DNA from: Catellatospora paridis
Lineage (GTDB): Bacteria > Actinomycetota > Actinomycetes > Mycobacteriales > Micromonosporaceae
NCBI RefSeq assembly: GCF_009720365.1
Contig: NZ_ML769313.1
Location: forward strand, 296,591 to 360,590
Length of the DNA: 64,000 nt
Reading direction: 5' to 3'
Both the position numbers and the translations under genes were made by a program. Below are positions 1-64,000 of the stretch, one piece after another; position 1 is the stretch's first letter, and each line of letters starts with the position of its first letter. Below the pieces are notes generated by a model that was not told the origin of the DNA, did not search any database, and worked only from the letters and a program-made list of their open reading frames with translations.

Positions 1-65
1 TTTTTTGGGGGTTGTCCCCCCCCCCCCCCCGGGCCCCCCCCCCCCCCGCGCCCCCCCCCCCCCCG
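1..65. repeat. Low-complexity poly-C/poly-G tract at window edge
   Basis: The first 65 bases are homopolymer runs of T, G and C with almost no other bases. Nothing codes here. A run like this at a contig end is more often a sequencing or assembly artefact than genuine sequence, so positions 1-65 should not be used for promoter or gene prediction. Confidence 0.8.
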
Positions 66-114
66 GCACGGGACTCCACCCGCCGCCGTCGGCGCGCGCC
101 CACTCCGGCGGCGA

Positions 115-726
115 TCAGCCTGCAGTGGTGGCGGCGTGGTGGTCGCTGATGACTTTGCGGAGCGCGGGCAGTGCGGGCCCGGCCTGGCCGGCCAGCTGTT
201 CGATGCGCTGCTTGCGCTCGCGGGCCTGCCTGCGACTGATCGCGATCCTGATCTCCCCGAGCGCGGCGAGCGCCGTCAGCGCCCCCTCCTGCGGGTGGGC
301 GCTGCCTGCGCCGAGCGTGTGGGACACCGTCGACCGCAGCTCGCTGACCAGCCGATGGCTGTGCACCTTGACCCGGGTCGCGGGGAAGAGACCGAGCCAC
401 CGGTAGCGCTCGGTGCTGATGAGGCGGGCCTCGGCCAGCCGCTGCTGCACCGCGCGGAACATCGGGGTCTGCGCGCGGTGCACCCAGTGCTTCCAGCTCT
501 TGAGCTTGGGTGCGGCGGCGAGGTCGCGGAGCACGTCGGCGAGCAGGGGGTCGGCGACGCCGACGCCGGTCGGCTTGGCCTTGCCGTCCGCATCGGACAG
601 CGCGCCGAGCTGGAGGAGCTCGGTCAGCGCCGCGGCGCGCAGGACATATCCGAGGTAGCCGTTGCAGGTGAGCTTGTGCTTCTCGGTGTTGTAGGCCAGC
701 AGGTAGACCTGTGAGGTGAGCTCCAT
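115..726 (-). CDS. GPP34-family (GOLPH3-like) phosphoprotein
   Basis: 203-residue soluble protein resembling the GPP34/GOLPH3 family, which in eukaryotes binds phosphatidylinositol-4-phosphate on the Golgi; the role of the bacterial copies is unknown. The N-terminus reads MELTSQVYLLAYNTEKHKL, followed by the all-helical body typical of the family (a Leu-rich helix after 'LGYVLRAAALTELLQLGAL', a 'DPLLADVLRDL' helix, and a C-terminal helix of Arg/Ala). The ATG at 726 is chosen because AAAGAGG lies 7 bases upstream; a longer frame exists but overlaps the upstream gene. It is the second gene of a two-gene unit with the ribbon-helix-helix gene at 738-941 (11 bp gap). Family assignment is fairly sure, function is not. 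Confidence 0.82.
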   Translation of the reverse strand: MELTSQVYLLAYNTEKHKLTCNGYLGYVLRAAALTELLQLGALSDADGKAKPTGVGVADPLLADVLRDLAAAPKLKSWKHWVHRAQTPMFRAVQQRLAEARLISTERYRWLGLFPATRVKVHSHRLVSELRSTVSHTLGAGSAHPQEGALTALAALGEIRIAISRRQARERKQRIEQLAGQAGPALPALRKVISDHHAATTAG

Positions 727-737
727 GTCTGCCTCTT

Positions 738-941
738 TCAGTCTGGATCCTTGGGGGGACGACCGCGCCGCCTCGGCTCGCCGACTCCACCGGGCAGCCT
801 GCCGTCGCGGGCCAGCGACTGGCGCAGCAGGAACTCGATCTGCGCGTTGACGCTGCGCAGATCGTCTGCCGCCCACCTGGCCAGCGCGTCGTGCACGGCG
901 GGGTCGAGCCGCAGCAACAACTGCTTCCGCTCACCCGCCAT
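738..941 (-). CDS. Ribbon-helix-helix (Arc-type) small DNA-binding protein
   Basis: 67-residue protein. Residues 1-45 have the pattern of an Arc/HicB-type ribbon-helix-helix fold: a short strand (KQLLLRL) then two helices ([16 protein letters not shown] and [14 protein letters not shown]). The tail is basic ([11 protein letters not shown]), as in proteins that contact DNA nonspecifically. The ATG at 941 has no Shine-Dalgarno sequence, but a promoter ends 6 bases before it, so the mRNA is probably leaderless. It is followed after 11 bp by the GPP34 gene, so it may autoregulate the pair. No toxin partner is evident. It could be a generic regulator rather than an antitoxin. Confidence 0.8.
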
Positions 942-947
942 GGAGCT

Positions 948-977
948 AGCATAGTGATATCTATTTTCTGGGCGCAA
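948..977 (-). promoter_or_regulatory. Leaderless promoter of the RHH-GPP34 unit
   Basis: On the minus strand TTGCGC, an 18-base spacer and TATGCT end 6 bases before the ATG at 941. This spacing puts the transcription start at the start codon, in keeping with the lack of a ribosome binding site. Confidence 0.55.
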
Positions 978-1006
978 GTAGGCCCGTGCGGAGACCGGAG
1001 GAAACG

Positions 1007-1576
1007 TCAGGCGACCTGGTACGGGTACGCGACGCCGGGCGGGTCCTCGCCCACCCGGCCGTCGACGGCCTCCCGGATGAGGTCGGCGTGGCCCGTGTGC
1101 CGGGCATACTCCTCGATCATGTCGACCAGCAGCCGTCGCAGGGTGAGCAGGCTGCCGTCGGGCGCGGTGTACACGGTGTCGACGCCGGTGGTCAGCAGCA
1201 CGTCGGTCACCGCTCGCCGGGACCGGTCGATGGCCTGTTCCCACAGGGCGTACAGCGCTGCGGCATCGTCGTCGGCAGCGGACCGCCATTCCCAGCCGGG
1301 CTCGGCGACGCGTTCCATGTCCTGCCACGGCTGCGGCAGCTCGGCCCCGGCCAGGTCGCCCGTGAAGTTGACGTCCTCCAGGTAGGCGAGATGCTTGAGC
1401 AGCCCGCCGAGGGTCATCGTCGAGGTGCCCACGCTCATCCGCAGGCCCGCCTCGTCCAGGTCGGCGCACTTCCACGCGAACGTGGCACGCTGCCTCTCCA
1501 GGGAGCCCAGCAGGGTCTCGGCCTCGCCGGCGATGGCCGGCGGCTCGGGGAATCCCACCACGTCGACATGCGTCAT
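1007..1576 (-). CDS. DinB/DUF664 family protein (putative mycothiol-dependent enzyme)
   Basis: 189-residue four-helix-bundle protein of the DinB superfamily, DUF664 branch. The three metal-ligand histidines of the fold are visible: H62 in '[10 protein letters not shown]' and H160/H163 in '[15 protein letters not shown]', with the trailing 'REAVDG' typical of this actinobacterial subgroup. Relatives include mycothiol- or bacillithiol-dependent S-transferases and maleylpyruvate isomerase, so a metal-dependent thiol transfer or detoxification role is plausible, but the substrate cannot be read from the sequence. Monocistronic, convergent with nothing; the ATG at 1576 has only a weak ribosome binding site. 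Confidence 0.88.
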
Positions 1577-1644
1577 GGCAGGGGCCTACCCAGCGGCACG
1601 GTCGCCGAATCGCCGTCCCGATCGAGCCTTGCGGCGTGCGCCGC

Positions 1645-2139
1645 TCATCCCGTGCCGTGCGGCCCGGAGGTGCGGCGCAGTCCGGGGTGTACGCCGCGCG
1701 GGTAGCCGCTGTGTTCGGCCAGGCGCTGCAGCAGGGCGAGCAGCTGCCGCCGTTCGCCGCCGTCCAGGCCGGTCAGCAGTTCCTCCTCCTCGGCGTCGGC
1801 GATGGCGACGGCTTCGGGCAGCAGGGTGCGGGCCGCGTCGGTCAGGTGGATCGCATGGGCCCGCCGGTCGGCGGGATGGCGCCGGCGTTCGGCGAGCCCG
1901 CGCTGTTCGAGGTCGTCGAGCAGCCCGACCATCACCTTGCGGTGGATGCCGAGCGCCTCGGCGAGCTGCTGCTGAGTCCGGCCCTCGCCCTGGGCGAGGT
2001 GCATGAGCAGGCCGAAGTGACTGGGCTGGATGCCCAGCGGGGCCAGGCGATCGGTGAACCGCGCCGCGGTGTGGAAGCCCAGCTGCGACAGCAGGAAGTT
2101 GGTCCGCTCGCCCAGCGGTCGGTTCGAAGGCCCTGGCAC
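1645..2139 (-). CDS. MarR-family transcriptional regulator
   Basis: About 164 residues with a standard MarR winged helix: '[15 protein letters not shown]', the recognition region '[28 protein letters not shown]' and the wing '[17 protein letters not shown]' with the conserved D-R-R. The reading frame continues upstream to an ATG at 2181, but I chose the GTG at 2139: a TACAAT -10 box lies 6 bases before it, so the transcript is probably leaderless, and family N-termini usually begin near this point. The gene is divergent from the NAD(P)-binding gene at 2216, and the shared 76-bp region makes that gene the likely target, with autoregulation. Ligand unknown. Confidence 0.88.
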
Positions 2140-2145
2140 CGAAGT

Positions 2146-2176
2146 ATTGTACGTCCGCGAAATTGTCCTGTACGGT
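2146..2176. promoter_or_regulatory. Overlapping divergent promoters, marR / NAD(P)-binding gene
   Basis: Minus strand: TACAAT at 2151-2146, directly before the marR GTG. Plus strand: TTGTAC (2147-2152), 18 bases, TACGGT (2171-2176), about 40 bases before the ATG at 2216. The two promoters share bases, so a single bound MarR could block both. The region also holds a TGTACG direct repeat and an ATTGT...ACAAT pair. Confidence 0.5.
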
Positions 2177-2215
2177 AACAATCACCGAGACTCCTCATTT
2201 CCGGAAGGGCACCAG

Positions 2216-2854
2216 ATGAAACTGACGGTCTTCGGAGCCACCGGCGGCATCGGCGGGCACATCGTGCGCCAGTCCCTGGACGCCGGACACTCGGTGACCG
2301 CCGTCGTCCGCAGCTCTGCCCACTTCGACCTGCGGCACCCCGCCCTGGAGGTGGCGACGGTCCCCGGTCTGACCGACCCTGAACTCGTGCTACCCGCATT
2401 GACGGGCAGCGACGCGGTCCTGTCGGGCGTCGGCGCGCGCGGCCGCAAAGCCGGCACCGTGGCCTCCGACGCGACGCGCGGCATCCTCGCCGCCATGGCA
2501 GACAGCGGGGTACGGCGCTTCGTGGCCGTAAGCGCGGCCCCGCTCGCCCCGCCGCCCGAGGGCGAGGGATTCTTCAGCCGCCGCATCCTGCTGCCGCTGA
2601 TCCGTGCCGCCTTCAAGGACGTCTACCGGGACCTGGCGGTGATGGAGGGGCTGATCCTGCAGAGTGCGACCGAGTGGACGGTGGTCCGGCCGCCCAAGCT
2701 CGTCAACAAGCCGGTGACCGGCCGCTACCGCACGGCCGTCGGCGGGAACGTGGTCGGGGGCCACACGATCTCCCGCGCCGACGTGGCACACGCCATGCTG
2801 GCCGCGCTGGACGACCCCGCGACCATCGGGCAGGGCGTCGGCGTCGCGTACTGA
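2216..2854 (+). CDS. NAD(P)-binding (NmrA/SDR-like) oxidoreductase
   Basis: 212-residue atypical short-chain dehydrogenase/NAD(P)H-binding protein. The Rossmann motif is at the very N-terminus (MKLTVFGATGGIGGHIVRQ), followed by 'HSVTAVVR' and 'GVRRFVAVSAAPL', and 'ATEWTVVRPPKL' near the C-terminal part. There is no Tyr-xxx-Lys catalytic pair in the usual place, as expected for NmrA-like members that act as flavin/quinone reductases or redox sensors. The ATG at 2216 has GGAAGG 8 bases upstream. Divergent from a MarR gene that probably controls it. Substrate unknown. Confidence 0.88.
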   Translation: MKLTVFGATGGIGGHIVRQSLDAGHSVTAVVRSSAHFDLRHPALEVATVPGLTDPELVLPALTGSDAVLSGVGARGRKAGTVASDATRGILAAMADSGVRRFVAVSAAPLAPPPEGEGFFSRRILLPLIRAAFKDVYRDLAVMEGLILQSATEWTVVRPPKLVNKPVTGRYRTAVGGNVVGGHTISRADVAHAMLAALDDPATIGQGVGVAY

Positions 2855-2961
2855 AACCTGCCGTGCGCGCGGGCGACGGCCGGCGGGGCGTGCGCCGTCA
2901 CCCAACGGCTGCCGTCCGGGTTGACTGACTGTCACAGGCGGCACGGGAGGATCGGGGCACC

Positions 2962-3384
2962 ATGCGTTTGAGCATCCGCAACCAGTTCGACGGCGAGGTC
3001 ATCGACATCGCCCGCGGCAAGGCGATGGCGACGGTGAAGGTCCGGCTCGCGGAACGGACGGCCATCACCTCCGCGATCACCGTGGAAGCGCTGGACGACC
3101 TCGGGCTCACCATCGGCCGACCGGCCACCGTCCTGATCAAGTCGACCGAGGTGGCGGTGGGGGTCGGCCCGATCGGGCTCGTCAGCATCCGCAACCAGAT
3201 CCCGGCCACGGTCGTCGGCGTGGAGCACGGCGCGGTGATGACGACCGTGAAGCTGAGCATGGAGGACGGCCGCGCGCTGACCGCCGCGGTCACCCGGGAG
3301 GCGGCCGAGGACCTCGGGCTGGCCGACGGGGACGCGGTGACCGCGCTGGTGAAGTCGACCGATGTGAGCGTGGCGGCCCCGTGA
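2962..3384 (+). CDS. Tandem Mop/TOBE-domain molybdate-binding protein
   Basis: 140-residue protein made of two Mop (TOBE) domains in series, residues about 1-68 and 72-138. Each opens with a '(L)SIRNQ' strand and contains 'VKVRL/VKLSM', 'ALDDLGL/AAEDLGL' and ends in 'VLIKSTEVAV/ALVKSTDVSV', so the two halves are clear internal duplicates. Known di-Mop proteins assemble and bind molybdate or tungstate at subunit interfaces as a cytoplasmic store. No molybdate transporter or ModE is adjacent. GGGAGG is 11 bases before the ATG. It ends at a strong bidirectional terminator. Confidence 0.9.
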   Translation: MRLSIRNQFDGEVIDIARGKAMATVKVRLAERTAITSAITVEALDDLGLTIGRPATVLIKSTEVAVGVGPIGLVSIRNQIPATVVGVEHGAVMTTVKLSMEDGRALTAAVTREAAEDLGLADGDAVTALVKSTDVSVAAP

Positions 3385-3411
3385 CCGCGGGACGGTATGC
3401 CGATCGCGGCG

Positions 3412-3478
3412 CACGGCCTGCGGGGCAAGGGGCGGCAACCACGCGAGGGTGGCCCCGCCCCTTGCCCCGCAGGCCGTG
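3412..3478. terminator. Bidirectional terminator hairpin
   Basis: Perfect 24-bp inverted repeat (3412-3435 and 3455-3478) with a 19-base loop that can itself pair partly. It sits between the convergent Mop gene and beta-helix gene, with no long T run, as is usual for high-GC actinomycetes. Confidence 0.85.
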
Positions 3479-3490
3479 TGACGTCGCCGG

Positions 3491-4585
3491 TCAGCAGGCC
3501 GCCGTGGGATCGCCGACCTGGCCGGCGTAGGTGCCGACCGTGTCGCCGCCGACGTTGTCGCGCATGGTGTTGCCGCAGATCCGTCCGTGCGGGCCGAACT
3601 CCTGGACCTTGATTCCGCCGCGCGCGTTGTCGGTGATGGTGTTGGCGTAGACGGCGTTGCCGACGGCGTCGCCGGGCAGGTCTCCGCCGATGCGCACGCC
3701 GGCGGCGGCGTTGTGGTGGATCAGGTTGCCGCGGATGCTGTTGTGGGAACCGCGCGACTCGATCGCGCCGGAGTTGCCGTTGCGTGCCGCCTGCCCGGTG
3801 CAGGTGTTGAACGCGACGTCGTTGTGGCTGGAGCCCTCCTTGATGTCGACGCACTCGGCCCCACGGGTGTCGAAGACGTTGCCGTAGACGCGGTTGCCGT
3901 CGCTGGCGTCGGGCTCGGGGGAGGGGTTGAGGTAGGTCTGCTCGGGCGCGGTGCCGATGTAGACGCCTTCGCCGTTCTGCCCGGTGGTGGTGTTGGGGAC
4001 CTGGAAGTCGTGGATCCCGCACGGGCCGATCCGGTTGCCCGCGACGAGGGAGCCGGTGGCGAAGTACTTCATGCGCAGGCACTCCCCGCCGAGGTTGGTC
4101 AGCCGCATGCCCAGGATGCGGGTGCCGGACACGCCGTCGCCGGCGACCAGGCTCACCACGTAGATGGCCTTGTCGCGGTAGCAGGCCTCGACGAGTTCGG
4201 CGCAGACCTTGCCGTCGATGGTGAAGCCGCTGAGGGTGGTGTCGTCGTGGTGGATCTGGAACACCCGTGACGACGTCCCGGCGCCCTGCAGGATCGCGGT
4301 GGCCGGGCCGGTGACGGTGACCCCCGGCCGCACGGTCGAGACGTCCTCGGCGTACACGCCGGGGCGCAGCATGATCGTGGCGCCCGACGCCGCCGCGTCG
4401 ATCGCGGCGCGCAGCGTCCGGTACGGGTGGGTGAAGCTCCCGGCTGCGGCATCATCGACGCCGCGCACCGGGTCGACGTGCAACACCTCGGCGAAGGTCG
4501 ACGCGGACACGAGCGCGGGCAGCAGCGACAGCGAGACGGTCAGCGCCACCGCCGCGGCGCGCGGTATGGCGGAACGCAGAGACAT
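3491..4585 (-). CDS. Secreted right-handed beta-helix protein, possible polysaccharide lyase/epimerase
   Basis: 364 residues with a Sec signal peptide (hydrophobic run to about residue 29, cut near 'LVSA-S'). After 'LHVDPVRGVDDAAAGSFTHPYRTLRAAID' (the DUF1565 start seen in parallel beta-helix enzymes) come repeated short coils rich in G-N-x-I/V (for example 'GNRIGPCGIHDF', 'GNRVYGNVFDTRG', 'SIRGNLIHHNAAAGV', 'NAVYANTITDNARGG'), and seven cysteines. Beta-helix proteins of this type include PL6 lyases, pectate lyases and mannuronan C5-epimerases. The divergent neighbour is a PL7 alginate lyase, which suggests that this protein also acts on alginate. I cannot see a defining catalytic triad, so the exact family stays open. 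Confidence 0.85.
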   Translation of the reverse strand: MSLRSAIPRAAAVALTVSLSLLPALVSASTFAEVLHVDPVRGVDDAAAGSFTHPYRTLRAAIDAAASGATIMLRPGVYAEDVSTVRPGVTVTGPATAILQGAGTSSRVFQIHHDDTTLSGFTIDGKVCAELVEACYRDKAIYVVSLVAGDGVSGTRILGMRLTNLGGECLRMKYFATGSLVAGNRIGPCGIHDFQVPNTTTGQNGEGVYIGTAPEQTYLNPSPEPDASDGNRVYGNVFDTRGAECVDIKEGSSHNDVAFNTCTGQAARNGNSGAIESRGSHNSIRGNLIHHNAAAGVRIGGDLPGDAVGNAVYANTITDNARGGIKVQEFGPHGRICGNTMRDNVGGDTVGTYAGQVGDPTAAC

Positions 4586-4674
4586 GCAAGCACCTTTCGG
4601 GGAAAGGCGCCCTCACCCGAGCTGTTCTTGGGCGCATGGCACCGCGGACACCGGTGCCGTACGTAAGCGGTGTG

Positions 4675-4704
4675 ACGTTAGAGCGCCACGGTCCTCATTG
4701 TCAA
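4675..4704 (-). promoter_or_regulatory. Promoter of the beta-helix gene
   Basis: Minus strand: TTGACA (4704-4699), 18 bases, TAACGT (4680-4675). The leader to the ATG at 4585 is about 85 bases. The inverted repeat at 4638-4658 lies about +10 to +31 and could be an operator. Confidence 0.6.
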
Positions 4705-4891
4705 CGGATCAAGCGCCGTCGGAGGGCCATGACACCTCATGTCGGTAGATCGTCGCACCGAACACATCGCGCTGCCGGCGGTGGTGGCCTGGCACCGGGC
4801 CTGGTCCTTGACCTCGCCCCTACGCAGGAGCTATGTGGAGTATGGACGCACCGTCCACATGTCGGCCGCGTTTCAGTGGTGTGGCCGGGTA

Positions 4892-4920
4892 TTGACAGCC
4901 TTCTGGTCCCCGTCTAGCTT
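4892..4920 (+). promoter_or_regulatory. Sigma70-type promoter of the PL7 alginate lyase gene
   Basis: TTGACA (4892-4897), exactly 17 bases, TAGCTT (4915-4920). The predicted start falls at about 4927, inside the first LacI-type operator. The arrangement matches the transporter promoter at 8759-8787 (TTGACA, 17, TAGGTT). Confidence 0.7.
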
Positions 4921-4924
4921 CTGG

Positions 4925-4952
4925 GGCATCGATACACCACTGCATCGATACA
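4925..4952. promoter_or_regulatory. Pair of LacI-type operators, PL7 gene
   Basis: Direct repeat of GCATCGATACACC (4926-4938 and 4942-4954). Each copy is a near-palindrome centred on CG, GGCATCGATACA and TGCATCGATACA. The CG centres are at 4930.5 and 4946.5, 16 bp apart, as in the pair at 8790-8818. Position at the transcription start implies repression. Probable ligand-responsive regulator: the LacI protein encoded at 7587-8630. Confidence 0.65.
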
Positions 4953-5085
4953 CCGGACGATCCGTCGAACCCGAGCAGACGAGTCGTCCGGCCCTGGCCG
5001 GCGACCTGCCGCCATGCCTGTTCCTCCACCGCGCCATGACCGGCAAAGGAACCGCGTTCATACCCCTCCGACGAAAGAGGCGCAC

Positions 5086-6276
5086 ATGAACCGAACACCG
5101 CGACGCCGCACCCTCCGCCCCGCCACGCTGGCCGCCACCGCGGCCGCGGCCCTGCTCGCCAGCCTGATGTCCGCGCCGCCCGCGCTGGCCGCGACCCCGC
5201 TGACCGTCTCGGCGATCACGGCCAGCGGCGACGACGGCAACGTGCCCGCCAACACCGTCGACAACAACCTGTCGACCCGCTGGTCCGACGAAGGCGACGG
5301 GGTCTGGATCCGCTACGACCTCGGCTCCAGCCAGACCGTCGGCTGGATCGCGCTGGGCTGGCACCGCGGCAACGAGCGTCCCTTCACCTTCGACGTCCAG
5401 ACGTCCACCGACGGCTCGTCGTGGAGCACCGCCATCGGCGGCCGCACCTCCTCCGGCACCACCACCGCCCAGGAGGAGTACGACTTCTCCGACCGCACCG
5501 CCCGCTACGTGCGCGTCGTCGGCCACGGCAACACCGTCAACGAGTGGACCAGCATCACCGAGACCGACATCTACGGCGCGGGCTCGCCCGGCGGCGGCGG
5601 GGGAGGCAACTGCGCCTACCCGGCGCAGGTCCTCAACCTGACCAACTGGAAGGAGACCCTGCCGACCGGCTCGTCGGAGAGCCCGACCGAGATCAAGCAG
5701 CCGGCGCTGAACACGTTCGCCGTCGACCCCTGGTTCAAGGTCAACGCCAGTTGTGACGGCGTGCAGTTCCGCTCCGCCGTCAACGGCGTCACCACCAGCG
5801 GATCCGGCTACCCCCGCTCCGAACTGCGCGAGATGACCAACAACGGCACGAGCAACGCCGCCTGGTCGTCCACCTCAGGCACACACACCCTGGTCATCAG
5901 CCAGGCGGTCACCAACCTCCCGGCGACCAAGCCGCACGTCGTCGCCGGGCAGATCCACGACTCCGAGGACGACGTGACCGTCTTCCGGCTCGAGGGCAGC
6001 AGCCTCTACCTCACCAACGGTGACGACACCCACTACAAGCTCATCACCAGCAGCTACCAGCTCGGCACCCGCTTCGAGGCCAAGTTCGTCGTCAGCGGCG
6101 GCCAGGTCAAGGCCTACTACAACGGGACCCTGCAGGCCACGCTGAGCAAGAGCTTCTCCGGCGCCTACTTCAAGGCCGGCGCCTACACCCAGGCGAACTG
6201 CACGAACTCCTCGCCCTGCAGCAGCAGCAACTACGGGCAGGTCGTCATCTACAGCGTCACCGTCAGCCACTCGTAA
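5086..6276 (+). CDS. Secreted alginate lyase: CBM32 (F5/8 type C) + PL7
   Basis: 396 residues. Signal peptide 1-36 with a Tat-like arginine-rich n-region, cut after 'ALA'; an F5/8 type C (CBM32) carbohydrate-binding domain at about 37-165; a Gly linker at 168-174; then a family PL7 alginate lyase domain to the end. The three PL7 signature blocks are present: RSELR (244-248), QIH (289-291) and YFKAGAY (361-367). The Ile in QIH is usually associated with action on guluronate-containing blocks. It cleaves alginate by beta-elimination outside the cell. The ATG at 5086 has AAGAGG 5 bases upstream. The promoter carries the LacI operator pair shared with the transporter operon, tying the enzyme to uptake of its products. 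Confidence 0.95.
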   Translation: MNRTPRRRTLRPATLAATAAAALLASLMSAPPALAATPLTVSAITASGDDGNVPANTVDNNLSTRWSDEGDGVWIRYDLGSSQTVGWIALGWHRGNERPFTFDVQTSTDGSSWSTAIGGRTSSGTTTAQEEYDFSDRTARYVRVVGHGNTVNEWTSITETDIYGAGSPGGGGGGNCAYPAQVLNLTNWKETLPTGSSESPTEIKQPALNTFAVDPWFKVNASCDGVQFRSAVNGVTTSGSGYPRSELREMTNNGTSNAAWSSTSGTHTLVISQAVTNLPATKPHVVAGQIHDSEDDVTVFRLEGSSLYLTNGDDTHYKLITSSYQLGTRFEAKFVVSGGQVKAYYNGTLQATLSKSFSGAYFKAGAYTQANCTNSSPCSSSNYGQVVIYSVTVSHS

Positions 6277-6293
6277 CCGGCGCTGAACGGCTC

Positions 6294-6326
6294 GCGGTGG
6301 CGAAGGCGCCCGGCCTTCGCCACCGC
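6294..6326. terminator. Bidirectional terminator after PL7 / lspA
   Basis: Perfect 14-bp stem (6294-6307 with 6313-6326) and a 5-base loop, between convergent genes. Confidence 0.8.
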
Positions 6327-6348
6327 CGCCGGGGCAGACGTGGCGCGG

Positions 6349-6897
6349 CTACGCGGCGTCGTCGGTCCGGTCGGGCACGGTCTGGGCCGGCGTCGCGCCC
6401 ATCGGGACGTTGCGCAGGCTGAGCACGAAGATCAGCGCCACGCCCACCACCAGCGCGATGTCCGCCACGTTGCCCACGAACGGGCCGTAGTCGATGAAGT
6501 CCACCACGTGCCCCCGCGCGAACCCGGGCTCGCGGAACAGCCGGTCCAGCAGGTGGGTGGCCGCTCCGCCGAGCATCAGCCCGAACCCGATGGCCCAGGC
6601 CCGCGACGCCACCCGGCGGGCGATGTAGAGGATCGCCACGACGGCCGCCGCGGCGAACAGGGTCAGCACCCAGGTGTATTCAGTGCCGATCGAGAACGCG
6701 GCACCCGGGTTGTAGGTGAGCCGAAGTCGGAGCAGCTCGCCGATGACGTTGATCGGCGCCCGGCCGGCCAGCCCCACCGCCCACCACTTGGTCAGCTGGT
6801 CGACGGCCACCACCCCGGCGGCCAGGGCGAGCACCATCACGAACAACCGCGACGTCCGACTCGGCGACGCTGTCCGGTCACCCGCTGGCTGGCCCAT
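6349..6897 (-). CDS. lspA: Signal peptidase II (prolipoprotein signal peptidase)
   Basis: 182-residue integral membrane aspartyl protease that removes the signal peptide from diacylglyceryl-modified prolipoproteins. Four hydrophobic segments (about 18-36, 74-92, 100-116, 146-163). Family motifs: 'VDQLTKWW' (32-39), 'NPGAAF' (63-68) and 'NVADIAL' (143-149) with catalytic D146; the second catalytic Asp is D118 in 'THLLDRLF'. The usual Gly-Asn ahead of that Asp is Thr-His here, which is unusual. GGGAGA precedes the ATG at 6897. It may be a second lspA copy in this genome; the local genes encode at least two lipoproteins but give no specific link. Confidence 0.93.
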   Translation of the reverse strand: MGQPAGDRTASPSRTSRLFVMVLALAAGVVAVDQLTKWWAVGLAGRAPINVIGELLRLRLTYNPGAAFSIGTEYTWVLTLFAAAAVVAILYIARRVASRAWAIGFGLMLGGAATHLLDRLFREPGFARGHVVDFIDYGPFVGNVADIALVVGVALIFVLSLRNVPMGATPAQTVPDRTDDAA

Positions 6898-7013
6898 CTG
6901 ATCTCCCTGTCCCCGGTGTCCGTGGCTGTGACGTGCGGGTTGCCACCCTAGCCCACCGCCGAGGGCGGCTGATTTCGGTTGCGGTGAGCACGAAGGCAGG
7001 CGACGCTACCGGG

Positions 7014-7481
7014 ATGCTGCTGCGCCTTGCCGCGCGAGAGGATCTTGGCGACCTGCTGGACGTGCAACAGGAGGGCGCGCAGCGGGCGCTCGCGCGCATC
7101 TTCCCGCAGGACGCCTACCCGTTCCCGCGAGACGAGATCTTCGCCCGCTGGGCCGCGGAGATCGCCGATCCGGGCATCGAGGCCTACGTCATCGAGCATG
7201 CAGGACGGGTCAGCGGATTCGCCGCCACCCGAGGTGACGAACTGCTGCACTTCGGCACCGCCGTGGACACATGGGGGACGGGACTGGCGGTCGCCGCCCA
7301 CGACGAGATCCTCCAGCGCCTGGCCGCCTCCGGTGTCAGCCTGGCTCGGCTGCGCGTCTTCGAGGAGAACCACCGGGCGATCCGCTTCTACGAGAAACTC
7401 GGCTGGCAGCGGACGGTGGCACGCACCAGAACGTCCTTCCCGCCGCACCCGGTGCTGCTGGGCTACCAGCGCCGATGCTGA
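7014..7481 (+). CDS. GNAT-family N-acetyltransferase
   Basis: About 155 residues. The C-terminal GNAT signature 'ARLRVFEENHRAIRFYEKLGWQ' is clear (motif B with 'N.RAI.FYE..G'), and 'GTGLAVAAHDEILQRL' matches the acetyl-CoA pyrophosphate-binding region, though the classical Q/R-x-x-G-x-G/A is degenerate (WGTGLA). It should transfer an acetyl group from acetyl-CoA to an amine; the substrate is unknown. The frame is open upstream to 6933; the ATG at 7014 is preferred because similarity to the family starts there (LLRLAAREDLGDLLDVQ), but there is no clear ribosome binding site, so the start is uncertain. Confidence 0.82.
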   Translation: MLLRLAAREDLGDLLDVQQEGAQRALARIFPQDAYPFPRDEIFARWAAEIADPGIEAYVIEHAGRVSGFAATRGDELLHFGTAVDTWGTGLAVAAHDEILQRLAASGVSLARLRVFEENHRAIRFYEKLGWQRTVARTRTSFPPHPVLLGYQRRC

Positions 7482-7586
7482 ATCGGCCCGGTGCGGCTCC
7501 CGCCGGGCTGACCCGGACGTTTCTGCCGTGCCTGGCGACGCTACCGGGCAAGCCCCGACGGCACCAACGCCTTTTGCCGGCAGGTC

Positions 7587-8630
7587 TCAGCGTGCCGGGC
7601 CGGTGGAGGCGCGCACGATCAGTTCCGGGCGTACCAGCATGGAGTGACCCACCGCCGCCTCGCCGGTGAGGCGTTCACGCAGCTGGGAGAAGGCTTCGGC
7701 GGCCATGTCGGCCAGCGGCTGGCGCACCGTGGTCAGCGCCGGCGAGGCCAGGTCGGCCAGCACGATGTCGTCGAAGCCCACCACCGAGATGTCCCGGCCG
7801 ACCTCCAGCCCGGCGTCGCGGATGCCCGCGCTGATGCCCAGGGCGCACATGTCGTTGATGGCGACGATCGCGGTCGGCCGCCGGTCACCGGCGAGCAGGT
7901 CGCGTACCGCGGTGCGGCCCAGCCCGGCGACGTCCAGGTCGCCGTAGGGCTCCTCGGAGGCGCCCGACCAGACGATGGCCTGCTGCGGGTCGAGGCCGGC
8001 GTCGGTGAGCGCGTCGGTGAAGCCGCGGTAGCGCTCGCGGCGGTTGACGCTGCGCACGGAGCCGGACACGAACGCGATGCGCTCGTGGCCGAGTTCCAGC
8101 AGGTGGCGGGTGGCCAGCTGGGCGCCGATGACGTTGTCGACGCTGATGTTGACCAGTGACGGCGGGTCGCCGGCCTGGGCGGTGCGGTCGAACGCGACCA
8201 GGCTGAGTCCCTGGTGCACCAGCGGCATGACGTGTTCGAGGGACGGCAGCGAGGAGCACAGCACGATGCCGCGGATGCCGTCGGACCACAGCTCCTCGAT
8301 GTAGCGCCGCTCGCGGGCGGGGTCGCGCTCGCTGTTGCACAGCAGCACGTGGTAGCCCTCGGCCAGGGCGGCGTGCTCGAGGTGGCGGGCGAAGGTGCCC
8401 CAGAACGGGTTGGCGACCGACGGCACGACCAGGCCGATGACCTGGATGCGGCCGGTGCGCAGCTGGCGGGCGGCGCGGTTGGGGCGGTAGCCGAGCTGGC
8501 TGATGGCCTCTTCGACGCGTTTGCGGGTCTGCGGCAGCATCCGGCCGGGGCGGCCGTTGAGCAGGTTGGACACGGTGCTGGGGGACACGCCGGCGGCCTC
8601 GGCCACTTGGTAGATCGTCACACCGGACAC
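7587..8630 (-). CDS. LacI-family transcriptional repressor of the polyuronate locus
   Basis: 347 residues, full length for the family. The N-terminal LacI helix-turn-helix is textbook (TIYQVAEAAGVSPSTVSNLLN, about 5-25) with the hinge 'GYRPNRAARQLRTGR', followed by the periplasmic-binding-protein-like effector domain ('IGLVVPSVANPFWG', 'SVVGFDDIVLADLASPALTTV'). GTG start at 8630 with GGAGG 6 bases upstream. It is divergent from the ABC transporter operon. CG-centred palindromes of the LacI type lie at that promoter (8790-8818, 8907-8922), at the PL7 promoter (4925-4952) and before the tautomerase gene (17474-17485). The inducer is probably an alginate-derived uronate such as an unsaturated oligomer or KDG, by inference. 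Confidence 0.93.
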   Translation of the reverse strand: MSGVTIYQVAEAAGVSPSTVSNLLNGRPGRMLPQTRKRVEEAISQLGYRPNRAARQLRTGRIQVIGLVVPSVANPFWGTFARHLEHAALAEGYHVLLCNSERDPARERRYIEELWSDGIRGIVLCSSLPSLEHVMPLVHQGLSLVAFDRTAQAGDPPSLVNISVDNVIGAQLATRHLLELGHERIAFVSGSVRSVNRRERYRGFTDALTDAGLDPQQAIVWSGASEEPYGDLDVAGLGRTAVRDLLAGDRRPTAIVAINDMCALGISAGIRDAGLEVGRDISVVGFDDIVLADLASPALTTVRQPLADMAAEAFSQLRERLTGEAAVGHSMLVRPELIVRASTGPAR

Positions 8631-8758
8631 GTGCTGCCTCCATTTTGCTGAGCCTCGGGCTGCCGGCCCGGAGTGAACGTAGTGTACCGGCGTACTGCTC
8701 CAGCACCAGATGCTGGATGTGGCTGTTTCCTTTATATGAACGTGATGTCACGGGTCCG

Positions 8759-8787
8759 TTGACAAGGAAGAGGCTCGGTCCTAGGTT
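8759..8787 (+). promoter_or_regulatory. Promoter of the uronate ABC transporter/lyase operon
   Basis: TTGACA (8759-8764), exactly 17 bases, TAGGTT (8782-8787). The start is predicted at about 8794, within the operator that follows. Same structure as the PL7 promoter at 4892-4920. Confidence 0.72.
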
Positions 8788-8789
8788 AA

Positions 8790-8818
8790 GTGCACCGTTG
8801 CACCAGTAAATCGATGCA
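8790..8818. promoter_or_regulatory. Pair of LacI-type operators, transporter operon
   Basis: GTGCACCGTTGCAC (8790-8803, five of six paired positions symmetric) and TAAATCGATGCA (8807-8818). Both are centred on CG, at 8796.5 and 8812.5, 16 bp apart, the same distance as at the PL7 promoter. The first covers the predicted transcription start, the arrangement of a repressor site. Confidence 0.68.
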
Positions 8819-8906
8819 TGAATGCTGCCCGGCCTTCTGGCCGGCGGCTTGTAGGGCCCGCCCGGCGGGCCTGGCTCGGGCACCATCCCCTGAACCCACC
8901 TGCACG

Positions 8907-8922
8907 GCGGCATCGATGCCGC
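8907..8922. promoter_or_regulatory. Auxiliary LacI operator (perfect 16-bp palindrome)
   Basis: GCGGCATCGATGCCGC is fully palindromic and contains GCATCGATGC, the symmetric version of the sites at 4925-4952. It lies in the leader, 17 bases before the ATG at 8940 and 118 bp (centre to centre) from the first operator, a distance compatible with looping or a roadblock. Confidence 0.55.
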
Positions 8923-8939
8923 GGAAGGCGAGTTTGCAC

Positions 8940-10238
8940 ATGGCTTCGCAGACAACAGCGGTAACCCGTCGCACCGTCCTGAGTGCGGCCTTCGGCCTGG
9001 GCGTGGCGGCCGCGGCCGGCTGCGGCGGCCCCGCGCCGAGCAGTTCGACCGACACCGGCGAGGCGTCCGGCGCGATCCGGCTGCTCACCCCCATCTTCGA
9101 AGGCGCCGAAGGCCAGAAGACCCTGGAAGGCCTGCTGGCGACCTTCAAGCAGAAGTACCCCAAGGTCACCGTCGAGGTCGACTACACGACCTACGCCAAG
9201 CTGAACGAGAAGCTGACCACTTCGATCGCCGGCGGCCGGCCGTACGACGTGATGCTCATGGGTGTCGGCTGGATCCCGCCGTTCGCCGCCAAGGGCGTGC
9301 TGGCCGACCTCGGCGAGAACGCCGACGCGCTGACCTCCCGGTTCAACAAGCGCGTGGTCGACCCGGGTGTCTACCAGGGCAAGGTCTACGCGCTGCCGAT
9401 CATGCTGGACACCCGATTCGGCATCTACCGCAAGGACATCTTCGCCGAGGCAGGGCTGTCCGCGGCGCCGAAGAACTTCGACGAGCTGCGCGACATGGGC
9501 CGCAAGCTGACCAAGCGGGAGGGCGGCAAGCTCGTCCGCGCGGGTGTGGACATCCTGTCCAACGACCTGCGCCAGACGTTCCTGCCGCTGATGTGGGCCA
9601 ACGGCGGCGAGCTGTTCACCCCCGACGGCAAGGTCGCCTTCAACTCCCCGGCGTCGGTCGCCGCACTGCAGCTCATGACCGACATCATCGTGACCGACAA
9701 GACCGAGGACTTCGGCTACACCCAGCCCGGCGCCGCCACCGGCATCCCGCTGGTGCAGGGCCGGGCGGCGATGATGGTCGGCCACAACAACGTCTGGCTC
9801 GAGATCGAGAAGAACGCCCCCGACCTGGTCAAGGACTCCAAGATCGGCTTCTTCCCGATCGCCAACACCCGGGCCGCCATGTTCCAGGGCGGCACCCTGG
9901 GCACCGTCGCCGCCAAGTCGCAGCACCCTGCCGCGGCCAAGGCCCTGGTGCAGTTCCTCGCCGACAGCGACGCCGCGCTGGCCGCCTGCCGGCAGCGCGG
10001 CAACGTGCCCGCGCTCAAGGCGCTGGAGAGCAGCGAATACGTCAAGGCCAACCCGTCGGTGCAGTTCGCGATGGGCAACCTGGACTCCGCCTTCTCCGAG
10101 GGCGGCGTGCCGGCCTGGCTGGAGATCCGCGGCGACTTCAAGGCCGCCATCGAGTCGGCGCTGCTGGGCAAGAAGTCCCCGCAGCAGGCCCTCGACGAGC
10201 TCGCCGCGAAGGCGACCCAGGTGATGGCGCGCTCCTGA
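8940..10238 (+). CDS. ABC transporter substrate-binding lipoprotein (sugar/uronate type)
   Basis: 432-residue extracellular binding protein of the SBP family 1 (MalE/UgpB-like). N-terminus has a twin-arginine motif (TRRTVL, R10-R11) and a lipobox ending AAGC with C28 as the lipidated residue, so it is probably Tat-exported and membrane-anchored. The body shows family landmarks such as 'YTTYAKLNEKLTTSIAGG', 'GVGWIPPFAAKGVLADL' and 'ALPIMLDTRFGIYRKD'. First gene of the LacI-controlled operon and followed by two permeases; no ATPase is encoded, as in many actinobacteria that share MsiK. Substrate inferred from context: oligo-uronates released by the PL7 lyase. The ATG at 8940 has GGAAGG/GGCGAG upstream. 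Confidence 0.93.
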   Translation: MASQTTAVTRRTVLSAAFGLGVAAAAGCGGPAPSSSTDTGEASGAIRLLTPIFEGAEGQKTLEGLLATFKQKYPKVTVEVDYTTYAKLNEKLTTSIAGGRPYDVMLMGVGWIPPFAAKGVLADLGENADALTSRFNKRVVDPGVYQGKVYALPIMLDTRFGIYRKDIFAEAGLSAAPKNFDELRDMGRKLTKREGGKLVRAGVDILSNDLRQTFLPLMWANGGELFTPDGKVAFNSPASVAALQLMTDIIVTDKTEDFGYTQPGAATGIPLVQGRAAMMVGHNNVWLEIEKNAPDLVKDSKIGFFPIANTRAAMFQGGTLGTVAAKSQHPAAAKALVQFLADSDAALAACRQRGNVPALKALESSEYVKANPSVQFAMGNLDSAFSEGGVPAWLEIRGDFKAAIESALLGKKSPQQALDELAAKATQVMARS

Positions 10239-10262
10239 CGCCGTTCGGATCCTGCTGATCCG

Positions 10263-10297
10263 CCGCGGGCACGGCGCCCCGACTGCCGTGCCCGCGG
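10263..10297 (+). terminator. Stem-loop between binding protein and permeases
   Basis: Perfect 13-bp stem (10263-10275 with 10285-10297) and 9-base loop in the 81-bp gap. Such hairpins after binding-protein genes usually raise the relative level of the binding protein by partial termination or mRNA protection; inferred here. Confidence 0.6.
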
Positions 10298-10319
10298 CCG
10301 CAATCTGGAAGGAGAACCG

Positions 10320-11276
10320 GTGACGGTGACCTCGCTGCCGGCCAAGGCGCCCGCGGCCGGTGCCCCGGCCGGCCCCACCCGCCCGCGCCGTCGGCGCCGC
10401 CTGGGCTACGAACGCAGGCGTGCCGCCTGGCTCATGCTCACCCCGGCACTGATCCACCTGACCTGGTGGATCGGCATCCCCGTGCTGGCCACCTTCGTGC
10501 TGGCCTTCACCCACTACGACGTGCTCGCCGGCACGATCACCTGGGCGGGCCTGGACAACTTTACGGAGATCTTCGCGGACGAGACCTGGAACACCTCGAT
10601 CCTGCACACCGTCGTCTACACCTTCTTCACCGTCCCGGTGGCGATGGCGCTGGCAGTGGTCATCGCGGTGCTGCTCAACGCGAAGATGCGCGCGCGAGCC
10701 TGGTATCGCGCGGCGTTCTTCCTGCCGCACATCACCGCCACGGTGGCGATCGCGCTGGTCTGGATGTGGATGTTCGAGCCGAACATCGGCCTGTTCAACG
10801 CGGTACTGGCCATGTTCGGGGTGAACGGCCCGGCGTGGCTGTCCGACCCGGCCTTCGCGATGGCCGCGGTGATCGTGGTGAGCGTGTGGAAGGGCGTCGG
10901 CCTGAAGATGCTGATCTACCTGGCCGCACTGCAGAGCATCCCGCCGGAGACGTACGAGGCGGCCGACCTCGACGGGGCGTCCGGGCCGCGCCGGTTCTGG
11001 TCGATCACGCTGCCGCTGCTCAAACCGGCCACGTTCTTCGTCTTCGTGGTGTCGATGATCGACGCGTTCCAGGTCTTCGACCAGGTTTACGTGCTCACCC
11101 CCGACGGTGGGCCGGCCAACGCCACCACGGTGATGACCTTCGAGATCTACCGGACCGCGTTCAGCGAGTTCCGCATCTCGACCGCGTGCGCGCAGAGCCT
11201 GGTGCTGTTCGCGTTCCTGCTGGTGCTGACCGTGATCAGCAGGCGTCTGACGGGAAAGGACGACGATGCGCGTTAA
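10320..11276 (+). CDS. Carbohydrate ABC transporter permease (MalF-type)
   Basis: 318 residues with six predicted membrane spans after a basic cytoplasmic N-terminus (PRRRRRLGYERRRAAW). The permease 'EAA' loop that docks the ATPase is 'YEAADLDGASGPRRFWSITLPLLKP'-like, with the conserved E-A-A...G...I..P spacing. GTG start at 10320 with AAGGAG about 7 bases before it. It overlaps the next permease by 11 bases, implying translational coupling. Forms the channel with the 11266-12126 product; energised by an ATPase encoded elsewhere. Confidence 0.94.
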   Translation: MTVTSLPAKAPAAGAPAGPTRPRRRRRLGYERRRAAWLMLTPALIHLTWWIGIPVLATFVLAFTHYDVLAGTITWAGLDNFTEIFADETWNTSILHTVVYTFFTVPVAMALAVVIAVLLNAKMRARAWYRAAFFLPHITATVAIALVWMWMFEPNIGLFNAVLAMFGVNGPAWLSDPAFAMAAVIVVSVWKGVGLKMLIYLAALQSIPPETYEAADLDGASGPRRFWSITLPLLKPATFFVFVVSMIDAFQVFDQVYVLTPDGGPANATTVMTFEIYRTAFSEFRISTACAQSLVLFAFLLVLTVISRRLTGKDDDAR

Positions 11277-12126
11277 ACCCTCGCGGGTGCTGCTGCACCT
11301 GATCCTGGCAATCGGCGCGCTGATCATGATCGTGCCGTTCGCCTGGATGCTGATCTCGTCGCTGAAGAGCCACGCCGAGATCTCCGCCTACCCGCCGGTG
11401 ATCTGGCCGACCGAGTGGGTGTGGTCCAACTACCCCAACGCCATGGGGTTCGCTCCGTTCGGCACGTACTTCCGCAACAGCCTGCTCATCGCCGTCGGGC
11501 ACACCGTCATCAACCTCGCGCTGGCCACCATGGCCGGTTACGCGTTGGCGCGGGTGCCGTTCCGCGGCAGGTCGCTGATCTTCATGGCGATTCTCGCCAC
11601 GATGATGATCCCGACGTACACCAAGATCGTGCCCCAATACCTGATCGCCAAGGGTATGCCGTTCTTCGGCGGCAACGACTACCTGGGTCGCGGCGGCTTC
11701 GGCTGGCTGGATTCGTGGTGGGTGCTGATCGTCCCCGGCGCGCTGACCCCGTTCGCCATCTTCATGTTCCGGCAGTTCTACCTGTCGCTGCCGGCCGAGC
11801 TGGAGGAGGCGGCCCGCATCGACGGCATGGGCGAGTTCGCCATCTTCGGCAAGGTGATGACTCCGCTGGTCAAGCCGGCGATCGCCACGGTCGCGCTGAT
11901 CACGTTCGAGAACAGCTGGAACAACTTCCTGTGGCCGCTGATCGTCACCACCCGCGACGACCTGCGGGTGATCCAGGTCGGGCTGGCCGCGTTCCAGCAG
12001 GTCGAGAAGACCGAGTGGGCCTACCTGATGGCCGGGTCCACGCTGGCCACCATCCCGATGATCGTCCTGTTCCTGTTCACCCAGCGTTACTTCGTGCAGG
12101 GCTTCGCCACTGCCGGCATCAAGTGA
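11266..12126 (+). CDS. Carbohydrate ABC transporter permease (MalG-type)
   Basis: 286 residues, six membrane spans, with the EAA loop 'LEEAARIDGMGEFAIFGKVM' followed by 'TPLVKPA', and the usual C-terminal '...QRYFVQGFATAGIK' ending of MalG-like proteins. The ATG lies inside the end of the upstream permease gene (11-base overlap). Second channel subunit of the uronate importer. GGAAAGGA precedes the start. Confidence 0.94.
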   Translation: MRVKPSRVLLHLILAIGALIMIVPFAWMLISSLKSHAEISAYPPVIWPTEWVWSNYPNAMGFAPFGTYFRNSLLIAVGHTVINLALATMAGYALARVPFRGRSLIFMAILATMMIPTYTKIVPQYLIAKGMPFFGGNDYLGRGGFGWLDSWWVLIVPGALTPFAIFMFRQFYLSLPAELEEAARIDGMGEFAIFGKVMTPLVKPAIATVALITFENSWNNFLWPLIVTTRDDLRVIQVGLAAFQQVEKTEWAYLMAGSTLATIPMIVLFLFTQRYFVQGFATAGIK

Positions 12127-12140
12127 GGAGTCACCACCCC

Positions 12141-12905
12141 ATGTTCGACCTGACCGGCCGCCGCGCCCTGGTCACCGGTGCCGGCCACGGCATCGGCGCC
12201 GCCATCGCCCTGTCCCTGGCCCAGGCCGGTGCCGACGTCGCCGTCCACTACGGGCAGTCCGCGACCGGTGCGGCCGAGGTCGTCGCCGAGATCGTCGCGG
12301 CCGGCCGCCGCGCCGTCGCGCTGCAGGCCGACGTCACCGACAGCGCCGCCGTCGACCGGCTGGTCGAGGACGCGGCCGCGTTTCTCGGCGGCCTCGACAT
12401 CGTCGTCTGCAACGCGGGCCACCTCGTCGGGCGGGTGCCCGTCGCCGACATGAGCGACGAGCACTTCGCCCGGGTCGTCGACGTCAACCTCGGCGCGACG
12501 TTCCGGACCGTCCGCGCGGCCCTGCCCCACCTGCGCAAGGCCGGCGCCCGCGGCCGGATCATCACCATGTCGTCGCTGGCCGCGCACAACGGCGGCGGCC
12601 CTGGCTCGGCCGTGTACGCCGCAGCCAAGGCCGGCATCCGCGGCCTCACCAAGGGCCTGGCCAAGGAACTCGCCGCGGACGGCATCACGGTCAACGCGCT
12701 GGCACCCGGCTTCATCGGCGACACCGCGTTCCACAACACGTTCACGCCGCCGCAGGCCCAGCAGAACATCGTCGCCGGGGTGCCGCTCAAGCGCCCGGGT
12801 TCCGTCGACGAGGTGGCCGGGGCGGTCGTGTGGCTCAGCTCCGACGCGGCCGGATACACCACCGGGTCCACCGTCGACATCGACGGCGGGGCGTGGTTCC
12901 GGTGA
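12141..12905 (+). CDS. SDR oxidoreductase, candidate DEH/uronate reductase
   Basis: 254-residue classical short-chain dehydrogenase: cofactor motif TGAGHGIG (residues 11-18), 'NAG' at the end of strand 4, catalytic Ser in 'MSSLA' and YAAAK for the Tyr-Lys pair, then 'NALAPGFI'. The ATG at 12141 follows GAGGAG by 10 bases. It sits between the transporter and two heparinase-type lyases. In alginate degradation the monouronate DEH is reduced to 2-keto-3-deoxygluconate by an SDR enzyme, so this is the likely role here. A generic sugar dehydrogenase cannot be excluded. KDG kinase and aldolase are not in the window. Confidence 0.9.
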   Translation: MFDLTGRRALVTGAGHGIGAAIALSLAQAGADVAVHYGQSATGAAEVVAEIVAAGRRAVALQADVTDSAAVDRLVEDAAAFLGGLDIVVCNAGHLVGRVPVADMSDEHFARVVDVNLGATFRTVRAALPHLRKAGARGRIITMSSLAAHNGGGPGSAVYAAAKAGIRGLTKGLAKELAADGITVNALAPGFIGDTAFHNTFTPPQAQQNIVAGVPLKRPGSVDEVAGAVVWLSSDAAGYTTGSTVDIDGGAWFR

Positions 12906-14458
12906 CCTCGACGGTCGCCTCGCCACCGGCCGTCGTGCTGCCCGAGCAGCGCGGCGGCTGGTGGCACCGCTACGTCTGCCCCGCCCACGGCGTCGAACTC
13001 GACCACGTCGGCCTGCTCGGCGGGCAGTTCCCGGCCGACGGCGCGCCTTGCGCGCACGGCTGCCGCATCGACACCCCCGAGGTGCGCGGCGCGTGGACGG
13101 TGCTGGCCCACCAGGCTTGCGCCCGTGAGATCCGCCGCCTGGCCCGCACCGGCACATCCGGTGACCGCGCGGCCGCCGTCGACCTGCTGGACCGCTACAC
13201 CGCACTGTACGAGCAGCTGGGCGCGACCGAGCACGCCGACGCCGACGCGTGGATGCACCGGGGGCACCTGTTCCAGCAGGCCCTCACCGAATCGATCTGG
13301 GCGGTGACCATCGGCGAGGCCGCCATGCGCGCCGGCGCCGCCGGACCGCTGCGCCGCACCCTGGCCGCCCGCGCCGCACTCGCCCGCGACACCCTGGTCG
13401 CCCAGGACCGGTTCCGCTCCAACTACACCGCCTGGCACCTGGCCGCAGGAGCCGTATGCACCGGTGACCCGGACTGGCTCACCGGCGAGCACGGCGTCTT
13501 CAGCCACGTGCTCGCCGCCACCGGACCCGACGGCTGGGAATGGGAGGCCAGCACGTACTACCACGCCTTCGTGCTGCGGGCCTACCTGCTGGCGCTGCGG
13601 GCCTGCCCCGAGGTGGCCGTGCCCGGTGACGTCGCGGCGCGGCTGGCCGCGATGGCCCGCACGCTGACCGTGATCGCCCGGCCGGGGCAGCTGCCCGCCC
13701 TGCACGACGGCCCGTACCGGCGGCCCGCCTACGACCAGGAACTGGCTGACCTGGCCGAGCTGAGTGCGCAGCTGCTGCCGGCACCCGGGGAACCCGAACC
13801 GGTGACCGTGTTCGGCGACGCCGGGTACGCCGTCCTGCGCGGACCCGACCTCACCGCGATCGTCGACTTCGGGCCGCACGGCGGCTCCCACGGACACCGC
13901 GACAAGCTCGCCCTCTACCTCTACGGCCCGCACACCCCCTGGCAACCCGACCCCGGCCAGGTCCCCTACGGGCATCCCGGCTGGCGCGAGCACTACGCCT
14001 CCACCGCCGCCCACCCCGCGTTCTCCGTCGACGGGCAGGAGCAGGCCGAATGCGCCGGCCTGCTCGTCCGCGCCGACGCACACGGCGTAGAGGTCGGCTG
14101 CGACAGCGCATACCCCGGCGTGACCGCGACCCGGCGGCTCACCCTGCACGACGGCAGCCTCATCGACGAGCTGACCGTGCGCACCGATCGGCCCCGCCGG
14201 ATCGCCCTGCACCTGCGCCCCGACACCGACCTGCGGGTACAGGCCGTCGGCGACGCCGTCACCACCGTCTGGGACGGCGTGCAGATGCTGCGCGGCACGC
14301 ACACCGCGGACACGGCCGCGTTCTTCACCGCCCGGCCCGGCCCCGGCCCGGCCGACGACCCGCAACGTTGCCGCACCCACGTGGACTGGACCGCCCACGA
14401 CGCCACCGAGGTCACCTTCCGCTCGGTGTACCGCACCATCCCGCAGGACAGGAGCTGA
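12902..14458 (+). CDS. Heparinase II/III-fold lyase (first of two)
   Basis: 518 residues, no signal peptide, so probably cytoplasmic. An N-terminal region with Cys/His pairs (VCPAHG 25-30, PCAHGC 49-54) leads into an (alpha/alpha) toroid with 'RSNYTAWHL' (172-180, conserved Asn-x-x-x-x-His) and 'EASTYYHAF' (215-223). The beta-sandwich begins near 300 with HGGSHGHRDKL (326-336), the heparinase II/III signature that supplies a catalytic-centre or metal-binding His. GTG start overlaps the SDR stop (GTGA). Relatives are exo-acting alginate and oligouronate lyases (PL15/PL17-like). Expected to degrade imported oligouronates to unsaturated monomers. Exact PL family cannot be set by eye. Confidence 0.88.
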   Translation: MTSTVASPPAVVLPEQRGGWWHRYVCPAHGVELDHVGLLGGQFPADGAPCAHGCRIDTPEVRGAWTVLAHQACAREIRRLARTGTSGDRAAAVDLLDRYTALYEQLGATEHADADAWMHRGHLFQQALTESIWAVTIGEAAMRAGAAGPLRRTLAARAALARDTLVAQDRFRSNYTAWHLAAGAVCTGDPDWLTGEHGVFSHVLAATGPDGWEWEASTYYHAFVLRAYLLALRACPEVAVPGDVAARLAAMARTLTVIARPGQLPALHDGPYRRPAYDQELADLAELSAQLLPAPGEPEPVTVFGDAGYAVLRGPDLTAIVDFGPHGGSHGHRDKLALYLYGPHTPWQPDPGQVPYGHPGWREHYASTAAHPAFSVDGQEQAECAGLLVRADAHGVEVGCDSAYPGVTATRRLTLHDGSLIDELTVRTDRPRRIALHLRPDTDLRVQAVGDAVTTVWDGVQMLRGTHTADTAAFFTARPGPGPADDPQRCRTHVDWTAHDATEVTFRSVYRTIPQDRS

Positions 14459-14460
14459 CC

Positions 14461-16464
14461 ATGCTGCTCATCGCCGACCGTCTCGACCAGTTGCGCGCAT
14501 CGCTGTCCACCACTCACCGAGAGCAGTGGCGGCGACTCTACGAGCAGTGCGAGTGGTACCGGCTGCAGCACCCGCCCGCCGAGCACCCCACGGCCAGCAT
14601 CACCTACTTCGGCCCCGCCGCGGCCAACCTGGCCCTGGCGTACCGGCTCACCGGCCAGCGCGGCTACCTCGACGAGGCGTGGCGCTGGATCTCCACCTGC
14701 GTGGCGTACCCGCACTGGGGCAAGGCGAACCTGCCCGACCACGACCTGGACGCGGGCTGGCTGCTGCACGGGCTTTCGCTGGCCTACAGCTGGCTGCGCG
14801 AGGACCTCGGCCCCGAACGCGCCGAGCTGCTGCGCGAGAAACTGGAGCTGCAGGGCCAGCGGCTGTACGACTACGCCGTGGCCACCGAGGGCGGCTGGTG
14901 GTCGTCGAGCTACTGGCAGAACCACCACTGGATCTGCCACACCGGCCTGGCCGCGGCCGGTTACGTGCTGGACCGTCCGGACTGGACCAAGCGCGCCCGC
15001 GCCGGCATGGAGACCGTGCTGGAGCTGATGCCCGCGGACGGCTCCGACTCCGAAGGCGTCGTCTACTGGCGCTACGGCGTGCCGTGGCTGGCCGTCTACG
15101 CCGACCTGGTCCAGCACGCCGAAGGCGACGACCTGTGGCAGCACGGCGGCTTCCTGCGCAACACCTTCGACTGGCGGCTCCACCAGTGCGCGCCGGGCTT
15201 CGAGGAGAACGTCGACCACGGCGACTGCCACGACCGGCGCAGCGGACACAGCGTCGCGCTCTACTACAAGCTCGCCTCCGCGTACCGCATCGGCGAGGCG
15301 CAGTGGCTCGCCGACAAGGTCGCCCGCGAGTTCTTCTGGCGCGAGGCGTACGCGTCCGGGGTCAAGCCCGGCGTGATGGCCGAGGCCTACCTGGAACTGC
15401 TGTGGTACGACCCCAGCGTGCCCGCCGTCGACCCGGCCGCGACTACCCCGACCACCGCTTACTTCCCCGACCTCGGGCAGGTCGTCGCCCGCACCGGCTG
15501 GCACGACGACGCCACCTTCGTCAGCTTCAAGGCCAGCCCCGGCGGCGGGCACCACGCCTGGGAGACCGCCGAGCGGCTGCGCAACGAGCGGGGCTGGACC
15601 ACCCTCAACGCCGGCCACCACCACCCCGACGCGGGCGCGTTCGTGCTCGCCTCGCACGGGGCGTTCCTGGCCGTCGACGACGGTTACTGCAACCGCAAAC
15701 GGGCCGAGTACCACAACACCGTGCTCGTGGACGGCCAGGGCTGGGCCAACGAGGACCGCTACCACATATATAAGGACCTGCCGTTCGAGCACCAGGCCAG
15801 GGTCCGCGACGTGCTCGCCGAGGCCGGGTTCGTCCACGCCACCGCCGAGGTCGGCGCGATGTTCGACCGCGGCCTCGGCGTCGTACGCTGCGACCGGACC
15901 CTCGTCACGACGCCGCACGGCCGGATCGTGATCCTCGACGAGCTCGCCGCGACCGCGCCCCGCGAATGGACCATGCTGCTGCACAGCGACTGGCCCGCCG
16001 CGCAGCTCGACGAATCACGCCTGGTGCTGCGCTCCGGTCCCGGCCAGGCCTGGGTAACCCGGTTCGCCCCGGCCGGTGCGACGCTCACCACCGGGACCAC
16101 GGTCATCGACGCCAACCCGACCTCGTCCACGCCTAGCCTGCGCATCACCAAGACCCTGCACACGGTACGGGCGACCAGCCCCCGGGTGCCCCGCACCGCG
16201 TTCCTCACCGCGCTGGAGCCCACCGCAGCGCTGCAACCGGAACCGGCCCGGGCAGCAGCGCTGCACCAGGGCGTGGCCTTCGGCGACGAGACTGTGCTCG
16301 TCGCACCGCTGTCCCGGGAGATCGACGACGCGGGCGTGGTCGCCACCGCGGCCGCGGTGATCATCTCCGGTGACCGGGTGGCCGTCGTCGCCGCGACGAG
16401 CGTGATCCGCGACGGCGTCACCCTGCACGCCTCTGCGCAGCCCTGGACGGGTGTGCTGGGATGA
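14461..16464 (+). CDS. Heparinase II/III-fold lyase, PL15-like (second of two)
   Basis: 667 residues without signal peptide. N-terminal toroid (about 40-320) has 'WISTCVAYPHWGKANLP', 'HDLDAGWLLHGLSLAYSW' and 'YWQNHHWICHTG' (151-162); the pair N154-H155 aligns with catalytic Asn/His of this fold. The C-terminal beta-sandwich carries 'AGHHHPDAG' (384-392) and 'EYHNTVLVDGQGW' (416-428), typical of PL15/PL17-type exolyases. It starts 2 bases after the previous stop, with AGGAG upstream, and overlaps the next gene by ATGA. With its neighbour it gives two non-identical intracellular lyases, perhaps for different uronate linkages (guluronate versus mannuronate, or chain length). Confidence 0.88.
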   Translation: MLLIADRLDQLRASLSTTHREQWRRLYEQCEWYRLQHPPAEHPTASITYFGPAAANLALAYRLTGQRGYLDEAWRWISTCVAYPHWGKANLPDHDLDAGWLLHGLSLAYSWLREDLGPERAELLREKLELQGQRLYDYAVATEGGWWSSSYWQNHHWICHTGLAAAGYVLDRPDWTKRARAGMETVLELMPADGSDSEGVVYWRYGVPWLAVYADLVQHAEGDDLWQHGGFLRNTFDWRLHQCAPGFEENVDHGDCHDRRSGHSVALYYKLASAYRIGEAQWLADKVAREFFWREAYASGVKPGVMAEAYLELLWYDPSVPAVDPAATTPTTAYFPDLGQVVARTGWHDDATFVSFKASPGGGHHAWETAERLRNERGWTTLNAGHHHPDAGAFVLASHGAFLAVDDGYCNRKRAEYHNTVLVDGQGWANEDRYHIYKDLPFEHQARVRDVLAEAGFVHATAEVGAMFDRGLGVVRCDRTLVTTPHGRIVILDELAATAPREWTMLLHSDWPAAQLDESRLVLRSGPGQAWVTRFAPAGATLTTGTTVIDANPTSSTPSLRITKTLHTVRATSPRVPRTAFLTALEPTAALQPEPARAAALHQGVAFGDETVLVAPLSREIDDAGVVATAAAVIISGDRVAVVAATSVIRDGVTLHASAQPWTGVLG

Positions 16465-17114
16465 CCGTCATGACGCCGTCGACCGCCCTGCCCGCCGCTG
16501 GCCCGTCGCGGCGGCGCCCGCGGGGGCAGAACTGGTACGGTCTCGCCCTGCGGGCCATGGCTTGGATCGCCTACCCGGCCCTCGCCGGGCTCGCGTTCCT
16601 GCTGCTCAGCCTGGCCGTGGTCAGCTGGCTGCCGGCGTACGCCGCGGCCGGGCACGCGCTGCACCGGTGGCGCACCGGCGAGGACGAGCGCTGCTTCACC
16701 GGCACGCTGCGCGCCTTCGGCGGCTACTGGCGCGCACTGTGGCGGCACTCGCTGGCCTCCACGCTGGCCTTCGCAGTGCTCGTCGTGAACGTCGTGTTCC
16801 TCGCCGGGCAGCCCTCGCCGACGGCGTTCGCGCTGCTGGCCGCGCAGGTCGGGGTGCTGGCCGCGTTCGTGCCGTACCACCTGGCGCTGGCCGCGGCCGC
16901 CGCCGTCGACGGCCCGCACGCCGACCGGACGGGCCTGCGCCGCCGCGCGCTGGTGCTGGCGTTCGGGTCGCCGCGGCGAGGACTGCTGCTGCTGGCCGCA
17001 GCGGTGGCCGCGCCGCTGGTCGCACTGCCGCTCGCGGTCGGGCCGCTGCTGTTCGGTCCGACGCTGCCGCTGCTGCTCGCCCTGCACCTGGCGGCTCCGC
17101 ACGAGGACCGCTGA
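16461..17114 (+). CDS. YesL-like (DUF624) membrane protein
   Basis: 217 residues with about five hydrophobic segments (35-60, 95-115, 122-145, 170-190, 195-212) and the DUF624 trademark start of a short helix followed by 'SLAVVSWLPAYAAAGHALHRW'. YesL-type proteins are found again and again inside Gram-positive loci for pectin and other polysaccharides next to SBP1-type transporters; their role, perhaps in transport or in signalling, is not established. Last gene of the operon (ATGA overlap) and followed by a strong terminator. Confidence 0.85.
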   Translation: MTVMTPSTALPAAGPSRRRPRGQNWYGLALRAMAWIAYPALAGLAFLLLSLAVVSWLPAYAAAGHALHRWRTGEDERCFTGTLRAFGGYWRALWRHSLASTLAFAVLVVNVVFLAGQPSPTAFALLAAQVGVLAAFVPYHLALAAAAAVDGPHADRTGLRRRALVLAFGSPRRGLLLLAAAVAAPLVALPLAVGPLLFGPTLPLLLALHLAAPHEDR

Positions 17115-17132
17115 CCCGCGGCACGGGTTCTT

Positions 17133-17178
17133 CACCGCGCGAGCGATGCGCCCGATCGGGCGCATCGCTCGCGCGGTG
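17133..17178. terminator. 46-bp perfect palindrome, bidirectional terminator
   Basis: Twenty-three bases are followed directly by their exact reverse complement (axis between 17155 and 17156). It lies between the convergent YesL-like and tautomerase genes. Loop-less perfection is unusual; as RNA the central GATC would open to form the loop. Confidence 0.85.
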
Positions 17179-17181
17179 GTG

Positions 17182-17370
17182 TCATTCGGCGTCGACGGCC
17201 AGCACCCCGCCCTTGGCGACCAGCTCGCCGCTGATCTCCACGAACAGGATCCGCACGTCCTGGCGCCGGGCGCCCAGGATCGCCTCGGCCTGCTCGGTGA
17301 CCGCCTGTACGAACTGCCGCCGCTGGTCAAGGGTGCGTCCCGCAAGCAGTTCGACGGTGATGTTGGGCAT
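17182..17370 (-). CDS. 4-oxalocrotonate tautomerase-family protein
   Basis: 62 residues, the canonical size of 4-OT subunits, beginning Met-Pro: after Met removal Pro1 is the catalytic base. The sequence 'PNITVELLAGRTLDQRRQFVQAVTEQ' has the expected strand-helix with 'GRT.DQ', and 'DVRILFVEIS' follows; an Arg near position 39 (RRQDVR) fits the substrate-binding role. Such enzymes catalyse keto-enol isomerisation. AGGAG is 7 bases before the ATG. About 105 bp upstream is a CG-centred palindrome like the LacI operators of the uronate locus, so the enzyme may help linearise or isomerise unsaturated uronates. The catalytic family is sure; the pathway is inferred. Confidence 0.88.
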   Translation of the reverse strand: MPNITVELLAGRTLDQRRQFVQAVTEQAEAILGARRQDVRILFVEISGELVAKGGVLAVDAE

Positions 17371-17473
17371 GAGCGACTCCTGGTGATGAGGGGCATGCTG
17401 CGGGTCACCGTTCCATCGAAGCGGCTCCACCGCGGATGAGACTTGAGGTCCGCGGGTTGGCGAACAGCCTCAC

Positions 17474-17500
17474 TGCATCGTTGCACCAGTGTTTCGGGAC
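17474..17500. promoter_or_regulatory. Candidate LacI operator pair upstream of the tautomerase gene
   Basis: TGCATCGTTGCA (17474-17485, four of five arm positions symmetric) shares CGTTGCACCAGT with the operator at 8790-8803. A weaker CG-centred element (TGTTTCGGGACG, centre 17495.5) follows 16 bp on, the same spacing as the two other pairs. On the minus strand the first site overlaps a possible -10 (AACGAT, 17 bases after TTGCCG), which would serve the tautomerase gene. Confidence 0.45.
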
Positions 17501-17541
17501 GGCAAGCCCGGACGGGTTCGCCCCGGCTGGCCGTCCGGTGT

Positions 17542-17949
17542 CTACTCTCGACGCTTGAAGATCATCCTGACCCGGACGTCGGTGTAGCCGTCGAGCAGGA
17601 ACCAGGCGCCGGACAGCAGCAGCATCAAGCCGCCCAGCAGGGTGACGAGCCAGCCCTGCCCGAGGACTCCGGCCACCGCCGCGGCGATCCCCACCGGGCC
17701 CATGACGTAATTCACCGAGCGCAGCGGCGGATGGTTCTCGGCGGCGCTGACCCAGCCCGACGCGAGCGTCACCAGCGCGCCGATCATCAGCGCCGCTGCG
17801 GAGGCGTGGACGTCGAAGGCGCCGATGGCCGCCGTCCTCAGCGCCCACAGCGCGGCGCCGAACAAGATCGCGCCCGCAGCGAGTCTCCGGAGCCCCGGCC
17901 GGAAGCTGTTGTACCGCGTCACCTTCGGCGGCCGACCGTCTCCCGTCAT
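17542..17949 (-). CDS. Small integral membrane protein of unknown function
   Basis: 135 residues with three or four hydrophobic segments (about 22-42, 46-66, 78-97, 99-118) and a basic C-terminus (RVRMIFKRRE). It does not match a family I recognise. The last part 'GGLMLLLSGAWFLLDGYTDVRVRMIF' looks like a helical hairpin turning into the cytoplasm. The ATG at 17949 has no ribosome binding site but is 7 bases from a -10 box, so translation is probably leaderless. Monocistronic. Confidence 0.75.
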   Translation of the reverse strand: MTGDGRPPKVTRYNSFRPGLRRLAAGAILFGAALWALRTAAIGAFDVHASAAALMIGALVTLASGWVSAAENHPPLRSVNYVMGPVGIAAAVAGVLGQGWLVTLLGGLMLLLSGAWFLLDGYTDVRVRMIFKRRE

Positions 17950-17956
17950 GCCGCCA

Positions 17957-17985
17957 AATCTAAGGAGCAGGTCGACATTCGACAA
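17957..17985 (-). promoter_or_regulatory. Leaderless promoter of the 17542-17949 gene
   Basis: Minus strand TTGTCG (17985-17980), 17 bases, TAGATT (17962-17957), then 7 bases to the ATG. Confidence 0.6.
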
Positions 17986-18061
17986 TGGAGCAATGATCGA
18001 TGATCGTGGTAAGGAATCATCGGCGATGACATGGACCGTGTCGACCTGACCGTGGCGGCCG

Positions 18062-18823
18062 TCAGCTGAACTTCGTCCTGGGGCGTTTCTGCAGGACATC
18101 GTCCACAAAGAGGTCGACCTTCTCGTTGTAGAAGGCGACCAGTCCCTCGATCTTCCGGCTCTCGTGCAGCGGCGTGCGATACGACCACACGAGGTCGTCG
18201 TGCACGGTGTCGCCGGCCCGCACCGACCAGTATTCCGCCTGGCCCTTGTACGGGCAGTGGGAGACCGTGGCGGTGGGCGCCAGCAGATCGAGCCGGACGT
18301 CGGTCTTCGGCAGGTAGTAGCGCGGCGGCAGGCCGGTCTCGAACAGCACCGTCGGCCGGTGCGACTCGGCCACGGTCACCCCGTCGACCTCGACGCGTAC
18401 GTGCCGCGAGCTGGCGAGGATGTCCACCCGGGTGTGCGGATCGCGCGGGTGGGTGTACACCTCCTCGTCCTCCTCGAACCAGGCGTCCATGGCCGCCCAG
18501 TCGAACCGCACGAGATCGCGAAGCTCCTCCACGGGCGAGTGCTCGTAGCGCAGTGCCGCGCCCTCGGCGGTGCGGTCGCCGACCCGCACGGTGTACAGAT
18601 CGCCCTCACCCAGACCCGGCGACTGGACCGTGCGGCCCGCCGGTTCGAGCAGCCCGCTGCGCACATCGGCGAGCGGGATGTAGTAGGCCGGGTAGTACGG
18701 CACCTCCCAGACGAGCACCGGCCTGCTCGTGTCGGCCACGACCTGGCCATTGAAGTACGTGCGCACGCGCTTGGCGCCGTGCTCGATCCGGATGCGGGTA
18801 GCCCTGTCGGTGGAAACGCTCAT
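18062..18823 (-). CDS. Tandem DUF427 protein
   Basis: 253 residues made of two DUF427 (nucleotidyltransferase-like beta-barrel) domains, about 5-125 and 126-240. Each has the same order of motifs: 'RIEHGAKRVRTYFNGQVVADTSRP' versus 'DILASSRHVRVEVDGVTVAESHRP', then 'YYPAYYIPLADVR' versus 'LPPRYYLPKTDVR', and 'YKGQAEYWSVRAG' in the second. Many actinobacterial proteins have this double arrangement; function unknown. The ATG at 18823 begins 'MSVSTDRATRIRIEHG'; upstream sequence in frame is not typical of the family. Confidence 0.88.
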   Translation of the reverse strand: MSVSTDRATRIRIEHGAKRVRTYFNGQVVADTSRPVLVWEVPYYPAYYIPLADVRSGLLEPAGRTVQSPGLGEGDLYTVRVGDRTAEGAALRYEHSPVEELRDLVRFDWAAMDAWFEEDEEVYTHPRDPHTRVDILASSRHVRVEVDGVTVAESHRPTVLFETGLPPRYYLPKTDVRLDLLAPTATVSHCPYKGQAEYWSVRAGDTVHDDLVWSYRTPLHESRKIEGLVAFYNEKVDLFVDDVLQKRPRTKFS

Positions 18824-18958
18824 ACCAGGATCAACGAGGTGATCCAGGGCCACATTCCTCGGCCGTTCAGCGGCGGGCGCGGACGTGACGGTGCCAGGAG
18901 GTGGGCCGAACCGGGGGCAGGCGCGGATGCTCGGCACCCATTACGCTTCGCGATCACT

Positions 18959-21592
18959 ATGAGCGTACTGACGTCACCGATGCCCACGACCCGGCTCTCG
19001 CGTCTGCGGAGTCCCGCGGGCCGCGCCGCGGCCGCGGCGGCCGTGGCGCTGGTTCTCATCGTCGCGGCCGGCGCCGCCTGGGACCCCTCCGGCCTGCTGG
19101 CACCCGTGAGCGGTCGAGGCCTGCCGCTGATGGGCGGCGGTGGTGTCTACCGCTGGGCTCCGCTGCTGGTAGGGCTGCCGACGATGCTGCTCGCCGCCTC
19201 CGTGCCGGTCCTCGCGATCGGCGGTGGCCGGGTGCGGCGGGCAAGGTGGTGGATCTTCCTCGTCACCTGGACCGCCGTGGCCGGCGCAGCCGCGCTGGCC
19301 GCCGCCGTCACGGGATTCGTCAGCGCCCTGCCGCTGATCGGGCCGCACCTGTCCGTCGGCTCCGCGCTCAGGTTCGCCTTCGCCACCAGCGGGTTCGCCG
19401 CGATGAAGTTCCTCCTGGCCGGCCCGCTGGTCGCCGCCGCGGCAGCGCTCGCTCACGGCCGCCTGCCGCTGGCCGCGAGCTCGGACGAACACGACCCGGT
19501 CGTCCGCGACACCGAGCCGGACACTGTCGATCCCGACGCCGACCGGCCCGCGTCCGCCGTCGGTGTCTGCGTGGCGGTCATGTTCGTGGTGGTGACGCTG
19601 GCGGCGGCCGCCTTCGGTGCGTCGTGGTGGCGGGGCGGGCCGGTCGGCTACGCGTTCGCCGGTCTGCTGCCGGCGCCCAGTGCCGCCGCGGGCGTGGTCG
19701 GCTACCTGTGCGGTGTGGTGCTGTTCCTCGGCGTCTTCGGCGCGACGGTGCGGGCGATGCAGCAGCGGCTCGTGCGCCACACTTCGTCGGCCGCGGCGGT
19801 GACGGTCTGGCTGGCCTCGACGGTGGCCGGCCTCGGCATCGGCGTGGTCTGCGCGGTCGCGGCGGCGCTCGCCTCGGCCGGGCTGCGTGACGCCGGACCC
19901 GACAGCTGGTGGATCGGCACGACCTTGCTCGGTGTCGGGACCGGCATCGGCTACGGCATCGCGGTCGGCCTGATCGGGGCGGTCGGTGCGGCTGTGGCGT
20001 GGCGGTGGCGTCCGGGCCGGGTCACGGCCCGTCTCTCCGGGTCGCGCCGGTGGGCCGTGGGCGCACCCGTGGCCGTGCTGCTGGCGGCCCTGCCCCTGGT
20101 GATCGGGCCCTCCGCGGTGCCCGGACCGCAACCGGTCGCGCCGGTGCCGGCGTCCGCCGGACTCCAGCGCCTGCACCTGCTTCCCGCCGCGACCGAGGAC
20201 GGTCTGCCCACGATCGGCGACGTCACCGGCCGTCAGGTGATCCTGCGGGGCGTCAACGTGAACCAGCTGATCGACTACCACCTGCGCGACCCTGCGGTTC
20301 CGGCCACCGAGCCGCTGACCGACGCGGACTTCGCCCAGATTGCCGCGATGGGCTTCAACGTCGTACGGCTGGGGATGTCCTGGTCCCGGCTGGAGCCGCG
20401 ACGCGGGGAGTTCGACCAGGCCTACCTTCAGCAGATCAGCACTGCGGTGGCCTCGGCCAAGGCGCACGGCGTCTACGTCGTGCTGGACATGCACCAGGAC
20501 GCCTGGGGCAACGCCCTGGCCCGGCCGGGGGAGCAGTGCGGCGGCGGTACCAGCCCGACCACCGGCTGGGACGGCGCGCCGGCCTGGGCGACGATCACCG
20601 ACGGGACGCTGCACTGCCAGTTCCTGGCCCGCGACCTCGCCCCGGCGGTCGCGACGGCGTTCGGCAACTTCTACACCGACCGCGACGGGATCCAGAGCGA
20701 ACTCGTCCGCGCCTGGGCCTTCGTTGCGCGGGCGTTCGCGAACGAGCCCGCCGTCGCCGGATACGACCTGCTCAACGAGCCCGGCATCGGAGCGAACCCG
20801 CCGATCAGCTCCGGGCTGCTGCTGGGCAGGTACTACGACGCCGCCATCACCGCGATCCGCGACGCGGAGCGGGCCGGGCAGGGCTTCGCGCACCTGGTCT
20901 TCTTCGAGCCGAGCGTGCTCTGGTCGGGGCTGGCCTTCGACGTGGCGCCGCCGCCGGGCTTCACCGGCGACCGGCAACTGGTGTTCGCGCCGCACCCGTA
21001 CAGCGAGTCGATCACGATGGATCAGAGCTTCGGGCTGACGATCGCCTCGATCGAGCGGAACCTGGCGGTGTCGGCCCGTGCCGCGGCGTCCTACGGCGCG
21101 GCGTACTGGCCTGGCGAGTGGGGCTGGTTCGGCGACCCGGCGGTGGACGGGGCGAAGGTGACCCGCTTCGGTGCGGCCCAGGACCGCCTCGGCATCGGCG
21201 GCGCGTTCTGGGTGTGGAAGCAGGGCTGCGGATCGCCGGAGACCGGTGCCGACGCCGAGACATCGGGCAACCTCGCCCGGATCGACTGCGTCACCGGCGC
21301 CGCGATCCCCCCGCCGACCGGCTTCGCGCAGCCTTTGACCAGGGCGTATCCGCGGGCGTTCCCCGGCCGCCTCGACCGGCTCGAGGCCACCCCGGGCGAC
21401 GGGGGACTGACGTTCGCCGCGACCGTCGGCGCCGACGGGGTGAACTGCGCGCTCGACATCTGGGTGCCCGGTGAGGCGCAGCCGCGGCTGGCCACCCAGG
21501 GGGTCGGCGACGCGGCGTCGGTGAAGGTGCCCGGCGGCTGGCAGGTCACCGGTTGTGCCCGCGGCGCGTACACGGTCACCGTCACGCGATGA
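18959..21592 (+). CDS. GH5-family glycosidase fused to an N-terminal polytopic membrane domain
   Basis: 877 residues. Residues 1-395 are hydrophobic with about eight predicted membrane spans and a short acidic loop (SDEHDPVVRDTEPDT) and resemble no family that I can name. From about 400 the protein is a GH5 TIM barrel: 'RGVNVNQLIDYH', 'MGFNVVRLGMSWSRLEP', 'DMHQDAWG', 'YDLLNEPG' with acid/base E607, and 'WPGEWGWF' with nucleophile E720. This motif set resembles endoglycosylceramidase-like GH5 members. A beta-sandwich-like tail ends in 'GAYTVTVTR'. The catalytic domain should sit outside the cell, tethered by the membrane part. No ribosome binding site at the ATG; an alternative ATG lies 7 codons later. 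Confidence 0.85.
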   Translation: MSVLTSPMPTTRLSRLRSPAGRAAAAAAVALVLIVAAGAAWDPSGLLAPVSGRGLPLMGGGGVYRWAPLLVGLPTMLLAASVPVLAIGGGRVRRARWWIFLVTWTAVAGAAALAAAVTGFVSALPLIGPHLSVGSALRFAFATSGFAAMKFLLAGPLVAAAAALAHGRLPLAASSDEHDPVVRDTEPDTVDPDADRPASAVGVCVAVMFVVVTLAAAAFGASWWRGGPVGYAFAGLLPAPSAAAGVVGYLCGVVLFLGVFGATVRAMQQRLVRHTSSAAAVTVWLASTVAGLGIGVVCAVAAALASAGLRDAGPDSWWIGTTLLGVGTGIGYGIAVGLIGAVGAAVAWRWRPGRVTARLSGSRRWAVGAPVAVLLAALPLVIGPSAVPGPQPVAPVPASAGLQRLHLLPAATEDGLPTIGDVTGRQVILRGVNVNQLIDYHLRDPAVPATEPLTDADFAQIAAMGFNVVRLGMSWSRLEPRRGEFDQAYLQQISTAVASAKAHGVYVVLDMHQDAWGNALARPGEQCGGGTSPTTGWDGAPAWATITDGTLHCQFLARDLAPAVATAFGNFYTDRDGIQSELVRAWAFVARAFANEPAVAGYDLLNEPGIGANPPISSGLLLGRYYDAAITAIRDAERAGQGFAHLVFFEPSVLWSGLAFDVAPPPGFTGDRQLVFAPHPYSESITMDQSFGLTIASIERNLAVSARAAASYGAAYWPGEWGWFGDPAVDGAKVTRFGAAQDRLGIGGAFWVWKQGCGSPETGADAETSGNLARIDCVTGAAIPPPTGFAQPLTRAYPRAFPGRLDRLEATPGDGGLTFAATVGADGVNCALDIWVPGEAQPRLATQGVGDAASVKVPGGWQVTGCARGAYTVTVTR

Positions 21593-21603
21593 CCGCCGCC
21601 TGA

Positions 21604-22200
21604 TCAGGAGGGCAGCTCGTCGCCTCGGATGCGGGCGTGCAGGTGCATGTCGTGCCGGCCGTCGGAGTGGACGGCGTCGCTGCGCTTGGTGCCCTCCAGG
21701 AGGAACCCGGCTTTGACGGCGACCCGGCAGGAGGCGTGGTTGCGGGTCGAGTGATCCAGGTGCAGCCGGTGGAAACCGGCCTCGCCCAGTGCCCAGGTGC
21801 TCAGAGCCGTCAGTGCACGAGAGGCGACACCTGCTCCGCGGGCGGCCGGAAGCACCCAGTAGGCGCACCCTGCGACACCGTCGTCGAGATTCAAGGACCC
21901 CATGGCCAGGCGTCCCAGCACCTCGTCGCCGCCGCGGGTCACCGCCCAACTCGCGCCGGTCTCCTGCGCCCAGGCCTGGCGGTACTGCTCGAACCACTCG
22001 CGAACCTGGTCCTCGGACGAGGGCTGGCGGGTGTGCCAGTGCCGGATCTCCGGGTCCTGGTACGCGGAGTGGAAGACTGCTGCGTCAGCAGGCTCCCAGG
22101 GGCGTATGACCAGCTCACCCGGGGCGGAGATCACTGGTTGCGGGCCGGCGGACAGTGTTCCGGCGGGGATGGCGGGCGGCGTCGAAAGTGTTGCCTTCAC
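21604..22200 (-). CDS. GNAT-family acetyltransferase (RimJ/RimL-like)
   Basis: 198 residues. Acetyltransf_3 signature elements are present: 'LVIRPWEPADAAVFHSAYQDPEI', 'YWVLPAARGAGVASRALTALSTWAL' with the acetyl-CoA loop (R-G-A-G-V-A), and 'LHLDHSTRNHASCRVAVKAGFLLEG'. Closest in style to RimJ/RimL-type enzymes that acetylate alpha-amino groups of proteins or antibiotics. GTG start at 22200 preceded by a GA-rich site. Convergent with the GH5 gene, 11 bp apart. Confidence 0.88.
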   Translation of the reverse strand: MKATLSTPPAIPAGTLSAGPQPVISAPGELVIRPWEPADAAVFHSAYQDPEIRHWHTRQPSSEDQVREWFEQYRQAWAQETGASWAVTRGGDEVLGRLAMGSLNLDDGVAGCAYWVLPAARGAGVASRALTALSTWALGEAGFHRLHLDHSTRNHASCRVAVKAGFLLEGTKRSDAVHSDGRHDMHLHARIRGDELPS

Positions 22201-22232
22201 GCCTCATCCTCTCCCGGCGGTGATCAGCCATG

Positions 22233-22583
22233 TCAAGGCTGCTCCACGACGGCGCTGGTGCCGGAGCCGGGACGCGACTCCCACTGCCAGGTCTCGTCCA
22301 GCCGCAGCCGTCCGTCGGGCAGTCGGGACAGCGTGGACACACAGTGCCCGGTCGAGGTCTGCCCTTCGTTGTTGAGCTGTGTGTACCGGAAATCGAGCCG
22401 GTCACCGTCGCGGGTGCCGACGAGGAAGCCGCGACGGATCGCACCACCCGTGTACTCGGCCCAGATCATGCCGTCGTGCTCGTGGTAGGTGAACACCGTC
22501 TGCGTGCCGACCTCGCCGCCGGCGACGTCGGCCACGGCGGCGAAACGGCGCCCGTCCAGGGATGCGATCACGCGGTAGATCAT
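22233..22583 (-). CDS. Small beta-barrel protein (often mislabelled N-acetylglutamate synthase)
   Basis: 116 residues. Contains 'TVFTYHEHDGMIWAEYTGGAIRRGFLVG', 'LDFRYTQLNNEGQTSTGHCVS' and 'LPDGRLRLDETWQWES', the pattern of a widespread small family whose members are annotated by transfer as n-acetylglutamate synthase without catalytic evidence. It lacks acetyltransferase motifs, so the function should be read as unknown. The ATG at 22583 has a GGAGCGGG ribosome binding site 6 bases upstream. Confidence 0.82.
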   Translation of the reverse strand: MIYRVIASLDGRRFAAVADVAGGEVGTQTVFTYHEHDGMIWAEYTGGAIRRGFLVGTRDGDRLDFRYTQLNNEGQTSTGHCVSTLSRLPDGRLRLDETWQWESRPGSGTSAVVEQP

Positions 22584-22662
22584 GACATCCCGCTCCGCAC
22601 GGCAGGAACTCCAACGACCGCTACTCGGCGAACCACGCGCACCGGTCGGCCGGTCCGGCCGC

Positions 22663-22698
22663 ACTCGTGCCGATCGTGTGAGCACGACCGGCACGAGT
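22663..22698 (-). terminator. Terminator after the quinoprotein-ThuA unit
   Basis: 16-bp stem with one G-T type mismatch (22663-22678 with 22683-22698) and a 4-base loop, 10 bases beyond the ThuA stop codon. Confidence 0.75.
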
Positions 22699-22708
22699 CG
22701 CACGGCTG

Positions 22709-23695
22709 CTAGCGGCAGAACGGGACCTTGCCCATGGTGGACTGGATCCCGCCCAGGATCAGCTGCTGGAACTCGGCGGCCCCGGGGAAGGAGCCGTCGG
22801 TGGAAAACGAGCGGGCGTCGTGTCCCAGGGTGGTCAGGAACGCCCGTCCGCCGTCGTAGTACTGGCACCAGGCCACCGGGTGCACGTCGCCGTGGCCGGG
22901 GTGGCCCATCGAACCGGCGACGCCGCGCAGCATCGTCGACTCGTCCACGGCGGCCAGGATGCGCACGTCGGACGGGAACGGCACCAGGTTGTACCACTCG
23001 TCGGTGAAGGTCCAGGCCGCCGGAAGCCCGGCCGTGGCGGCGTCCCGGCGGCTGAGCGTCCGCACCGTCGCCGGCTGGTTGGGCCCGTGGTCGTAGTAGT
23101 TCGCCCCGCCGAGCAGGCCCTCGTACCAGGGCCAGTTGTACTCGGTGCCGAATGCGTTGTGGATGCCCACGAACCCGCCGCCGCCCCGGAGGTACTGGCG
23201 CAGCGCGGTCTGCGCGCCGTCGTCGAGGGTGTCCCGGGACGTGCTGAAGAAGATGATCGCGTTGTAGCCGAACAGCTGCCCGGCCGAGCCCAGCCGCGTG
23301 ACGTCCTCGGTGTAGTCGACGCCGAACCCGTTGTCCTGGCCCATCTTGATGATGGCGTGGTGGACGACGTTGGCCTCGGTCAGCGGCGGGTTCAGGCCCG
23401 CGGCCAGGGCCGGGCCGAGATTGGCGTGCCGCGGTCCGGCGGTACGCGTGTACAGCAGGACCTTGTGGCCGGCGGCCGGGTCGAAGTTGCCCCAGTCGTG
23501 ATAGCACCGCTCGTCGGTGCCGCGGCACACGCCGTAGTCCGGGTCGCCCAGCTGCTGGGCCCCCTTCGCCCGGCCCCGGTCGTCGTGTGCGGCGGACGGC
23601 AGGCCCGTCAGCGCCGCGAAGGCGAGGGTGGCCAGGACGCTGACCAGAGCCGTCAGGGCCACGGTCAGCCGGTTCTTCATCGGAAGTCTGCGCAC
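22709..23695 (-). CDS. Secreted ThuA-like (trehalose utilisation/glutamine amidotransferase-fold) protein
   Basis: 328 residues. The GTG at 23695 is chosen because AGGAGAGG lies 7 bases upstream; an ATG follows 5 codons later. A Sec signal peptide (LTVALTALVSVLATLAFAALTG) is followed by a short Cys-containing segment (YGVCRGTDERCYHDW), then a ThuA domain: 'KVLLYTRTAGPRHANLGPAL', 'YNAIIFFSTSRDTLDDGAQTALRQYLRGGGGFVGIHNAF', 'LLGGANYYDHGP' and 'HPVAWCQYYDGGRAFLTTLGHD'. ThuA domains occur in sugar-catabolic enzymes, but their reaction is largely undefined. It starts 20 bp after the quinoprotein gene, so the two are cotranscribed from a promoter with IclR-like sites. Confidence 0.88.
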   Translation of the reverse strand: MRRLPMKNRLTVALTALVSVLATLAFAALTGLPSAAHDDRGRAKGAQQLGDPDYGVCRGTDERCYHDWGNFDPAAGHKVLLYTRTAGPRHANLGPALAAGLNPPLTEANVVHHAIIKMGQDNGFGVDYTEDVTRLGSAGQLFGYNAIIFFSTSRDTLDDGAQTALRQYLRGGGGFVGIHNAFGTEYNWPWYEGLLGGANYYDHGPNQPATVRTLSRRDAATAGLPAAWTFTDEWYNLVPFPSDVRILAAVDESTMLRGVAGSMGHPGHGDVHPVAWCQYYDGGRAFLTTLGHDARSFSTDGSFPGAAEFQQLILGGIQSTMGKVPFCR

Positions 23696-23715
23696 GTCGT
23701 TGCCTCTCCTGGCGA

Positions 23716-25836
23716 TCAGTAGACCTCGACCTTGCCGGTCGGTCTGGGGCTGAACGAGTCGTTGAAGAAGTACTCGCCCTTGGCCGTGAAGGTGTACGAG
23801 AACGACTCGCCGGGCTGGAGCCTGATGTCGAACAGGCCCTCGAAGAACTGGGTGGCGCCGTGCACGTTCACGTTGTCGGCGGGGTTGACGAAGGTGACGG
23901 TCGTGCCGACCGGCACCCGCAGGTGCGTCGGGGCCATGGCGTTGACCGCGGTCGACTCGACGGTCCCCACGGTCCCGGTCGCGGGGTTGTAGATCCGTGC
24001 CAGAACCACGGTGTTGCCGACGGCGCTGCCCTCCACCGGACCGCCGGACACCGGCCGGCGTACGACCGGCGGGGGCGGTGCGGCAGCGGCGGCGACCGTT
24101 CCGCCGATCTTGAAAGCCCAGAGGTGGTCGCCGCGCGGGGCGGAGTTGCCGTAGGGGATGCCGGTGCCGCCGGCGTAGACCGCGAGGTACTGCTCGCCGT
24201 CGATCTCGTAGCTGATCGGGCTGCTGCTGATCGCGGCCCCGGTCTGAAAGCGCCACAGTTCGCGCCCGTTGCGGGCGTCGAGGGCCAGCAGGTTCCCGTC
24301 GGGTTGGCCGATGAACAGCAGGTCACCGGCGGTGGTGAGGATGCCGTTGCCGTGCGCCAGCGAGTACGGCAGGTGCTTCTTCCACCGCACCCGGTTGGTG
24401 GCGGGGTCGACGGCGACGACGCCGCCGGTCTGGTATTCGCCCGGCGGGCGCAGGCCGTTGCTGGCCTCGGTGAGCGAGTGCGCCGCGGCGACGTAGCCGT
24501 ATCCGGTGTAGACGAGGCCGGTGCTGTGGCTGAACGACTGGTGGCTCCAGTCGGCTCCGCCGCCGTGCCCCGGGATGGACAGGATCGGCACGTCCCAGTG
24601 CGGGTCGTACAGCGATCCCTGCACGTAGTTGGGGACGGCGCGGTTGGGGTCGCCCGGGATCGCGGTGCCCAGCGGCTGGTCGACGACCCGGGTCTCGGTC
24701 CAGGCCCCCTGCCGGGGGAACGGCTGGGTGGGCCAGGTCTTCTGCCGCGGCTCCTGCGGCACCGGGACCTCGTCGATGCCCAGGGGAGCGGAGCCGTCCT
24801 CGCGGTCGAGGATGAAGTACATGCCGGACTTGCTGCCGTACACGACGAGCTTGCGGTCACGGCCGCGGATTTTGGTGTCCACCAGGACCGGGGCCATGGT
24901 GTTGTCCATGTCCCAGATGCCGTGGTGGATCGACTGGAAGTGCCACCGGTACCGGCCGGTCTTCAGATCCATGGCGACGATCGAGCTGGAGAACAGGTTC
25001 AGGCCGCCGCGCTGCGAGCCGTCCTGGGAGGACCGGTTGCCGCGCGGGTTGCCGAAGGTCCAGTAGACCAGGCCCAGGTCGGGGTCGAGCGCGGGGTGCA
25101 TCCAGGGCGCCGCGCCGCCGTTCTGCCACGACGTGCCCTCCCACGTCTCGTTGCCGAACTCGCCCGGCTCGGGGGCGCCCCAGAAGTGCCAGACGACGTC
25201 GCCGTTGCGGGCGTCCAGGGCCAGTGCCGCGGCGCGGTCGCTGTCGTGGGTGCCGACGTAGAGGATGCCGTCGTAGTGGGTGACGGCGACCTTCTCCATG
25301 TTGCCGTACTCGCTGACCTGCCGCTCCCAGGCGACCGCGCCGGTCTCCTGGTCGAGTGCGATGATCCAGCTGCCGCGGCCGTGGGTGAACACCTTGCCGT
25401 CGCCGACCGCGACACCGCGGCGGGTCACCGTGCCGCGGGTCTGCCGATACACCCACTTCGTGACGCCGGTGGCGCCGTCGACGGCGAACACGTTGCCGAA
25501 CGCGGACTCGATGTAGAGCACGCCGTCGACGGCCACCGCGGTGCTCTGGTTGGTGCCTGTGTCGATGCCGCCTTCGATGCGGTTGAGCCATGCCCCGCCC
25601 AGGCGGTCGACAGTGCGCCGGTTGATCCGGTGCAGCGAGGTGTAGTTCTGGTTGCCGTAGTTGCCGCCGACCTTGGGGAAGTCGGCGGCACCCGGGGTCG
25701 TGCAGCGTGAGCCGCCGTGCCCGCCAGGTCGGCCCGCGGGTTCGGGTGCCGCGTCGGCGGCGGCCGGTGTCAGGGCCGCGCCGACGGCTGTCGCCGCTGC
25801 TCCGGTGAGTAATGCCCGACGTGGGATCTCTGCCAT
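23716..25836 (-). CDS. Secreted PQQ-type beta-propeller dehydrogenase with C-terminal cupredoxin-like domain
   Basis: 706 residues. Tat signal (RR at 6-7, 'IPRRALLTGAAATAVGAAL') cut near residue 30. Residues about 45-585 form a quinoprotein propeller with repeats such as 'GDVVWHFWG', 'RNGRELWRFQTG' and 'NGILTTAGDLLFIGQPDGNLLALDARNG', similar to PQQ glucose/alcohol/quinate-type dehydrogenases. After a Pro-rich linker, about 610-706 is a cupredoxin-like fold (LRVPVGTTVTFVNPADNVNVHGA...SYTFTAKGEYFF). The Cys ligand expected in a type-1 copper site is missing (EYFFNDSFS), so copper binding is doubtful. The ATG at 25836 has GAGGTC upstream. Substrate unknown; context suggests a polyol or quinate-like acid. 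Confidence 0.87.
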   Translation of the reverse strand: MAEIPRRALLTGAAATAVGAALTPAAADAAPEPAGRPGGHGGSRCTTPGAADFPKVGGNYGNQNYTSLHRINRRTVDRLGGAWLNRIEGGIDTGTNQSTAVAVDGVLYIESAFGNVFAVDGATGVTKWVYRQTRGTVTRRGVAVGDGKVFTHGRGSWIIALDQETGAVAWERQVSEYGNMEKVAVTHYDGILYVGTHDSDRAAALALDARNGDVVWHFWGAPEPGEFGNETWEGTSWQNGGAAPWMHPALDPDLGLVYWTFGNPRGNRSSQDGSQRGGLNLFSSSIVAMDLKTGRYRWHFQSIHHGIWDMDNTMAPVLVDTKIRGRDRKLVVYGSKSGMYFILDREDGSAPLGIDEVPVPQEPRQKTWPTQPFPRQGAWTETRVVDQPLGTAIPGDPNRAVPNYVQGSLYDPHWDVPILSIPGHGGGADWSHQSFSHSTGLVYTGYGYVAAAHSLTEASNGLRPPGEYQTGGVVAVDPATNRVRWKKHLPYSLAHGNGILTTAGDLLFIGQPDGNLLALDARNGRELWRFQTGAAISSSPISYEIDGEQYLAVYAGGTGIPYGNSAPRGDHLWAFKIGGTVAAAAAPPPPVVRRPVSGGPVEGSAVGNTVVLARIYNPATGTVGTVESTAVNAMAPTHLRVPVGTTVTFVNPADNVNVHGATQFFEGLFDIRLQPGESFSYTFTAKGEYFFNDSFSPRPTGKVEVY

Positions 25837-26028
25837 GCTGACCTCGTTCCTGTGCTGAAGGCGGTCTGTCTGCGGTGGCGCGTCCTGTGCGCTCGGGGCG
25901 GATCCGCATGCCGATGCGTGGCGACCGCGGGCAGGCGTGACCGGCTGCGCGATTGCGGCGGTCAGCGGGCTGGAAGCGTCGCGTGCAACGCGTTGTGCGT
26001 CAGCGAATCCGACTAACAATCATGAGGT

Positions 26029-26070
26029 CCACTAGGCGGTCCAAATAGGCCATCTAGAGGCACGGCTCAA
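26029..26070 (-). promoter_or_regulatory. Quinoprotein promoter with tandem IclR-type sites
   Basis: Minus-strand TTGAGC (26070-26065), 17 bases, TATTTG (26047-26042). Site C1 CCACTAGGCGG (26029-26039, centre 26034) covers the predicted start; site C2 CCATCTAGAGG (26050-26060, centre 26055) lies in the spacer. Centre distance 21 bp, identical to the two other pairs in the island. Confidence 0.55.
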
Positions 26071-26151
26071 TATATGACCGACCCCGCTGCGGCGCAAGGC
26101 GAGGTTTCCGGAATGTGTCGTCGCGGTCATTTGGGGCGGACACGGTGGCAC

Positions 26152-26175
26152 GCGACGGCCGGTGCCGGCCGTCGC
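26152..26175 (-). terminator. Terminator of the citrate-synthase-like gene
   Basis: Perfect 11-bp stem (26152-26162 with 26165-26175), almost no loop, 18 bases past the stop codon. Confidence 0.7.
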
Positions 26176-26192
26176 GGCGAGGACTGGACCGA

Positions 26193-26999
26193 TCAGTTCC
26201 CGAGGTAGGTCGGCAGGATCCCGGTTGGGATCGGACCCTTGTTGCGCCGGCCCTGCTGGGTCTCCTCCCAGGCGTGGGCCAGGATGCCGATGCTGCGGCT
26301 GAGCACGAACAGGCCGCGGGCCAGCGGGGCCGGGAAGCCGAGCTCGGCGTAGATGATCGCGGTCGCCCCGTCGATGTTCATCGGCACCGGCCGCCGGCCC
26401 GGTCGCTGTAGTGCCGCCTCCACGGCCCGGGCCGCGGTGGCGTGGCGGCCCTCGACCACGCCGTCGCGCACGGCGGCGTCGACCAGGCCCAGCAGGGGAT
26501 CGCGGCGGGGGTCGACGGGATGGAAGCGGTGCCCGAACCCGGGAACGTAGCGCGAGTGGGCGCGCCAGGCGGTCAGCGCGTCGCCGACCGCGGTGTCGAG
26601 ATCGGCGCCGGCGTCCTGGCGGGCGCAGATGTCGGTCAGCACCTCGACGCACTGTTGCCCCGCGCCGCCGTGCGAGTCGCCGAGCAGGTTGACACCGGTG
26701 GCGACCGCGTTGTTCAAACCGATGCCGCAGGTCGCGGCCATGCGTGCGGCGGCGATCGACGGTGCGTGCGGGCCGTGGTCGACCCCGGCGACGAGCGCGG
26801 CCTCCAGCAGCGCCGACTGCCGCCGGTCGGGCACGTCGCCGCGCAGCATCAACCAGATCATGTCGGTGAGGCCGGTGGTCCCGATCAGCTCCTGCACCGG
26901 GCGGCCGCGCAGCTCGATCACGCCGGGTGCCATCCGGGACACGGACGTGGCCCACCAGTCCGCGACCATTGCCGCGGTCGTGTCCTGCGTGGTGCTCAC
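26193..26999 (-). CDS. Short citrate-synthase-fold protein (citryl-CoA lyase-like)
   Basis: 268 residues, much shorter than a TCA-cycle citrate synthase (about 370-430). It keeps the core: 'GLTDMIWLMLRGDVPDRRQSALLEAALVAGVDHGPHAPSIAAARMAA', the glycine-rich 'GDSHGGAGQQC' (catalytic-His region), 'RYVPGFGHRFH' (second catalytic His) and 'RSIGILAHAWEETQQG'. Proteins of this size are known as citryl-CoA lyase-like, and cleave a citryl-type CoA thioester to acetyl-CoA and an oxoacid. The nearby CaiB/BaiF transferase could supply the thioester. GTG start at 26999 with GGAGG 6 bases before. Its promoter carries the tandem IclR-type sites. Confidence 0.85.
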   Translation of the reverse strand: MSTTQDTTAAMVADWWATSVSRMAPGVIELRGRPVQELIGTTGLTDMIWLMLRGDVPDRRQSALLEAALVAGVDHGPHAPSIAAARMAATCGIGLNNAVATGVNLLGDSHGGAGQQCVEVLTDICARQDAGADLDTAVGDALTAWRAHSRYVPGFGHRFHPVDPRRDPLLGLVDAAVRDGVVEGRHATAARAVEAALQRPGRRPVPMNIDGATAIIYAELGFPAPLARGLFVLSRSIGILAHAWEETQQGRRNKGPIPTGILPTYLGN

Positions 27000-27057
27000 G
27001 TCGCCTCCAGTGGTGTCCGGACTGACTGTTCGACCATCGCCGAACCTACCGTGCAGT

Positions 27058-27089
27058 CCGTAGAGCGGGCTAGTAGGTCCGCTGTACGG
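27058..27089. promoter_or_regulatory. Tandem IclR-type sites, citrate-synthase-like gene
   Basis: A1 CCGTAGAGCGG (27058-27068, centre 27063) and A2 CCGCTGTACGG (27079-27089, centre 27084), 21 bp apart. The 15-mer CAGTCCGTAGAGCGG at 27054-27068 occurs again, unchanged, at 30429-30443. The pair lies 59-90 bases upstream of the GTG at 26999; a -35/-10 pair is not clear. Confidence 0.55.
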
Positions 27090-27279
27090 ATTTCTGTCCG
27101 AAATCCCATGTCCCGTGGTGCACATTGCTCACGTCGCCCGCCCGCATCACGCGAGCCGGCCTGCGAATCCTCTGGACCGGACGGTGCCGCCCGCTCGAGA
27201 GCGGGTCGCAGCTCTTGACTTCGCCCACCGCCGTACAGCTAATTAACGTACTAGCTCGTATAACAAGCGGGGAGGCCCG

Positions 27280-28164
27280 GTGGCCCGAGGACGACGCTTT
27301 CTGGTGGGGCTCATCGGTGGCGACCTCGGGCCGTCGCTCAGCCCCGCGCTGCACGAGCGGGAGGCCGACGAGCTGGGCGTGCGCTACCTGTACCAGCTCC
27401 TCGACCTCGACGTGCTCGACCTGGGCGCGGAGGACGTCGGCGCGCTCGTCGCGCAGGCGGGGCAGTTCGGGTTCGCCGGCCTCAACATCACGCACCCCTC
27501 GAAGCAGGCGGTGGTGAAGTATCTCCCCGAGCTCTCCGCCGACGCCGCGGCATTGGGCGCGGTGAACACCGTGGTGTTCCGGCAGGGACGGGCGGTCGGG
27601 CACAACACGGACTGGTCGGGCTTCCTCACCGGGTTCCGGCGCGGACTGCCCGGCGCGGCGGTCGGCGACGTCGTGCTGCTGGGCGCCGGGGGAGCGGGCA
27701 CCGCCGTCGCGTTCGCGCTCGTACGCCTCGGTGTGCGGCAGCTGACCGTGGTGGACCTGGCGGTGGAACGCGCCGAACAGCTCGCCGAGGTGGTGCGCCG
27801 GGCCGCCGCGGCGGACCGGCCCGTGACCGTCCGGACGACCCGCACGGTGGACGAGATCCGCGATCGGCTGGCCGCGGCGGACGGCCTGGTCAACGCCACA
27901 CCCGTGGGCATGAGCGGGGACGGGGCGACGCCGCTGCCGGCCGGGCTGTTCCGCCCGGAGATGTGGGTCGCCGACATCGTCTACCGGCCGCTGCTGACGG
28001 AACTGCTGCGCCAGGCGCGCGCCGCCGGCTGCCGGACCCTGGACGGCGGCGGCATGGTCGTGGCTCAGGCCGCTGAGACGTTCCACCTGATCACCGGGCT
28101 GTCGCCCGACCTCGAGCGGATGTACCGGCACTTCTCATCCCTCACCGCCGCGGCGACGTCGTGA
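27280..28164 (+). CDS. Shikimate/quinate dehydrogenase (AroE/QsuD-like)
   Basis: 294 residues. Substrate site: 'SLSPALHERE' (about 16-25), 'GLNITHPSKQAV' with the catalytic Lys, and 'HNTDWSGF' with the catalytic Asp. Cofactor site: GAGGAGTAVAFAL followed by 'LTVVDLAVERAEQL': an Asp after the second strand, and no Arg, favours NAD over NADP, as in catabolic quinate/shikimate dehydrogenases. It ends with 'GGGMVVAQAAETF'. GTG start at 27280 with GGGGAGG 5 bases before. It interconverts quinate or shikimate with the 3-dehydro forms; a dehydroshikimate dehydratase-like gene lies at 38640-41423, which supports a catabolic role. Confidence 0.92.
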   Translation: MARGRRFLVGLIGGDLGPSLSPALHEREADELGVRYLYQLLDLDVLDLGAEDVGALVAQAGQFGFAGLNITHPSKQAVVKYLPELSADAAALGAVNTVVFRQGRAVGHNTDWSGFLTGFRRGLPGAAVGDVVLLGAGGAGTAVAFALVRLGVRQLTVVDLAVERAEQLAEVVRRAAAADRPVTVRTTRTVDEIRDRLAAADGLVNATPVGMSGDGATPLPAGLFRPEMWVADIVYRPLLTELLRQARAAGCRTLDGGGMVVAQAAETFHLITGLSPDLERMYRHFSSLTAAATS

Positions 28165-28188
28165 CGGAGAGGGGGAGCCGACCGTATG

Positions 28189-29373
28189 TCAGGACCCGGG
28201 CTTGCGCCAGCGGCGGGTGATCTCCGGAAGCTCGTCGTTGTGCTCGCCGAGCAGCGGCGGCGCGCCCACCGGATGCATCGGCTCGCCGTCGACGAGCACG
28301 CCCGTGCCGCTCAGGCGCAGCCGCCGGTCGGTGGCCGGGCCGGGGAAGCGCACGTCGGCGAAGAACCGGCGGTGGGCCAGCTGGTCCAGCTCGACGGCCT
28401 GCGGGACGGTCAGGATCCGGGCGGCGGGCACGCCTACCCGGTTGAGCTCCTGTTCCCAGACCAGTGCCGGACGCGCCCGCAGGGCGTCGTCGAGTTCGGC
28501 GTTGAGCGCGTCCCGGTGCTCCTTGCGCTGCTCCCGGGTGGCGAAGCGCGGGTCGGTGACCAGATCCGGCCGGCCCACGCAGCGGCACAGGCTCTCGAAC
28601 TGCTCCTGCCGGTTGGCCGCGATGTTGAGCGGGCCGTCGGCGGCGTGGAAGGTGCCCGACGGGGCGGCGGTCGGGTTCTGGTTGCCCATCGGCTGTGGGG
28701 GCACCCCGCCGACCAGGTGGTTGGAGACCGCCCAGCCCATCGCGGAGACGGACGCCTCCAGCATGGACACGTCCAGGAAGGAGCCGCGGCCGTGGCGCTC
28801 CCGGCCGGCGATGGCGGCCGTGACGGCCAAGGCCGCGGTGAGCCCGCCCAGCGAGTCACTGATGGGGAAACCGACCCGCAGCGGCGCGGTGTCCTGCGTG
28901 CCGGTGATGCTCATCATCCCGGAGAGCCCCTGGATGACCTGGTCGTATGCGGGAGCCTGGCTCATCGGCCCGCTCTGCCCGAAGCCGCTGATCGCGCAGT
29001 AGACCAGCCGCGGGTTCAGCTCTCGCAGGCGCTCCCAGGAGAAGCCGATCCGGGCCAGCACCCCGGCCCGGAAGTTCTCCACCAGCACGTCCGCGGCCGT
29101 GACCAGGTCCACGAAGGCGGCCCGGTCGTCGTCGTCCTTGAGGTCGAGCTCCACCGACTTCTTGCCCGCGTTCTGGGCCAGGAACGAGGCGCCCAGGGCG
29201 GCGTCGTTGAGTTCGGGATCGGGGCCGAGCCGGCGGGCCAGGTCCCCGACGCCGGGGATCTCCACCTTGAGGACCTCCGCGCCGAGCAGGGCCAGCTGAT
29301 ACGTGCAGTATGGCCCGGCGAGCACGTTGGTCAGGTCGAGCACGCGGATGCCGGCGAGCGGTCGATGCGCCAT
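28189..29373 (-). CDS. CaiB/BaiF (family III) CoA-transferase
   Basis: 394 residues, typical size for formyl-CoA transferase-like enzymes. N-terminal 'LAGIRVLDLTNVLAGPYCTYQLALLGAEVLKVE', 'NAGKKSVELDLK', 'DVLVENFRAGVLARIG' and 'GFGQSGPMSQAPAYDQVIQGLSGMMSITG', where the Asp in 'PAYDQ' is the catalytic residue that forms the acyl-aspartyl intermediate. It moves CoA between carboxylic acids in the cytoplasm. Downstream of the IclR gene (54 bp) and probably cotranscribed with it. With the citryl-CoA lyase-like protein it would give an activate-then-cleave route for a tricarboxylic or similar acid. GAGGAG precedes the ATG. Confidence 0.93.
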   Translation of the reverse strand: MAHRPLAGIRVLDLTNVLAGPYCTYQLALLGAEVLKVEIPGVGDLARRLGPDPELNDAALGASFLAQNAGKKSVELDLKDDDDRAAFVDLVTAADVLVENFRAGVLARIGFSWERLRELNPRLVYCAISGFGQSGPMSQAPAYDQVIQGLSGMMSITGTQDTAPLRVGFPISDSLGGLTAALAVTAAIAGRERHGRGSFLDVSMLEASVSAMGWAVSNHLVGGVPPQPMGNQNPTAAPSGTFHAADGPLNIAANRQEQFESLCRCVGRPDLVTDPRFATREQRKEHRDALNAELDDALRARPALVWEQELNRVGVPAARILTVPQAVELDQLAHRRFFADVRFPGPATDRRLRLSGTGVLVDGEPMHPVGAPPLLGEHNDELPEITRRWRKPGS

Positions 29374-29427
29374 GCAGGGTCTCCTCGGGTGGGCTGGCTG
29401 ACGCGGGGCATGTCGGCGCGGCGCGGC

Positions 29428-30273
29428 CTAGCGGGACGTGCCGAGCGGGTGGTCGAAGCCGCGCTCGGACACCTGCTGCGCCATCCGCCTGACCTCCGCC
29501 GCGAACTCGGCGACCCGGGCCTCGGTGAACCGCAGCGTGGGCCCGCTGAGACTGAGTGCGGCCACGACCGCGCCGGAGCGGCCCAGGATCGGGGCGGCCA
29601 CCGCCGACAGGCCCTCGTCGCGTTCGCCGTGGCTGACGGCGTATCCGGCGACGGTGGCCTCGTCGATCCACTCCTGCAGCCGCTTGACGTGACCGGGCCC
29701 GTAGGGCGAGCTGCGGGCGACGCGTGCCAGCAGCGCCGGGCTCGCGTCGCGCAGCAGCACCTTGGCCGTGGCGCCGGCCCAGAGCGGGAGCTCGTCGCCG
29801 ACGTGCACGACGTGGCGAAGCGCCTGCGGGCTCTCCTGCTGGGCGATGCAGACCCGGAAGACGTCGCGGGCGACGTAGACGTTGACCGTCTCGCGCATGC
29901 GCGATGCGAGCTCGCGCATGCCGCGCTGGGTCTCGGGCGGCAGCTCCCAGCTGCTGTGCGCCAGGTGCGCCCAGCGCCACAGGCCGGGTCCGGCCATGTA
30001 GCCGCTCGCGGTGGCCCAGAGCAGGCCGCTCTGCTCCAGTGTCGAGACCAGACGGATCACCGTGGTCTTCGCCAGGCCGGTGGCCTCGGTGATCTCGCGG
30101 ACCGTCACGGTCGGCTGTTCGGCGGTGAGCAGCGTGAGGATGTCCAGCGCCCGCTGGACGCTGCGCACCCCCTGCTGGTCGCCGCCGTCGGCGGGCGGCT
30201 GCGGTGCCGCGGGCTCGTCCTGCGCGGTTCGCTGCCGTCCGGCCGCCCTGTCATGTCCCGTTGCCGCCGCCAC
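29428..30273 (-). CDS. IclR-family transcriptional regulator
   Basis: 281 residues. Winged HTH at about 40-95 ('GVRSVQRALDILTLLTAEQPTVTVREITEATGLAKTTVIRLVSTLEQSGLL'), then the GAF-like effector domain ('VNVYVARDVFRVCIAQQESPQALRHVVHVGDELPLWAGATAKVLL', 'GYAVSHGERDEGLSAVAAPILGRSGAVVAALSLSGP'). GTG start at 30273 with GAGGAAC upstream; the longer ATG-initiated frame adds a basic tail that lacks family similarity. Divergent from the aldehyde dehydrogenase operon. I propose that it binds the 21-bp-spaced palindrome pairs at 26029-26060, 27058-27089 and 30433-30464, one of which is in its own intergenic region. Confidence 0.92.
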   Translation of the reverse strand: MAAATGHDRAAGRQRTAQDEPAAPQPPADGGDQQGVRSVQRALDILTLLTAEQPTVTVREITEATGLAKTTVIRLVSTLEQSGLLWATASGYMAGPGLWRWAHLAHSSWELPPETQRGMRELASRMRETVNVYVARDVFRVCIAQQESPQALRHVVHVGDELPLWAGATAKVLLRDASPALLARVARSSPYGPGHVKRLQEWIDEATVAGYAVSHGERDEGLSAVAAPILGRSGAVVAALSLSGPTLRFTEARVAEFAAEVRRMAQQVSERGFDHPLGTSR

Positions 30274-30394
30274 GGTTCCTCGCTTTCGTCGTGTCCACAT
30301 CGATGGCCTGCGGATGAGCATCCCATCACGAGTCTCGATGACCTGCGGGCCTGGTGGTGCATTCACGCGTCCGTAACGTTCTGGACTCGACCCC

Positions 30395-30423
30395 TTGCTA
30401 GATCCAGCGGACGCCCGTACGTT
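30395..30423 (+). promoter_or_regulatory. Promoter of the aldehyde dehydrogenase operon
   Basis: TTGCTA (30395-30400), 17 bases, TACGTT (30418-30423). Start predicted at about 30430, next to IclR-type site B1. Confidence 0.6.
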
Positions 30424-30432
30424 ACACCCAGT

Positions 30433-30464
30433 CCGTAGAGCGGTCCAGTAGAACCACAGAGTGG
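30433..30464. promoter_or_regulatory. Tandem IclR-type sites, aldehyde dehydrogenase operon
   Basis: B1 CCGTAGAGCGG (30433-30443, centre 30438) and B2 CCACAGAGTGG (30454-30464, centre 30459, perfectly symmetric arms), 21 bp apart. Both are followed by TCC. They cover the predicted transcription start and the leader, ending 19 bases before the GTG at 30483. Confidence 0.6.
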
Positions 30465-30482
30465 TCCACGAAGGAGGATCCG

Positions 30483-31961
30483 GTGCTCGATGCCATGCTC
30501 AAGCCGGACGCTGACGCCGTGCATACGGCAGCAAATCTGGTGGCCGGGAGCTGGGTCGTGGATGGACCTTGTGAGCAGCGCGTGGGACCGTACGTCCGCA
30601 GAGTGGTCAGCCGAGCGCCGGTCACCGCACCGGGCGATGTGGACGCGGTTGCCGCATACGCGCGCGACGCCGCCCGACACATGGCCCGGCTGGCTCCGGC
30701 GGCCCGCGCGGACGTGCTCGACGCGGCAGGACGGCTGGCCCAGGCCCACCGCGCCGAGTTCGCCCGCGTGATCGCGCTGGAGCTCGGCAAACCGCTGCGC
30801 GACGGGCTGGGCGAGATGGACCGGGTGGCCGACACCTTCACGGTCTGCGCCGCCGAGGCCCGCCAGATCGGCGGCGAGGTGCTGCCGGTCGCGGGCTGGC
30901 GACGGGGGATCGGCAACACCGCGCTCACCTACCGCGCCCCGGCGGGCGTGGCACTGGCGATCACGCCGTTCAACGCCCCGGCCAACCTGCTCGCGCACAA
31001 ACTCGGCGCGTCCTTCGCGGCGGGCAACACCACCATCGTCAAGGCCCCGCCGCAGGCGCCCGCGGTCTCCGCGGCCGTGGTGGCGCTGCTGCTCGAGGCC
31101 GGCGCGCCCGAGCAGGCGGTGCAGCTGCTGCACGGCGGCGGCGACGTCGGCGCGGCGCTGTGCGCGCTCACCGAGGTCAGCGTCGTGAGCTTCACCGGCA
31201 GCGCCGCGACCGGGGCCGCCGTGGCCCGCGCCGCGGGAGCCAAGCGCCTCGTCCTGGAACTGGGCGGCAACGCCGCCACCATCGTGTGCGAGGACGCCGA
31301 CATCGCCGCGGCCGCCCGGGTCTGCGCCCGCACCGGCTACACCAACTCCGGCCAGAGCTGCATCTCGGTGCAGCGGGTGTACGTGCACCGCGACCGCTAC
31401 GCGCAGTTCCTCGAAGCGCTCACCGCCGAGGTCGAGACGCTGGTCGTCGGCGACCCGCTCGACCCGGCCACCGACGTCGGCTCCATGGTCGACGAAGCCG
31501 CCGCCGAGCGCGTCGTGTCCTGGGCCGCGCAAGCCGTCGCGGGCGGAGCGTCGATCACGACCGGCGGCCGCCGCGACGGCGCGACCGTGTACCCCACCGT
31601 GGTGGCCGCCCCGCCCGCCGACGCCTTCGTCGTGGTGCACGAGGTCTTCGGGGCGCTGGTGGCCGTGCTGCCCTATGACGACTTCGACGCCGTGCTCGCC
31701 ACCTGCAACGACAGCCGCTACGGCCTGCAGGCCGGGCTGTTCACCCGCGACCTGGGGCGGGCGCTCACGGCATGGCGCGAGCTGGAGGTCGGTGGGCTCG
31801 TGGTGAACGGATCCTCCAACTTTCGCCTAGACCACGTGCCCTTCGGCGGGGTGAAGGACTCCGGCTTCGGCCGCGAGTCGCCCCGTCTGATGATCGAGGA
31901 CTTCACCACGGTGAAGACCATGCTGCTGCGCGGCATGTCGATCTGGGGTGAGCACGGGTGA
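30483..31961 (+). CDS. NAD(P)-dependent aldehyde dehydrogenase
   Basis: 492 residues, standard ALDH superfamily. 'GVALAITPFNAPANLLAHKLGASFAAGNTTIVKAPPQAP' (cofactor region), 'SFTGSAATGAAVARAAG', 'LVLELGGNAATIV' with the general-base Glu, and 'YTNSGQSCISVQRVYVH' with the catalytic Cys; 'HEVFGALVAVLPYDDFDAVLATCNDSRYGLQAGLF' near the end. Oxidises an aldehyde to an acid or acyl-CoA; the substrate cannot be read. GTG start with AAGGAGG 5 bases upstream. First gene of the operon that continues with the ThDP enzyme and perhaps the branched-chain-type importer. Confidence 0.93.
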   Translation: MLDAMLKPDADAVHTAANLVAGSWVVDGPCEQRVGPYVRRVVSRAPVTAPGDVDAVAAYARDAARHMARLAPAARADVLDAAGRLAQAHRAEFARVIALELGKPLRDGLGEMDRVADTFTVCAAEARQIGGEVLPVAGWRRGIGNTALTYRAPAGVALAITPFNAPANLLAHKLGASFAAGNTTIVKAPPQAPAVSAAVVALLLEAGAPEQAVQLLHGGGDVGAALCALTEVSVVSFTGSAATGAAVARAAGAKRLVLELGGNAATIVCEDADIAAAARVCARTGYTNSGQSCISVQRVYVHRDRYAQFLEALTAEVETLVVGDPLDPATDVGSMVDEAAAERVVSWAAQAVAGGASITTGGRRDGATVYPTVVAAPPADAFVVVHEVFGALVAVLPYDDFDAVLATCNDSRYGLQAGLFTRDLGRALTAWRELEVGGLVVNGSSNFRLDHVPFGGVKDSGFGRESPRLMIEDFTTVKTMLLRGMSIWGEHG

Positions 31962-31993
31962 GCAGCCTTCGCACGAGCGACAGAGGAGCACCG

Positions 31994-33778
31994 ATGAGCA
32001 CAGACACCCAGGCCCGCGCGCTGCCCGCCGACGACGTCGCGCGCGGCACCGGCGCCCTCGCCATGGCCCGGCAGCTCCAGGCGTACGGCGTCGAGTACGT
32101 GTTCGGCACCTGCGGCCATACCAACATCGCGCTGCTGGCCGCGTTCGACGAGGTCGGCATCGAGTTCGTGATCGCGCGGCACGAGCAGGCCGCCGCGCAC
32201 GCCGCCGACGGATACGCCCGGGTGTCCGGCAAGGCCGGCGTGCTGCTGGTGCACGTCGGCCCCGGCATGATGAACGCCGTCACCGGGGTGGCCACCGCCG
32301 CGCTGGACTCGGTGCCGCTCGTGACGATCGCCGGGGACGTGCCGTCCTACCTGCACGGCAGGCACCCGCACCAAGAGGTCAACCTGCACGCCGACGCCGA
32401 CCAGACGGCGATCTTCCGGCCGTTCGTCAAGCGCGCCTGGCACGCGCACCGGGTCGAGGACCTGCCGCGCTTCACCGAGCGCGCGTTCTGGACCGCGACC
32501 TCCGGCCGCCCCGGCGCGGTGCTGCTCAACGTCCCGATGGACCTGTTCTCCCGGCCGCTGGCCGACCACCACACCGACCGGCACCCGCTGCCCGCGCAGA
32601 CGACGGCCCCCGGGCTCCCGGCGGACGACGCGGCACGCATCGCCCGTGAGCTGGTGTCGGCGCGGCAGCCGCTCATCTACCTCGGCGGCGGCCTGGGCCC
32701 CGGCGCCGGGCGTGCGGCACTGCTCACGCTCGCCGAGCACCTCGACATCCCCATCGCGCACTCGCTGATGGCCAAGGGCGCGGTCCCCGACGAGCACCCG
32801 CTGCTGCTGGGCATGCCCGGCTTCTGGGGCACCGAGAGCACCAACGGCTACGCGCTGAGCGCCGACGTGGTGCTCGCCATCGGCACCCGCTTCGCCGAGA
32901 CCGACGCCAGCTCCTGGGATCCCGCCTACACCTGGCGCTTCCCGCCGTCGCGGCTCATCCAGATCGACATCGACCCGGCGGAGATCGGGCGCAACTACCC
33001 GGTCGAGATCGGCGTCGTGGCCGACGCGACCCTGGCCGTGCAGGCGATCACCGGGCAGGTGCTCGACCAGTTGCCGCAGGGCCGGTCGCGGCCCGACCTG
33101 CGCGCCGACATCGCGGCCGCCCGCTCGGCGCTGTTCGCCGGAAGCGCGGAACGCGGGCGCAGCGACCAGTTCCCGCTACGCCCCGAGCGCATCCTCGCCG
33201 ACGTGCGGGCGGCACTGCCGTCCGACGCGATCCTGGTGACCGACGTCGGCTGGAACAAGAACGGGGTGGCGCAGTGCTACCCGCTGCCCGCCGACGGCCG
33301 CTTCATCACCCCAGGCGGCGCGTCGACCATGGGCTTCGGCCCGGCCGCCGCGCTGGGCGTGCAGCTGGCCGCGCCGGACAAGGTCGTGGTCGCGCTCATC
33401 GGCGACGGGGGGATGAGCGCCCAGCTGCCCGCGCTGCCGATGGCGGTCGAACGCGGCCTGCCGGTGATCTTCCTGGTGATGAACAACCGCGCCCACGGCA
33501 CCATCGCCGACCTGCAGGCGGCCAACTTCGGCCGCAGTTACGGCTGCGAGTTCCGCGACCCCGACGGCAACCCCTACAGCCCCGACTTCGCCGCGCTCGG
33601 CCGGGCCTGCGGGGCCGACGGATACGACATCGCGCAGCCGGCGGACCTCGTAGCCGCGCTGCGCACGGCAGTGCAGCGCCGCCGACCGGCGGTCCTGGAC
33701 GTGCCCATGGTCAACGAGCCGGTGCCGACCCCGGGGCACTGGAACATCAAGGACATCTACCACGGCGTATTCGAGTGA
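31994..33778 (+). CDS. Thiamine-diphosphate enzyme (acetolactate synthase-like, AHAS/POX family)
   Basis: 594 residues with the three ThDP-family domains. N-terminal Pyr domain with catalytic Glu in 'RHEQAAAHAADGYAR'; a central domain ending near 'RLIQIDIDPAEIGRNYPVEIGVVAD'; a C-terminal PP domain with 'GDGGMSAQLPALPMAVERGL...NNRAHG', the metal-ThDP motif (GDG, about 25 residues, NN). The FAD-binding-like central region may be vestigial. It belongs with acetolactate synthase-like enzymes of unassigned substrate that decarboxylate or ligate 2-oxoacids. ATG at 31994 with GAGGAG upstream; an alternative GTG overlaps the ALDH stop. Not the biosynthetic IlvB: no small subunit and it sits in a catabolic operon. 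Confidence 0.9.
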   Translation: MSTDTQARALPADDVARGTGALAMARQLQAYGVEYVFGTCGHTNIALLAAFDEVGIEFVIARHEQAAAHAADGYARVSGKAGVLLVHVGPGMMNAVTGVATAALDSVPLVTIAGDVPSYLHGRHPHQEVNLHADADQTAIFRPFVKRAWHAHRVEDLPRFTERAFWTATSGRPGAVLLNVPMDLFSRPLADHHTDRHPLPAQTTAPGLPADDAARIARELVSARQPLIYLGGGLGPGAGRAALLTLAEHLDIPIAHSLMAKGAVPDEHPLLLGMPGFWGTESTNGYALSADVVLAIGTRFAETDASSWDPAYTWRFPPSRLIQIDIDPAEIGRNYPVEIGVVADATLAVQAITGQVLDQLPQGRSRPDLRADIAAARSALFAGSAERGRSDQFPLRPERILADVRAALPSDAILVTDVGWNKNGVAQCYPLPADGRFITPGGASTMGFGPAAALGVQLAAPDKVVVALIGDGGMSAQLPALPMAVERGLPVIFLVMNNRAHGTIADLQAANFGRSYGCEFRDPDGNPYSPDFAALGRACGADGYDIAQPADLVAALRTAVQRRRPAVLDVPMVNEPVPTPGHWNIKDIYHGVFE

Positions 33779-33873
33779 AACAGCACGTCGACACAGGGTG
33801 CGAGCCGCGCGGCCCGCACCCGACCAGGTAACGCATCCCGTCTCCGTTCCTCCCCACAACAGAGGTGATGTGC

Positions 33874-35028
33874 ATGTTCTCGTCCCTGCGGCGCCACGCC
33901 GCCGTCATGCTCCTCGGACTCGCCCTTCCGGTCGCCCTCGCGGCCTGCTCCGCACCCGGCGGTGACCAGGGCGACACGAACAAGACCGACGGTCCGATCA
34001 AGATCGCGCTCGTGGACGCGCAGAGCGGGCAGCTCAGCTCGCTGGGCGCCTGGGAGCTCAAGGGCGCCCGCCTGGCGATCGACGAGTGGAACGCGGCCGG
34101 CGGCATCAACGGCCGCCAGATCGAGCTCGGCGTCTTCGACGACCAGGGTGACCCGACCGTCGGCACCAACCTGGCCCGGAAGATCGCCAGCGAGGGCTAC
34201 ATCGCGATGATCGGCACGGCCGAGAGCGCGGTCACCATCGCGATGGCCCCGATCCTGCGCGAATCCAAGATCCCGAACATCACGTCCGGCCAGTCGCCCG
34301 GCCTGGTCGCGGTGAAGAGCCCGTTCCTGTTCCTCAACGGCCCCACCAGCGTCACCTACGACGAGACCCTCGCCAAGTACATCGTGGACGGCAAGGGGCT
34401 CAAGAACATCGCGATGATCACCAACAACGGCGGCTACGGCAAGGGCGAGCACGACGCGTTCACCAAGTCGCTGCAGGCCCGCGGCGTGAAGCCGATCGAG
34501 GACCAGGTCGTCACCGCCGACCAGAAGGACTTCAGCGCCGCGCTGACCACGATCCGGCAGAAGAATCCGCAGGTCATCTTCATCGGCGCGGAGGAAGTCC
34601 AGTCCGGCCTGATCGTCAAGCAGGCCCGCGACCTCGGCATCACCGTGCCGTTCGCCGGCGCGGCGCCGCAGGGCACCCCGGTCTTCGCCGACACGGCCGG
34701 CACGGCCAACGTCGAGGGCACCATCGTCAGCTCGCCCTACCTGAGCAACGAGGTCAGCGAGGCGTCGAAGAAGTTCGCCGCGGCATACAAGGCGAAGTTC
34801 AACGAGGACGCCGAGATGCACGGCGCGAAGGCGTACGACGGCACACAGATCCTGCTCAACGCGCTGAAGACCAGCAACGTCGCCACGGGACAGGCGCTGG
34901 CCGACGCGATCCGCGCGACCAAGTACGCCGGCCTGCTGGGCGACTTCGCCTTCGACGACACCGGCGTGGGCATCTTCGCCACCAGGATCGGCACGATCCA
35001 GGCCGGCAAGCTGGTCGCCGCCGGCTGA
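33874..35028 (+). CDS. Branched-chain-amino-acid-type ABC transporter binding lipoprotein
   Basis: 384 residues of the Peripla_BP_6 (LivJ/K-like) family. Signal with lipobox 'VALAACSAP', lipidated Cys about residue 26. 'IALVDAQSGQLSSLGAWELKGARLAIDEWNAAGGINGRQIELGVFDDQGDP' is the family start; 'KIPNITSGQSPGL' and 'AKAYDGTQILLNALK' follow. Such proteins often import aromatic or small organic acids and not only amino acids, which suits this island. In-frame starts are GTG 33865, ATG 33868 and ATG 33874; the last has AGAGG at 8 bases. Followed by a hairpin, then permease and ATPase genes. Confidence 0.92.
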   Translation: MFSSLRRHAAVMLLGLALPVALAACSAPGGDQGDTNKTDGPIKIALVDAQSGQLSSLGAWELKGARLAIDEWNAAGGINGRQIELGVFDDQGDPTVGTNLARKIASEGYIAMIGTAESAVTIAMAPILRESKIPNITSGQSPGLVAVKSPFLFLNGPTSVTYDETLAKYIVDGKGLKNIAMITNNGGYGKGEHDAFTKSLQARGVKPIEDQVVTADQKDFSAALTTIRQKNPQVIFIGAEEVQSGLIVKQARDLGITVPFAGAAPQGTPVFADTAGTANVEGTIVSSPYLSNEVSEASKKFAAAYKAKFNEDAEMHGAKAYDGTQILLNALKTSNVATGQALADAIRATKYAGLLGDFAFDDTGVGIFATRIGTIQAGKLVAAG

Positions 35029-35037
35029 TGACCACCC

Positions 35038-35081
35038 GAGCGGTCGCCGCAGGCGGGTCACCCCGCCCGCGGCGGCCGCTC
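35038..35081 (+). terminator. Stem-loop between binding-protein gene and livH
   Basis: 20-bp stem with two mismatches (35038-35057 with 35062-35081) and a 4-base loop. Likely attenuates transcription so that binding protein exceeds permease. Confidence 0.65.
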
Positions 35082-35113
35082 CCGTTCCCCTCGCTCTGCG
35101 CACAGGGAGTGCC

Positions 35114-35983
35114 ATGCAGGTCTTTCTTCAAACGTTCATCGGCGGGATGAGCCTCGGCGCGATCTACGCACTCGTGGCGCTCGGCTTCTCGCTCGTCTTC
35201 CGCACGATGGGCCTGGTCAACTTCTCGCACGGCAACGTCGTCATGATCGGCGCGTACCTCGCCTCGACGTTCTACCTCTCCACGAAGCTGCCCTTCGCAC
35301 TGGCCATGGCGCTGGCGATCGGCGGCACCGGGCTGATCGGCGTGATCATCGAGCGGGTGCTGCGCCCGCTGGAGAACAAGGACTTCGACCTCATGCTGAT
35401 CGGCACCATCGGGTTCGGCATCGTGCTCGAAGCCGTCGCGATCATCATCTGGGGTGCGACCGGCAACGCCGTGCCCAACCCGGTGCCCACCGGCCCGCTG
35501 GAGGTGCTCGGGCTGCGCATCCGTACATACGACCTGGTGGTGCTCGCGATCGCGGCCGCCGCCGCCGTGCTGCTGGTCTTCTTCCTGCAGTCCACCAAAC
35601 GCGGCGCGGCCATGCAGGCCGTCGCGATGGACCACGAGGCGGCCACCGCCGTCGGCATCCACGTCGGACGCAGCAACGCGATCGCCTTCATGCTCGGCGC
35701 GGGCCTGGCCGCGCTGGCCGGCGGCCTGGTCGGCCCGCTGCTCTACGTCAACCCCACCATGGGCGGCGCGCTGGGCATCAAGGGCTTCGCCGCCGCGATC
35801 CTGGGCGGCTTCGGCAGCATTCCCGGCGCGATCGTCGGCGGCTTCGCGATCGGCGTGCTGGACGCGTTCACCGCGGGCCACTTCCAGGGCTACTCGGAGC
35901 TGGTCACCTTCCTGGTCTTCACGGTGATCATCATGATCCGGCCCACCGGAATCTTCGGCGAGAGGACGGTGAACCGCGCATGA
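35114..35983 (+). CDS. livH: Branched-chain-type ABC permease LivH
   Basis: 289 residues, about eight membrane spans. Family landmarks: 'GGMSLGAIYALVALGFSLVFRTMGLVNFSHGNVVMIGAYLA' at the N-terminus, 'QAVAMDHEAATAVGIHVGRSNAIAFMLGAGLAALAGGLVGPL' as the cytoplasmic docking loop, and 'GFAAAILGGFGSIPGAIVGGFAIGVLDA'. GGGAG before the ATG. Overlaps the next gene by ATGA. Inner-membrane channel subunit. Confidence 0.95.
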   Translation: MQVFLQTFIGGMSLGAIYALVALGFSLVFRTMGLVNFSHGNVVMIGAYLASTFYLSTKLPFALAMALAIGGTGLIGVIIERVLRPLENKDFDLMLIGTIGFGIVLEAVAIIIWGATGNAVPNPVPTGPLEVLGLRIRTYDLVVLAIAAAAAVLLVFFLQSTKRGAAMQAVAMDHEAATAVGIHVGRSNAIAFMLGAGLAALAGGLVGPLLYVNPTMGGALGIKGFAAAILGGFGSIPGAIVGGFAIGVLDAFTAGHFQGYSELVTFLVFTVIIMIRPTGIFGERTVNRA

Positions 35984-37793
35984 AGCTGCGCGTCGCCGGT
36001 ATCGGCGTGCTGGCGGTCCTCGCCTGGCTGCTGCCCTATCAGCTCGACTCCTACCTGATCCACGTCGCGAACGTGGTCATCCTGTTCGCCATCCTCGCGA
36101 TCGGCCTCGGCCTGGTCATGGGCATCGCCGGGCAGATCAACCTGGCCCAGGTCGCGCTGTTCGGCGTGGCCTCCTACGCCACGGCCATCCTGACCACCCG
36201 GGCCGGCTTCGGGTTCTGGACGGCCGCCGCACTGGCCATGCTCATCGTCGCCGCCATCGGGCTGCTGATCGGCACCCCGGCGCTGCGTATGCAGTCGCAC
36301 TACCTCGGCATCGTCACCCTCGGCCTCGCCCTGGCCCTGACCAACTGGGTCACCAACGCCCACATCGCCGGTGGCGCGGAGGGCATCACCGGCATCCCCG
36401 CCCCGACGCTGCCCGGCATCGACCTGCGCAACGACTACTTCTTCTACTACCTCGAGCTCGTCGTGTTCGCCCTCGCGCTGGCCTTCGGCCTGTTCGTGGT
36501 GCGCACGCCGCTCGGGCGCAAGATGCGCGCGATGCGCGACGACTCCCTCGCGGCCGGCGCGGTCGGGGTGGAGGTGCCGCAGCTGCGCATGACGGCGTTC
36601 TTCCTGGCCAGCCTCTACGGCGGCGTCGCGGGTGTGCTGTATGCGGGCCTCATCCGCTACGTGGCGCCGGAGACGTTCAGCATCGCCAACATGTTCCTGC
36701 TGCTCGCCATGGTGATCATCGGGGGGCGGCAGAGCCTGGTCGGCTGTGTCGTCGGCGCGGTCGCGCTGTCCCTGCTGCGCGAGGTGCTCGTGGACTACCC
36801 GACGTACGCGCAGGTGGCCTACGGCACCATCGTGGTGCTGACCGTCGTGTTCGCCCCCACCGGCCTGGCCGGACTGCCCGTCCGCGCCCGCGGGCTGCTG
36901 CAACGTCTCGGCTGGCTGCGCCGCGACACCGGCGCGCCACCGAAACTCGGCGACTTCCGGCCGTACGACGCGGTCGAGCGCCCGGCCGAGCAGGTGATCC
37001 TGCGCATCGACGACGTGAGCATGCACTTCCGCGGCCTGAAGGCCCTGCAGGAGGTGACCATGGAGATCAGCACCGGGGAGATCCGCGGCATCGTCGGCCC
37101 GAACGGCTCCGGCAAGACCACACTGTTCAACGTGGTCAGCGGGCTCTACCGGCCCACCTCGGGCCGGGTCTGGCTGGGGGAGCAGGATATGACCGCCGCC
37201 CGCCCGCACACCCTGGCCCGCGCCGGCATCGCCCGCACCTTCCAGAACCTGCGCCTGTTCCCGCTGCTCACCGTGCGAGAGAACCTGCTCGTGGCACTCG
37301 ACCAGACCTCCGTGCTCGGCAGCTGGCGGTACGCGCTGTGGCAGCCGGGCGTGTGGCGCCAGGACCGGGCCCTGCGCCGACAGGCCGACGAACTGCTCGA
37401 CCGTTTCGGCCTCACCGCGTTCGCCGACGCGGCACCCGGCGAGCTGCCCTACGGCACCCAGCGGCGGGTCGAGATCGCCCGCGCCATGGCCCGCAGTCCG
37501 CGCCTGCTGCTGCTCGACGAACCCGCCGCCGGTCTCAACGGCGAGGAGGTCCGCCAGCTCAGCGAGATCGTGCGGTCGATCCGCGCGGCCGGGGTCACCG
37601 TCGTGCTCATCGAGCACAACATGGGCCTGGTCATGTCGCTGTGCGAGCGGGTCACCGTCTTCGCCAGCGGCCGCGTCATCGCCGACGGCACACCGGCCGA
37701 GGTGGCCCGCGCGCCACAGGTGGTCGAGGCATACCTCGGCGACTCCGCCATGTCCTCCGACGTGCCGGTCGCCACCGCGACGGAGGCAGCGTG

Positions 37794-37794
<1 letters not shown>
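35980..37794 (+). CDS. LivM-LivG fusion: ABC permease joined to ATPase
   Basis: 604 residues. Residues about 1-310 are a LivM permease ('ILAIGLGLVMGIAGQINLAQVALFGVASYATAIL', 'RAMRDDSLAAGAVGVEVPQLRMTAF', 'GGRQSLVGCVVGAVALSLLREVL'). A linker (about 311-340, with 'RARGLLQRLGWLRRDTG') leads to a LivG ATPase, about 345-600: Walker A GPNGSGKT, signature 'ELPYGTQRRVEIARAMA' (LPYG for LSYG), Walker B 'LLLLDEPAAGLN' and switch His in 'LIEHNMG'. The fusion fixes the stoichiometry of these two subunits. ATGA overlap with livH and a 1-base TGATG overlap with livF. Confidence 0.95.
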
Positions 37795-38540
<746 letters not shown>

Positions 38541-38560
38541 GGTCCGCCGAGGCGTGCACA

Positions 38561-38600
38561 CGACGGCCGGCCGGGCCCGCTGAGCACCGGTCGGCCGTCG
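38561..38600. terminator. Bidirectional terminator, livF / dehydratase fusion
   Basis: 14-bp stem with one mismatch (38561-38574 with 38587-38600), 12-base loop, between convergent genes. Confidence 0.75.
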
Positions 38601-38639
38601 CACTGCCGCTGCGACCCGGTGGGTCGGCCGCCGCGTTCG

Positions 38640-41423
38640 TCACGCCGGTCCCGAGCCGCCGGGACGCCGTGCGGCGTCGAGGTGTTCGCGGGCCGCCGCG
38701 AGCGCCATACGCGCGTACTCCTTGGCTCCCACCTGCGCCACCAGCGTCGCCCGCGGGATCTCCAGCGCGTACGGGATCCCGGCGGGCAGCGCGGCCAGGA
38801 TCCCGTGCACGTCGATGCCGCCCTCGCCGGGGAACAGGCGCTCGAAGCGGGCCGTGTGGATCAGGCCCTCGTTCGTGGCGGGCACGGCCGCCGGCGCGTC
38901 GCAGACGTGGGCGAAGTGGAACCACTCGGCGGGCAGCTCGCGCAGGTGGGCCACACTGGAACCTGATCGGGCGAAGTGCAGCAGGTCGACCAGCAGGCCC
39001 GCGTTGGGCTGATCCGCCGCGCGCAGCACCCGCGCCGCCTCGGCCAGGTCCGGGGTCTCCGTCCACGACGGAAACTCCAGATCGACCGTCAGGCCCAGCG
39101 GTCGGGCCATCTCACACAGCTGGGCGAACCGGGCGATCTTGCGGGCCCGGTCGGGATCGGGCAGCTGCGCGATCACGTGGCGGGCGCCGAGTTCGGCCCC
39201 CGCCTCCAGAAAGCGCTGCAGCTCCCGCGGGTCGTCGTGCGGGCTGATCCGGGCCAGCTCGATGTCGAGCACCTCGATGCCTGTCGCGGCCAGGCGCACC
39301 TTCGTCGAACGCATCAGCGCCGGATCGGTGGCCAGCGGGTAGTGCGGCTCCTGCGGCGTGACGCGGTTCAGGCGCAGCCCGACGTATCGGTAGCCGGCCG
39401 CGGCCGCCGCCTCGACCAGGTCCGGCGGAGCCAGGCTCAGCGCGGTGAGATGCGCCAGCGAGTAGTCGTGCCGCTGCTCGCCGCGTGGCCGGTCGGAGTC
39501 GCGCAGCGTGATCAGACGACGCAGCCGGTGCGCCGCCATGCGTACGGGCGCGCTGCTCGGCGCGCCGTAGCCGGCGTACCCGTCGATGCGCTGCACCACC
39601 TCGAAGAAGACCCGGGAGCCGAGCATCTCGGTGTAGAAGTGCAGGAACTCGCCGTGCTCGTCCCGGTCGTAGAGGATCGAGAACTCCCGCATCGCGGCCA
39701 GCAGCTCCGGCGGCGGCGCGAGCCGGGCGTCGAGGTCGTCGTAGTAGTTGTCGGGGATGCGCAGCACCGGCGCGCCCATGGCGCGCATCGCCCGGGCGCT
39801 GGCGATCACGTCGTCGCTGGCGAACGCGATGTGCTGGGGGCTGGCGACCGCCGGGGCCCAGTCGCCGCGGCGCAGCGGCGCGGTGTTGAGCATGATGCGG
39901 ATGCGGCCGGTCCGGTCGCCCGCGGCCCGGCTGCGGATCAGCCCGAACGGCGCGGCGAGTTCGGTGGCGGCGCCTGAACGCAGGCCGAGCACCAGGCTGT
40001 AGAACAGCACCACCTGGTCGAAGTCGTCCATGGACTCGGTCAGCGAGATGTAGTCGGTCGCGGTCACGAAACCGTCGGTCCGGGCGCTGCTGCCGGTCGG
40101 GGTGAAGTCGGCCAGCCAGCCGCCGCTGTCCGAGCCGTCGCGGCAGAAGAAGACCGCCGTGCCGTCCGGAGCCGCCACGGAGCTGAGTTCGGCCTCGTCG
40201 GGACGCCTGGTGCGGGGCAGCACCGGGGCCAGCAGGCGGACGGCCCGCTGGGTCGAGGCGGCTGGGTCCGTGCTCTCCACGGCGAGCGCGCAGATGGCCG
40301 CCGTGCCCGGCGCGACGGTGCGCTGCGGCTCGAAGTTGAGCAGGACCCGCGCTTCGCCCTGCTGCCACAGCTGCACCGGCTTGGAGCGGTGCTGCCCGGT
40401 GTGCGCGAAGCCGAGCGCGCCCAGCGTACGTGCCACGCCCGGGCCGGAGATGTCGTCGACCGCCAGTTCGGTGAAGACGTGGCCGCCCAGCGGCGGCGCT
40501 GGCGGTAGGCCGGACATCCGCAGCCGCTCGCGTACCGGGGCCGGCCCGTGCGTGCCGACGAGTTCCTGCAGGCTCAGCAGCGAGCGCATGCCGTCGATGG
40601 CCGCGTGGCGGGGATCGGCCTGCCGGTACACGTCGTTGAAGACCTCCAGCGACAGCGGTCCGTCGTATCCGGTGCCGAGCACGTGGCCCACGAAACCGGT
40701 CAGGTCGAACGAACCCAGGCCCGGGAACAGCCGGTGATGGCGGCTCCACTCGACCAGATCCAGGTCCAGGTGCAGGCGCGGGGCATCGGCCAGCTGCAAA
40801 TGGAAGATCTTCGCGCCCGGGATGACGCGGATGCCTGCCGGATCGCCGCCACGGGAGAGCACGTGGAAGCTGTCCAGGCACAGGCCGAGAGCGGGATGGT
40901 CGGCGTGCCGCACGATCCGCCAGGCGTGCTGGCAGGTGTTGACGAACCTGCCCCAGGCCAGCGGCTCGTACGCGATCCGCTTGCCGCGCTCGGCTGCCAT
41001 GGCGGCCAGCTGGTGCAGCTGCTCGGCGGCGAGGTCGTCGTCGTCCACACAGTCTGCCGACTCCGACGAGCCGACCAGCATCGTGTCGGTGCCAAGCTGT
41101 TCGAGCAGGTCGAACTTGTGTTCCGCGCGGCGCAGGTTGGCCCGCAGCACGTCCGGCGGGACGGCCTCGAAGTCGCGGAACGGCTGGTAGGCCACGATGG
41201 ACAGGCCGCGGCGGGCGCACTCCTGGCCGACGCGTCGCGGCGACCACGGCGAGGCGATGAGGTCGCTCTCGTAGATCTCGACACCTTGGAAACCGGCCGC
41301 CGCCGCGGCCGCGAGCTTGTCCTCCAACGTTCCGGACAGGCAGCCGGTCGCGATCGCCGGGCCGAGCGCCGGTCGCGGTCGAGCTGCGAGGTCCGCCGTG
41401 GGGTGCCTTTCCGTGGTGAGCAT
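38640..41423 (-). CDS. Three-domain 3-dehydroshikimate dehydratase-like fusion (TIM barrel + HPPD-like + second TIM barrel)
   Basis: 927 residues. Domain 1 (about 20-290) is a QuiC1/QsuB-type dehydroshikimate dehydratase barrel with metal ligands E153, D184, Q210 and E260 ('AYEPLAW', 'LDSFH', 'FHLQLAD', 'SLEVFND'). Domain 2 (about 312-625) is a hydroxyphenylpyruvate-dioxygenase-like double VOC fold; ligands H531 ('SPQHIAF') and E608 ('VFFEVVQ') remain, but the first, usually His in a 'DHLSL' type motif, is Y458 ('TDYISL'). Domain 3 (about 650-920) is another sugar-phosphate-isomerase-like barrel with its own E783, D813, H839 and E888. QsuB proteins normally stop after domain 2 (about 620). 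Domain 1 should turn 3-dehydroshikimate into protocatechuate. GGGAGAG precedes the ATG; divergent from a TetR gene. Confidence 0.9.
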   Translation of the reverse strand: MLTTERHPTADLAARPRPALGPAIATGCLSGTLEDKLAAAAAAGFQGVEIYESDLIASPWSPRRVGQECARRGLSIVAYQPFRDFEAVPPDVLRANLRRAEHKFDLLEQLGTDTMLVGSSESADCVDDDDLAAEQLHQLAAMAAERGKRIAYEPLAWGRFVNTCQHAWRIVRHADHPALGLCLDSFHVLSRGGDPAGIRVIPGAKIFHLQLADAPRLHLDLDLVEWSRHHRLFPGLGSFDLTGFVGHVLGTGYDGPLSLEVFNDVYRQADPRHAAIDGMRSLLSLQELVGTHGPAPVRERLRMSGLPPAPPLGGHVFTELAVDDISGPGVARTLGALGFAHTGQHRSKPVQLWQQGEARVLLNFEPQRTVAPGTAAICALAVESTDPAASTQRAVRLLAPVLPRTRRPDEAELSSVAAPDGTAVFFCRDGSDSGGWLADFTPTGSSARTDGFVTATDYISLTESMDDFDQVVLFYSLVLGLRSGAATELAAPFGLIRSRAAGDRTGRIRIMLNTAPLRRGDWAPAVASPQHIAFASDDVIASARAMRAMGAPVLRIPDNYYDDLDARLAPPPELLAAMREFSILYDRDEHGEFLHFYTEMLGSRVFFEVVQRIDGYAGYGAPSSAPVRMAAHRLRRLITLRDSDRPRGEQRHDYSLAHLTALSLAPPDLVEAAAAAGYRYVGLRLNRVTPQEPHYPLATDPALMRSTKVRLAATGIEVLDIELARISPHDDPRELQRFLEAGAELGARHVIAQLPDPDRARKIARFAQLCEMARPLGLTVDLEFPSWTETPDLAEAARVLRAADQPNAGLLVDLLHFARSGSSVAHLRELPAEWFHFAHVCDAPAAVPATNEGLIHTARFERLFPGEGGIDVHGILAALPAGIPYALEIPRATLVAQVGAKEYARMALAAAREHLDAARRPGGSGPA

Positions 41424-41552
41424 GGGACTCTCCCTCGCGCGGGGCGGCAGTCGCCGTGGCCGATATGAACGTACCGGATAGTTACTTATACACTCGGGGC
41501 GACCGACGGGGAAGGTTCCGGCGCCCGGCAGGACTGACTACAGTGGGCGTCG
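41424..41552. promoter_or_regulatory. Divergent region, dehydratase fusion / TetR
   Basis: 129 bp. Contains the imperfect inverted repeat GTACCGGATAGTTAC (41471-41485, four of five arm positions paired), a candidate TetR operator in an A/T-rich patch (41461-41495) unusual for this genome. A possible -10 TACAGT (about 41539) ends 8 bases before the TetR ATG. Confidence 0.45.
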
Positions 41553-42221
41553 ATGATGGAGGGAGCGCAGTTGGCCGCACAGCCCAAGGTCGCGGTGGGG
41601 CCGTCGGTGCGCGATGCCGACCGGACCCGGTCGGAGATCCTCGACGTCGCCACGCACGAGTTCGCCGACAAGGGATACGCGGGCGCGCGGGTGGACGAGA
41701 TCGCCGCCAAGACTCGTACCACCAAGCGGATGATCTACTACTACTTCACCGGCAAGGAGCAGCTCTACATCGCCGTCCTGGAGCGTGCCTACGCCGGGAT
41801 CCGCACGCTGGAGCAGCAGCTCGACGTCGACCACCTGGACCCCGCCGACGCCATCCGGCGGCTGGCGTCGCTGACCTTCGACCACCACGAGGCGCATCCC
41901 GACTTCATCCGCCTGGTCAGCATCGAGAACATCCACCGCGCCCAGCACCTGATCCGCTCGGACATCCTGCCGGGCCTGGCCGACCCGGCGCTGAACGTGC
42001 TGACGCGCATCCTCGACCGCGGCCGTCTCGCCGGCCGGTTCCGCGACGACGTCGACCCCGTCGACGTGCACATGGTGATCAGCTCGTTCTGCGTCTTCCG
42101 CACCGCCAACCGGTACACCTTCAACGCGATCTTCAAGCGGGACATGCTCGACCCCGCCCGGCGTGAGCACCACCGGCAGATGCTCGGCGACCTGGTGCTG
42201 GAGTATCTGACGGCCCGCTGA
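41553..42221 (+). CDS. TetR-family transcriptional regulator
   Basis: 222 residues. HTH at about 28-70: 'RSEILDVATHEFADKGYAGARVDEIAAKTRTTKRMIYYYFTGKEQLYIAVLERAY', the standard TetR signature. The ligand domain ('LASLTFDHHEAHPDFIRLVSIENIHRAQHL') resembles the RutR-like C-terminal type. Start uncertain: ATG 41553 (possibly leaderless), or TTG at 41571 with GGAGGGAG 5 bases before. Divergent from the dehydroshikimate dehydratase-like gene and so its likely regulator. Confidence 0.9.
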   Translation: MMEGAQLAAQPKVAVGPSVRDADRTRSEILDVATHEFADKGYAGARVDEIAAKTRTTKRMIYYYFTGKEQLYIAVLERAYAGIRTLEQQLDVDHLDPADAIRRLASLTFDHHEAHPDFIRLVSIENIHRAQHLIRSDILPGLADPALNVLTRILDRGRLAGRFRDDVDPVDVHMVISSFCVFRTANRYTFNAIFKRDMLDPARREHHRQMLGDLVLEYLTAR

Positions 42222-42333
42222 TCGCCGCGTGCTGATCGCCGAAGCGGAGCCCTATGCGGCGGAATCGTCTACTTTGCGTCGCTTTCGCTGGCAGACTGCT
42301 GCCTGAAGCGGGTCGGCGAGGGCGGGGGCGAGC

Positions 42334-42933
42334 ATGAGCGTGCGGGTGGGGAAAGCGGGCCGAGGTAGGTCGGCGGTGCTCCTGGCTGCCGCGTTCGGAG
42401 TTCTGGTGCTGCCGGCATGCGCGAGCCCGGTCACCTCCGCGACGGCGTCCCGGGTCGCCGAACCCTCGGCCACCGGCGCCCTGCTACCGCGCGATGTCGT
42501 GCTCGGCCTGAACCAGGTGCAGCCGTTCTTTCCGGACGTGACCAAGGAAGCCGCCACGGGCTGGAACTCCACCGCCTCCGGAAATCCCACGGCGACCAGG
42601 AGCGTGGCGTACACGAACGACGACGGTTCGAAGAAGGTGACGATCTCCGTCGACGAGTACGCGACTCCGGCGGACGCTGCCACCGGCTATCAAAAGGCCG
42701 TAGAACTCAGCCGAGCGGTTCCCGACGTCAAGGCCGTGCCGGTGCCGAGCCTGGGCGAGCAGGCCTTCGCCGGAAGCGTGACGCAGCACGGCCAGACGCA
42801 CGTCGGACTGGGCGTGCTCGACGGAAAGCTGGTGCTGGGCGCGACGATCGCAGGCTACGAAGCCACGCCGGACAACATCGCCAAGCTCACAGAACTGGCA
42901 CGAGCCGAGGTAACCGCGGCCAAGAACCGCTGA
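42334..42933 (+). CDS. Putative lipoprotein of unknown function
   Basis: 199 residues. Signal peptide with 'AVLLAAAFGVLVLPAC', where Cys29 could be a lipidation site (LPAC is an acceptable lipobox). After a Ser/Thr/Ala-rich linker the mature part is an alpha+beta domain ('GSKKVTISVDEYATPADAATGYQKAVELSRAVPDVKAVPVPSLGEQAFAG') like those of secreted sensor-type domains in actinobacteria. No enzyme motif. GGGGGCGAGC lies before the ATG. Not in an evident operon. Confidence 0.78.
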   Translation: MSVRVGKAGRGRSAVLLAAAFGVLVLPACASPVTSATASRVAEPSATGALLPRDVVLGLNQVQPFFPDVTKEAATGWNSTASGNPTATRSVAYTNDDGSKKVTISVDEYATPADAATGYQKAVELSRAVPDVKAVPVPSLGEQAFAGSVTQHGQTHVGLGVLDGKLVLGATIAGYEATPDNIAKLTELARAEVTAAKNR

Positions 42934-43112
42934 CGGGCGAACCGCGGGACGGTCGACCGGCATCCACAAGCGAACCTCCGCCCGCCTGCCGGCATGATCG
43001 ACCACTCCGGTGAAACCGCCAGGACACTCAGTTGTCACGGCAACGCTCGCCGGCGGTTCATGTGTATCGATAGGATCGGTTCCATTCTTGAAGCCTGTCG
43101 AAACGGCGGCAC

Positions 43113-43547
43113 ATGGACCCATTCGCGATCTTGCAGACCGGCGTCGGCGGTGGGACGTGGCTCGCCGCCGGCACGAACCGCGACCTGACGATCCACAACC
43201 GCAGCGGTCACGCCATCTTCGTCGCGCTGTGCAGCGGCGGCGACTCGTACTCCGCGGGTTGGGCGTTCATCCCCGACGGCGGCGGCCGGGCCGTGGCGAT
43301 CGCGGCAGCCGGGAGCGGCGAGGTGTGCCTGTTCGCGAGAACCGCGGACGGCCGGTGGTCCTTCGGCGGATCCGAGAAGTTCTACGTCGCGCAGCCCTGG
43401 GGCGACAGCGTCCAGCAGGGGTCGACCTTCAAAATCAAGAACGCGCGCACGCAGCGCCCGTCCCTGCTCGCGGGCGCCGGTGAGCTGAGGGTCGTGGGTG
43501 GCGCCGCCATCACCATGGCACGCGACACCTACTTCCAGGTCACCTGA
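43113..43547 (+). CDS. Hypothetical protein, 144 residues
   Basis: No signal peptide or membrane segment. Beta-rich: 'NRDLTIHNRSGHAIFVALCSGGDSYSAGWAFIPDGGGRAVAIAAAGSGEVCLFARTADGRWSFGG'. The mention of resonant 'asked' strands around 'WAFIPDGG' recalls small immunoglobulin-like or DUF1036-type folds, but I cannot assign a family. Codon use is normal for the region. It has a weak ribosome binding site and is convergent with the ROK gene. Confidence 0.65.
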   Translation: MDPFAILQTGVGGGTWLAAGTNRDLTIHNRSGHAIFVALCSGGDSYSAGWAFIPDGGGRAVAIAAAGSGEVCLFARTADGRWSFGGSEKFYVAQPWGDSVQQGSTFKIKNARTQRPSLLAGAGELRVVGGAAITMARDTYFQVT

Positions 43548-43584
43548 GCCGTTCCCGGCCGTGGCCGTCGCGGGAGGCGCGACG

Positions 43585-44754
43585 TCACTGCCGCCGGGGA
43601 GCCACGGGGGCGGAGAGGCCGGCGCTGAACAGCCGCACGTCGACTTCGTTGAGCGACAGCTTCAGCGCGCCGAGGGCGACGGAGTCCGCGCCGAGGGTGG
43701 ACGCGCGTACGTCGGGCATGCGCAGGCACAGGCGCTGGAGTTCGTTGCGCAGGGGGTCGAGCACGAGATCGGCGGACCGGGAGAAGCCACCGCCGAACAC
43801 GACCACCTGCGGGTCGAGCGTGAGCACGAGGGCGGCCGCGCCGACGGCGAGGTCCTTGACGTAGCGGTTGACCGCGCCGCGCGCGGCCCGGTCGCCTTCG
43901 CGGGCGGCGTTGAAGACCCAGGCGGCGGCGTCGTCGGGACTGACGGTCTCCGGCACGCCGGGGCAGTTCTGCAGGTGCTCAGGCGCGTTGAGCCAGCGGA
44001 CGTGCTTCAGCGCGCCGATCTCGCCCGCCGCGCCGCCGAAGCCGCGGCGCAGCACGCCGTCGATGATCAGGCCCGCGCCGGTACGCATACCGCCGAGCAG
44101 GTAGACGATGTCGTCGGCGTCGGTGGCCGCGCCTTTCCACCGCTCGGCCAGGGCGGCCAGCTTGCAGTCGTTCTCCACCACGATCGGGCAGGAGAAGTGC
44201 GCGCCCAGGTGCGCGGGCAGGTTGACGCTCTTCCAGCCGGGCAGCGGGGTGAAGAAGCTGGTGCGTCCGGACGCGTCGACGGCGCCGGTGACTGCGGCGG
44301 TGACGGCCCAGATGTCGGAGGCCGTCTTGCCGGCCCCCGCCACGCAGGCGGTGACGACCTCGTCGAGCACGGCGAGGCGTTCGGCGGGTTCGGCCTCGGC
44401 GGCCACGGACTGGCGTACGGTCTGCACGATGTTGCCGTCCAGATCGGCCAGCAGCGCCAGGATCTTGTGCGCGCCCACGTCGACGCCGAGCACGTAACCG
44501 GCGCCGGCCCGGAACTGGTAGCGGCGCGCCGGGCGGCCGACGGCGCTGCTGGCGCCGGGTTCGAGCACGGTGGCCCAGCCGTCGGAGACCAGCCCCTGGG
44601 CGATGACGTCGACGGCGGGGCGGGACAGCCCGGTGCGCTGGGACAGCTCGGTGACGGTGGACGGCGGGTGGTCGCGCAGCGCGCGCACGATGCTCAGGGA
44701 GTTGAGCTCGCGCAGCCGCGGCAGATCCGTTCCGGTTGTTGCTAGCTCTGTCAC
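43585..44754 (-). CDS. ROK-family transcriptional regulator
   Basis: 389 residues. N-terminal winged helix (NSLSIVRALRDHPPSTVTELSQRTGLSRPAVDVIAQGLVSDGW, about 18-62) and a ROK domain ('GYVLGVDVGAHKILALLADLDGNIV', 'VENDCKLAALAERW', 'LLGGMRTGAGLIIDGVLRRGFGGAAGEIGALKH'). The usual Cys-rich zinc motif (C-x-C-G-x-x-G-C) after that point is missing; only one Cys remains (LQNCPGV). Such regulators of the NagC/XylR type repress sugar genes. GTG start at 44754 with AAGGGACAG upstream. It is downstream of the GH36/ABC operon but separated by a terminator. Likely regulator of that operon and perhaps of the DUF4832 genes. Confidence 0.92.
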   Translation of the reverse strand: MTELATTGTDLPRLRELNSLSIVRALRDHPPSTVTELSQRTGLSRPAVDVIAQGLVSDGWATVLEPGASSAVGRPARRYQFRAGAGYVLGVDVGAHKILALLADLDGNIVQTVRQSVAAEAEPAERLAVLDEVVTACVAGAGKTASDIWAVTAAVTGAVDASGRTSFFTPLPGWKSVNLPAHLGAHFSCPIVVENDCKLAALAERWKGAATDADDIVYLLGGMRTGAGLIIDGVLRRGFGGAAGEIGALKHVRWLNAPEHLQNCPGVPETVSPDDAAAWVFNAAREGDRAARGAVNRYVKDLAVGAAALVLTLDPQVVVFGGGFSRSADLVLDPLRNELQRLCLRMPDVRASTLGADSVALGALKLSLNEVDVRLFSAGLSAPVAPRRQ

Positions 44755-44915
44755 GTTCTGTCCCTTGTTTGCGTGCGGTCGAGCCCGCGCAATACGCTTT
44801 GATCTTTACAAAACCGCCGAGTGATGGCAAGCCCACCCTCGGTGAGGGCCGGTGCTGGACACCACTGCGAGGGCCGTCTGCGGACCGCACCCCGACCTGC
44901 CGGGATGACAGCCCA

Positions 44916-44951
44916 GGCCCGGTTGCTCACCCGGGGGAGGGCAACCGGGCC
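44916..44951 (-). terminator. Terminator after the GH36 gene
   Basis: Perfect 11-bp stem (44916-44926 with 44941-44951), 14-base loop, 24 bases past the GH36 stop codon. The remaining 160 bp up to the ROK start (44755-44915) hold an A/T-rich patch (about 44790-44815) that is probably the ROK promoter. Confidence 0.75.
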
Positions 44952-44975
44952 GGTCCGGTCGAAGCCGGCACCAGG

Positions 44976-46472
44976 TCAGGAGATCGGATAGGCCTGCGCC
45001 GCCGGCGTGACCGCCGCGGTGAAGTCCGCCCGGCGCCCGCCGACGGTGTACTCGTAACGACCCAGCCGCGCGATCTCCGGTTGCGCCGCCAGATAGCCGA
45101 CCATGTCGTCGAGTTCGGTGGCCGACAGCCAGCTCGGCGGGTCGGACACGGCCCGGAACCGGCAGATGTCGGCCAGGTCGCGCAACCAGACCAGCTGCTG
45201 TTCGGTGAGCAGGTTCAACCGGCTGCGGAAGTAGATGACATCAGGGTCGACCTCGGCCAGCGGCTGGTGCCACAGGCGGTGCAGGGTGTTGACCACCGCG
45301 TTGCGGGCCATCGCGTCGGACGGGTCGTCGCTGGCGTAGTTCTGCCACATCGGCGCGACGTCGGGACCGCTGCGCATCCCGTCGAGGATGCCCAGCGACG
45401 GCAGCAGCATCGCCCCGCTGCCCAGCAGGTACACGTCGTCGCCGGCGACCTCGCGGATCAGCGCCAGCGCGTCGCGGTAGGACTGCTCCCGCTCACCGCC
45501 TTCGGCCCGCACCCCCGGTGCGGCACCGGCGTTGATGAAGTCGAGCTTCAGATACTTGAAGCCCCACTCGTGCACCACCCGGTGGGTCAGCTCGCTGAGG
45601 TAGTCGCGGGCGGCGGGCCGGGACAGGTCGAGGGCGTGGTAGCCGCTGCCCCAGTTGTTCCCCGCGATCACGTGCTCGCCGCGGTGGTCGCACAGCAGCA
45701 GCTCGGGGCGCTGCCGGGCGAGTTCCGAGCCGGGCAGGGCGATGAACGGGGCCAGCCACAGCCCGGCCGTCATGCCCGCGTCGACGATCCGGTCCGCCAG
45801 CGCCTTCATCCCGGACGGGAACTTGTGATTGGGCTGCCAGTCGCCGACCAGCCGCTCCCAGCCGTCGTCGACCTGCACCACGTCGAAGGGCAGCCCGCGC
45901 AGGTCGTCGACGTCCTTGGCGAGCTGCTGCTCGGTGATGGTCTCGTAGTAGGCGTACCAGGAGCACCAGACGTTGCCGGCGCGGCGGGTGCTGCTGCCCA
46001 GCCGCTGCGCCAGCTGCCTGGTGTACGCGGCGAAGACCTCGTCCTCGGGGCCGTAGGCGGCGAACCAGGGCGCAGCGCCGTGCTCGTACCAGCCGGACAG
46101 GGTGTCCCGGTCGGCGGCCAGCCGCGGCACACCCAGGCCGAGTGCGCCCAGCAGCAGGACGTTGCCGTCACCGGCGTCCAGGGCGGCCACCGCGGAGGAG
46201 TGGTGGCGGGCCGGGTCGTCCCAGACGGTGTCGTCGGCGGTGAGGCGGCGCTGCGGGTTCGCGATGCGCAGCGGCGGTTCGCTCAGCTGCCGCCAGCCGC
46301 AGGGACTCCAGGAGTTGTGCCCGTGCCGGTAGAACAGGGCATCGCCCAGTCCGTGCAGCAACGCGACCCGTCCCGGTGGCAGGACCAGGCCCCCGTCGGC
46401 TGCTTGCGGGCTGCCGGGGCCGTCGTGTTCGAGGGCGAAAGTGTGGCCGGCCAGCTCGATGAGCAGTGCCAT
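44976..46472 (-). CDS. GH36-like alpha-galactosidase (melibiase)
   Basis: 498 residues, no signal peptide, so cytoplasmic. Barrel motifs of clan GH-D: 'CSWYAYYETITEQ' (170-182), 'VQVDDGWE' (199-206), 'GLWLAPF' (237-243), 'YLKLDFINAG' with nucleophile D311, and 'DGMRSGPDVAPMW' with acid/base D371. Shorter than classic GH36 (about 700), with a trimmed N-terminal beta-domain. It should release terminal alpha-galactosyl units from imported oligosaccharides; a different alpha-glycoside (for example N-acetylgalactosamine) is possible. AAGGAG before the ATG. Last gene of the ABC operon (93 bp after the binding-protein gene). Confidence 0.9.
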   Translation of the reverse strand: MALLIELAGHTFALEHDGPGSPQAADGGLVLPPGRVALLHGLGDALFYRHGHNSWSPCGWRQLSEPPLRIANPQRRLTADDTVWDDPARHHSSAVAALDAGDGNVLLLGALGLGVPRLAADRDTLSGWYEHGAAPWFAAYGPEDEVFAAYTRQLAQRLGSSTRRAGNVWCSWYAYYETITEQQLAKDVDDLRGLPFDVVQVDDGWERLVGDWQPNHKFPSGMKALADRIVDAGMTAGLWLAPFIALPGSELARQRPELLLCDHRGEHVIAGNNWGSGYHALDLSRPAARDYLSELTHRVVHEWGFKYLKLDFINAGAAPGVRAEGGEREQSYRDALALIREVAGDDVYLLGSGAMLLPSLGILDGMRSGPDVAPMWQNYASDDPSDAMARNAVVNTLHRLWHQPLAEVDPDVIYFRSRLNLLTEQQLVWLRDLADICRFRAVSDPPSWLSATELDDMVGYLAAQPEIARLGRYEYTVGGRRADFTAAVTPAAQAYPIS

Positions 46473-46565
46473 GGTTCTCCTTGGCGGGTGAGATGCAGAT
46501 GAGTCGCAGGTGGTGGTGCGGCGGGACGCGGCCATGCGTCCCGCCGCACCTGTTCGTCGTAAGGG

Positions 46566-47912
46566 CTACTTGAACAGGGCGTTTACCTGGTCGTTGGCCT
46601 TCTTCAGGGCGCTCGCCGAGTCGGTCTGGCCGAGGATCGCCGACTGGATGGCGTCCTGCACGATCTGGCTGACCTCGTTGCCGTTCTCGGTGATCGGCAC
46701 GAAGAACGTGCCGCCGGGCGCCGCGGCCTCGTCGACGAACACCTTCACGTCGCGGCCCTTGCCCGTGTGGGCGGCCAGGGCCTTCTCGCTGGCGGACTTG
46801 ATGGCCGGGAAGACCACGCCGTTGCCGCCGACGATGTTCTGGCAGTCCGCGGAGCCCAGGAACTTGACCCACTGCCAGGACTCGTCCTTGTGCTTGGTGC
46901 CGGACCAGATCGCGTCGGACAGGCCGTTGATCGCCGTCTTGCGGCCCTGCGGGCCCGCCGGCAGCGGCGCGAACGCGAACTTCAGCTTCGCGCCCTCACC
47001 CAGGTAGCTGTTGATCATCCAGGAACCGGCGAACGTGATGGCGCCCTTGCCCGCGTTGAGCAGGGAGTCACGGCTCAGCGTGGACGCCTTGTCCAGCGCG
47101 GGGGCGTAACCCTTGGCGCTCAGCGACTTGAACCAGTCGATGGTCTGGGCGAGCTTCGGGTCGTCGTACTTGTACTGGGTGCCCCACGGGTTCTTGTCCA
47201 GGTAGGTGAAGCCGTTGCTGGCGGCCAGGTTGCCCCAGCCGTTCTGGCCCTGCGAGCCGTCGGCCCACTCCGGCAGGAAGCCGAAGACCTTGACCTTGGT
47301 CTTGTCGAACGCCGGGTCCAGGCCGTTGCGGCCCTTCTCGTCGACCGTCGCCTTGGCGATGGCCTGCTCGAACGTGCCGCCGTCGGTCGGGTTCCAGGTC
47401 AGGTTCGCCAGGCCGGCCGCGTCGATGCCCTGGGCCTTGAGGTGCTCGGTGTTGTAGACCAGGGCCATGGTGTCCCAGTCCTTCGGCAGGCCGAAGCGCT
47501 GGCCGTCCTTGGTGAACAGGTCGGCCAGGCCGCCCTGGTACTGGGACAGGTCGACCTTGTCGGCGTCGACGAAGGGCTGGATGTCGAGGATCTGCCCGGA
47601 GCTGACGAACTGCGGGTAGTACGAGCCCTGGTTGGTCCACACGTCCGGGGCGTCGCCCGCGGCGATCTGCGTGGTCAGGTTCTGCCAGTAGTCGGTCCAG
47701 GCCGCCTGGCTGATCTTGATGGTGATGTTGGGGTTGGCGGTGTGGAACGCGTCGGCGCATTGCTGGTACGACGCCTTCTGGTTGTCGTCCCAGAGCCAGT
47801 AGTCCAGGGTGACGGCGGCGCCGGGCTCCTCTTCGGCGGTGCTGCAAGCGGCCAGGCCGGCCACCACGGCCAGGGACAGCAGCGCTGCTCCGGCCCGTGA
47901 TCTGCGGTTCAT
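46566..47912 (-). CDS. Sugar ABC transporter binding lipoprotein
   Basis: 448-residue SBP family 1 protein. Lipobox 'VAGLAACSTAEEE' gives lipidated Cys about residue 23. The mature part begins 'VTLDYWLWDDNQKASYQQCADAFHTANPNITIKISQAAWTDYWQNLTTQIAAGDAPDVWTNQGSYY', a clear sugar-binding protein pattern. GGAAGG before the ATG. It follows its two permease genes (35 bp), and the GH36 gene follows it, so the ligand is probably an alpha-galactoside. As in the uronate locus no ATPase is encoded. Confidence 0.94.
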   Translation of the reverse strand: MNRRSRAGAALLSLAVVAGLAACSTAEEEPGAAVTLDYWLWDDNQKASYQQCADAFHTANPNITIKISQAAWTDYWQNLTTQIAAGDAPDVWTNQGSYYPQFVSSGQILDIQPFVDADKVDLSQYQGGLADLFTKDGQRFGLPKDWDTMALVYNTEHLKAQGIDAAGLANLTWNPTDGGTFEQAIAKATVDEKGRNGLDPAFDKTKVKVFGFLPEWADGSQGQNGWGNLAASNGFTYLDKNPWGTQYKYDDPKLAQTIDWFKSLSAKGYAPALDKASTLSRDSLLNAGKGAITFAGSWMINSYLGEGAKLKFAFAPLPAGPQGRKTAINGLSDAIWSGTKHKDESWQWVKFLGSADCQNIVGGNGVVFPAIKSASEKALAAHTGKGRDVKVFVDEAAAPGGTFFVPITENGNEVSQIVQDAIQSAILGQTDSASALKKANDQVNALFK

Positions 47913-47947
47913 CTGTGCCTTCCTTCTTTTTTGGGGGTGGGTGTTGT

Positions 47948-48832
47948 TCACTTGCTGCCGGTGAAGTTCAGGGACTGGACCAGCCGCTTGCCCATGAAGA
48001 TCAGCAAGACGAGGACGGGCAGGACCGACAGCGTCGAGGCGGCCATCAGGCCGGTCCAGTCGGGTTGGGTGTTGGGCGACTGCTGCAGGAACACCCCGAG
48101 TGCGACGGTGACGAGGCGGTTCTCCTCGTCGCGGCCGACCAGCAGCGGCCACAGGTAGTCCTTCCAGGCCCACACGGTGGTGGTGAGCCCGATGGTGATC
48201 AGCGGGCCGCGGCTCATCGGCAGCGCGATGCGCCAGAAGATGCCCCACGGCCCGTTGCCGTCGAGGATCGCGGCCTCCTCCACGTCGCGGGGCAGCGACA
48301 GGAAGAACTGGCGCAGGAAGAACACCGCGAACGGGGTCATCAGGACGGTCGGGGCGACCATGCCGGCCATGGTGCTCATCAGGCCGAGGTCTTTGACGAA
48401 GATGAAGTTCGGCAGCAGCGTGAAGATCGGCGGCACCATCAGCGCCGCGATCACGATGCCGAACACCAGGTCGCGGCCGGGGAAGCGCAGCCGGGCGAAC
48501 GCGTACCCGGCCATCGCGCAGAACAGCGTCTGCACCGCGGCGATGAGGCTGCAGTAGACGACGGAGTTCCACAGGTACCCGGCGAAGTTGATGTGCGCGC
48601 CCGACCCGCCGGCGGCGCGCGCCTCGGCTTCGGTGGTCAGTCCGAGCACCCGGGTGAAGTTGATCAGCGTCGGGTGTTCGGGCAGCAGGCCGGCGTTGTC
48701 GGTGTAGATGTCGGCCGCCGGGGTGAGCGCGGTGCGGATCATCCACCAGAACGGGAAGACGGTCACCACGACGAAGACGGCCATCGCCACCCACGCCAGC
48801 GCGCGTCCGGGGCGCAAAGTCCTGCGTGTCAT
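47948..48832 (-). CDS. Carbohydrate ABC permease (MalG-type)
   Basis: 294 residues, six spans. EAA loop 'DVEEAAILDGNGPWGIFWRIALPMSRGP' and 'FFLRQFFLSLP' just before it are diagnostic. The ATG at 48832 follows the other permease gene by 15 bp. Channel subunit for the GH36-linked importer. Confidence 0.94.
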   Translation of the reverse strand: MTRRTLRPGRALAWVAMAVFVVVTVFPFWWMIRTALTPAADIYTDNAGLLPEHPTLINFTRVLGLTTEAEARAAGGSGAHINFAGYLWNSVVYCSLIAAVQTLFCAMAGYAFARLRFPGRDLVFGIVIAALMVPPIFTLLPNFIFVKDLGLMSTMAGMVAPTVLMTPFAVFFLRQFFLSLPRDVEEAAILDGNGPWGIFWRIALPMSRGPLITIGLTTTVWAWKDYLWPLLVGRDEENRLVTVALGVFLQQSPNTQPDWTGLMAASTLSVLPVLVLLIFMGKRLVQSLNFTGSK

Positions 48833-48847
48833 GTCTGTCGTCCCCTC

Positions 48848-49729
48848 TCAGGCCAGGTCCGAGCGCGAGGCACGCAGCATGCGCATCTGTATCGCGGTGA
48901 GCACGCCGAGGATCAGGGCCAGGCAGATCGCCGCCGCGGCGGCGTAACCCATGTGGAAGTACTTGAATGCCTGCTGGTAGATGAAGTAGTAGATGACCTG
49001 CGTGGCGGAGACGGGCCCGCCCTTGGTGGTGACCGCGATGGTGTCGAAGATCTGGAACGAGCCGATCATCGACACGACCAGCACCAGGGCCAGCACGGGG
49101 CGCAGCAGCGGCAAGGTGATGCCCCGGAACATGCGCCACTCCCCGGCGCCGTCGATCGCCGCGCCCTCGTAGAGGTACTGCGGGATCTGCAGCATCCCGG
49201 CGTAGAGCAGCAGCGCCGTGTAGCCGGTGTAGGCCCAGGTGTTGATGCCGGCCACGGTCGGCATCGCCCAGGTCTCGTCGGTGAAGAAGCCGACCGGGCC
49301 CAGGCCGAAGGTGTGCAGCAGCTGGTTGACGAAGCCGAGGTTGGTGTCCAGCAGCCACATCCACAGCAGGCCGATGGTGACGTTGGGGACCAGCCACGGC
49401 AGCAGCAGCGTCGCCCGGAGCACGACCGAGCGGGTCAGCCGGTGCATCAGCGACGCGACGCCCAGCGCCAGCAGCGTCTGCGACCCGATGTTGAGCACCA
49501 CGTACCAGGCGGTGACCAGCATGGAGTTCCAGAACTTCGCGTCGGCGAACAGCTTGGCGTAGTTCTCGGTGCCCACGTAGGACGCGGTGGTGAGCATGTT
49601 GTAGTCGGTGACCGAGTACCACACGCCCCGAGCGGCCGGGTAGCCGTAGAAGACGGCGAACCCCACCAGCACCGGTGCCAGGAACCACCACGCCGCCCGG
49701 CGGTCGTCCCGCGGTTTTGTCGCGCTCAT
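48848..49729 (-). CDS. Carbohydrate ABC permease (MalF-type)
   Basis: 293 residues, six spans. EAA loop 'LYEGAAIDGAGEWRMFRGITLPLLRP'. First gene of the minus-strand operon; ATG at 49729 with GAGGAC upstream. Its promoter faces that of the DUF4832 array. Confidence 0.94.
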   Translation of the reverse strand: MSATKPRDDRRAAWWFLAPVLVGFAVFYGYPAARGVWYSVTDYNMLTTASYVGTENYAKLFADAKFWNSMLVTAWYVVLNIGSQTLLALGVASLMHRLTRSVVLRATLLLPWLVPNVTIGLLWMWLLDTNLGFVNQLLHTFGLGPVGFFTDETWAMPTVAGINTWAYTGYTALLLYAGMLQIPQYLYEGAAIDGAGEWRMFRGITLPLLRPVLALVLVVSMIGSFQIFDTIAVTTKGGPVSATQVIYYFIYQQAFKYFHMGYAAAAAICLALILGVLTAIQMRMLRASRSDLA

Positions 49730-49986
49730 CCACGTCCTCGGATCCGTCTATCGGTCGGCTCTTGCCAGCCGCCCCGCTCTCGAATAATGATGTAGACCTT
49801 CGAAATTTTGTCAACACCTCTTCGTATTACTTCGGTAACGACGAGGGGGGCGACCAGCTCAGAACCGCTGCGCCAAAGCTCCGACCAGGGACTATATGGA
49901 CCCTGTGCGTCGGCTCAGTGGTGTGCCCGCGCGGGCACATGCCCCGTACCACCCGGAGAACTGCCCGACTCCCACCGGAGATCACC
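49730..49986. promoter_or_regulatory. Divergent region, ABC operon / DUF4832 array
   Basis: 257 bp. On the minus strand TTGACA (49814-49809), 18 bases and TCATTA (49790-49785) form a reasonable promoter for the ABC operon. The A/T-rich block 49784-49836 with TTCGAAATTTTG is the best candidate for a ROK operator. A plus-strand promoter for the DUF4832 genes is not clear; a TATATG element lies at about 49894. Confidence 0.45.
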
Positions 49987-52875
49987 GTGAAATCACGTTC
50001 ACGCGGCCGAACCGTCCTGGCCGCACTCGCCTGCGCAGCCGTCGCCGCCGCGCTGACCCTGGTCAGTCCGACCGGTGCGCTCGCCGCCCCGGCCGGCCCG
50101 CCCCCGCGTCCCGCCGCCCCCGCGAGCCCCGACCCCACCCTGCAGGCCCATGCACTGACCACCGCCCCCGGACCGGTGGACAACCCGCTCAAGGGCTGGG
50201 CCAGGTTCTACTCGCCCGGCGGTGACCAGAACAACGGCTTCCCGCATGCGCTGACCTGGGGCTACTTCGGCCTGTCCGAGATCATGAACAATGCCGGGAA
50301 CTGCGGCAGCTACAACTGGTCGATCATCGACAGCATGCTGGCCGAGACCGCCGGCTACGGCAACCAGGCCGCCATCCGCGTGTACATGACCTATCCCGGC
50401 GGCACCGGCAGCCACCCGGCCAACGCCATCCCGCCGTGCTTCAACGGCAACGTGCCCACCCGCGCCGACGCCACCTGGAACGTCACGCACCCCGACTACG
50501 ACAGCCCGTTCCTGATCAACGCGTTGAAGAACTTCATCGCCGCGTTCGGGGCCCGTTACGACGGCGACCCCCGGCTCGGATTCATCCACCTGGGTCTGGT
50601 CGGACTGTGGGGCGAGTGGCACACCTGGCCCTACGACGTCGACACCGGCGACGGGCTGCCCAACTACATGCCCACCGACGCCAACGGGGCGCAACTCGTC
50701 GCCGCTTTCGACACCGCGTTCAACACCACCAAGGTCGAGATCCGCTACCCCGACGCGGCCGGCGGAGCGGCCAACACCCGCGACATCGGCTACCACGACG
50801 ACTCGTTCTGCTACCGGGAAGGCTCACCCCTGCAGGGCGTGACCCTGCCCAGCTCCCTGGGCGGCGCCTCCTACGCCCACCTGCAGCGCAACATCGCCAC
50901 CGGCACCGAGAACAAATGGATCACCAGCTCGATCGGCGGTGAGCTCCGTCCCGAGATCCAGACCTATGCGTTCCAGTCCTGGCCGAACGGCTCCGGCAAC
51001 GTCGACAACCTCAAGGCGTGCATAGAGCTCGCCCACGCCACCTGGATGATCAACGAGGGGAGTGCCGCCTACTCGCCCACCGACCCGAACGTCTCGGCCG
51101 CGGTGCGGGCGATGGGCTACAACCTCACCGTCGACAACGCCTACTTCAAGGACACCGCCAGCGGTGCGACCAGCGTCGGCGTGCAGATCAGCAACAGTGG
51201 CGCCGCCCCGTTCTACTACCCGTGGACGGTTGTCCTCGGCCTGAAGAACAGCGCCGGGACCGTGGTGCGCACCTTCGACACCAGCTGGGACCTGCGCAAG
51301 GTCCAGCCGCTGACGATCAGGAACTTCCCCGACTGGAACACCGGGTCCGACCCGAGCTACCGCGACTTCGGCTACCGGCAGTACTTCCAGCACAGCGCCG
51401 ACCTGTCCGGCCTGGCCCAGGGCGGATACCAGTGGGTCATGCGGGTCAAGAACCCCCTCGAAACCGTCAACGCCAACGCCAAGAAGCTGCGCTTCGCCAA
51501 CGCCACCCAGAACGCCGACGGCTGGCTCGGCCTCGGCGCGGTCACCGTCGGCACCGGCGGCGGCAGCGACACCACCGCCCCGAGCACCCCGACCGGGCTG
51601 ACCTCCACCGGCCAGACCTCGTCGTCGATCTCGCTGTCCTGGACCGCGTCCACCGACAACGTCGGCGTCACCGGCTACGAGGTCTTCCGTGGCGCGACCC
51701 TGGTCGGCAGCCCGACCGGGACGTCGTTCACCGACACCGGCCTGACCGCGTCGACGAGCTACAGCTACACCGTCAAGGCCCGCGACGCCGCCGGGAACCG
51801 ATCGGCGGCGAGCAACACGGTCACCGTCTCCACCTCGGCAAGCGGCGGCGGCGGTACAGCGACTTACGAGGCTGAGGCGTCGGGCAACACGCTGTCCGGC
51901 GGCGCCCTGGTGGCGTCCTGCGCCACCTGCTCGGGCGGGTCGAAGGTCGGCTACCTCGGCAACGGAGCATCGGTGGCGTTCACCAACGTCGCCGGCGGCA
52001 CCGGCGGCTCGCGAACCGTGACGATCTACTACCTGTCGGCCGAGGCGCGCACCGCCGTCGTCAACGGGCAGACCGTCAACTTCGCGTCGAGCGGCGGCTG
52101 GACCACTGTCGGCTCCACCACCGTCACGCTCAACCTCGCCGCCGGCAGCAACACCATCACCATCGCCAACCCCTCCGGCTGGGCTCCCGACATCGACCGC
52201 ATCACCGTGCCCGCGGCAGGCGGCGGAGGCGACACCACAGCACCGAGCGCCCCCACCGGCCTGGCCTCGCCGAGCAAGACCGCCACCTCGATCTCGCTGT
52301 CGTGGAACGGCTCCACCGACAACGTCGGCGTGACCGGCTACCAGATCCTGCGTGGCGGCAGCCCGGTCGGGACGTCGCCGACCACCGGCTTCACCAACAC
52401 CGGGCTGGCCGCGTCAACCGCCTACACCTACACGATCAGGGCTTATGACGCCGCCGGGAACTACTCGGCCGTTTCAAGCCCGCTGACCGTGACGACCAGC
52501 GCGGGCGGTGGAACGCCCGTCAGCTACGAGGCCGAAGCGTCCGGCAACACCCTTGCCGGCGGGGCCGTGACCGCCGCGTGCGCCACGTGCTCGGGCGGGT
52601 CGAAGGTCGGCTACCTCGGCAACGGCGCCACCCTCGCCTTCAACGGCATAGCCGCAGGGTCCGGTGGCGCCAAGACCATCACCATCTACTACAGCGCCGC
52701 GGTCGCCCGCTCGGCTGTCGTGAACGGGCAGACGGTCAACTTCCCCGCCACCGCCGACTGGAACACCATCGGCTCCATCACGATCACCCTCACCCTGTCC
52801 GCCGGGACGAACACCATCAACTTCAGCAACCCCTCCGGCTGGGCGCCCGATCTCGACCGCATCACCGTCAGCTGA
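49987..52875 (+). CDS. Secreted DUF4832-type protein with two FnIII and two CBM-like modules
   Basis: 962 residues. Sec signal peptide (cut near 'ALA-APAG'), then a DUF4832-type catalytic-looking core, about 60-520: 'DNPLKGWARFYSPG', 'AIRVYMTYPGG', 'GLVGLWGEWHTWPYD' (G209-E210-W211-H212), 'IGYHDDSFCY', 'SIGGELRPEIQ', 'ATWMIN' and 'PFYYPWTVVLGL'. Next come FnIII (about 528-618), a CBM35-like module (625-743: 'YEAEASGNTLSGG', 'CATCSGGSKVGYLGNG'), FnIII (748-838) and a second CBM35-like module (848-962). The two CBM-like modules are close copies. GTG start with CGGAG 7 bases before. Probably an extracellular glycosidase on a complex glycan; substrate unknown. Confidence 0.88.
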   Translation: MKSRSRGRTVLAALACAAVAAALTLVSPTGALAAPAGPPPRPAAPASPDPTLQAHALTTAPGPVDNPLKGWARFYSPGGDQNNGFPHALTWGYFGLSEIMNNAGNCGSYNWSIIDSMLAETAGYGNQAAIRVYMTYPGGTGSHPANAIPPCFNGNVPTRADATWNVTHPDYDSPFLINALKNFIAAFGARYDGDPRLGFIHLGLVGLWGEWHTWPYDVDTGDGLPNYMPTDANGAQLVAAFDTAFNTTKVEIRYPDAAGGAANTRDIGYHDDSFCYREGSPLQGVTLPSSLGGASYAHLQRNIATGTENKWITSSIGGELRPEIQTYAFQSWPNGSGNVDNLKACIELAHATWMINEGSAAYSPTDPNVSAAVRAMGYNLTVDNAYFKDTASGATSVGVQISNSGAAPFYYPWTVVLGLKNSAGTVVRTFDTSWDLRKVQPLTIRNFPDWNTGSDPSYRDFGYRQYFQHSADLSGLAQGGYQWVMRVKNPLETVNANAKKLRFANATQNADGWLGLGAVTVGTGGGSDTTAPSTPTGLTSTGQTSSSISLSWTASTDNVGVTGYEVFRGATLVGSPTGTSFTDTGLTASTSYSYTVKARDAAGNRSAASNTVTVSTSASGGGGTATYEAEASGNTLSGGALVASCATCSGGSKVGYLGNGASVAFTNVAGGTGGSRTVTIYYLSAEARTAVVNGQTVNFASSGGWTTVGSTTVTLNLAAGSNTITIANPSGWAPDIDRITVPAAGGGGDTTAPSAPTGLASPSKTATSISLSWNGSTDNVGVTGYQILRGGSPVGTSPTTGFTNTGLAASTAYTYTIRAYDAAGNYSAVSSPLTVTTSAGGGTPVSYEAEASGNTLAGGAVTAACATCSGGSKVGYLGNGATLAFNGIAAGSGGAKTITIYYSAAVARSAVVNGQTVNFPATADWNTIGSITITLTLSAGTNTINFSNPSGWAPDLDRITVS

Positions 52876-52889
52876 CATCCCTCCCCGCC

Positions 52890-52918
52890 CGGCCGGGCAC
52901 CGCACTGGTGCCCGGCCG
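52890..52918 (+). terminator. Terminator after first DUF4832 gene
   Basis: Perfect 12-bp stem (52890-52901 with 52907-52918), 5-base loop, 14 bases after the stop codon. Confidence 0.75.
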
Positions 52919-52984
52919 GCCGTCAACCTGCCCAGCCGGGCGCTGTGCTCATGCCTGGCCGGCCTTCACCCGAGGAAGCCTCCC

Positions 52985-54349
52985 GTGAGAAGAGTTCTCC
53001 GCTTCACTGTGGCGCTGCTTGCCGCGCTCACCGTGGCCGGCGCCACGCCCGCGCTGGCCAAGCCCCCTACCGACGCTCCCCGATGGGCACCGCTGACCTA
53101 CACGTCCGCGCCTGCGGACAACCCCCTCAAGGGCTTCATGCCGTATGCGGGCAGCTACCAGACCTTCCCGTACAGCATGGAATGGTTCTACCTGCCGGTC
53201 CGCGACGTGATGACCGGCCCTAAGCAGTTCCGCTGGGACGCCGTCGAACGCCAGCTCAACGCCATCGCCGCGCGCGGCCACCAGGCCGTGTTCCGGTTCT
53301 ACCTCGACTACCCCGGCAAACCCACCGGCATCCCGCAGTACCTGCTCGACCAGGGCCTGCTCACCCGCCCCTACGACGACTTCGGCAACAACGGCGTCAG
53401 CGTCGCCCCCGACTACAGCGACCCGCGCCTGGTCACCGCCGTGCAGAACTTCATCACCGCGCTCGGGCGCAAGTACGACGGCGACCCGCGCATCGGCTTC
53501 CTCACCCTCGGGCTGATCGGCTTCTGGGGCGAGTGGCACACCTGGCCCTACGACGGCTGGACCAAGCCGGAGAACTGGATGCCCTCCACCGAGATCCTCG
53601 CGGGCATCCTGAACACCTTCGACACCGCGTTCGACAAGACCAGGCTGCTGGCCCGCTACCCGAGCCCGCAGAACAAGGAACTCGGCATCGGCTACCACGA
53701 CGACTCGTTCGCCTTCGAGACGCTGCCGGTGCAGTCATGGCACTTCGTGCAGCGGCTCATCGACGAGGGCGTCACCGACAAGTGGCAGCGCGAGCCGATC
53801 GGCGGCGAGCTGCGCCCCGAGATCCAGTCCTGCCTGTTCGAGCAGCCCGTCAGCTGCGGCCAGTACGAGGACTTCACGCAGTCCGTCGACCAGACCCACA
53901 TCAGCTGGATGATCAACCATGCGGCGTTCGCCCCCGACGGCTACACCGGCGACGAGTACTTCCGCGCGCTGGCCGCGGCCAAGTCGCTGGGCTACGAGCT
54001 GACCGTCACCGAGGCCGCGCTGTCCCGCGACCGCGTTTCGGTGCGCGTGGCCAACCGCGGCACCGCGCCGTTCTACTACGACTGGCGCGCCGAGCTGGCC
54101 GCCGTCGACAGCCAGGGCCGCATCGTCAAGCGCTGGCACACCGGCTGGACCGTGGACGGCATCCAGCCCGGCCAGGCCCCGGCCGAGCTGACCACCCGCA
54201 TCGACACCCGCGGCCTGCGCGCCGGCAGCTACGACATCGTGCTGCGCGTGGCCAACCCGCTGCCCAACGGCATCCCGTTGCGGTTCGCCAACACCAGCCA
54301 GGACACCCACACCGGCTGGCTGCACCTCGGCGCCGTCACCACCCGCTGA
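52985..54349 (+). CDS. Secreted DUF4832-type protein, core only
   Basis: 454 residues: signal peptide (LRFTVALLAALTVAGATPALA) and a bare DUF4832-type core without FnIII or CBM modules. Same motif order as its neighbours: 'DNPLKGFMPYAG', 'AVFRFYLDYPGKPTGIP', 'GLIGFWGEWHTWPYD' (E183), 'IGYHDDSFAFE', 'PIGGELRPEIQ', 'ISWMIN' and 'PFYYDWRAEL'. GTG start with GAGGAAG upstream. Probably an independent glycosidase of the array that works on soluble products, given the lack of binding modules. Confidence 0.87.
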   Translation: MRRVLRFTVALLAALTVAGATPALAKPPTDAPRWAPLTYTSAPADNPLKGFMPYAGSYQTFPYSMEWFYLPVRDVMTGPKQFRWDAVERQLNAIAARGHQAVFRFYLDYPGKPTGIPQYLLDQGLLTRPYDDFGNNGVSVAPDYSDPRLVTAVQNFITALGRKYDGDPRIGFLTLGLIGFWGEWHTWPYDGWTKPENWMPSTEILAGILNTFDTAFDKTRLLARYPSPQNKELGIGYHDDSFAFETLPVQSWHFVQRLIDEGVTDKWQREPIGGELRPEIQSCLFEQPVSCGQYEDFTQSVDQTHISWMINHAAFAPDGYTGDEYFRALAAAKSLGYELTVTEAALSRDRVSVRVANRGTAPFYYDWRAELAAVDSQGRIVKRWHTGWTVDGIQPGQAPAELTTRIDTRGLRAGSYDIVLRVANPLPNGIPLRFANTSQDTHTGWLHLGAVTTR

Positions 54350-54442
54350 CGGCACCGCCGCACCCAGGTGCCGTCAGCAGTGCGCTGACGGCACCCGCAC
54401 CACCGCACCTCGGGTGCCGTCGGCAGCCCGCTGACGGCACCC
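54345..54442. repeat. Array of GCTGACGGCACC repeats forming hairpins, terminator
   Basis: GCTGACGGCACC(C) occurs at 54345-54356, 54384-54396 and 54430-54442, with inverted partners at 54367-54378 (perfect) and 54412-54424 (one mismatch). The first copy overlaps the stop codon. Two consecutive hairpins result, which would end transcription of the preceding gene. Confidence 0.75.
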
Positions 54443-54496
54443 AGCACCGAACCCTTTCCTGTTCCTGAACTTCGTCCCCGAAGGGAACAACGGTTC

Positions 54497-57169
54497 ATGC
54501 CATCCCTACGCAAAATGCTCGCCGCGACCGCGGCAGCGCTGACCCTCGCGCTGGTCGCCACCAGCGCGGCCGCCGCACCGGCGGGCCCGCCGCCGCGCCC
54601 GCCGGCCGGGCCGGGTCCCGACACCAGCCTGGCCACCCACACCTACACCTATGCCGACGCCGCGCTCGGCCAGCCGCTGAAGGGGTTCGCCCCCTACCTC
54701 TTCCCCGGTGACAACCTGTCCACCAAATATCCCGGCGGCATCGTCTGGAGCTACTTCGCCCTCAACGAGGTGATGAAGGATCCGACCAGCTGCGCGAACA
54801 TCGACTGGAGCGTGTTCGAGAAGGCGCTCGACGAGGCCGCCGTCTGGAGCCGCCAGACCGCGTTCCGCTTCTACCTGGAGTACCCGGGCGGCAGCGGCAC
54901 CCACCCCGGTAACGGCATCCCGCCGTGCCTGAACGGCAAGATGGCGCTGCGCACCAACGGGTTCTGGGGCACCGTCAGCCCCGACTACGACGACCCGGAC
55001 GTCATCAACGCGCTGGTCACCTTCATCAACGCGTTCGCCGCCCGCTACGACAAGGCCGGGCCGGGCGGCACGGCCGACCCGCGCATCGGGTTCATGTCCC
55101 TGGGCCTGGTCGGCCTCTGGGGCGAGTGGCACACCTGGCCGTACGACCGGGACCTGGCCGACGGCTACCCGAACCTGATGCCGACCGACGCCACGATCCG
55201 CACCATCATCGGGGCGTACGACACCGCGTTCGACAACATCCAGCTGGAGGTCCGCTACCCGCTCGCCGGCACCGAGACCGCGAACATCGGGTTCCACGAC
55301 GACTCCTGGCCGTACAAGGAGTTCCGCAACGGCGGGCAGCTCAAGAGCATGACCCTGCCGATGTCGATGAACGGCTGGGAGGACGCGTTCCTGCAGCTCC
55401 AGCTCAACACCGGTACCGAGAACCGGTGGGTCACCCAGTCCATCGGCGGTGAGGCCCGGCCCGAGATCCAGGGCAGCCTGTACGCCAACTGGCCCGGCGG
55501 TTCCGGGCAGGTCGACGACGTGCTCGCCGCGACCGAGCTGACCCACATCACCTGGATGATCAACCAGACCGGTGCGGGCGGTTACAGCACGTCCGACCCG
55601 AAGGTCTCCGCGGGCGTCCGCAAGATGGGCTACAACCTGCACATCCCGCAGGCCAACTTCAACGCGACCGCCTCGGGCAACTTCAAGGTCGGCGTCACCA
55701 TGCAGAACGACGGCGTCGCCCCGTTCTACTACCCGTGGACGGTGCAGCTCGGCCTGCGCAACAGCGCCGGCGCGGTCGTGAAGACCTGGGACACCAGCTG
55801 GGACCTGCGTACCGTGCAGCCCTTGAAGATCCGCGCGTTCCCGGACTGGAACGTGGGGGCCGACCCGAAGTACCTCGACTTCGGTCGGCCGGTCAACTTC
55901 TCCACGACCGTCAGCACCGCGGGCGTGCCCGCGGGCGCGTACAGCCTGGTCCTGAAGGTGCGCAACCCGCTTGAAGCGGTCACCGCGGACGTGCTGCGCG
56001 CCCGCCCGGCCGCCAGCAGGCTCACCGACTGGATCATCGACCAGTGGCGGCCGCGCCTGCCGCTGTCGTTCGCCAATGCCAACCAGGGCGCCGACGGCTG
56101 GGTCAATCTCGGCAGCGTGTCGACCTCCGGCACCTGCACCGGTGACTGCACGGCTCCGTCGACCCCGACCGGCCTGGCCGTGTCCGGGGTGACGAACACG
56201 AGCGTGTCGCTGTCGTGGACGGCGTCGACCGACAACGTCGGGGTCACCGGCTACCAGGTGTTCCGAGACGGGGTCCTGGCGGGTTCACCGACGGGCACCA
56301 CGTTCACGGACAGCGGGCGTTCGCCGGGGCAGACGTACCAGTACACCGTCCGGGCGGTCGACGCCGCCGGGAACGTGTCCAATTCGTCCGCATCGGTGTC
56401 CGCGACGACCACGGGATGCGCGGGTGACTGCACTGCCCCGAGTTCTCCCACTCTGTCCTCGCCGGGCAAGACCGACACGAGCGTGTCGCTGTCGTGGACG
56501 GCGTCCACCGACAACGTGGGCGTGACCGGTTACGAGGTGTTCCGAGGATCGACGCTGGTCGGCAGCCCCACGGGGGCCTCGTTCACCGACACGGGTCTGA
56601 CCGCGTCGACGGCCTACAGCTACACCGTCAAGGCACGTGACGCGGCGGGCAACCGCTCGGCGGCCAGCAACACGGTCACCGTCACCACCAGCGCCGCACC
56701 GCAGCCGCCCACCGGCCTGGTGCTCGACAACTACGACGGCACCCCGGCCTACCCGTCGTCGAACCAGAACGACCTCGGCAAGTGGACTGGCGGCAACTGC
56801 TTCCTCGACGGCGGCGGCAACGGCGTCGTCACCGGCGGCGCGCTGAGCCTGCGCTACAACAACTGCGGCTGGTTCGGCTCCGACGTCGGCGTGGACCTGA
56901 ACTCGTACACCTACCTCGTCGTGCGGATCAAGGGCACGGCCGGTGGCGAGCAGAGCCACTTCAACCTGGGTCTGGGCGGGTCGACGAAGGTCTTCGGCGA
57001 CTTCACCCTCGACGGGGGAGCGCATCCGGTGATCACGACGGCGTACCAGGACATCAAGATCCCGATGGTCGCCAACGGCATCAACCGCAACTCGCCGTCC
57101 CAGCTGGCCATGGGCTTCTGGTACGGCGGCAACTCGACCATCTCGATCGACCACATCACGTTCCAGTAG
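54497..57169 (+). CDS. Secreted DUF4832-type protein with two FnIII and a C-terminal binding module
   Basis: 890 residues. Signal peptide to about 30, Pro-rich spacer, DUF4832-type core (about 50-545: 'GQPLKGFAPYLFPG', 'AFRFYLEYPGG', 'GLVGLWGEWHTWPYD' with E210, 'IGFHDDSWPY', 'SIGGEARPEIQ', 'ITWMIN', 'PFYYPWTVQLGL'), two FnIII domains (about 551-640 and 648-733) and a C-terminal beta-sandwich (740-890: 'LDNYDGTPAYPSSNQNDL', 'YTYLVVRIKG', 'HFNLGLGGS', 'IDHITFQ') resembling a CBM11/galactose-binding fold. The FnIII and C-terminal parts are nearly identical to those of the next gene. AAGGGAAC precedes the ATG. Confidence 0.88.
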   Translation: MPSLRKMLAATAAALTLALVATSAAAAPAGPPPRPPAGPGPDTSLATHTYTYADAALGQPLKGFAPYLFPGDNLSTKYPGGIVWSYFALNEVMKDPTSCANIDWSVFEKALDEAAVWSRQTAFRFYLEYPGGSGTHPGNGIPPCLNGKMALRTNGFWGTVSPDYDDPDVINALVTFINAFAARYDKAGPGGTADPRIGFMSLGLVGLWGEWHTWPYDRDLADGYPNLMPTDATIRTIIGAYDTAFDNIQLEVRYPLAGTETANIGFHDDSWPYKEFRNGGQLKSMTLPMSMNGWEDAFLQLQLNTGTENRWVTQSIGGEARPEIQGSLYANWPGGSGQVDDVLAATELTHITWMINQTGAGGYSTSDPKVSAGVRKMGYNLHIPQANFNATASGNFKVGVTMQNDGVAPFYYPWTVQLGLRNSAGAVVKTWDTSWDLRTVQPLKIRAFPDWNVGADPKYLDFGRPVNFSTTVSTAGVPAGAYSLVLKVRNPLEAVTADVLRARPAASRLTDWIIDQWRPRLPLSFANANQGADGWVNLGSVSTSGTCTGDCTAPSTPTGLAVSGVTNTSVSLSWTASTDNVGVTGYQVFRDGVLAGSPTGTTFTDSGRSPGQTYQYTVRAVDAAGNVSNSSASVSATTTGCAGDCTAPSSPTLSSPGKTDTSVSLSWTASTDNVGVTGYEVFRGSTLVGSPTGASFTDTGLTASTAYSYTVKARDAAGNRSAASNTVTVTTSAAPQPPTGLVLDNYDGTPAYPSSNQNDLGKWTGGNCFLDGGGNGVVTGGALSLRYNNCGWFGSDVGVDLNSYTYLVVRIKGTAGGEQSHFNLGLGGSTKVFGDFTLDGGAHPVITTAYQDIKIPMVANGINRNSPSQLAMGFWYGGNSTISIDHITFQ
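56150..57169 (+). repeat. Duplicated FnIII-FnIII-CBM cassette, copy 1
   Basis: About 1 kb of DNA encoding two FnIII domains and the terminal sugar-binding-like module; copy 2 is at 58735-59759. Long stretches agree at the DNA level. The block from 51557 to 51840 carries a third, partial relative (one FnIII). Confidence 0.75.
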
Positions 57170-57177
57170 CGCAAGCC

Positions 57178-57214
57178 GGCCGCCTGGCAGGGCTCCCGAC
57201 CCGGCCAGGCGGCC
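57178..57214 (+). terminator. Terminator after third DUF4832 gene
   Basis: Perfect 11-bp stem (57178-57188 with 57204-57214), 15-base loop. Its arms (GGCCGCCTGGC) are the same sequence family as the terminator at 59769-59814, so the duplication seems to include the terminator. Confidence 0.7.
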
Positions 57215-57242
57215 TACCCTCCCGATGCACAGGAAGGCCACC

Positions 57243-59759
57243 ATGCCCACCCGCAGTCTGCGGATGTTCACCGCGACCACGTTACTGGCCGCGCTCGCGG
57301 TCGTGACGGTCGGCGCCGCGCCCGCCCAGGCGGCCACCGTCACCTACCAGGCAGATCTGTCCACCGCGTTCGCCAACCCGGAACGCGGCTACCACAACCG
57401 TTACGAGATCATCAACGACCCGGCGGTCAACGACTACGTCAACGCCGCCACCATCCCCGGTTTCAACCCGGACCTGCTGGACCGGACCTTCGCTCGCGCG
57501 AAGGCCAACGGCAACACCCTGGTGCACAGCTACGTGCACCTCGACAAGTACAAGACCCAGGCCCTGCCCCAGGCACTGCTGGACAATCTGGCCTCCGGCC
57601 TGGGCGCGGTCCGCACCGCGGGCATGAAAATCGTGCTGCGGCCCGCCTACACCTGGGACGGCTACGCCACCGTCGCCGAGTCACAGATCCTCGCCCACAT
57701 CGCCCAGATCAACGCCGTGATCACCGCGAACGCCGACGTCGTCCTGCACCTGGAGACCGGCTACCTCGGCGCGTGGGGCGAGTGGCACACCGGCGGCCTG
57801 ACCAACCCGTCCTCGGTCGAGGAGGCGCCCGCCCGGTACCGCATCGTCAAGAAGATCGCCGACACCACTCCGGCGAGCATCCCGCTGGCGATGCGGTATC
57901 CGATCTACATCAAGGAGATGGTCGACCCGACCTCCTGCGTGGTGCCCGAGGGCTGCACGCTGACCCAGGCGCAGAAGGACCGGATCAGCTTCCACAACGA
58001 CTGCTTCCTGGCCGACCTCAACGACATGGGCACCTACGACAACCCGTCCTGGATGGGCTGGTTCTACATCGAGCAGAAGAAGCAGTGGATGTACGACCTG
58101 GCCACCTCGACCGGGTTCAACAAGATGGTCGGCGGTGAGACCTGCGGCGCCGACGGCTACAACGACGCCGCCTGCGTCAACGCGCAGACCGAGATGAACA
58201 AGCTCAACTTCACCGAGATCAACGAGGACTACGCCGCCGTCAACACCGACAAGTGGAAGGCGGCCAACCTCGCCGCCGGCGGCAACGACCCGGCCGAGAC
58301 CTGCTTCACGCGCATCAAGCGCAAGATGGGGTACCGGCTGAGGCTGCTCGACGCCACCTTCCCCACCACCGTGGCACCCGGCGGCAGCCTCGCTCTCACC
58401 GCGCACCTCAACAACGACGGCTGGTCCGGCCTCATCAAGGGCCGCACCGCCTACCTGGTGCTCGACAACGGAACCAACCGCTACAACCTGCCGCTCAACG
58501 GCGTCGACCCGCGCTCCTGGCTGGCCGGCGCGAGCACCGTCACCAGCAGCGTCACCGTGCCCGGCGGCGCGGTCGCGGGCAACTACAAGCTGGCCCTGTG
58601 GCTGCCGGACCCGACCTCGGCGCTGCAGGGCCGCCCGGAGTACTCGATCCGGCTGGCCAACACCGGCACCTGGGACGCGGCCAAGGGCTACAACGTGCTG
58701 GCCTCTTGGGTCACCGTCGGCTCCTGCACGGGCGACTGCACCGCCCCGTCGACGCCGACGGGCCTGACGGTGTCGGGGGTGACGAACACGAGCGTGTCGC
58801 TGTCGTGGACGGCGTCCACCGACAACGTCGGCGTGACCGGCTACCAGGTGTTCCGCGGGTCGACGCAGGTCGGCACCCCGGCCGGCACCACGTTCACCGA
58901 CGCCGGCCGCTCGCCGGGGCAGACGTACCAGTACACGGTCCGGGCGGTGGACGCCGCGGGCAACGTGTCCGGTTCGTCGGCCACCGTGTCGGCGACCACG
59001 ACCGGCTGTTCGGGCGACTGCACCGCCCCTAGCACGCCGACCCTGTCCTCACCTGCGAAGACCGACACGTCGGTGTCGCTGTCGTGGACGGCGTCCACCG
59101 ACAACGTGGGCGTGACCGGGTACGAGGTGTTCCGGGGTGCGACGCTGGTCGGCAGCCCGACGGGGACCTCGTTCACCGACACGGGTCTGACCGCGTCGAC
59201 CGCCTATGCCTACACGGTCAAGGCGCGTGACGCGGCCGGTAACCGGTCGGCGGCCAGCAACACCGTCACGGTCACCACGGAGGCGACCCCGCAGCCGCCG
59301 ACCGGCCTCGTGCTGGACAACTTCGACGGCACGCCCGCATACCCGTCGTCTTCGCAGAACGACCTCGCCAAGTGGACCGGAGCCAACTGCTTCCTCGACG
59401 GCGGCGGTTCCGGTGTGGTCACGGGTGGGGCGTTGAGCCTGCGCTACAACAACTGCGGCTGGTTCGGCTCGGACGTAGGCGTGGATCTGAGCGCCTACAC
59501 GTATCTGGTCGTGCGGATCAAGGGCGCGGCCGGTGGCGAGCAGACCCACTTCAACCTGGGCCTGGGCGGGTCGACGAAGGTGTTCGCCGACTTCACCCTC
59601 GACGGGGGAGCGCACCCGGTGATCACGACCGGCTATCAGGACATCCGCATCCCGATGGCCGCCAACGGCATCAACCGCAACTCGCCGTCCCAGCTGGCCA
59701 TGGGCTTCTGGTACGGCGGCAACTCCACCATCACCATCGACCACATCACCTTCCAGTAA
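57243..59759 (+). CDS. Secreted DUF4874/DUF4832 protein with two FnIII and a C-terminal binding module
   Basis: 838 residues. ATG at 57243 is chosen for AGGAAGG 6 bases upstream. Signal peptide (cut near 'AQA-ATV'). The core (about 30-490) is the most divergent of the four: it begins 'FANPERGYHNRYEI', the DUF4874 type, has 'MKIVLRPAYTWDGY', 'GYLGAWGEWHTGG' (E180), 'FHNDCFLA' and 'MVGGETCG' and closes with a DUF4832 beta-sandwich ('YRLRLLDATFPTTVAPGGSLALTAHLNNDGWSGL'). FnIII domains at about 498-586 and 596-681; terminal sugar-binding-like module 683-838, almost identical to that of the previous gene. Predicted TIM-barrel glycosidase with unknown substrate. Confidence 0.88.
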   Translation: MPTRSLRMFTATTLLAALAVVTVGAAPAQAATVTYQADLSTAFANPERGYHNRYEIINDPAVNDYVNAATIPGFNPDLLDRTFARAKANGNTLVHSYVHLDKYKTQALPQALLDNLASGLGAVRTAGMKIVLRPAYTWDGYATVAESQILAHIAQINAVITANADVVLHLETGYLGAWGEWHTGGLTNPSSVEEAPARYRIVKKIADTTPASIPLAMRYPIYIKEMVDPTSCVVPEGCTLTQAQKDRISFHNDCFLADLNDMGTYDNPSWMGWFYIEQKKQWMYDLATSTGFNKMVGGETCGADGYNDAACVNAQTEMNKLNFTEINEDYAAVNTDKWKAANLAAGGNDPAETCFTRIKRKMGYRLRLLDATFPTTVAPGGSLALTAHLNNDGWSGLIKGRTAYLVLDNGTNRYNLPLNGVDPRSWLAGASTVTSSVTVPGGAVAGNYKLALWLPDPTSALQGRPEYSIRLANTGTWDAAKGYNVLASWVTVGSCTGDCTAPSTPTGLTVSGVTNTSVSLSWTASTDNVGVTGYQVFRGSTQVGTPAGTTFTDAGRSPGQTYQYTVRAVDAAGNVSGSSATVSATTTGCSGDCTAPSTPTLSSPAKTDTSVSLSWTASTDNVGVTGYEVFRGATLVGSPTGTSFTDTGLTASTAYAYTVKARDAAGNRSAASNTVTVTTEATPQPPTGLVLDNFDGTPAYPSSSQNDLAKWTGANCFLDGGGSGVVTGGALSLRYNNCGWFGSDVGVDLSAYTYLVVRIKGAAGGEQTHFNLGLGGSTKVFADFTLDGGAHPVITTGYQDIRIPMAANGINRNSPSQLAMGFWYGGNSTITIDHITFQ
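58735..59759 (+). repeat. Duplicated FnIII-FnIII-CBM cassette, copy 2
   Basis: Partner of 56150-57169. The catalytic cores upstream of the two copies are much more different than the cassettes, so the cassette has been copied or converted as a unit. Confidence 0.75.
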
Positions 59760-59768
59760 CCGGCCGAC

Positions 59769-59814
59769 GGCCGGCCAGGCGACCTCGGGATGGACCGGGG
59801 CCGCCTGGCCGGCC
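59769..59814 (+). terminator. Terminator of the DUF4832 array
   Basis: Perfect 13-bp outer stem (59769-59781 with 59802-59814) and a partly paired 20-base loop. Confidence 0.78.
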
Positions 59815-59854
59815 TACCCCATCCGTGCCCTGCGGTGTGGCACGATCTGCCGGC

Positions 59855-61246
59855 ATGACCGGGCAACCGCACAGCCGATCCTCAATGCCTACGGCCGTCG
59901 CGGCCGCGTTCGCCGCGTGGGCGGCCGGCATCATGCTCGCCCACTGGGGCCTGGGCGCCACGCCGTTGCGGCTCTTCATCGGCTACGCCGACATCGAGCC
60001 GCCTCTCGTCGGCGCGCTGGAGCCGGCGGGCATCGCGATCGCCGCCGCGTTCACCCTGCTCGTGGCCGGGCTGCGGTCCCTTCCGTGGTGGCTCAACGGG
60101 TGGGCGATCAGCGCCGGCGGGCTGCCGCTGGTCCTGGTCGGGTCGTGCGTGGAGTTGGCCGACACGCCAGGCAATGACATCGTCTCCCCGGCGCTCGCGT
60201 CGGTCGGGCTGGGCATCATGCTCGCCGGGCTGCTGCTCGCCGCCGTCCAGGCGCCGGTCGCGGTCCGCACAGCCATCGTGTCCGGGTTCGTCGTCGGCCT
60301 GGTGCTGTGCCCGTACATCCTCACGGTCGTCATGCCGCCCAGCGACCTTCCGCGGGTCTTCATCCCGGAGCACTTCTTCCCCGGGACGGCGCTCGCGCTG
60401 GCCGCGGTCGCCGCCGCGACGGCGATGATCCGCCCGGGTGCGGTCGGGCCCGCTGCGGACGAGCCGCGCACCGAGCCTGCCGGCAGCTGGGCTTCCGTCG
60501 CCCCGATCGGCTCCGCCGTCGTCGTGCTGTACGCCGGAAACCTCGTGTTGCGCACCGGCATCGAGCAGCCGCCGCCCGGCGTCGACCTCGGCTTCTGGGA
60601 CCGGCCGGCTGTGCCGGACGCCGTCCGCTACGGCATGGTCGTGCTCGCGGCGGCGATCACCCTGGTGTTGAGCCGGCAGGCCTACCGGCGCGGGCACGCC
60701 GAGCCCGCCCGGTGGACGGTGTTGTGCCTCGCGCTGGCCGCGCCGCTGCACACCGTGACGACCAACAGCCTTTACCTGACGGCCGGGCTGGCCTGGCTGT
60801 TCGCCGCCGGTGCCGCGGCGGCCGGGCTCGGTGCGCTCGCCGCGATCCGCGCCGCCGGGCGGCTGCCGTGGGACGCGCTCGGCGCCGGGACGGTCGCTGC
60901 GGGCATCCTCGTGCACGCGGTCGGTCCGCGACAGGGAGACCTCTGGACGGCGGCCGGCTCGCTGCTGATCGTGGTGGGCCTGTGCTTCGCGCTGAGCGCC
61001 GGCCTGATCCGGGTGTCGTCCGCGGCGGACGGCGCACCCGCCGACGTCGCCGGTTGCGCGCTGCTCGGCCTGGCCACGGTGCTGCTGGCGGGACAGGCCC
61101 TCGGCCCGCTGGCGGTCGAGGTCGCCGAGTCCGCCGGGTTCGACGGCACCGTGCTCACCGTCGCGTCGGTGGCGGGTGCCGCGGCGGCGCTGCTGGTGGC
61201 CCTGTCCGGCACGTCACACGAGGTCGAGCGGGCGAGCGCGCGTTGA
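59855..61246 (+). CDS. Polytopic membrane protein of unknown function
   Basis: 463 residues, about 12 hydrophobic segments across the whole length, very rich in Ala/Leu/Gly/Val. A polar loop near residues 195-215 (GPAADEPRTEPAGSW) divides two halves. No transporter signature is visible. ATG at 59855 lacks a Shine-Dalgarno site; the next Met is 10 codons on (MPTAVAA). It is upstream of the PadR gene by 50 bp but that gene has its own promoter. Confidence 0.75.
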   Translation: MTGQPHSRSSMPTAVAAAFAAWAAGIMLAHWGLGATPLRLFIGYADIEPPLVGALEPAGIAIAAAFTLLVAGLRSLPWWLNGWAISAGGLPLVLVGSCVELADTPGNDIVSPALASVGLGIMLAGLLLAAVQAPVAVRTAIVSGFVVGLVLCPYILTVVMPPSDLPRVFIPEHFFPGTALALAAVAAATAMIRPGAVGPAADEPRTEPAGSWASVAPIGSAVVVLYAGNLVLRTGIEQPPPGVDLGFWDRPAVPDAVRYGMVVLAAAITLVLSRQAYRRGHAEPARWTVLCLALAAPLHTVTTNSLYLTAGLAWLFAAGAAAAGLGALAAIRAAGRLPWDALGAGTVAAGILVHAVGPRQGDLWTAAGSLLIVVGLCFALSAGLIRVSSAADGAPADVAGCALLGLATVLLAGQALGPLAVEVAESAGFDGTVLTVASVAGAAAALLVALSGTSHEVERASAR

Positions 61247-61260
61247 GCCGCGGCGGGGTC

Positions 61261-61288
61261 TTGCGCACTAACTCTATCTAGGTAGATA
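61261..61288 (+). promoter_or_regulatory. padR promoter with palindromic operator
   Basis: TTGCGC (61261-61266), 16 bases, TAGATA (61283-61288). The -10 is the right half of TATCTAGGTAGATA (61275-61288), a perfect inverted repeat with a 2-base centre. A/T-rich palindromes of this kind are typical PadR operators, so autorepression is likely. Confidence 0.65.
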
Positions 61289-61296
61289 TTGGAGGC

Positions 61297-61626
61297 ATGG
61301 TACGTGCGAGACAGCCCTCCCCGCAGACCGCCGCCGTGCTCATCGCCCTCGCTGAGACCGGAGACGGCTGGAGCCACGGCTACGACCTGTGCCGCGCTCT
61401 CGATCTGAAGGCGGGCACCGTCTATCCGATCCTCATCCGTCTCGCCGAGCGCGGGCACGTGGAGACCTCCTGGGAGACCGACCCGCCGCGCGGCCGGCCG
61501 CCCCGTCACCTGTACCGGCTCAGCGCTGCCGGCGCCGAACTCGCCCGCACCGTAGCTGCGGCGGCGCGTGCCGCCGAAGGCACTCCAGCCCCGGGCGCGG
61601 CCCGGCTCGCGCCCAGGACGGCCTGA
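61297..61626 (+). CDS. PadR-family transcriptional regulator
   Basis: 109 residues, the short (PadR-s2) type. 'QTAAVLIALAETGDGWSHGYDLCRALDLKAGTVYPILIRLAERGHVETSWET' is the winged helix with the invariant 'GTVYPIL.RL...G', followed by 'GRPPRHLYRLSAAGAEL'. GGAGG 6 bases before the ATG. Probably senses an envelope-active compound and controls the membrane protein gene that follows (48 bp). Confidence 0.93.
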   Translation: MVRARQPSPQTAAVLIALAETGDGWSHGYDLCRALDLKAGTVYPILIRLAERGHVETSWETDPPRGRPPRHLYRLSAAGAELARTVAAAARAAEGTPAPGAARLAPRTA

Positions 61627-61674
61627 CCGTCGACCGATCCATCCCGGACCCGCCCTTGCCGCTCGGAGGCCTCG

Positions 61675-62907
61675 ATGTTCGCCCTCCTCCTTCTCGTTCT
61701 GGTGATCCTCGCCCCGCCCGTGCTCGCGATCGTGGTGCTGGCGGTCCGGCTGCGTGACGCCGTCCGCCGGGGCGGCGCGCGCACCCTCCCGGCCCGCACC
61801 CGCGCCGCGTGGCGCGACGGCACCCGACGCCCCGTGTGGGCCGCGCTACTGGCCGTCGTCGCCGGTGCCGGGCTGCTCACCTTCGGTCTGGAACGTCTCT
61901 ATCTCGCCACGGTCGCGAACGGCCCGCGGTGGGGATCCGACGTCGCGTTGCTGACCATCGTGCTCGGACTGCTCGGTGCGGTCGTGTGCGGCGGCCTCGC
62001 CGGCCTGGCCGCGGCCACCGTGGCCCGGGTCCGCGGATTCGGGGCGGGCGGCATCGCCGGGCTGCTGGCCCTCGTCGCCGTGGCGGTCGGCACGGCGGCC
62101 GCGCACCTGCCGCTGCGCGCCGCCTACCGAGCGGACCCCGGCAGCTTCCCTGCCGTACCGAACCTCGGTGACGGCGACCTGCTGGTGCCGTTCGACATGT
62201 TCCCCGCCGTGCTGGTCTGGGCCATGCCGTGGACCGTCCTCGGCGCGGCGCTCGGCGCCAGGGCGGTGACAGCGGGCCGACTCGCGCCGCGCGACGTCTG
62301 GCAGCTCCTGCTCGACATGGCCACCGCCGACCTGCCCGAGAACCGGGCCGCCTGGGGTGCCGCGCTGCGGGCCGAGCTGGCCGCGATCGACCCACGGGCC
62401 GAGCGGCGCAGGTTCGCCCTCGGCGGAGCGTGGGCCGCGTTGCGCTCCGGGCGGCCGCGCGGCACGTGGGCGATGGTCGCGGTGGTGGCGGTCGCGGTGG
62501 CGGCCGGCAACTTCGCCGCCTCGCGGTGGTCCCTCGCCCATGACCGCGGCGGTGTACTCGACTTCTGGGTCGCCTTCCCGAGCGTGCTGCTGCTTGCTGT
62601 CGCACTCGGCACGGCCTGGCGCAGCCGCTCCTTCGGCTCGGGGATGCGCGCCGGCGTCCTGTCCGGGCTCGCCGCCCTGGTGGCAGTGCTCGCCGTGAGC
62701 ATTCCCGAGGCCGTGGTCTGGGCCAACCGGCAGGCCGGCTACCTGAGCACCGGCGACGCCGTGCCGCCGACCTGGCAATCGGCGGTTCTCGACGTGCTGC
62801 GCCTGGAGTTCCTGGTCATGATGGTCGTCTTCTGGCTGGCGGGCACGGCGAGCGGCGCGGCCCTCGGCACGGCGCTCCGGCGGCGGCCCACCAGCGCTTC
62901 CGACTGA
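61675..62907 (+). CDS. PadR-associated polytopic membrane protein
   Basis: 410 residues, about nine hydrophobic segments. Midway there is 'LPENRAAWGAALRAELAAIDPRAERRRFALGGAWAALR', a cytoplasmic amphipathic segment that resembles the 'W..AM.AEL..I....R..FALGC..A' motif of membrane proteins regularly paired with PadR regulators in actinobacteria. Function unknown; an envelope-stress or efflux role is the usual guess. GGAGG before the ATG. Cotranscribed with padR. Confidence 0.85.
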   Translation: MFALLLLVLVILAPPVLAIVVLAVRLRDAVRRGGARTLPARTRAAWRDGTRRPVWAALLAVVAGAGLLTFGLERLYLATVANGPRWGSDVALLTIVLGLLGAVVCGGLAGLAAATVARVRGFGAGGIAGLLALVAVAVGTAAAHLPLRAAYRADPGSFPAVPNLGDGDLLVPFDMFPAVLVWAMPWTVLGAALGARAVTAGRLAPRDVWQLLLDMATADLPENRAAWGAALRAELAAIDPRAERRRFALGGAWAALRSGRPRGTWAMVAVVAVAVAAGNFAASRWSLAHDRGGVLDFWVAFPSVLLLAVALGTAWRSRSFGSGMRAGVLSGLAALVAVLAVSIPEAVVWANRQAGYLSTGDAVPPTWQSAVLDVLRLEFLVMMVVFWLAGTASGAALGTALRRRPTSASD

Positions 62908-63041
62908 CCCGCAGCCGCTGACAGGACGTGTGTCGCCGCCGGGCCGGAATGGCGCGGCGGCGACATCTGATGTGCGTCGGGGGAGCGGGCACCACGGGTT
63001 GGCATGTCGCCGCGGCCGGTCCGGGAGACCCGGGGTTGACT

Positions 63042-63070
63042 TTGTCGCATGTTATGACTCATCGTATTGA
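63042..63070 (+). promoter_or_regulatory. Promoter of the 63103-63879 gene
   Basis: TTGTCG (63042-63047), 17 bases, TATTGA (63065-63070). An overlapping TTGACT at 63036 is an alternative -35. Confidence 0.5.
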
Positions 63071-63102
63071 GACAAAGCTTGCGACGTATCGGAGGTGCCG
63101 GC

Positions 63103-63879
63103 ATGCGCCAGGCAGATCACACAGAGGTCAAGCAGTGGCTGACCCAGCGCGGCCTGGCCGACGTCGAGCCGACCCCGCTGCTCGCGACGCGCCTGGCGGT
63201 GCGGCGGCGTGCCAAGGTCGCCGACAGCCTCCTGCTGGCGGCGTTCCTGATCGGTGCGGCACTCACCCACGCGCTGTCGCTGCCCGCCGACGGCACGTCC
63301 TGGCTGCCGCTGCTGGTGCTGGCGACACTGGTGGTCGGGTTGCTGGTGGCGCAGTGGCTGCTCGGCGGGTGGGTGCGCCGCGTCGACCAGCAGGCCGGCG
63401 GGGAACTGCCCCGGCGGGTGGCCCATCCGGTCGAGCTCGGCTGGCAGGCGGTGCTGGGCCGCCCGCATGCCGTGTTCGCGGTCGCCACGTTAACCGGCGC
63501 GTTGCTGCTCGCGCTGAGCGTGCTGCCGATCGCGGACTCCACGCTGCGCAACGGGGCGATCGTCGTGCTGATCGGCCTCTGCGGCACCGGCGTCGGTGTC
63601 GTCCTGCAGCTGCGCCAGGTGCTGGCGAGCCCCGCCGTGGCCGAGGACGAGGCGTCGCTCACGGCCGATGTCATCATGCGGGTCGAGGACGCCCGCGCCC
63701 TCGTCACGCCCAGCCTGGTGTGGTCGCTACCGGCCATCTTCCTGTACGGGGAATCGCTCGGCTGGTGGAACGCGGTCTCGGTGGCGCTCGTGGTGGCCGG
63801 CGTCCTCGCGCTCTGCCTGGTCCAATTCCGGACCGCGGACGTCGGGACGGCGGCACGGCGGGCCATGGCCACCCGATGA
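63103..63879 (+). CDS. Integral membrane protein, partner of a GntR regulator
   Basis: 258 residues. Cytoplasmic N-terminus ('HTEVKQWLTQRGLADVEPTPLLATRLAVRRRAK') then about six membrane segments in three pairs, each separated by charged loops. No known family recognised. ATG at 63103 has GGAGGT 9 bases upstream; an upstream in-frame ATG (63067) is inside the promoter. It overlaps the following GntR gene by ATGA, so the regulator probably controls this operon. Confidence 0.82.
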   Translation: MRQADHTEVKQWLTQRGLADVEPTPLLATRLAVRRRAKVADSLLLAAFLIGAALTHALSLPADGTSWLPLLVLATLVVGLLVAQWLLGGWVRRVDQQAGGELPRRVAHPVELGWQAVLGRPHAVFAVATLTGALLLALSVLPIADSTLRNGAIVVLIGLCGTGVGVVLQLRQVLASPAVAEDEASLTADVIMRVEDARALVTPSLVWSLPAIFLYGESLGWWNAVSVALVVAGVLALCLVQFRTADVGTAARRAMATR

Positions 63880-64000
63880 TCGTCATCGACGCGGGCTCGC
63901 CGACGCCGCCGTACGAACAACTCCGAGCCCAGCTCGCCAGGCAGATCCAGGACCGCTCGCTCGCCGTCGGCACGAGACTGCCGACGATCCGCCGCCTCGC
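63876..64000 (+). CDS. GntR-family regulator, N-terminal fragment (cut by window end)
   Basis: First 41 residues only. 'PYEQLRAQLARQIQDRSLAVGTRLPTIRRLA' is the start of the GntR winged helix (YhcF-like short type: effector domain not yet reached). Translationally coupled to the membrane protein (ATGA overlap). The remainder lies beyond position 64000. Confidence 0.85.
   Translation, partial: MIVIDAGSPTPPYEQLRAQLARQIQDRSLAVGTRLPTIRRL

Follow-up and report, generated by a model that had tools for sequence, protein, structure and literature searches.

The closest described systems belong to the IclR family of regulators. According to the main text of a survey of that family (Suvorova and Gelfand 2021, PMC8222616), group 1 operators follow the consensus GKTYCRYW3-4RYGRAMC, and in 94 orthologous groups tandem sites are separated by 18-22 nt, most often 19-21, a spacing from which the survey argues for tetramers; three- and four-turn spacings are also enriched. 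The targets are catabolic and include a set linked to quinate/shikimate metabolism. The consulted passages of this survey were not found to name the orthologous group or gene set considered here, and a literature search found no paper on this gene combination.

The DNA analysed here, called the window, is a stretch of 64,000 nucleotides from Catellatospora paridis (contig NZ_ML769313.1, positions 296,591 to 360,590 of the forward strand). Paired palindromes stand at three of its promoters, and it is very probable from motif, spacing and conservation that they serve as tandem operators of the IclR protein encoded at 29428-30273, with pairs of dimers acting as a tetramer and repressing a regulon until an inducer releases them. 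The genes concerned and their neighbors are as follows.

22709 to 23761, minus strand: ThuA-domain protein (PF06283)
23716 to 25836, minus strand: quinoprotein with PQQ beta-propeller (PF01011)
26193 to 27002, minus strand: citryl-CoA-lyase-like enzyme (CitL), above the cut-off of NF004864
27280 to 28164, plus strand: shikimate dehydrogenase-like enzyme (SDH), nearest to quinate/shikimate dehydrogenase 3jyo among solved structures
28189 to 29373, minus strand: CoA-transferase of family III (CoAT; PF02515)
29428 to 30273, minus strand: IclR-family regulator, with HTH_IclR PF09339 (48.9 bits) and IclR_C PF01614 (100 bits) both above cut-off
30483 to 31961, plus strand: aldehyde dehydrogenase (ALDH; PF00171)
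31994 to 33778, plus strand: ThDP-dependent, acetolactate-synthase-like enzyme (ThDP), reaching the cut-off of none of the 25 NCBIfam models listed, of 55
33865 to 38540, plus strand: branched-chain-type (Liv) ABC transporter genes, the binding protein (33865-35028) by profile and the rest by frame reading
38640 to 41423: QuiC-like 3-dehydroshikimate dehydratase fusion, 553.1 bits, below the curated cut-off of 1200

The best solved-structure match of the IclR protein is 2o0y (E 6e-53). It scores below the BhcR equivalog NF045644 (123.1 bits, cut-off 350) and below the PcaR/PcaU/PobR subfamily model TIGR02431 (109.6 bits, cut-off 284.75), and no relative of it was found in viral contigs.

Paired palindromes in the window and its close relatives

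The six centers proposed in an earlier note on this DNA (26034/26055, 27063/27084 and 30438/30459) proved right, and the window contains exactly two copies of the 15-mer CAGTCCGTAGAGCGG, at 27054 and 30429, with none on the other strand. The strict pattern that the note had assigned to all six sites, CC[GA][TC]NNN[GA][CT]GG, describes 27063/27084 and 30438/30459 but fails at 26055 (CCATCTAGAGG).

Single matches to this strict pattern number 57 in the window, below the 67.6 that dinucleotide shuffles (n = 200) lead one to expect, and carry no meaning. Pairs of matches 21 bp apart number just two, 27063/27084 and 30438/30459, against a mean of 0.085 and a maximum of 1 in the shuffles; scored with the family-derived motif, 21-bp pairs again number two in the window and are absent from all 200 shuffles. 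The pairing is genuine and far exceeds what chance would produce. The sites, none with a strand assigned, were scored with the same motif.

30431 to 30445, center 30438: putative operator site 1 of the IclR/ALDH divergent promoter, GTCCGTAGAGCGGTC, 17.4 bits, identical in three Catellatospora
30452 to 30466, center 30459: putative operator site 2 of the IclR/ALDH promoter, AACCACAGAGTGGTC, 17.6 bits, identical in three Catellatospora
27056 to 27070, center 27063: putative CitL-promoter operator site, 11.2 bits (12.0 in C. sichuanensis)
27077 to 27091, center 27084: putative CitL-promoter operator site, 16.8 bits (18.0 in C. sichuanensis)
26027 to 26041, center 26034: strong putative operator site of the quinoprotein promoter, 16.0 bits (15.6 in C. 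sichuanensis)
26048 to 26062, center 26055: weak or variant promoter-proximal site, -3.3 bits, unchanged in C. sichuanensis
30594 to 30608, center 30601: extra site within the ALDH reading frame, 18.1 bits (12.4 in two congeners)

The minus-strand form of the site at 26055, TGCCTCTAGATGGCC, resembles proximal sites starting with CCTCT at the ThuA/quinoprotein promoters of some relatives (loci L115, L131, L151, L165 and L166), and from these few cases we read it as a probable variant proximal site. Sites of at least 8 bits at +30 to +260 are seen in 22 of 73 ALDH genes. Elsewhere in the window, single sites stand at 18108 (14.7 bits) and 41724 (13.1 bits), with no match in the congener loci, which probably end short of there; the remaining sites of 8-11 bits are also single.

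Comparison with related genomes, which the earlier note had suggested, shows the pairs surviving where the genes are kept: both the IclR/ALDH pair and the CitL pair are present in two of two other Catellatospora. The former is invariant across the three species; changes in the CitL sites of C. sichuanensis stay within the motif, and C. vulcania also has the CitL pair. At the quinoprotein promoter of the sole congener with that gene, the strong site is kept (15.6 bits) and its weak partner is identical. Presence within the genus is all-or-none, the IclR orthologue and CitL being confined to the same three genomes of 11, two of which also have the quinoprotein, so that the IclR-free congeners are uninformative for motif loss. 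Across the family, with the best few candidates per genome scored, the IclR orthologue (E <= 1e-50) occurs in 56 of 354 genomes and the ALDH orthologue (E <= 1e-170) in 50, all by eye within the IclR-bearing 56; the six other genomes have an IclR match alone. Taxa with the regulon include Catellatospora, Actinoplanes and other Micromonosporaceae, Actinomadura, Nonomuraea, Streptomyces, Amycolatopsis and more.

Motif and spacing across relatives

A motif was trained by expectation maximization on the 68 unique sequences among 90 IclR/ALDH intergenic regions, three Catellatospora regions including the window's among them, and was given no spacing information. It emerged as a 15-mer palindrome, G(T/A)CC-RYWNWRY-GG(T/A)C. 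For sites of at least 6 bits lying less than 90 bp apart in the training regions, the commonest distance is 21 bp with 52 pairs, followed by 32 bp (9) and 31 bp (7), any other distance occurring at most 4 times.

Counts of pairs were then made over 80 loci (L105-L184) out of 143 relatives from a genome scan. These hold 121 pairs at 21 bp, spread over 68 loci, compared with 15 at 31/32 bp, 8 at 12 bp, 2 at 20 bp, none at 22 bp and at most 5 at any remaining distance up to 70 bp; 20 column-permuted palindromic motifs gave 0-2 pairs each. Nearly all 21-bp pairs (120 of 123, two of them the window's) lie at most 300 bp from the start of a cluster gene. Sites of at least 10 bits reach a density of 3.53 per kb upstream of cluster genes, compared with 0.112 per kb in gene bodies and 0.146 per kb elsewhere.

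The statement in the earlier note that every pair is spaced by 21 bp is no law of this orthologous group. Every ALDH gene has an upstream site of at least 8 bits (72 of 72), with a 21-bp pair in 56, a 31/32-bp pair only in 14 and neither in 2; upstream of IclR genes such sites are found in 74 of 80 loci, with a 21-bp pair in 58 and a 31/32-bp pair only in 14 more. These two sets of counts overlap the training regions; the other promoters lie outside training, with the reservation that divergent neighbors share sites. At those promoters, sites of at least 8 bits and 21-bp pairs, respectively, occur upstream of ThuA in 23 and 19 of 54 genes, of the quinoprotein in 20 and 17 of 46, of CoAT in 24 and 11 of 72, of CitL in 9 and 9 of 69, and of SDH in 5 and 1 of 30. 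Sites precede 9 of 73 ThDP genes, with no pair, and pairs are likewise absent upstream of SBP, LivH and LivMG, where sites of at least 8 bits number 1 of 60, 1 of 60 and 3 of 112. That ThDP, SBP, LivH and LivMG have no pair of their own, and CitL mostly none, is consistent with operons and no proof of them.

Gene order among the 80 loci provides a background to these counts. IclR and ALDH genes are divergent neighbors in 61, the ThDP gene comes next after ALDH in 71, and 47 show the complete arrangement CitL-CoAT-IclR / ALDH-ThDP-SBP-LivH; place and direction vary for ThuA, quinoprotein and SDH. The pairs track the ALDH, IclR, ThuA, quinoprotein and citryl-CoA-lyase-like genes through rearrangements. 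Of the six IclR genes with no upstream site (L118, L173, L174, L175, L180 and L181), five stand at loci where no other cluster genes were found (all except L181), the L180 locus being just 4.6 kb long, so that their absence from it carries little weight. At L181 a pair lies at 9940-9983, just inside the estimated start, and at L118 a pair lies downstream of iclR, ahead of a QuiC-like frame.

The 31/32-bp promoters, with a spacing of three turns, are found at ALDH/IclR, among named genomes, in Actinoplanes, Paractinoplanes, Amorphoplanes and Winogradskya loci, and three of the loci (L116, L123 and L125) combine them with 21-bp pairs at CitL and ThuA. A near-palindrome lies in the middle of 7 of 16 such promoters, some of these loci being close relatives, compared with 22 of 1270 random GTCC positions, and may represent a decayed 21-bp site.

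Ranking over a whole genome offers a further view of the same promoters. A first profile was made from 60 pairs, including two from the window and two from congeners; because of that inclusion, a leave-genus-out profile of 44 columns was built from 56 pairs of other genera and searched over the 8.97-Mb genome of C. paridis. With 150 of 4013 candidates scored, it places the three reported promoters first to third, at 30449 (E 4.3e-7), 27073 (E 0.003) and 26040 (E 0.066, which is not significant by itself), the next-ranked place (E 0.215) lying under a 727-codon open frame. Each of the six next-ranked places examined is covered by an open frame (304-1009 codons), which counts for little in DNA so rich in G+C. 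Best E values with the first profile were about 4e-7 in the three IclR-bearing genomes and 0.0013 to 0.81 in eight IclR-free congeners. Two strong matches in IclR-free congeners were examined by eye and treated as chance, one (L223) under a 523-aa frame and the other (L226) over a ribosomal protein-like frame.

Promoter layout and rival readings

Two predicted promoters can be placed next to the pairs.

30395 to 30423, plus strand: predicted ALDH promoter, -35 TTGCTA at 30395-30400, 17 bp, -10 TACGTT at 30418-30423
26069 to 26097, minus strand: predicted quinoprotein promoter, -35 TTGCGC at 26097-26092, 17 bp, -10 TATATT at 26074-26069

The earlier statement that two pairs overlap predicted transcription starts holds as a prediction: the pair at 30431-30466 begins 7 bp past TACGTT and that at 26062-26027 begins 6 bp past TATATT. 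A simple sigma-70 scan found no promoter here. Among relatives, 68 unique ALDH upstream regions contain a site, and in 56 of them a TTGnnn-16..18-TAnnnT element precedes it, the site beginning 6-9 bp after the -10. The same element 3-12 bp before the site is seen at 6 of 38 ThuA and 1 of 78 IclR sites, and at none of 10 CitL and 25 quinoprotein sites, although a peak at 2 bp exists for the quinoprotein. In the window, the distance from pair center to gene start is about 34 nt for ALDH and 71 nt for CitL, in keeping with group 1 operators, whose site centers fall mostly 20-80 nt ahead of the gene. Sites that start just past the -10, over the predicted start, suggest the geometry of a repressor.

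This geometry also weighs on the main rival, in which the IclR protein binds the pairs and acts mainly as an inducer-dependent activator in the manner of PcaU/PobR. Such a role would suit the CitL promoters, where the absence of a -10 before the site (0 of 10) means that the pair could sit upstream of the start, and the protein does weakly match the PcaR/PcaU/PobR model (109.6 bits against the cut-off of 284.75). An activator would, however, be expected to bind further upstream than the ALDH sites, which in 56 of 68 regions start 6-9 bp past an element resembling a -10; in the window, the quinoprotein promoter likewise has its site after the -10. We consider activation as the main mode unlikely.

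Less likely still, and improbable in our judgment, is that the sites belong to another regulator, such as a different IclR-family protein or the TetR-like protein at 41553-42221. Eight IclR-family matches exist in the C. paridis genome, and the survey text describes similar motifs as common to IclR proteins of different groups (PMC8222616); three of the other IclR-family proteins, among the matches listed, are 30-32% identical to this one, which speaks against the idea, as do the presence of sites at iclR's own promoter in 74 of 80 loci, the failure to find the ALDH orthologue without this IclR in any of 354 genomes, and the group 1 character of the motif. A chance origin of the palindromes in G+C-rich DNA can be dismissed with near certainty, since the 57 strict matches, below the 67.6 of the shuffles, would fit such an origin and the pair statistics, conservation and whole-genome ranking contradict it.

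Repression by the IclR protein at 29428-30273 is the preferred reading. The earlier note's picture of a tetrameric IclR protein on paired sites of linked promoters is supported by motif, spacing and conservation, from which we infer the binding itself. One dimer would occupy each 15-bp palindrome; separated by two helical turns, both dimers would sit on the same side of the DNA and act jointly as a tetramer. Repression would follow from the pair covering the predicted transcription start just past the -10 at the ALDH and quinoprotein promoters. Likely targets are aldh-thdp-liv, the quinoprotein-ThuA genes, citL and, through the shared divergent region, the regulator's own operon, which by gene order would be iclR-coaT in the window and iclR-coaT-citL in 50 of 80 loci; SDH is possibly regulated by the 27063/27084 pair. 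Release would come from an inducer, probably a carboxylic acid imported by the transporter.

A candidate regulon and its known counterparts

The regulon is most likely a small network for the breakdown of an organic acid. A TRAP-type permease family is present in 12 of 80 loci, all 12 among the 20 loci showing no Liv gene; the two transporter types seem to replace one another, which hints at a carboxylate substrate. More tentatively, and going by enzyme families, the genes could form an undescribed route for 2-substituted malic (citrate-like) acids tied to quinate/shikimate-type catabolism, in which the transporter would import the acid, the CoA-transferase form its CoA thioester, CitL remove acetyl-CoA to leave a 2-oxo acid, the ThDP enzyme decarboxylate this to an aldehyde and ALDH oxidize the aldehyde. 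In the same reading one regulator would recognize both two- and three-turn spacings, because in several Actinoplanes-type loci the ALDH/IclR pair is spaced by 31/32 bp and the CitL and ThuA pairs by 21 bp. Quinate/shikimate-type genes stand alongside the regulon. The QuiC-like fusion is present in 32 of 80 loci, some cut by the locus end, with a site upstream in 6, a count that leaves out L105, L106 and L113, where start estimates ran off the locus.

A set of vaguely annotated enzymes thereby becomes one testable regulon, narrowing the search for substrate and inducer, and the 44-column profile finds its promoters in a whole genome. The natural shift from two turns to three within one orthologous group offers a ready test of the flexibility of IclR tetramers.

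Among known systems, the present motif fits the group 1 consensus, and its 21-bp spacing falls within the range of 18-22, with the differences that the half-site is C-rich, G(T/A)CCR, and the center base is not restricted to A/T (PMC8222616, main text). The same text describes related palindromes for two IclR-family systems of aromatic-acid catabolism, CatR of Rhodococcus erythropolis (GTACGCAGAGCGTAC) and PobR/PcaU of Acinetobacter (PobR, TTGTCCGATSATCGGACAR); both differ from the present system in half-sites and enzymes, and an extra direct half-site is described for PcaU and PobR (PMC8222616). Homologues of the QuiC/QsuB-type 3-dehydroshikimate dehydratase and of the quinate/shikimate dehydrogenase 3jyo are encoded in the window (38640-41423 and 27280-28164) and in relatives' loci, although the window's QuiC-like protein falls short of its curated cut-off and its gene has no IclR pair at the start. 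The design of the regulator is thus already known, and the content of the regulon, which would bring together ALDH, the ThDP enzyme, a transporter, the CoA-transferase, the citryl-CoA-lyase-like enzyme, the quinoprotein and ThuA, appears to be new.

Predicted operator spacing and intragenic sites

A second predicted operator (the 15-bp palindrome taken as the IclR target) lies 31/32 bp away, that is, at three turns, in the region shared by the IclR regulator and aldehyde dehydrogenase (ALDH) genes of L116, L117, L119-L121, L123-L125, L127, L129-L131 and L144. Among 16 promoters examined with this spacing, three of them from outside the named relatives' loci, a near-palindrome remains near +20 in seven. 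A further predicted site falls within the ALDH reading frame itself:

window 30594-30608: predicted site, 18.1 bits

Sites of 8 bits or more, at +30 to +260, occur in 22 of 73 ALDH genes, and the one in the window may possibly act as an auxiliary operator.

Genes beyond the cluster

Beyond the branched-chain-type (Liv) transporter genes stand two divergent genes, the second identified by eye:

window 38640-41423, minus strand: QuiC/QsuB-like 3-dehydroshikimate dehydratase fusion, 927 aa
window 41553-42221, plus strand: TetR-like gene

The start of the fusion gene carries no IclR pair. The IclR paralogues of L173, L174, L175 and L180 (62-65% identical; one record is from [Actinomadura] parvosata, the other three from Nonomuraea) lack upstream sites, with no further cluster genes in view.

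Quinoprotein domain, possibly cofactor-related genes and apparent transporter exchange

Judged by eye, the C-terminal part of the quinoprotein (window 23716-23950) looks like a cupredoxin domain. Nine named loci encode a protein of the Radical SAM/SPASM family, possibly cofactor-related in role, for example:

L117:15807-17213: Radical SAM/SPASM protein with PqqD domain

A TRAP-type permease is encoded in 12 named loci (L107, L111-L113, L122, L133, L134, L137, L140, L143, L152 and L153), none of which shows Liv genes; the permease apparently replaces the Liv transporter within the same regulon.
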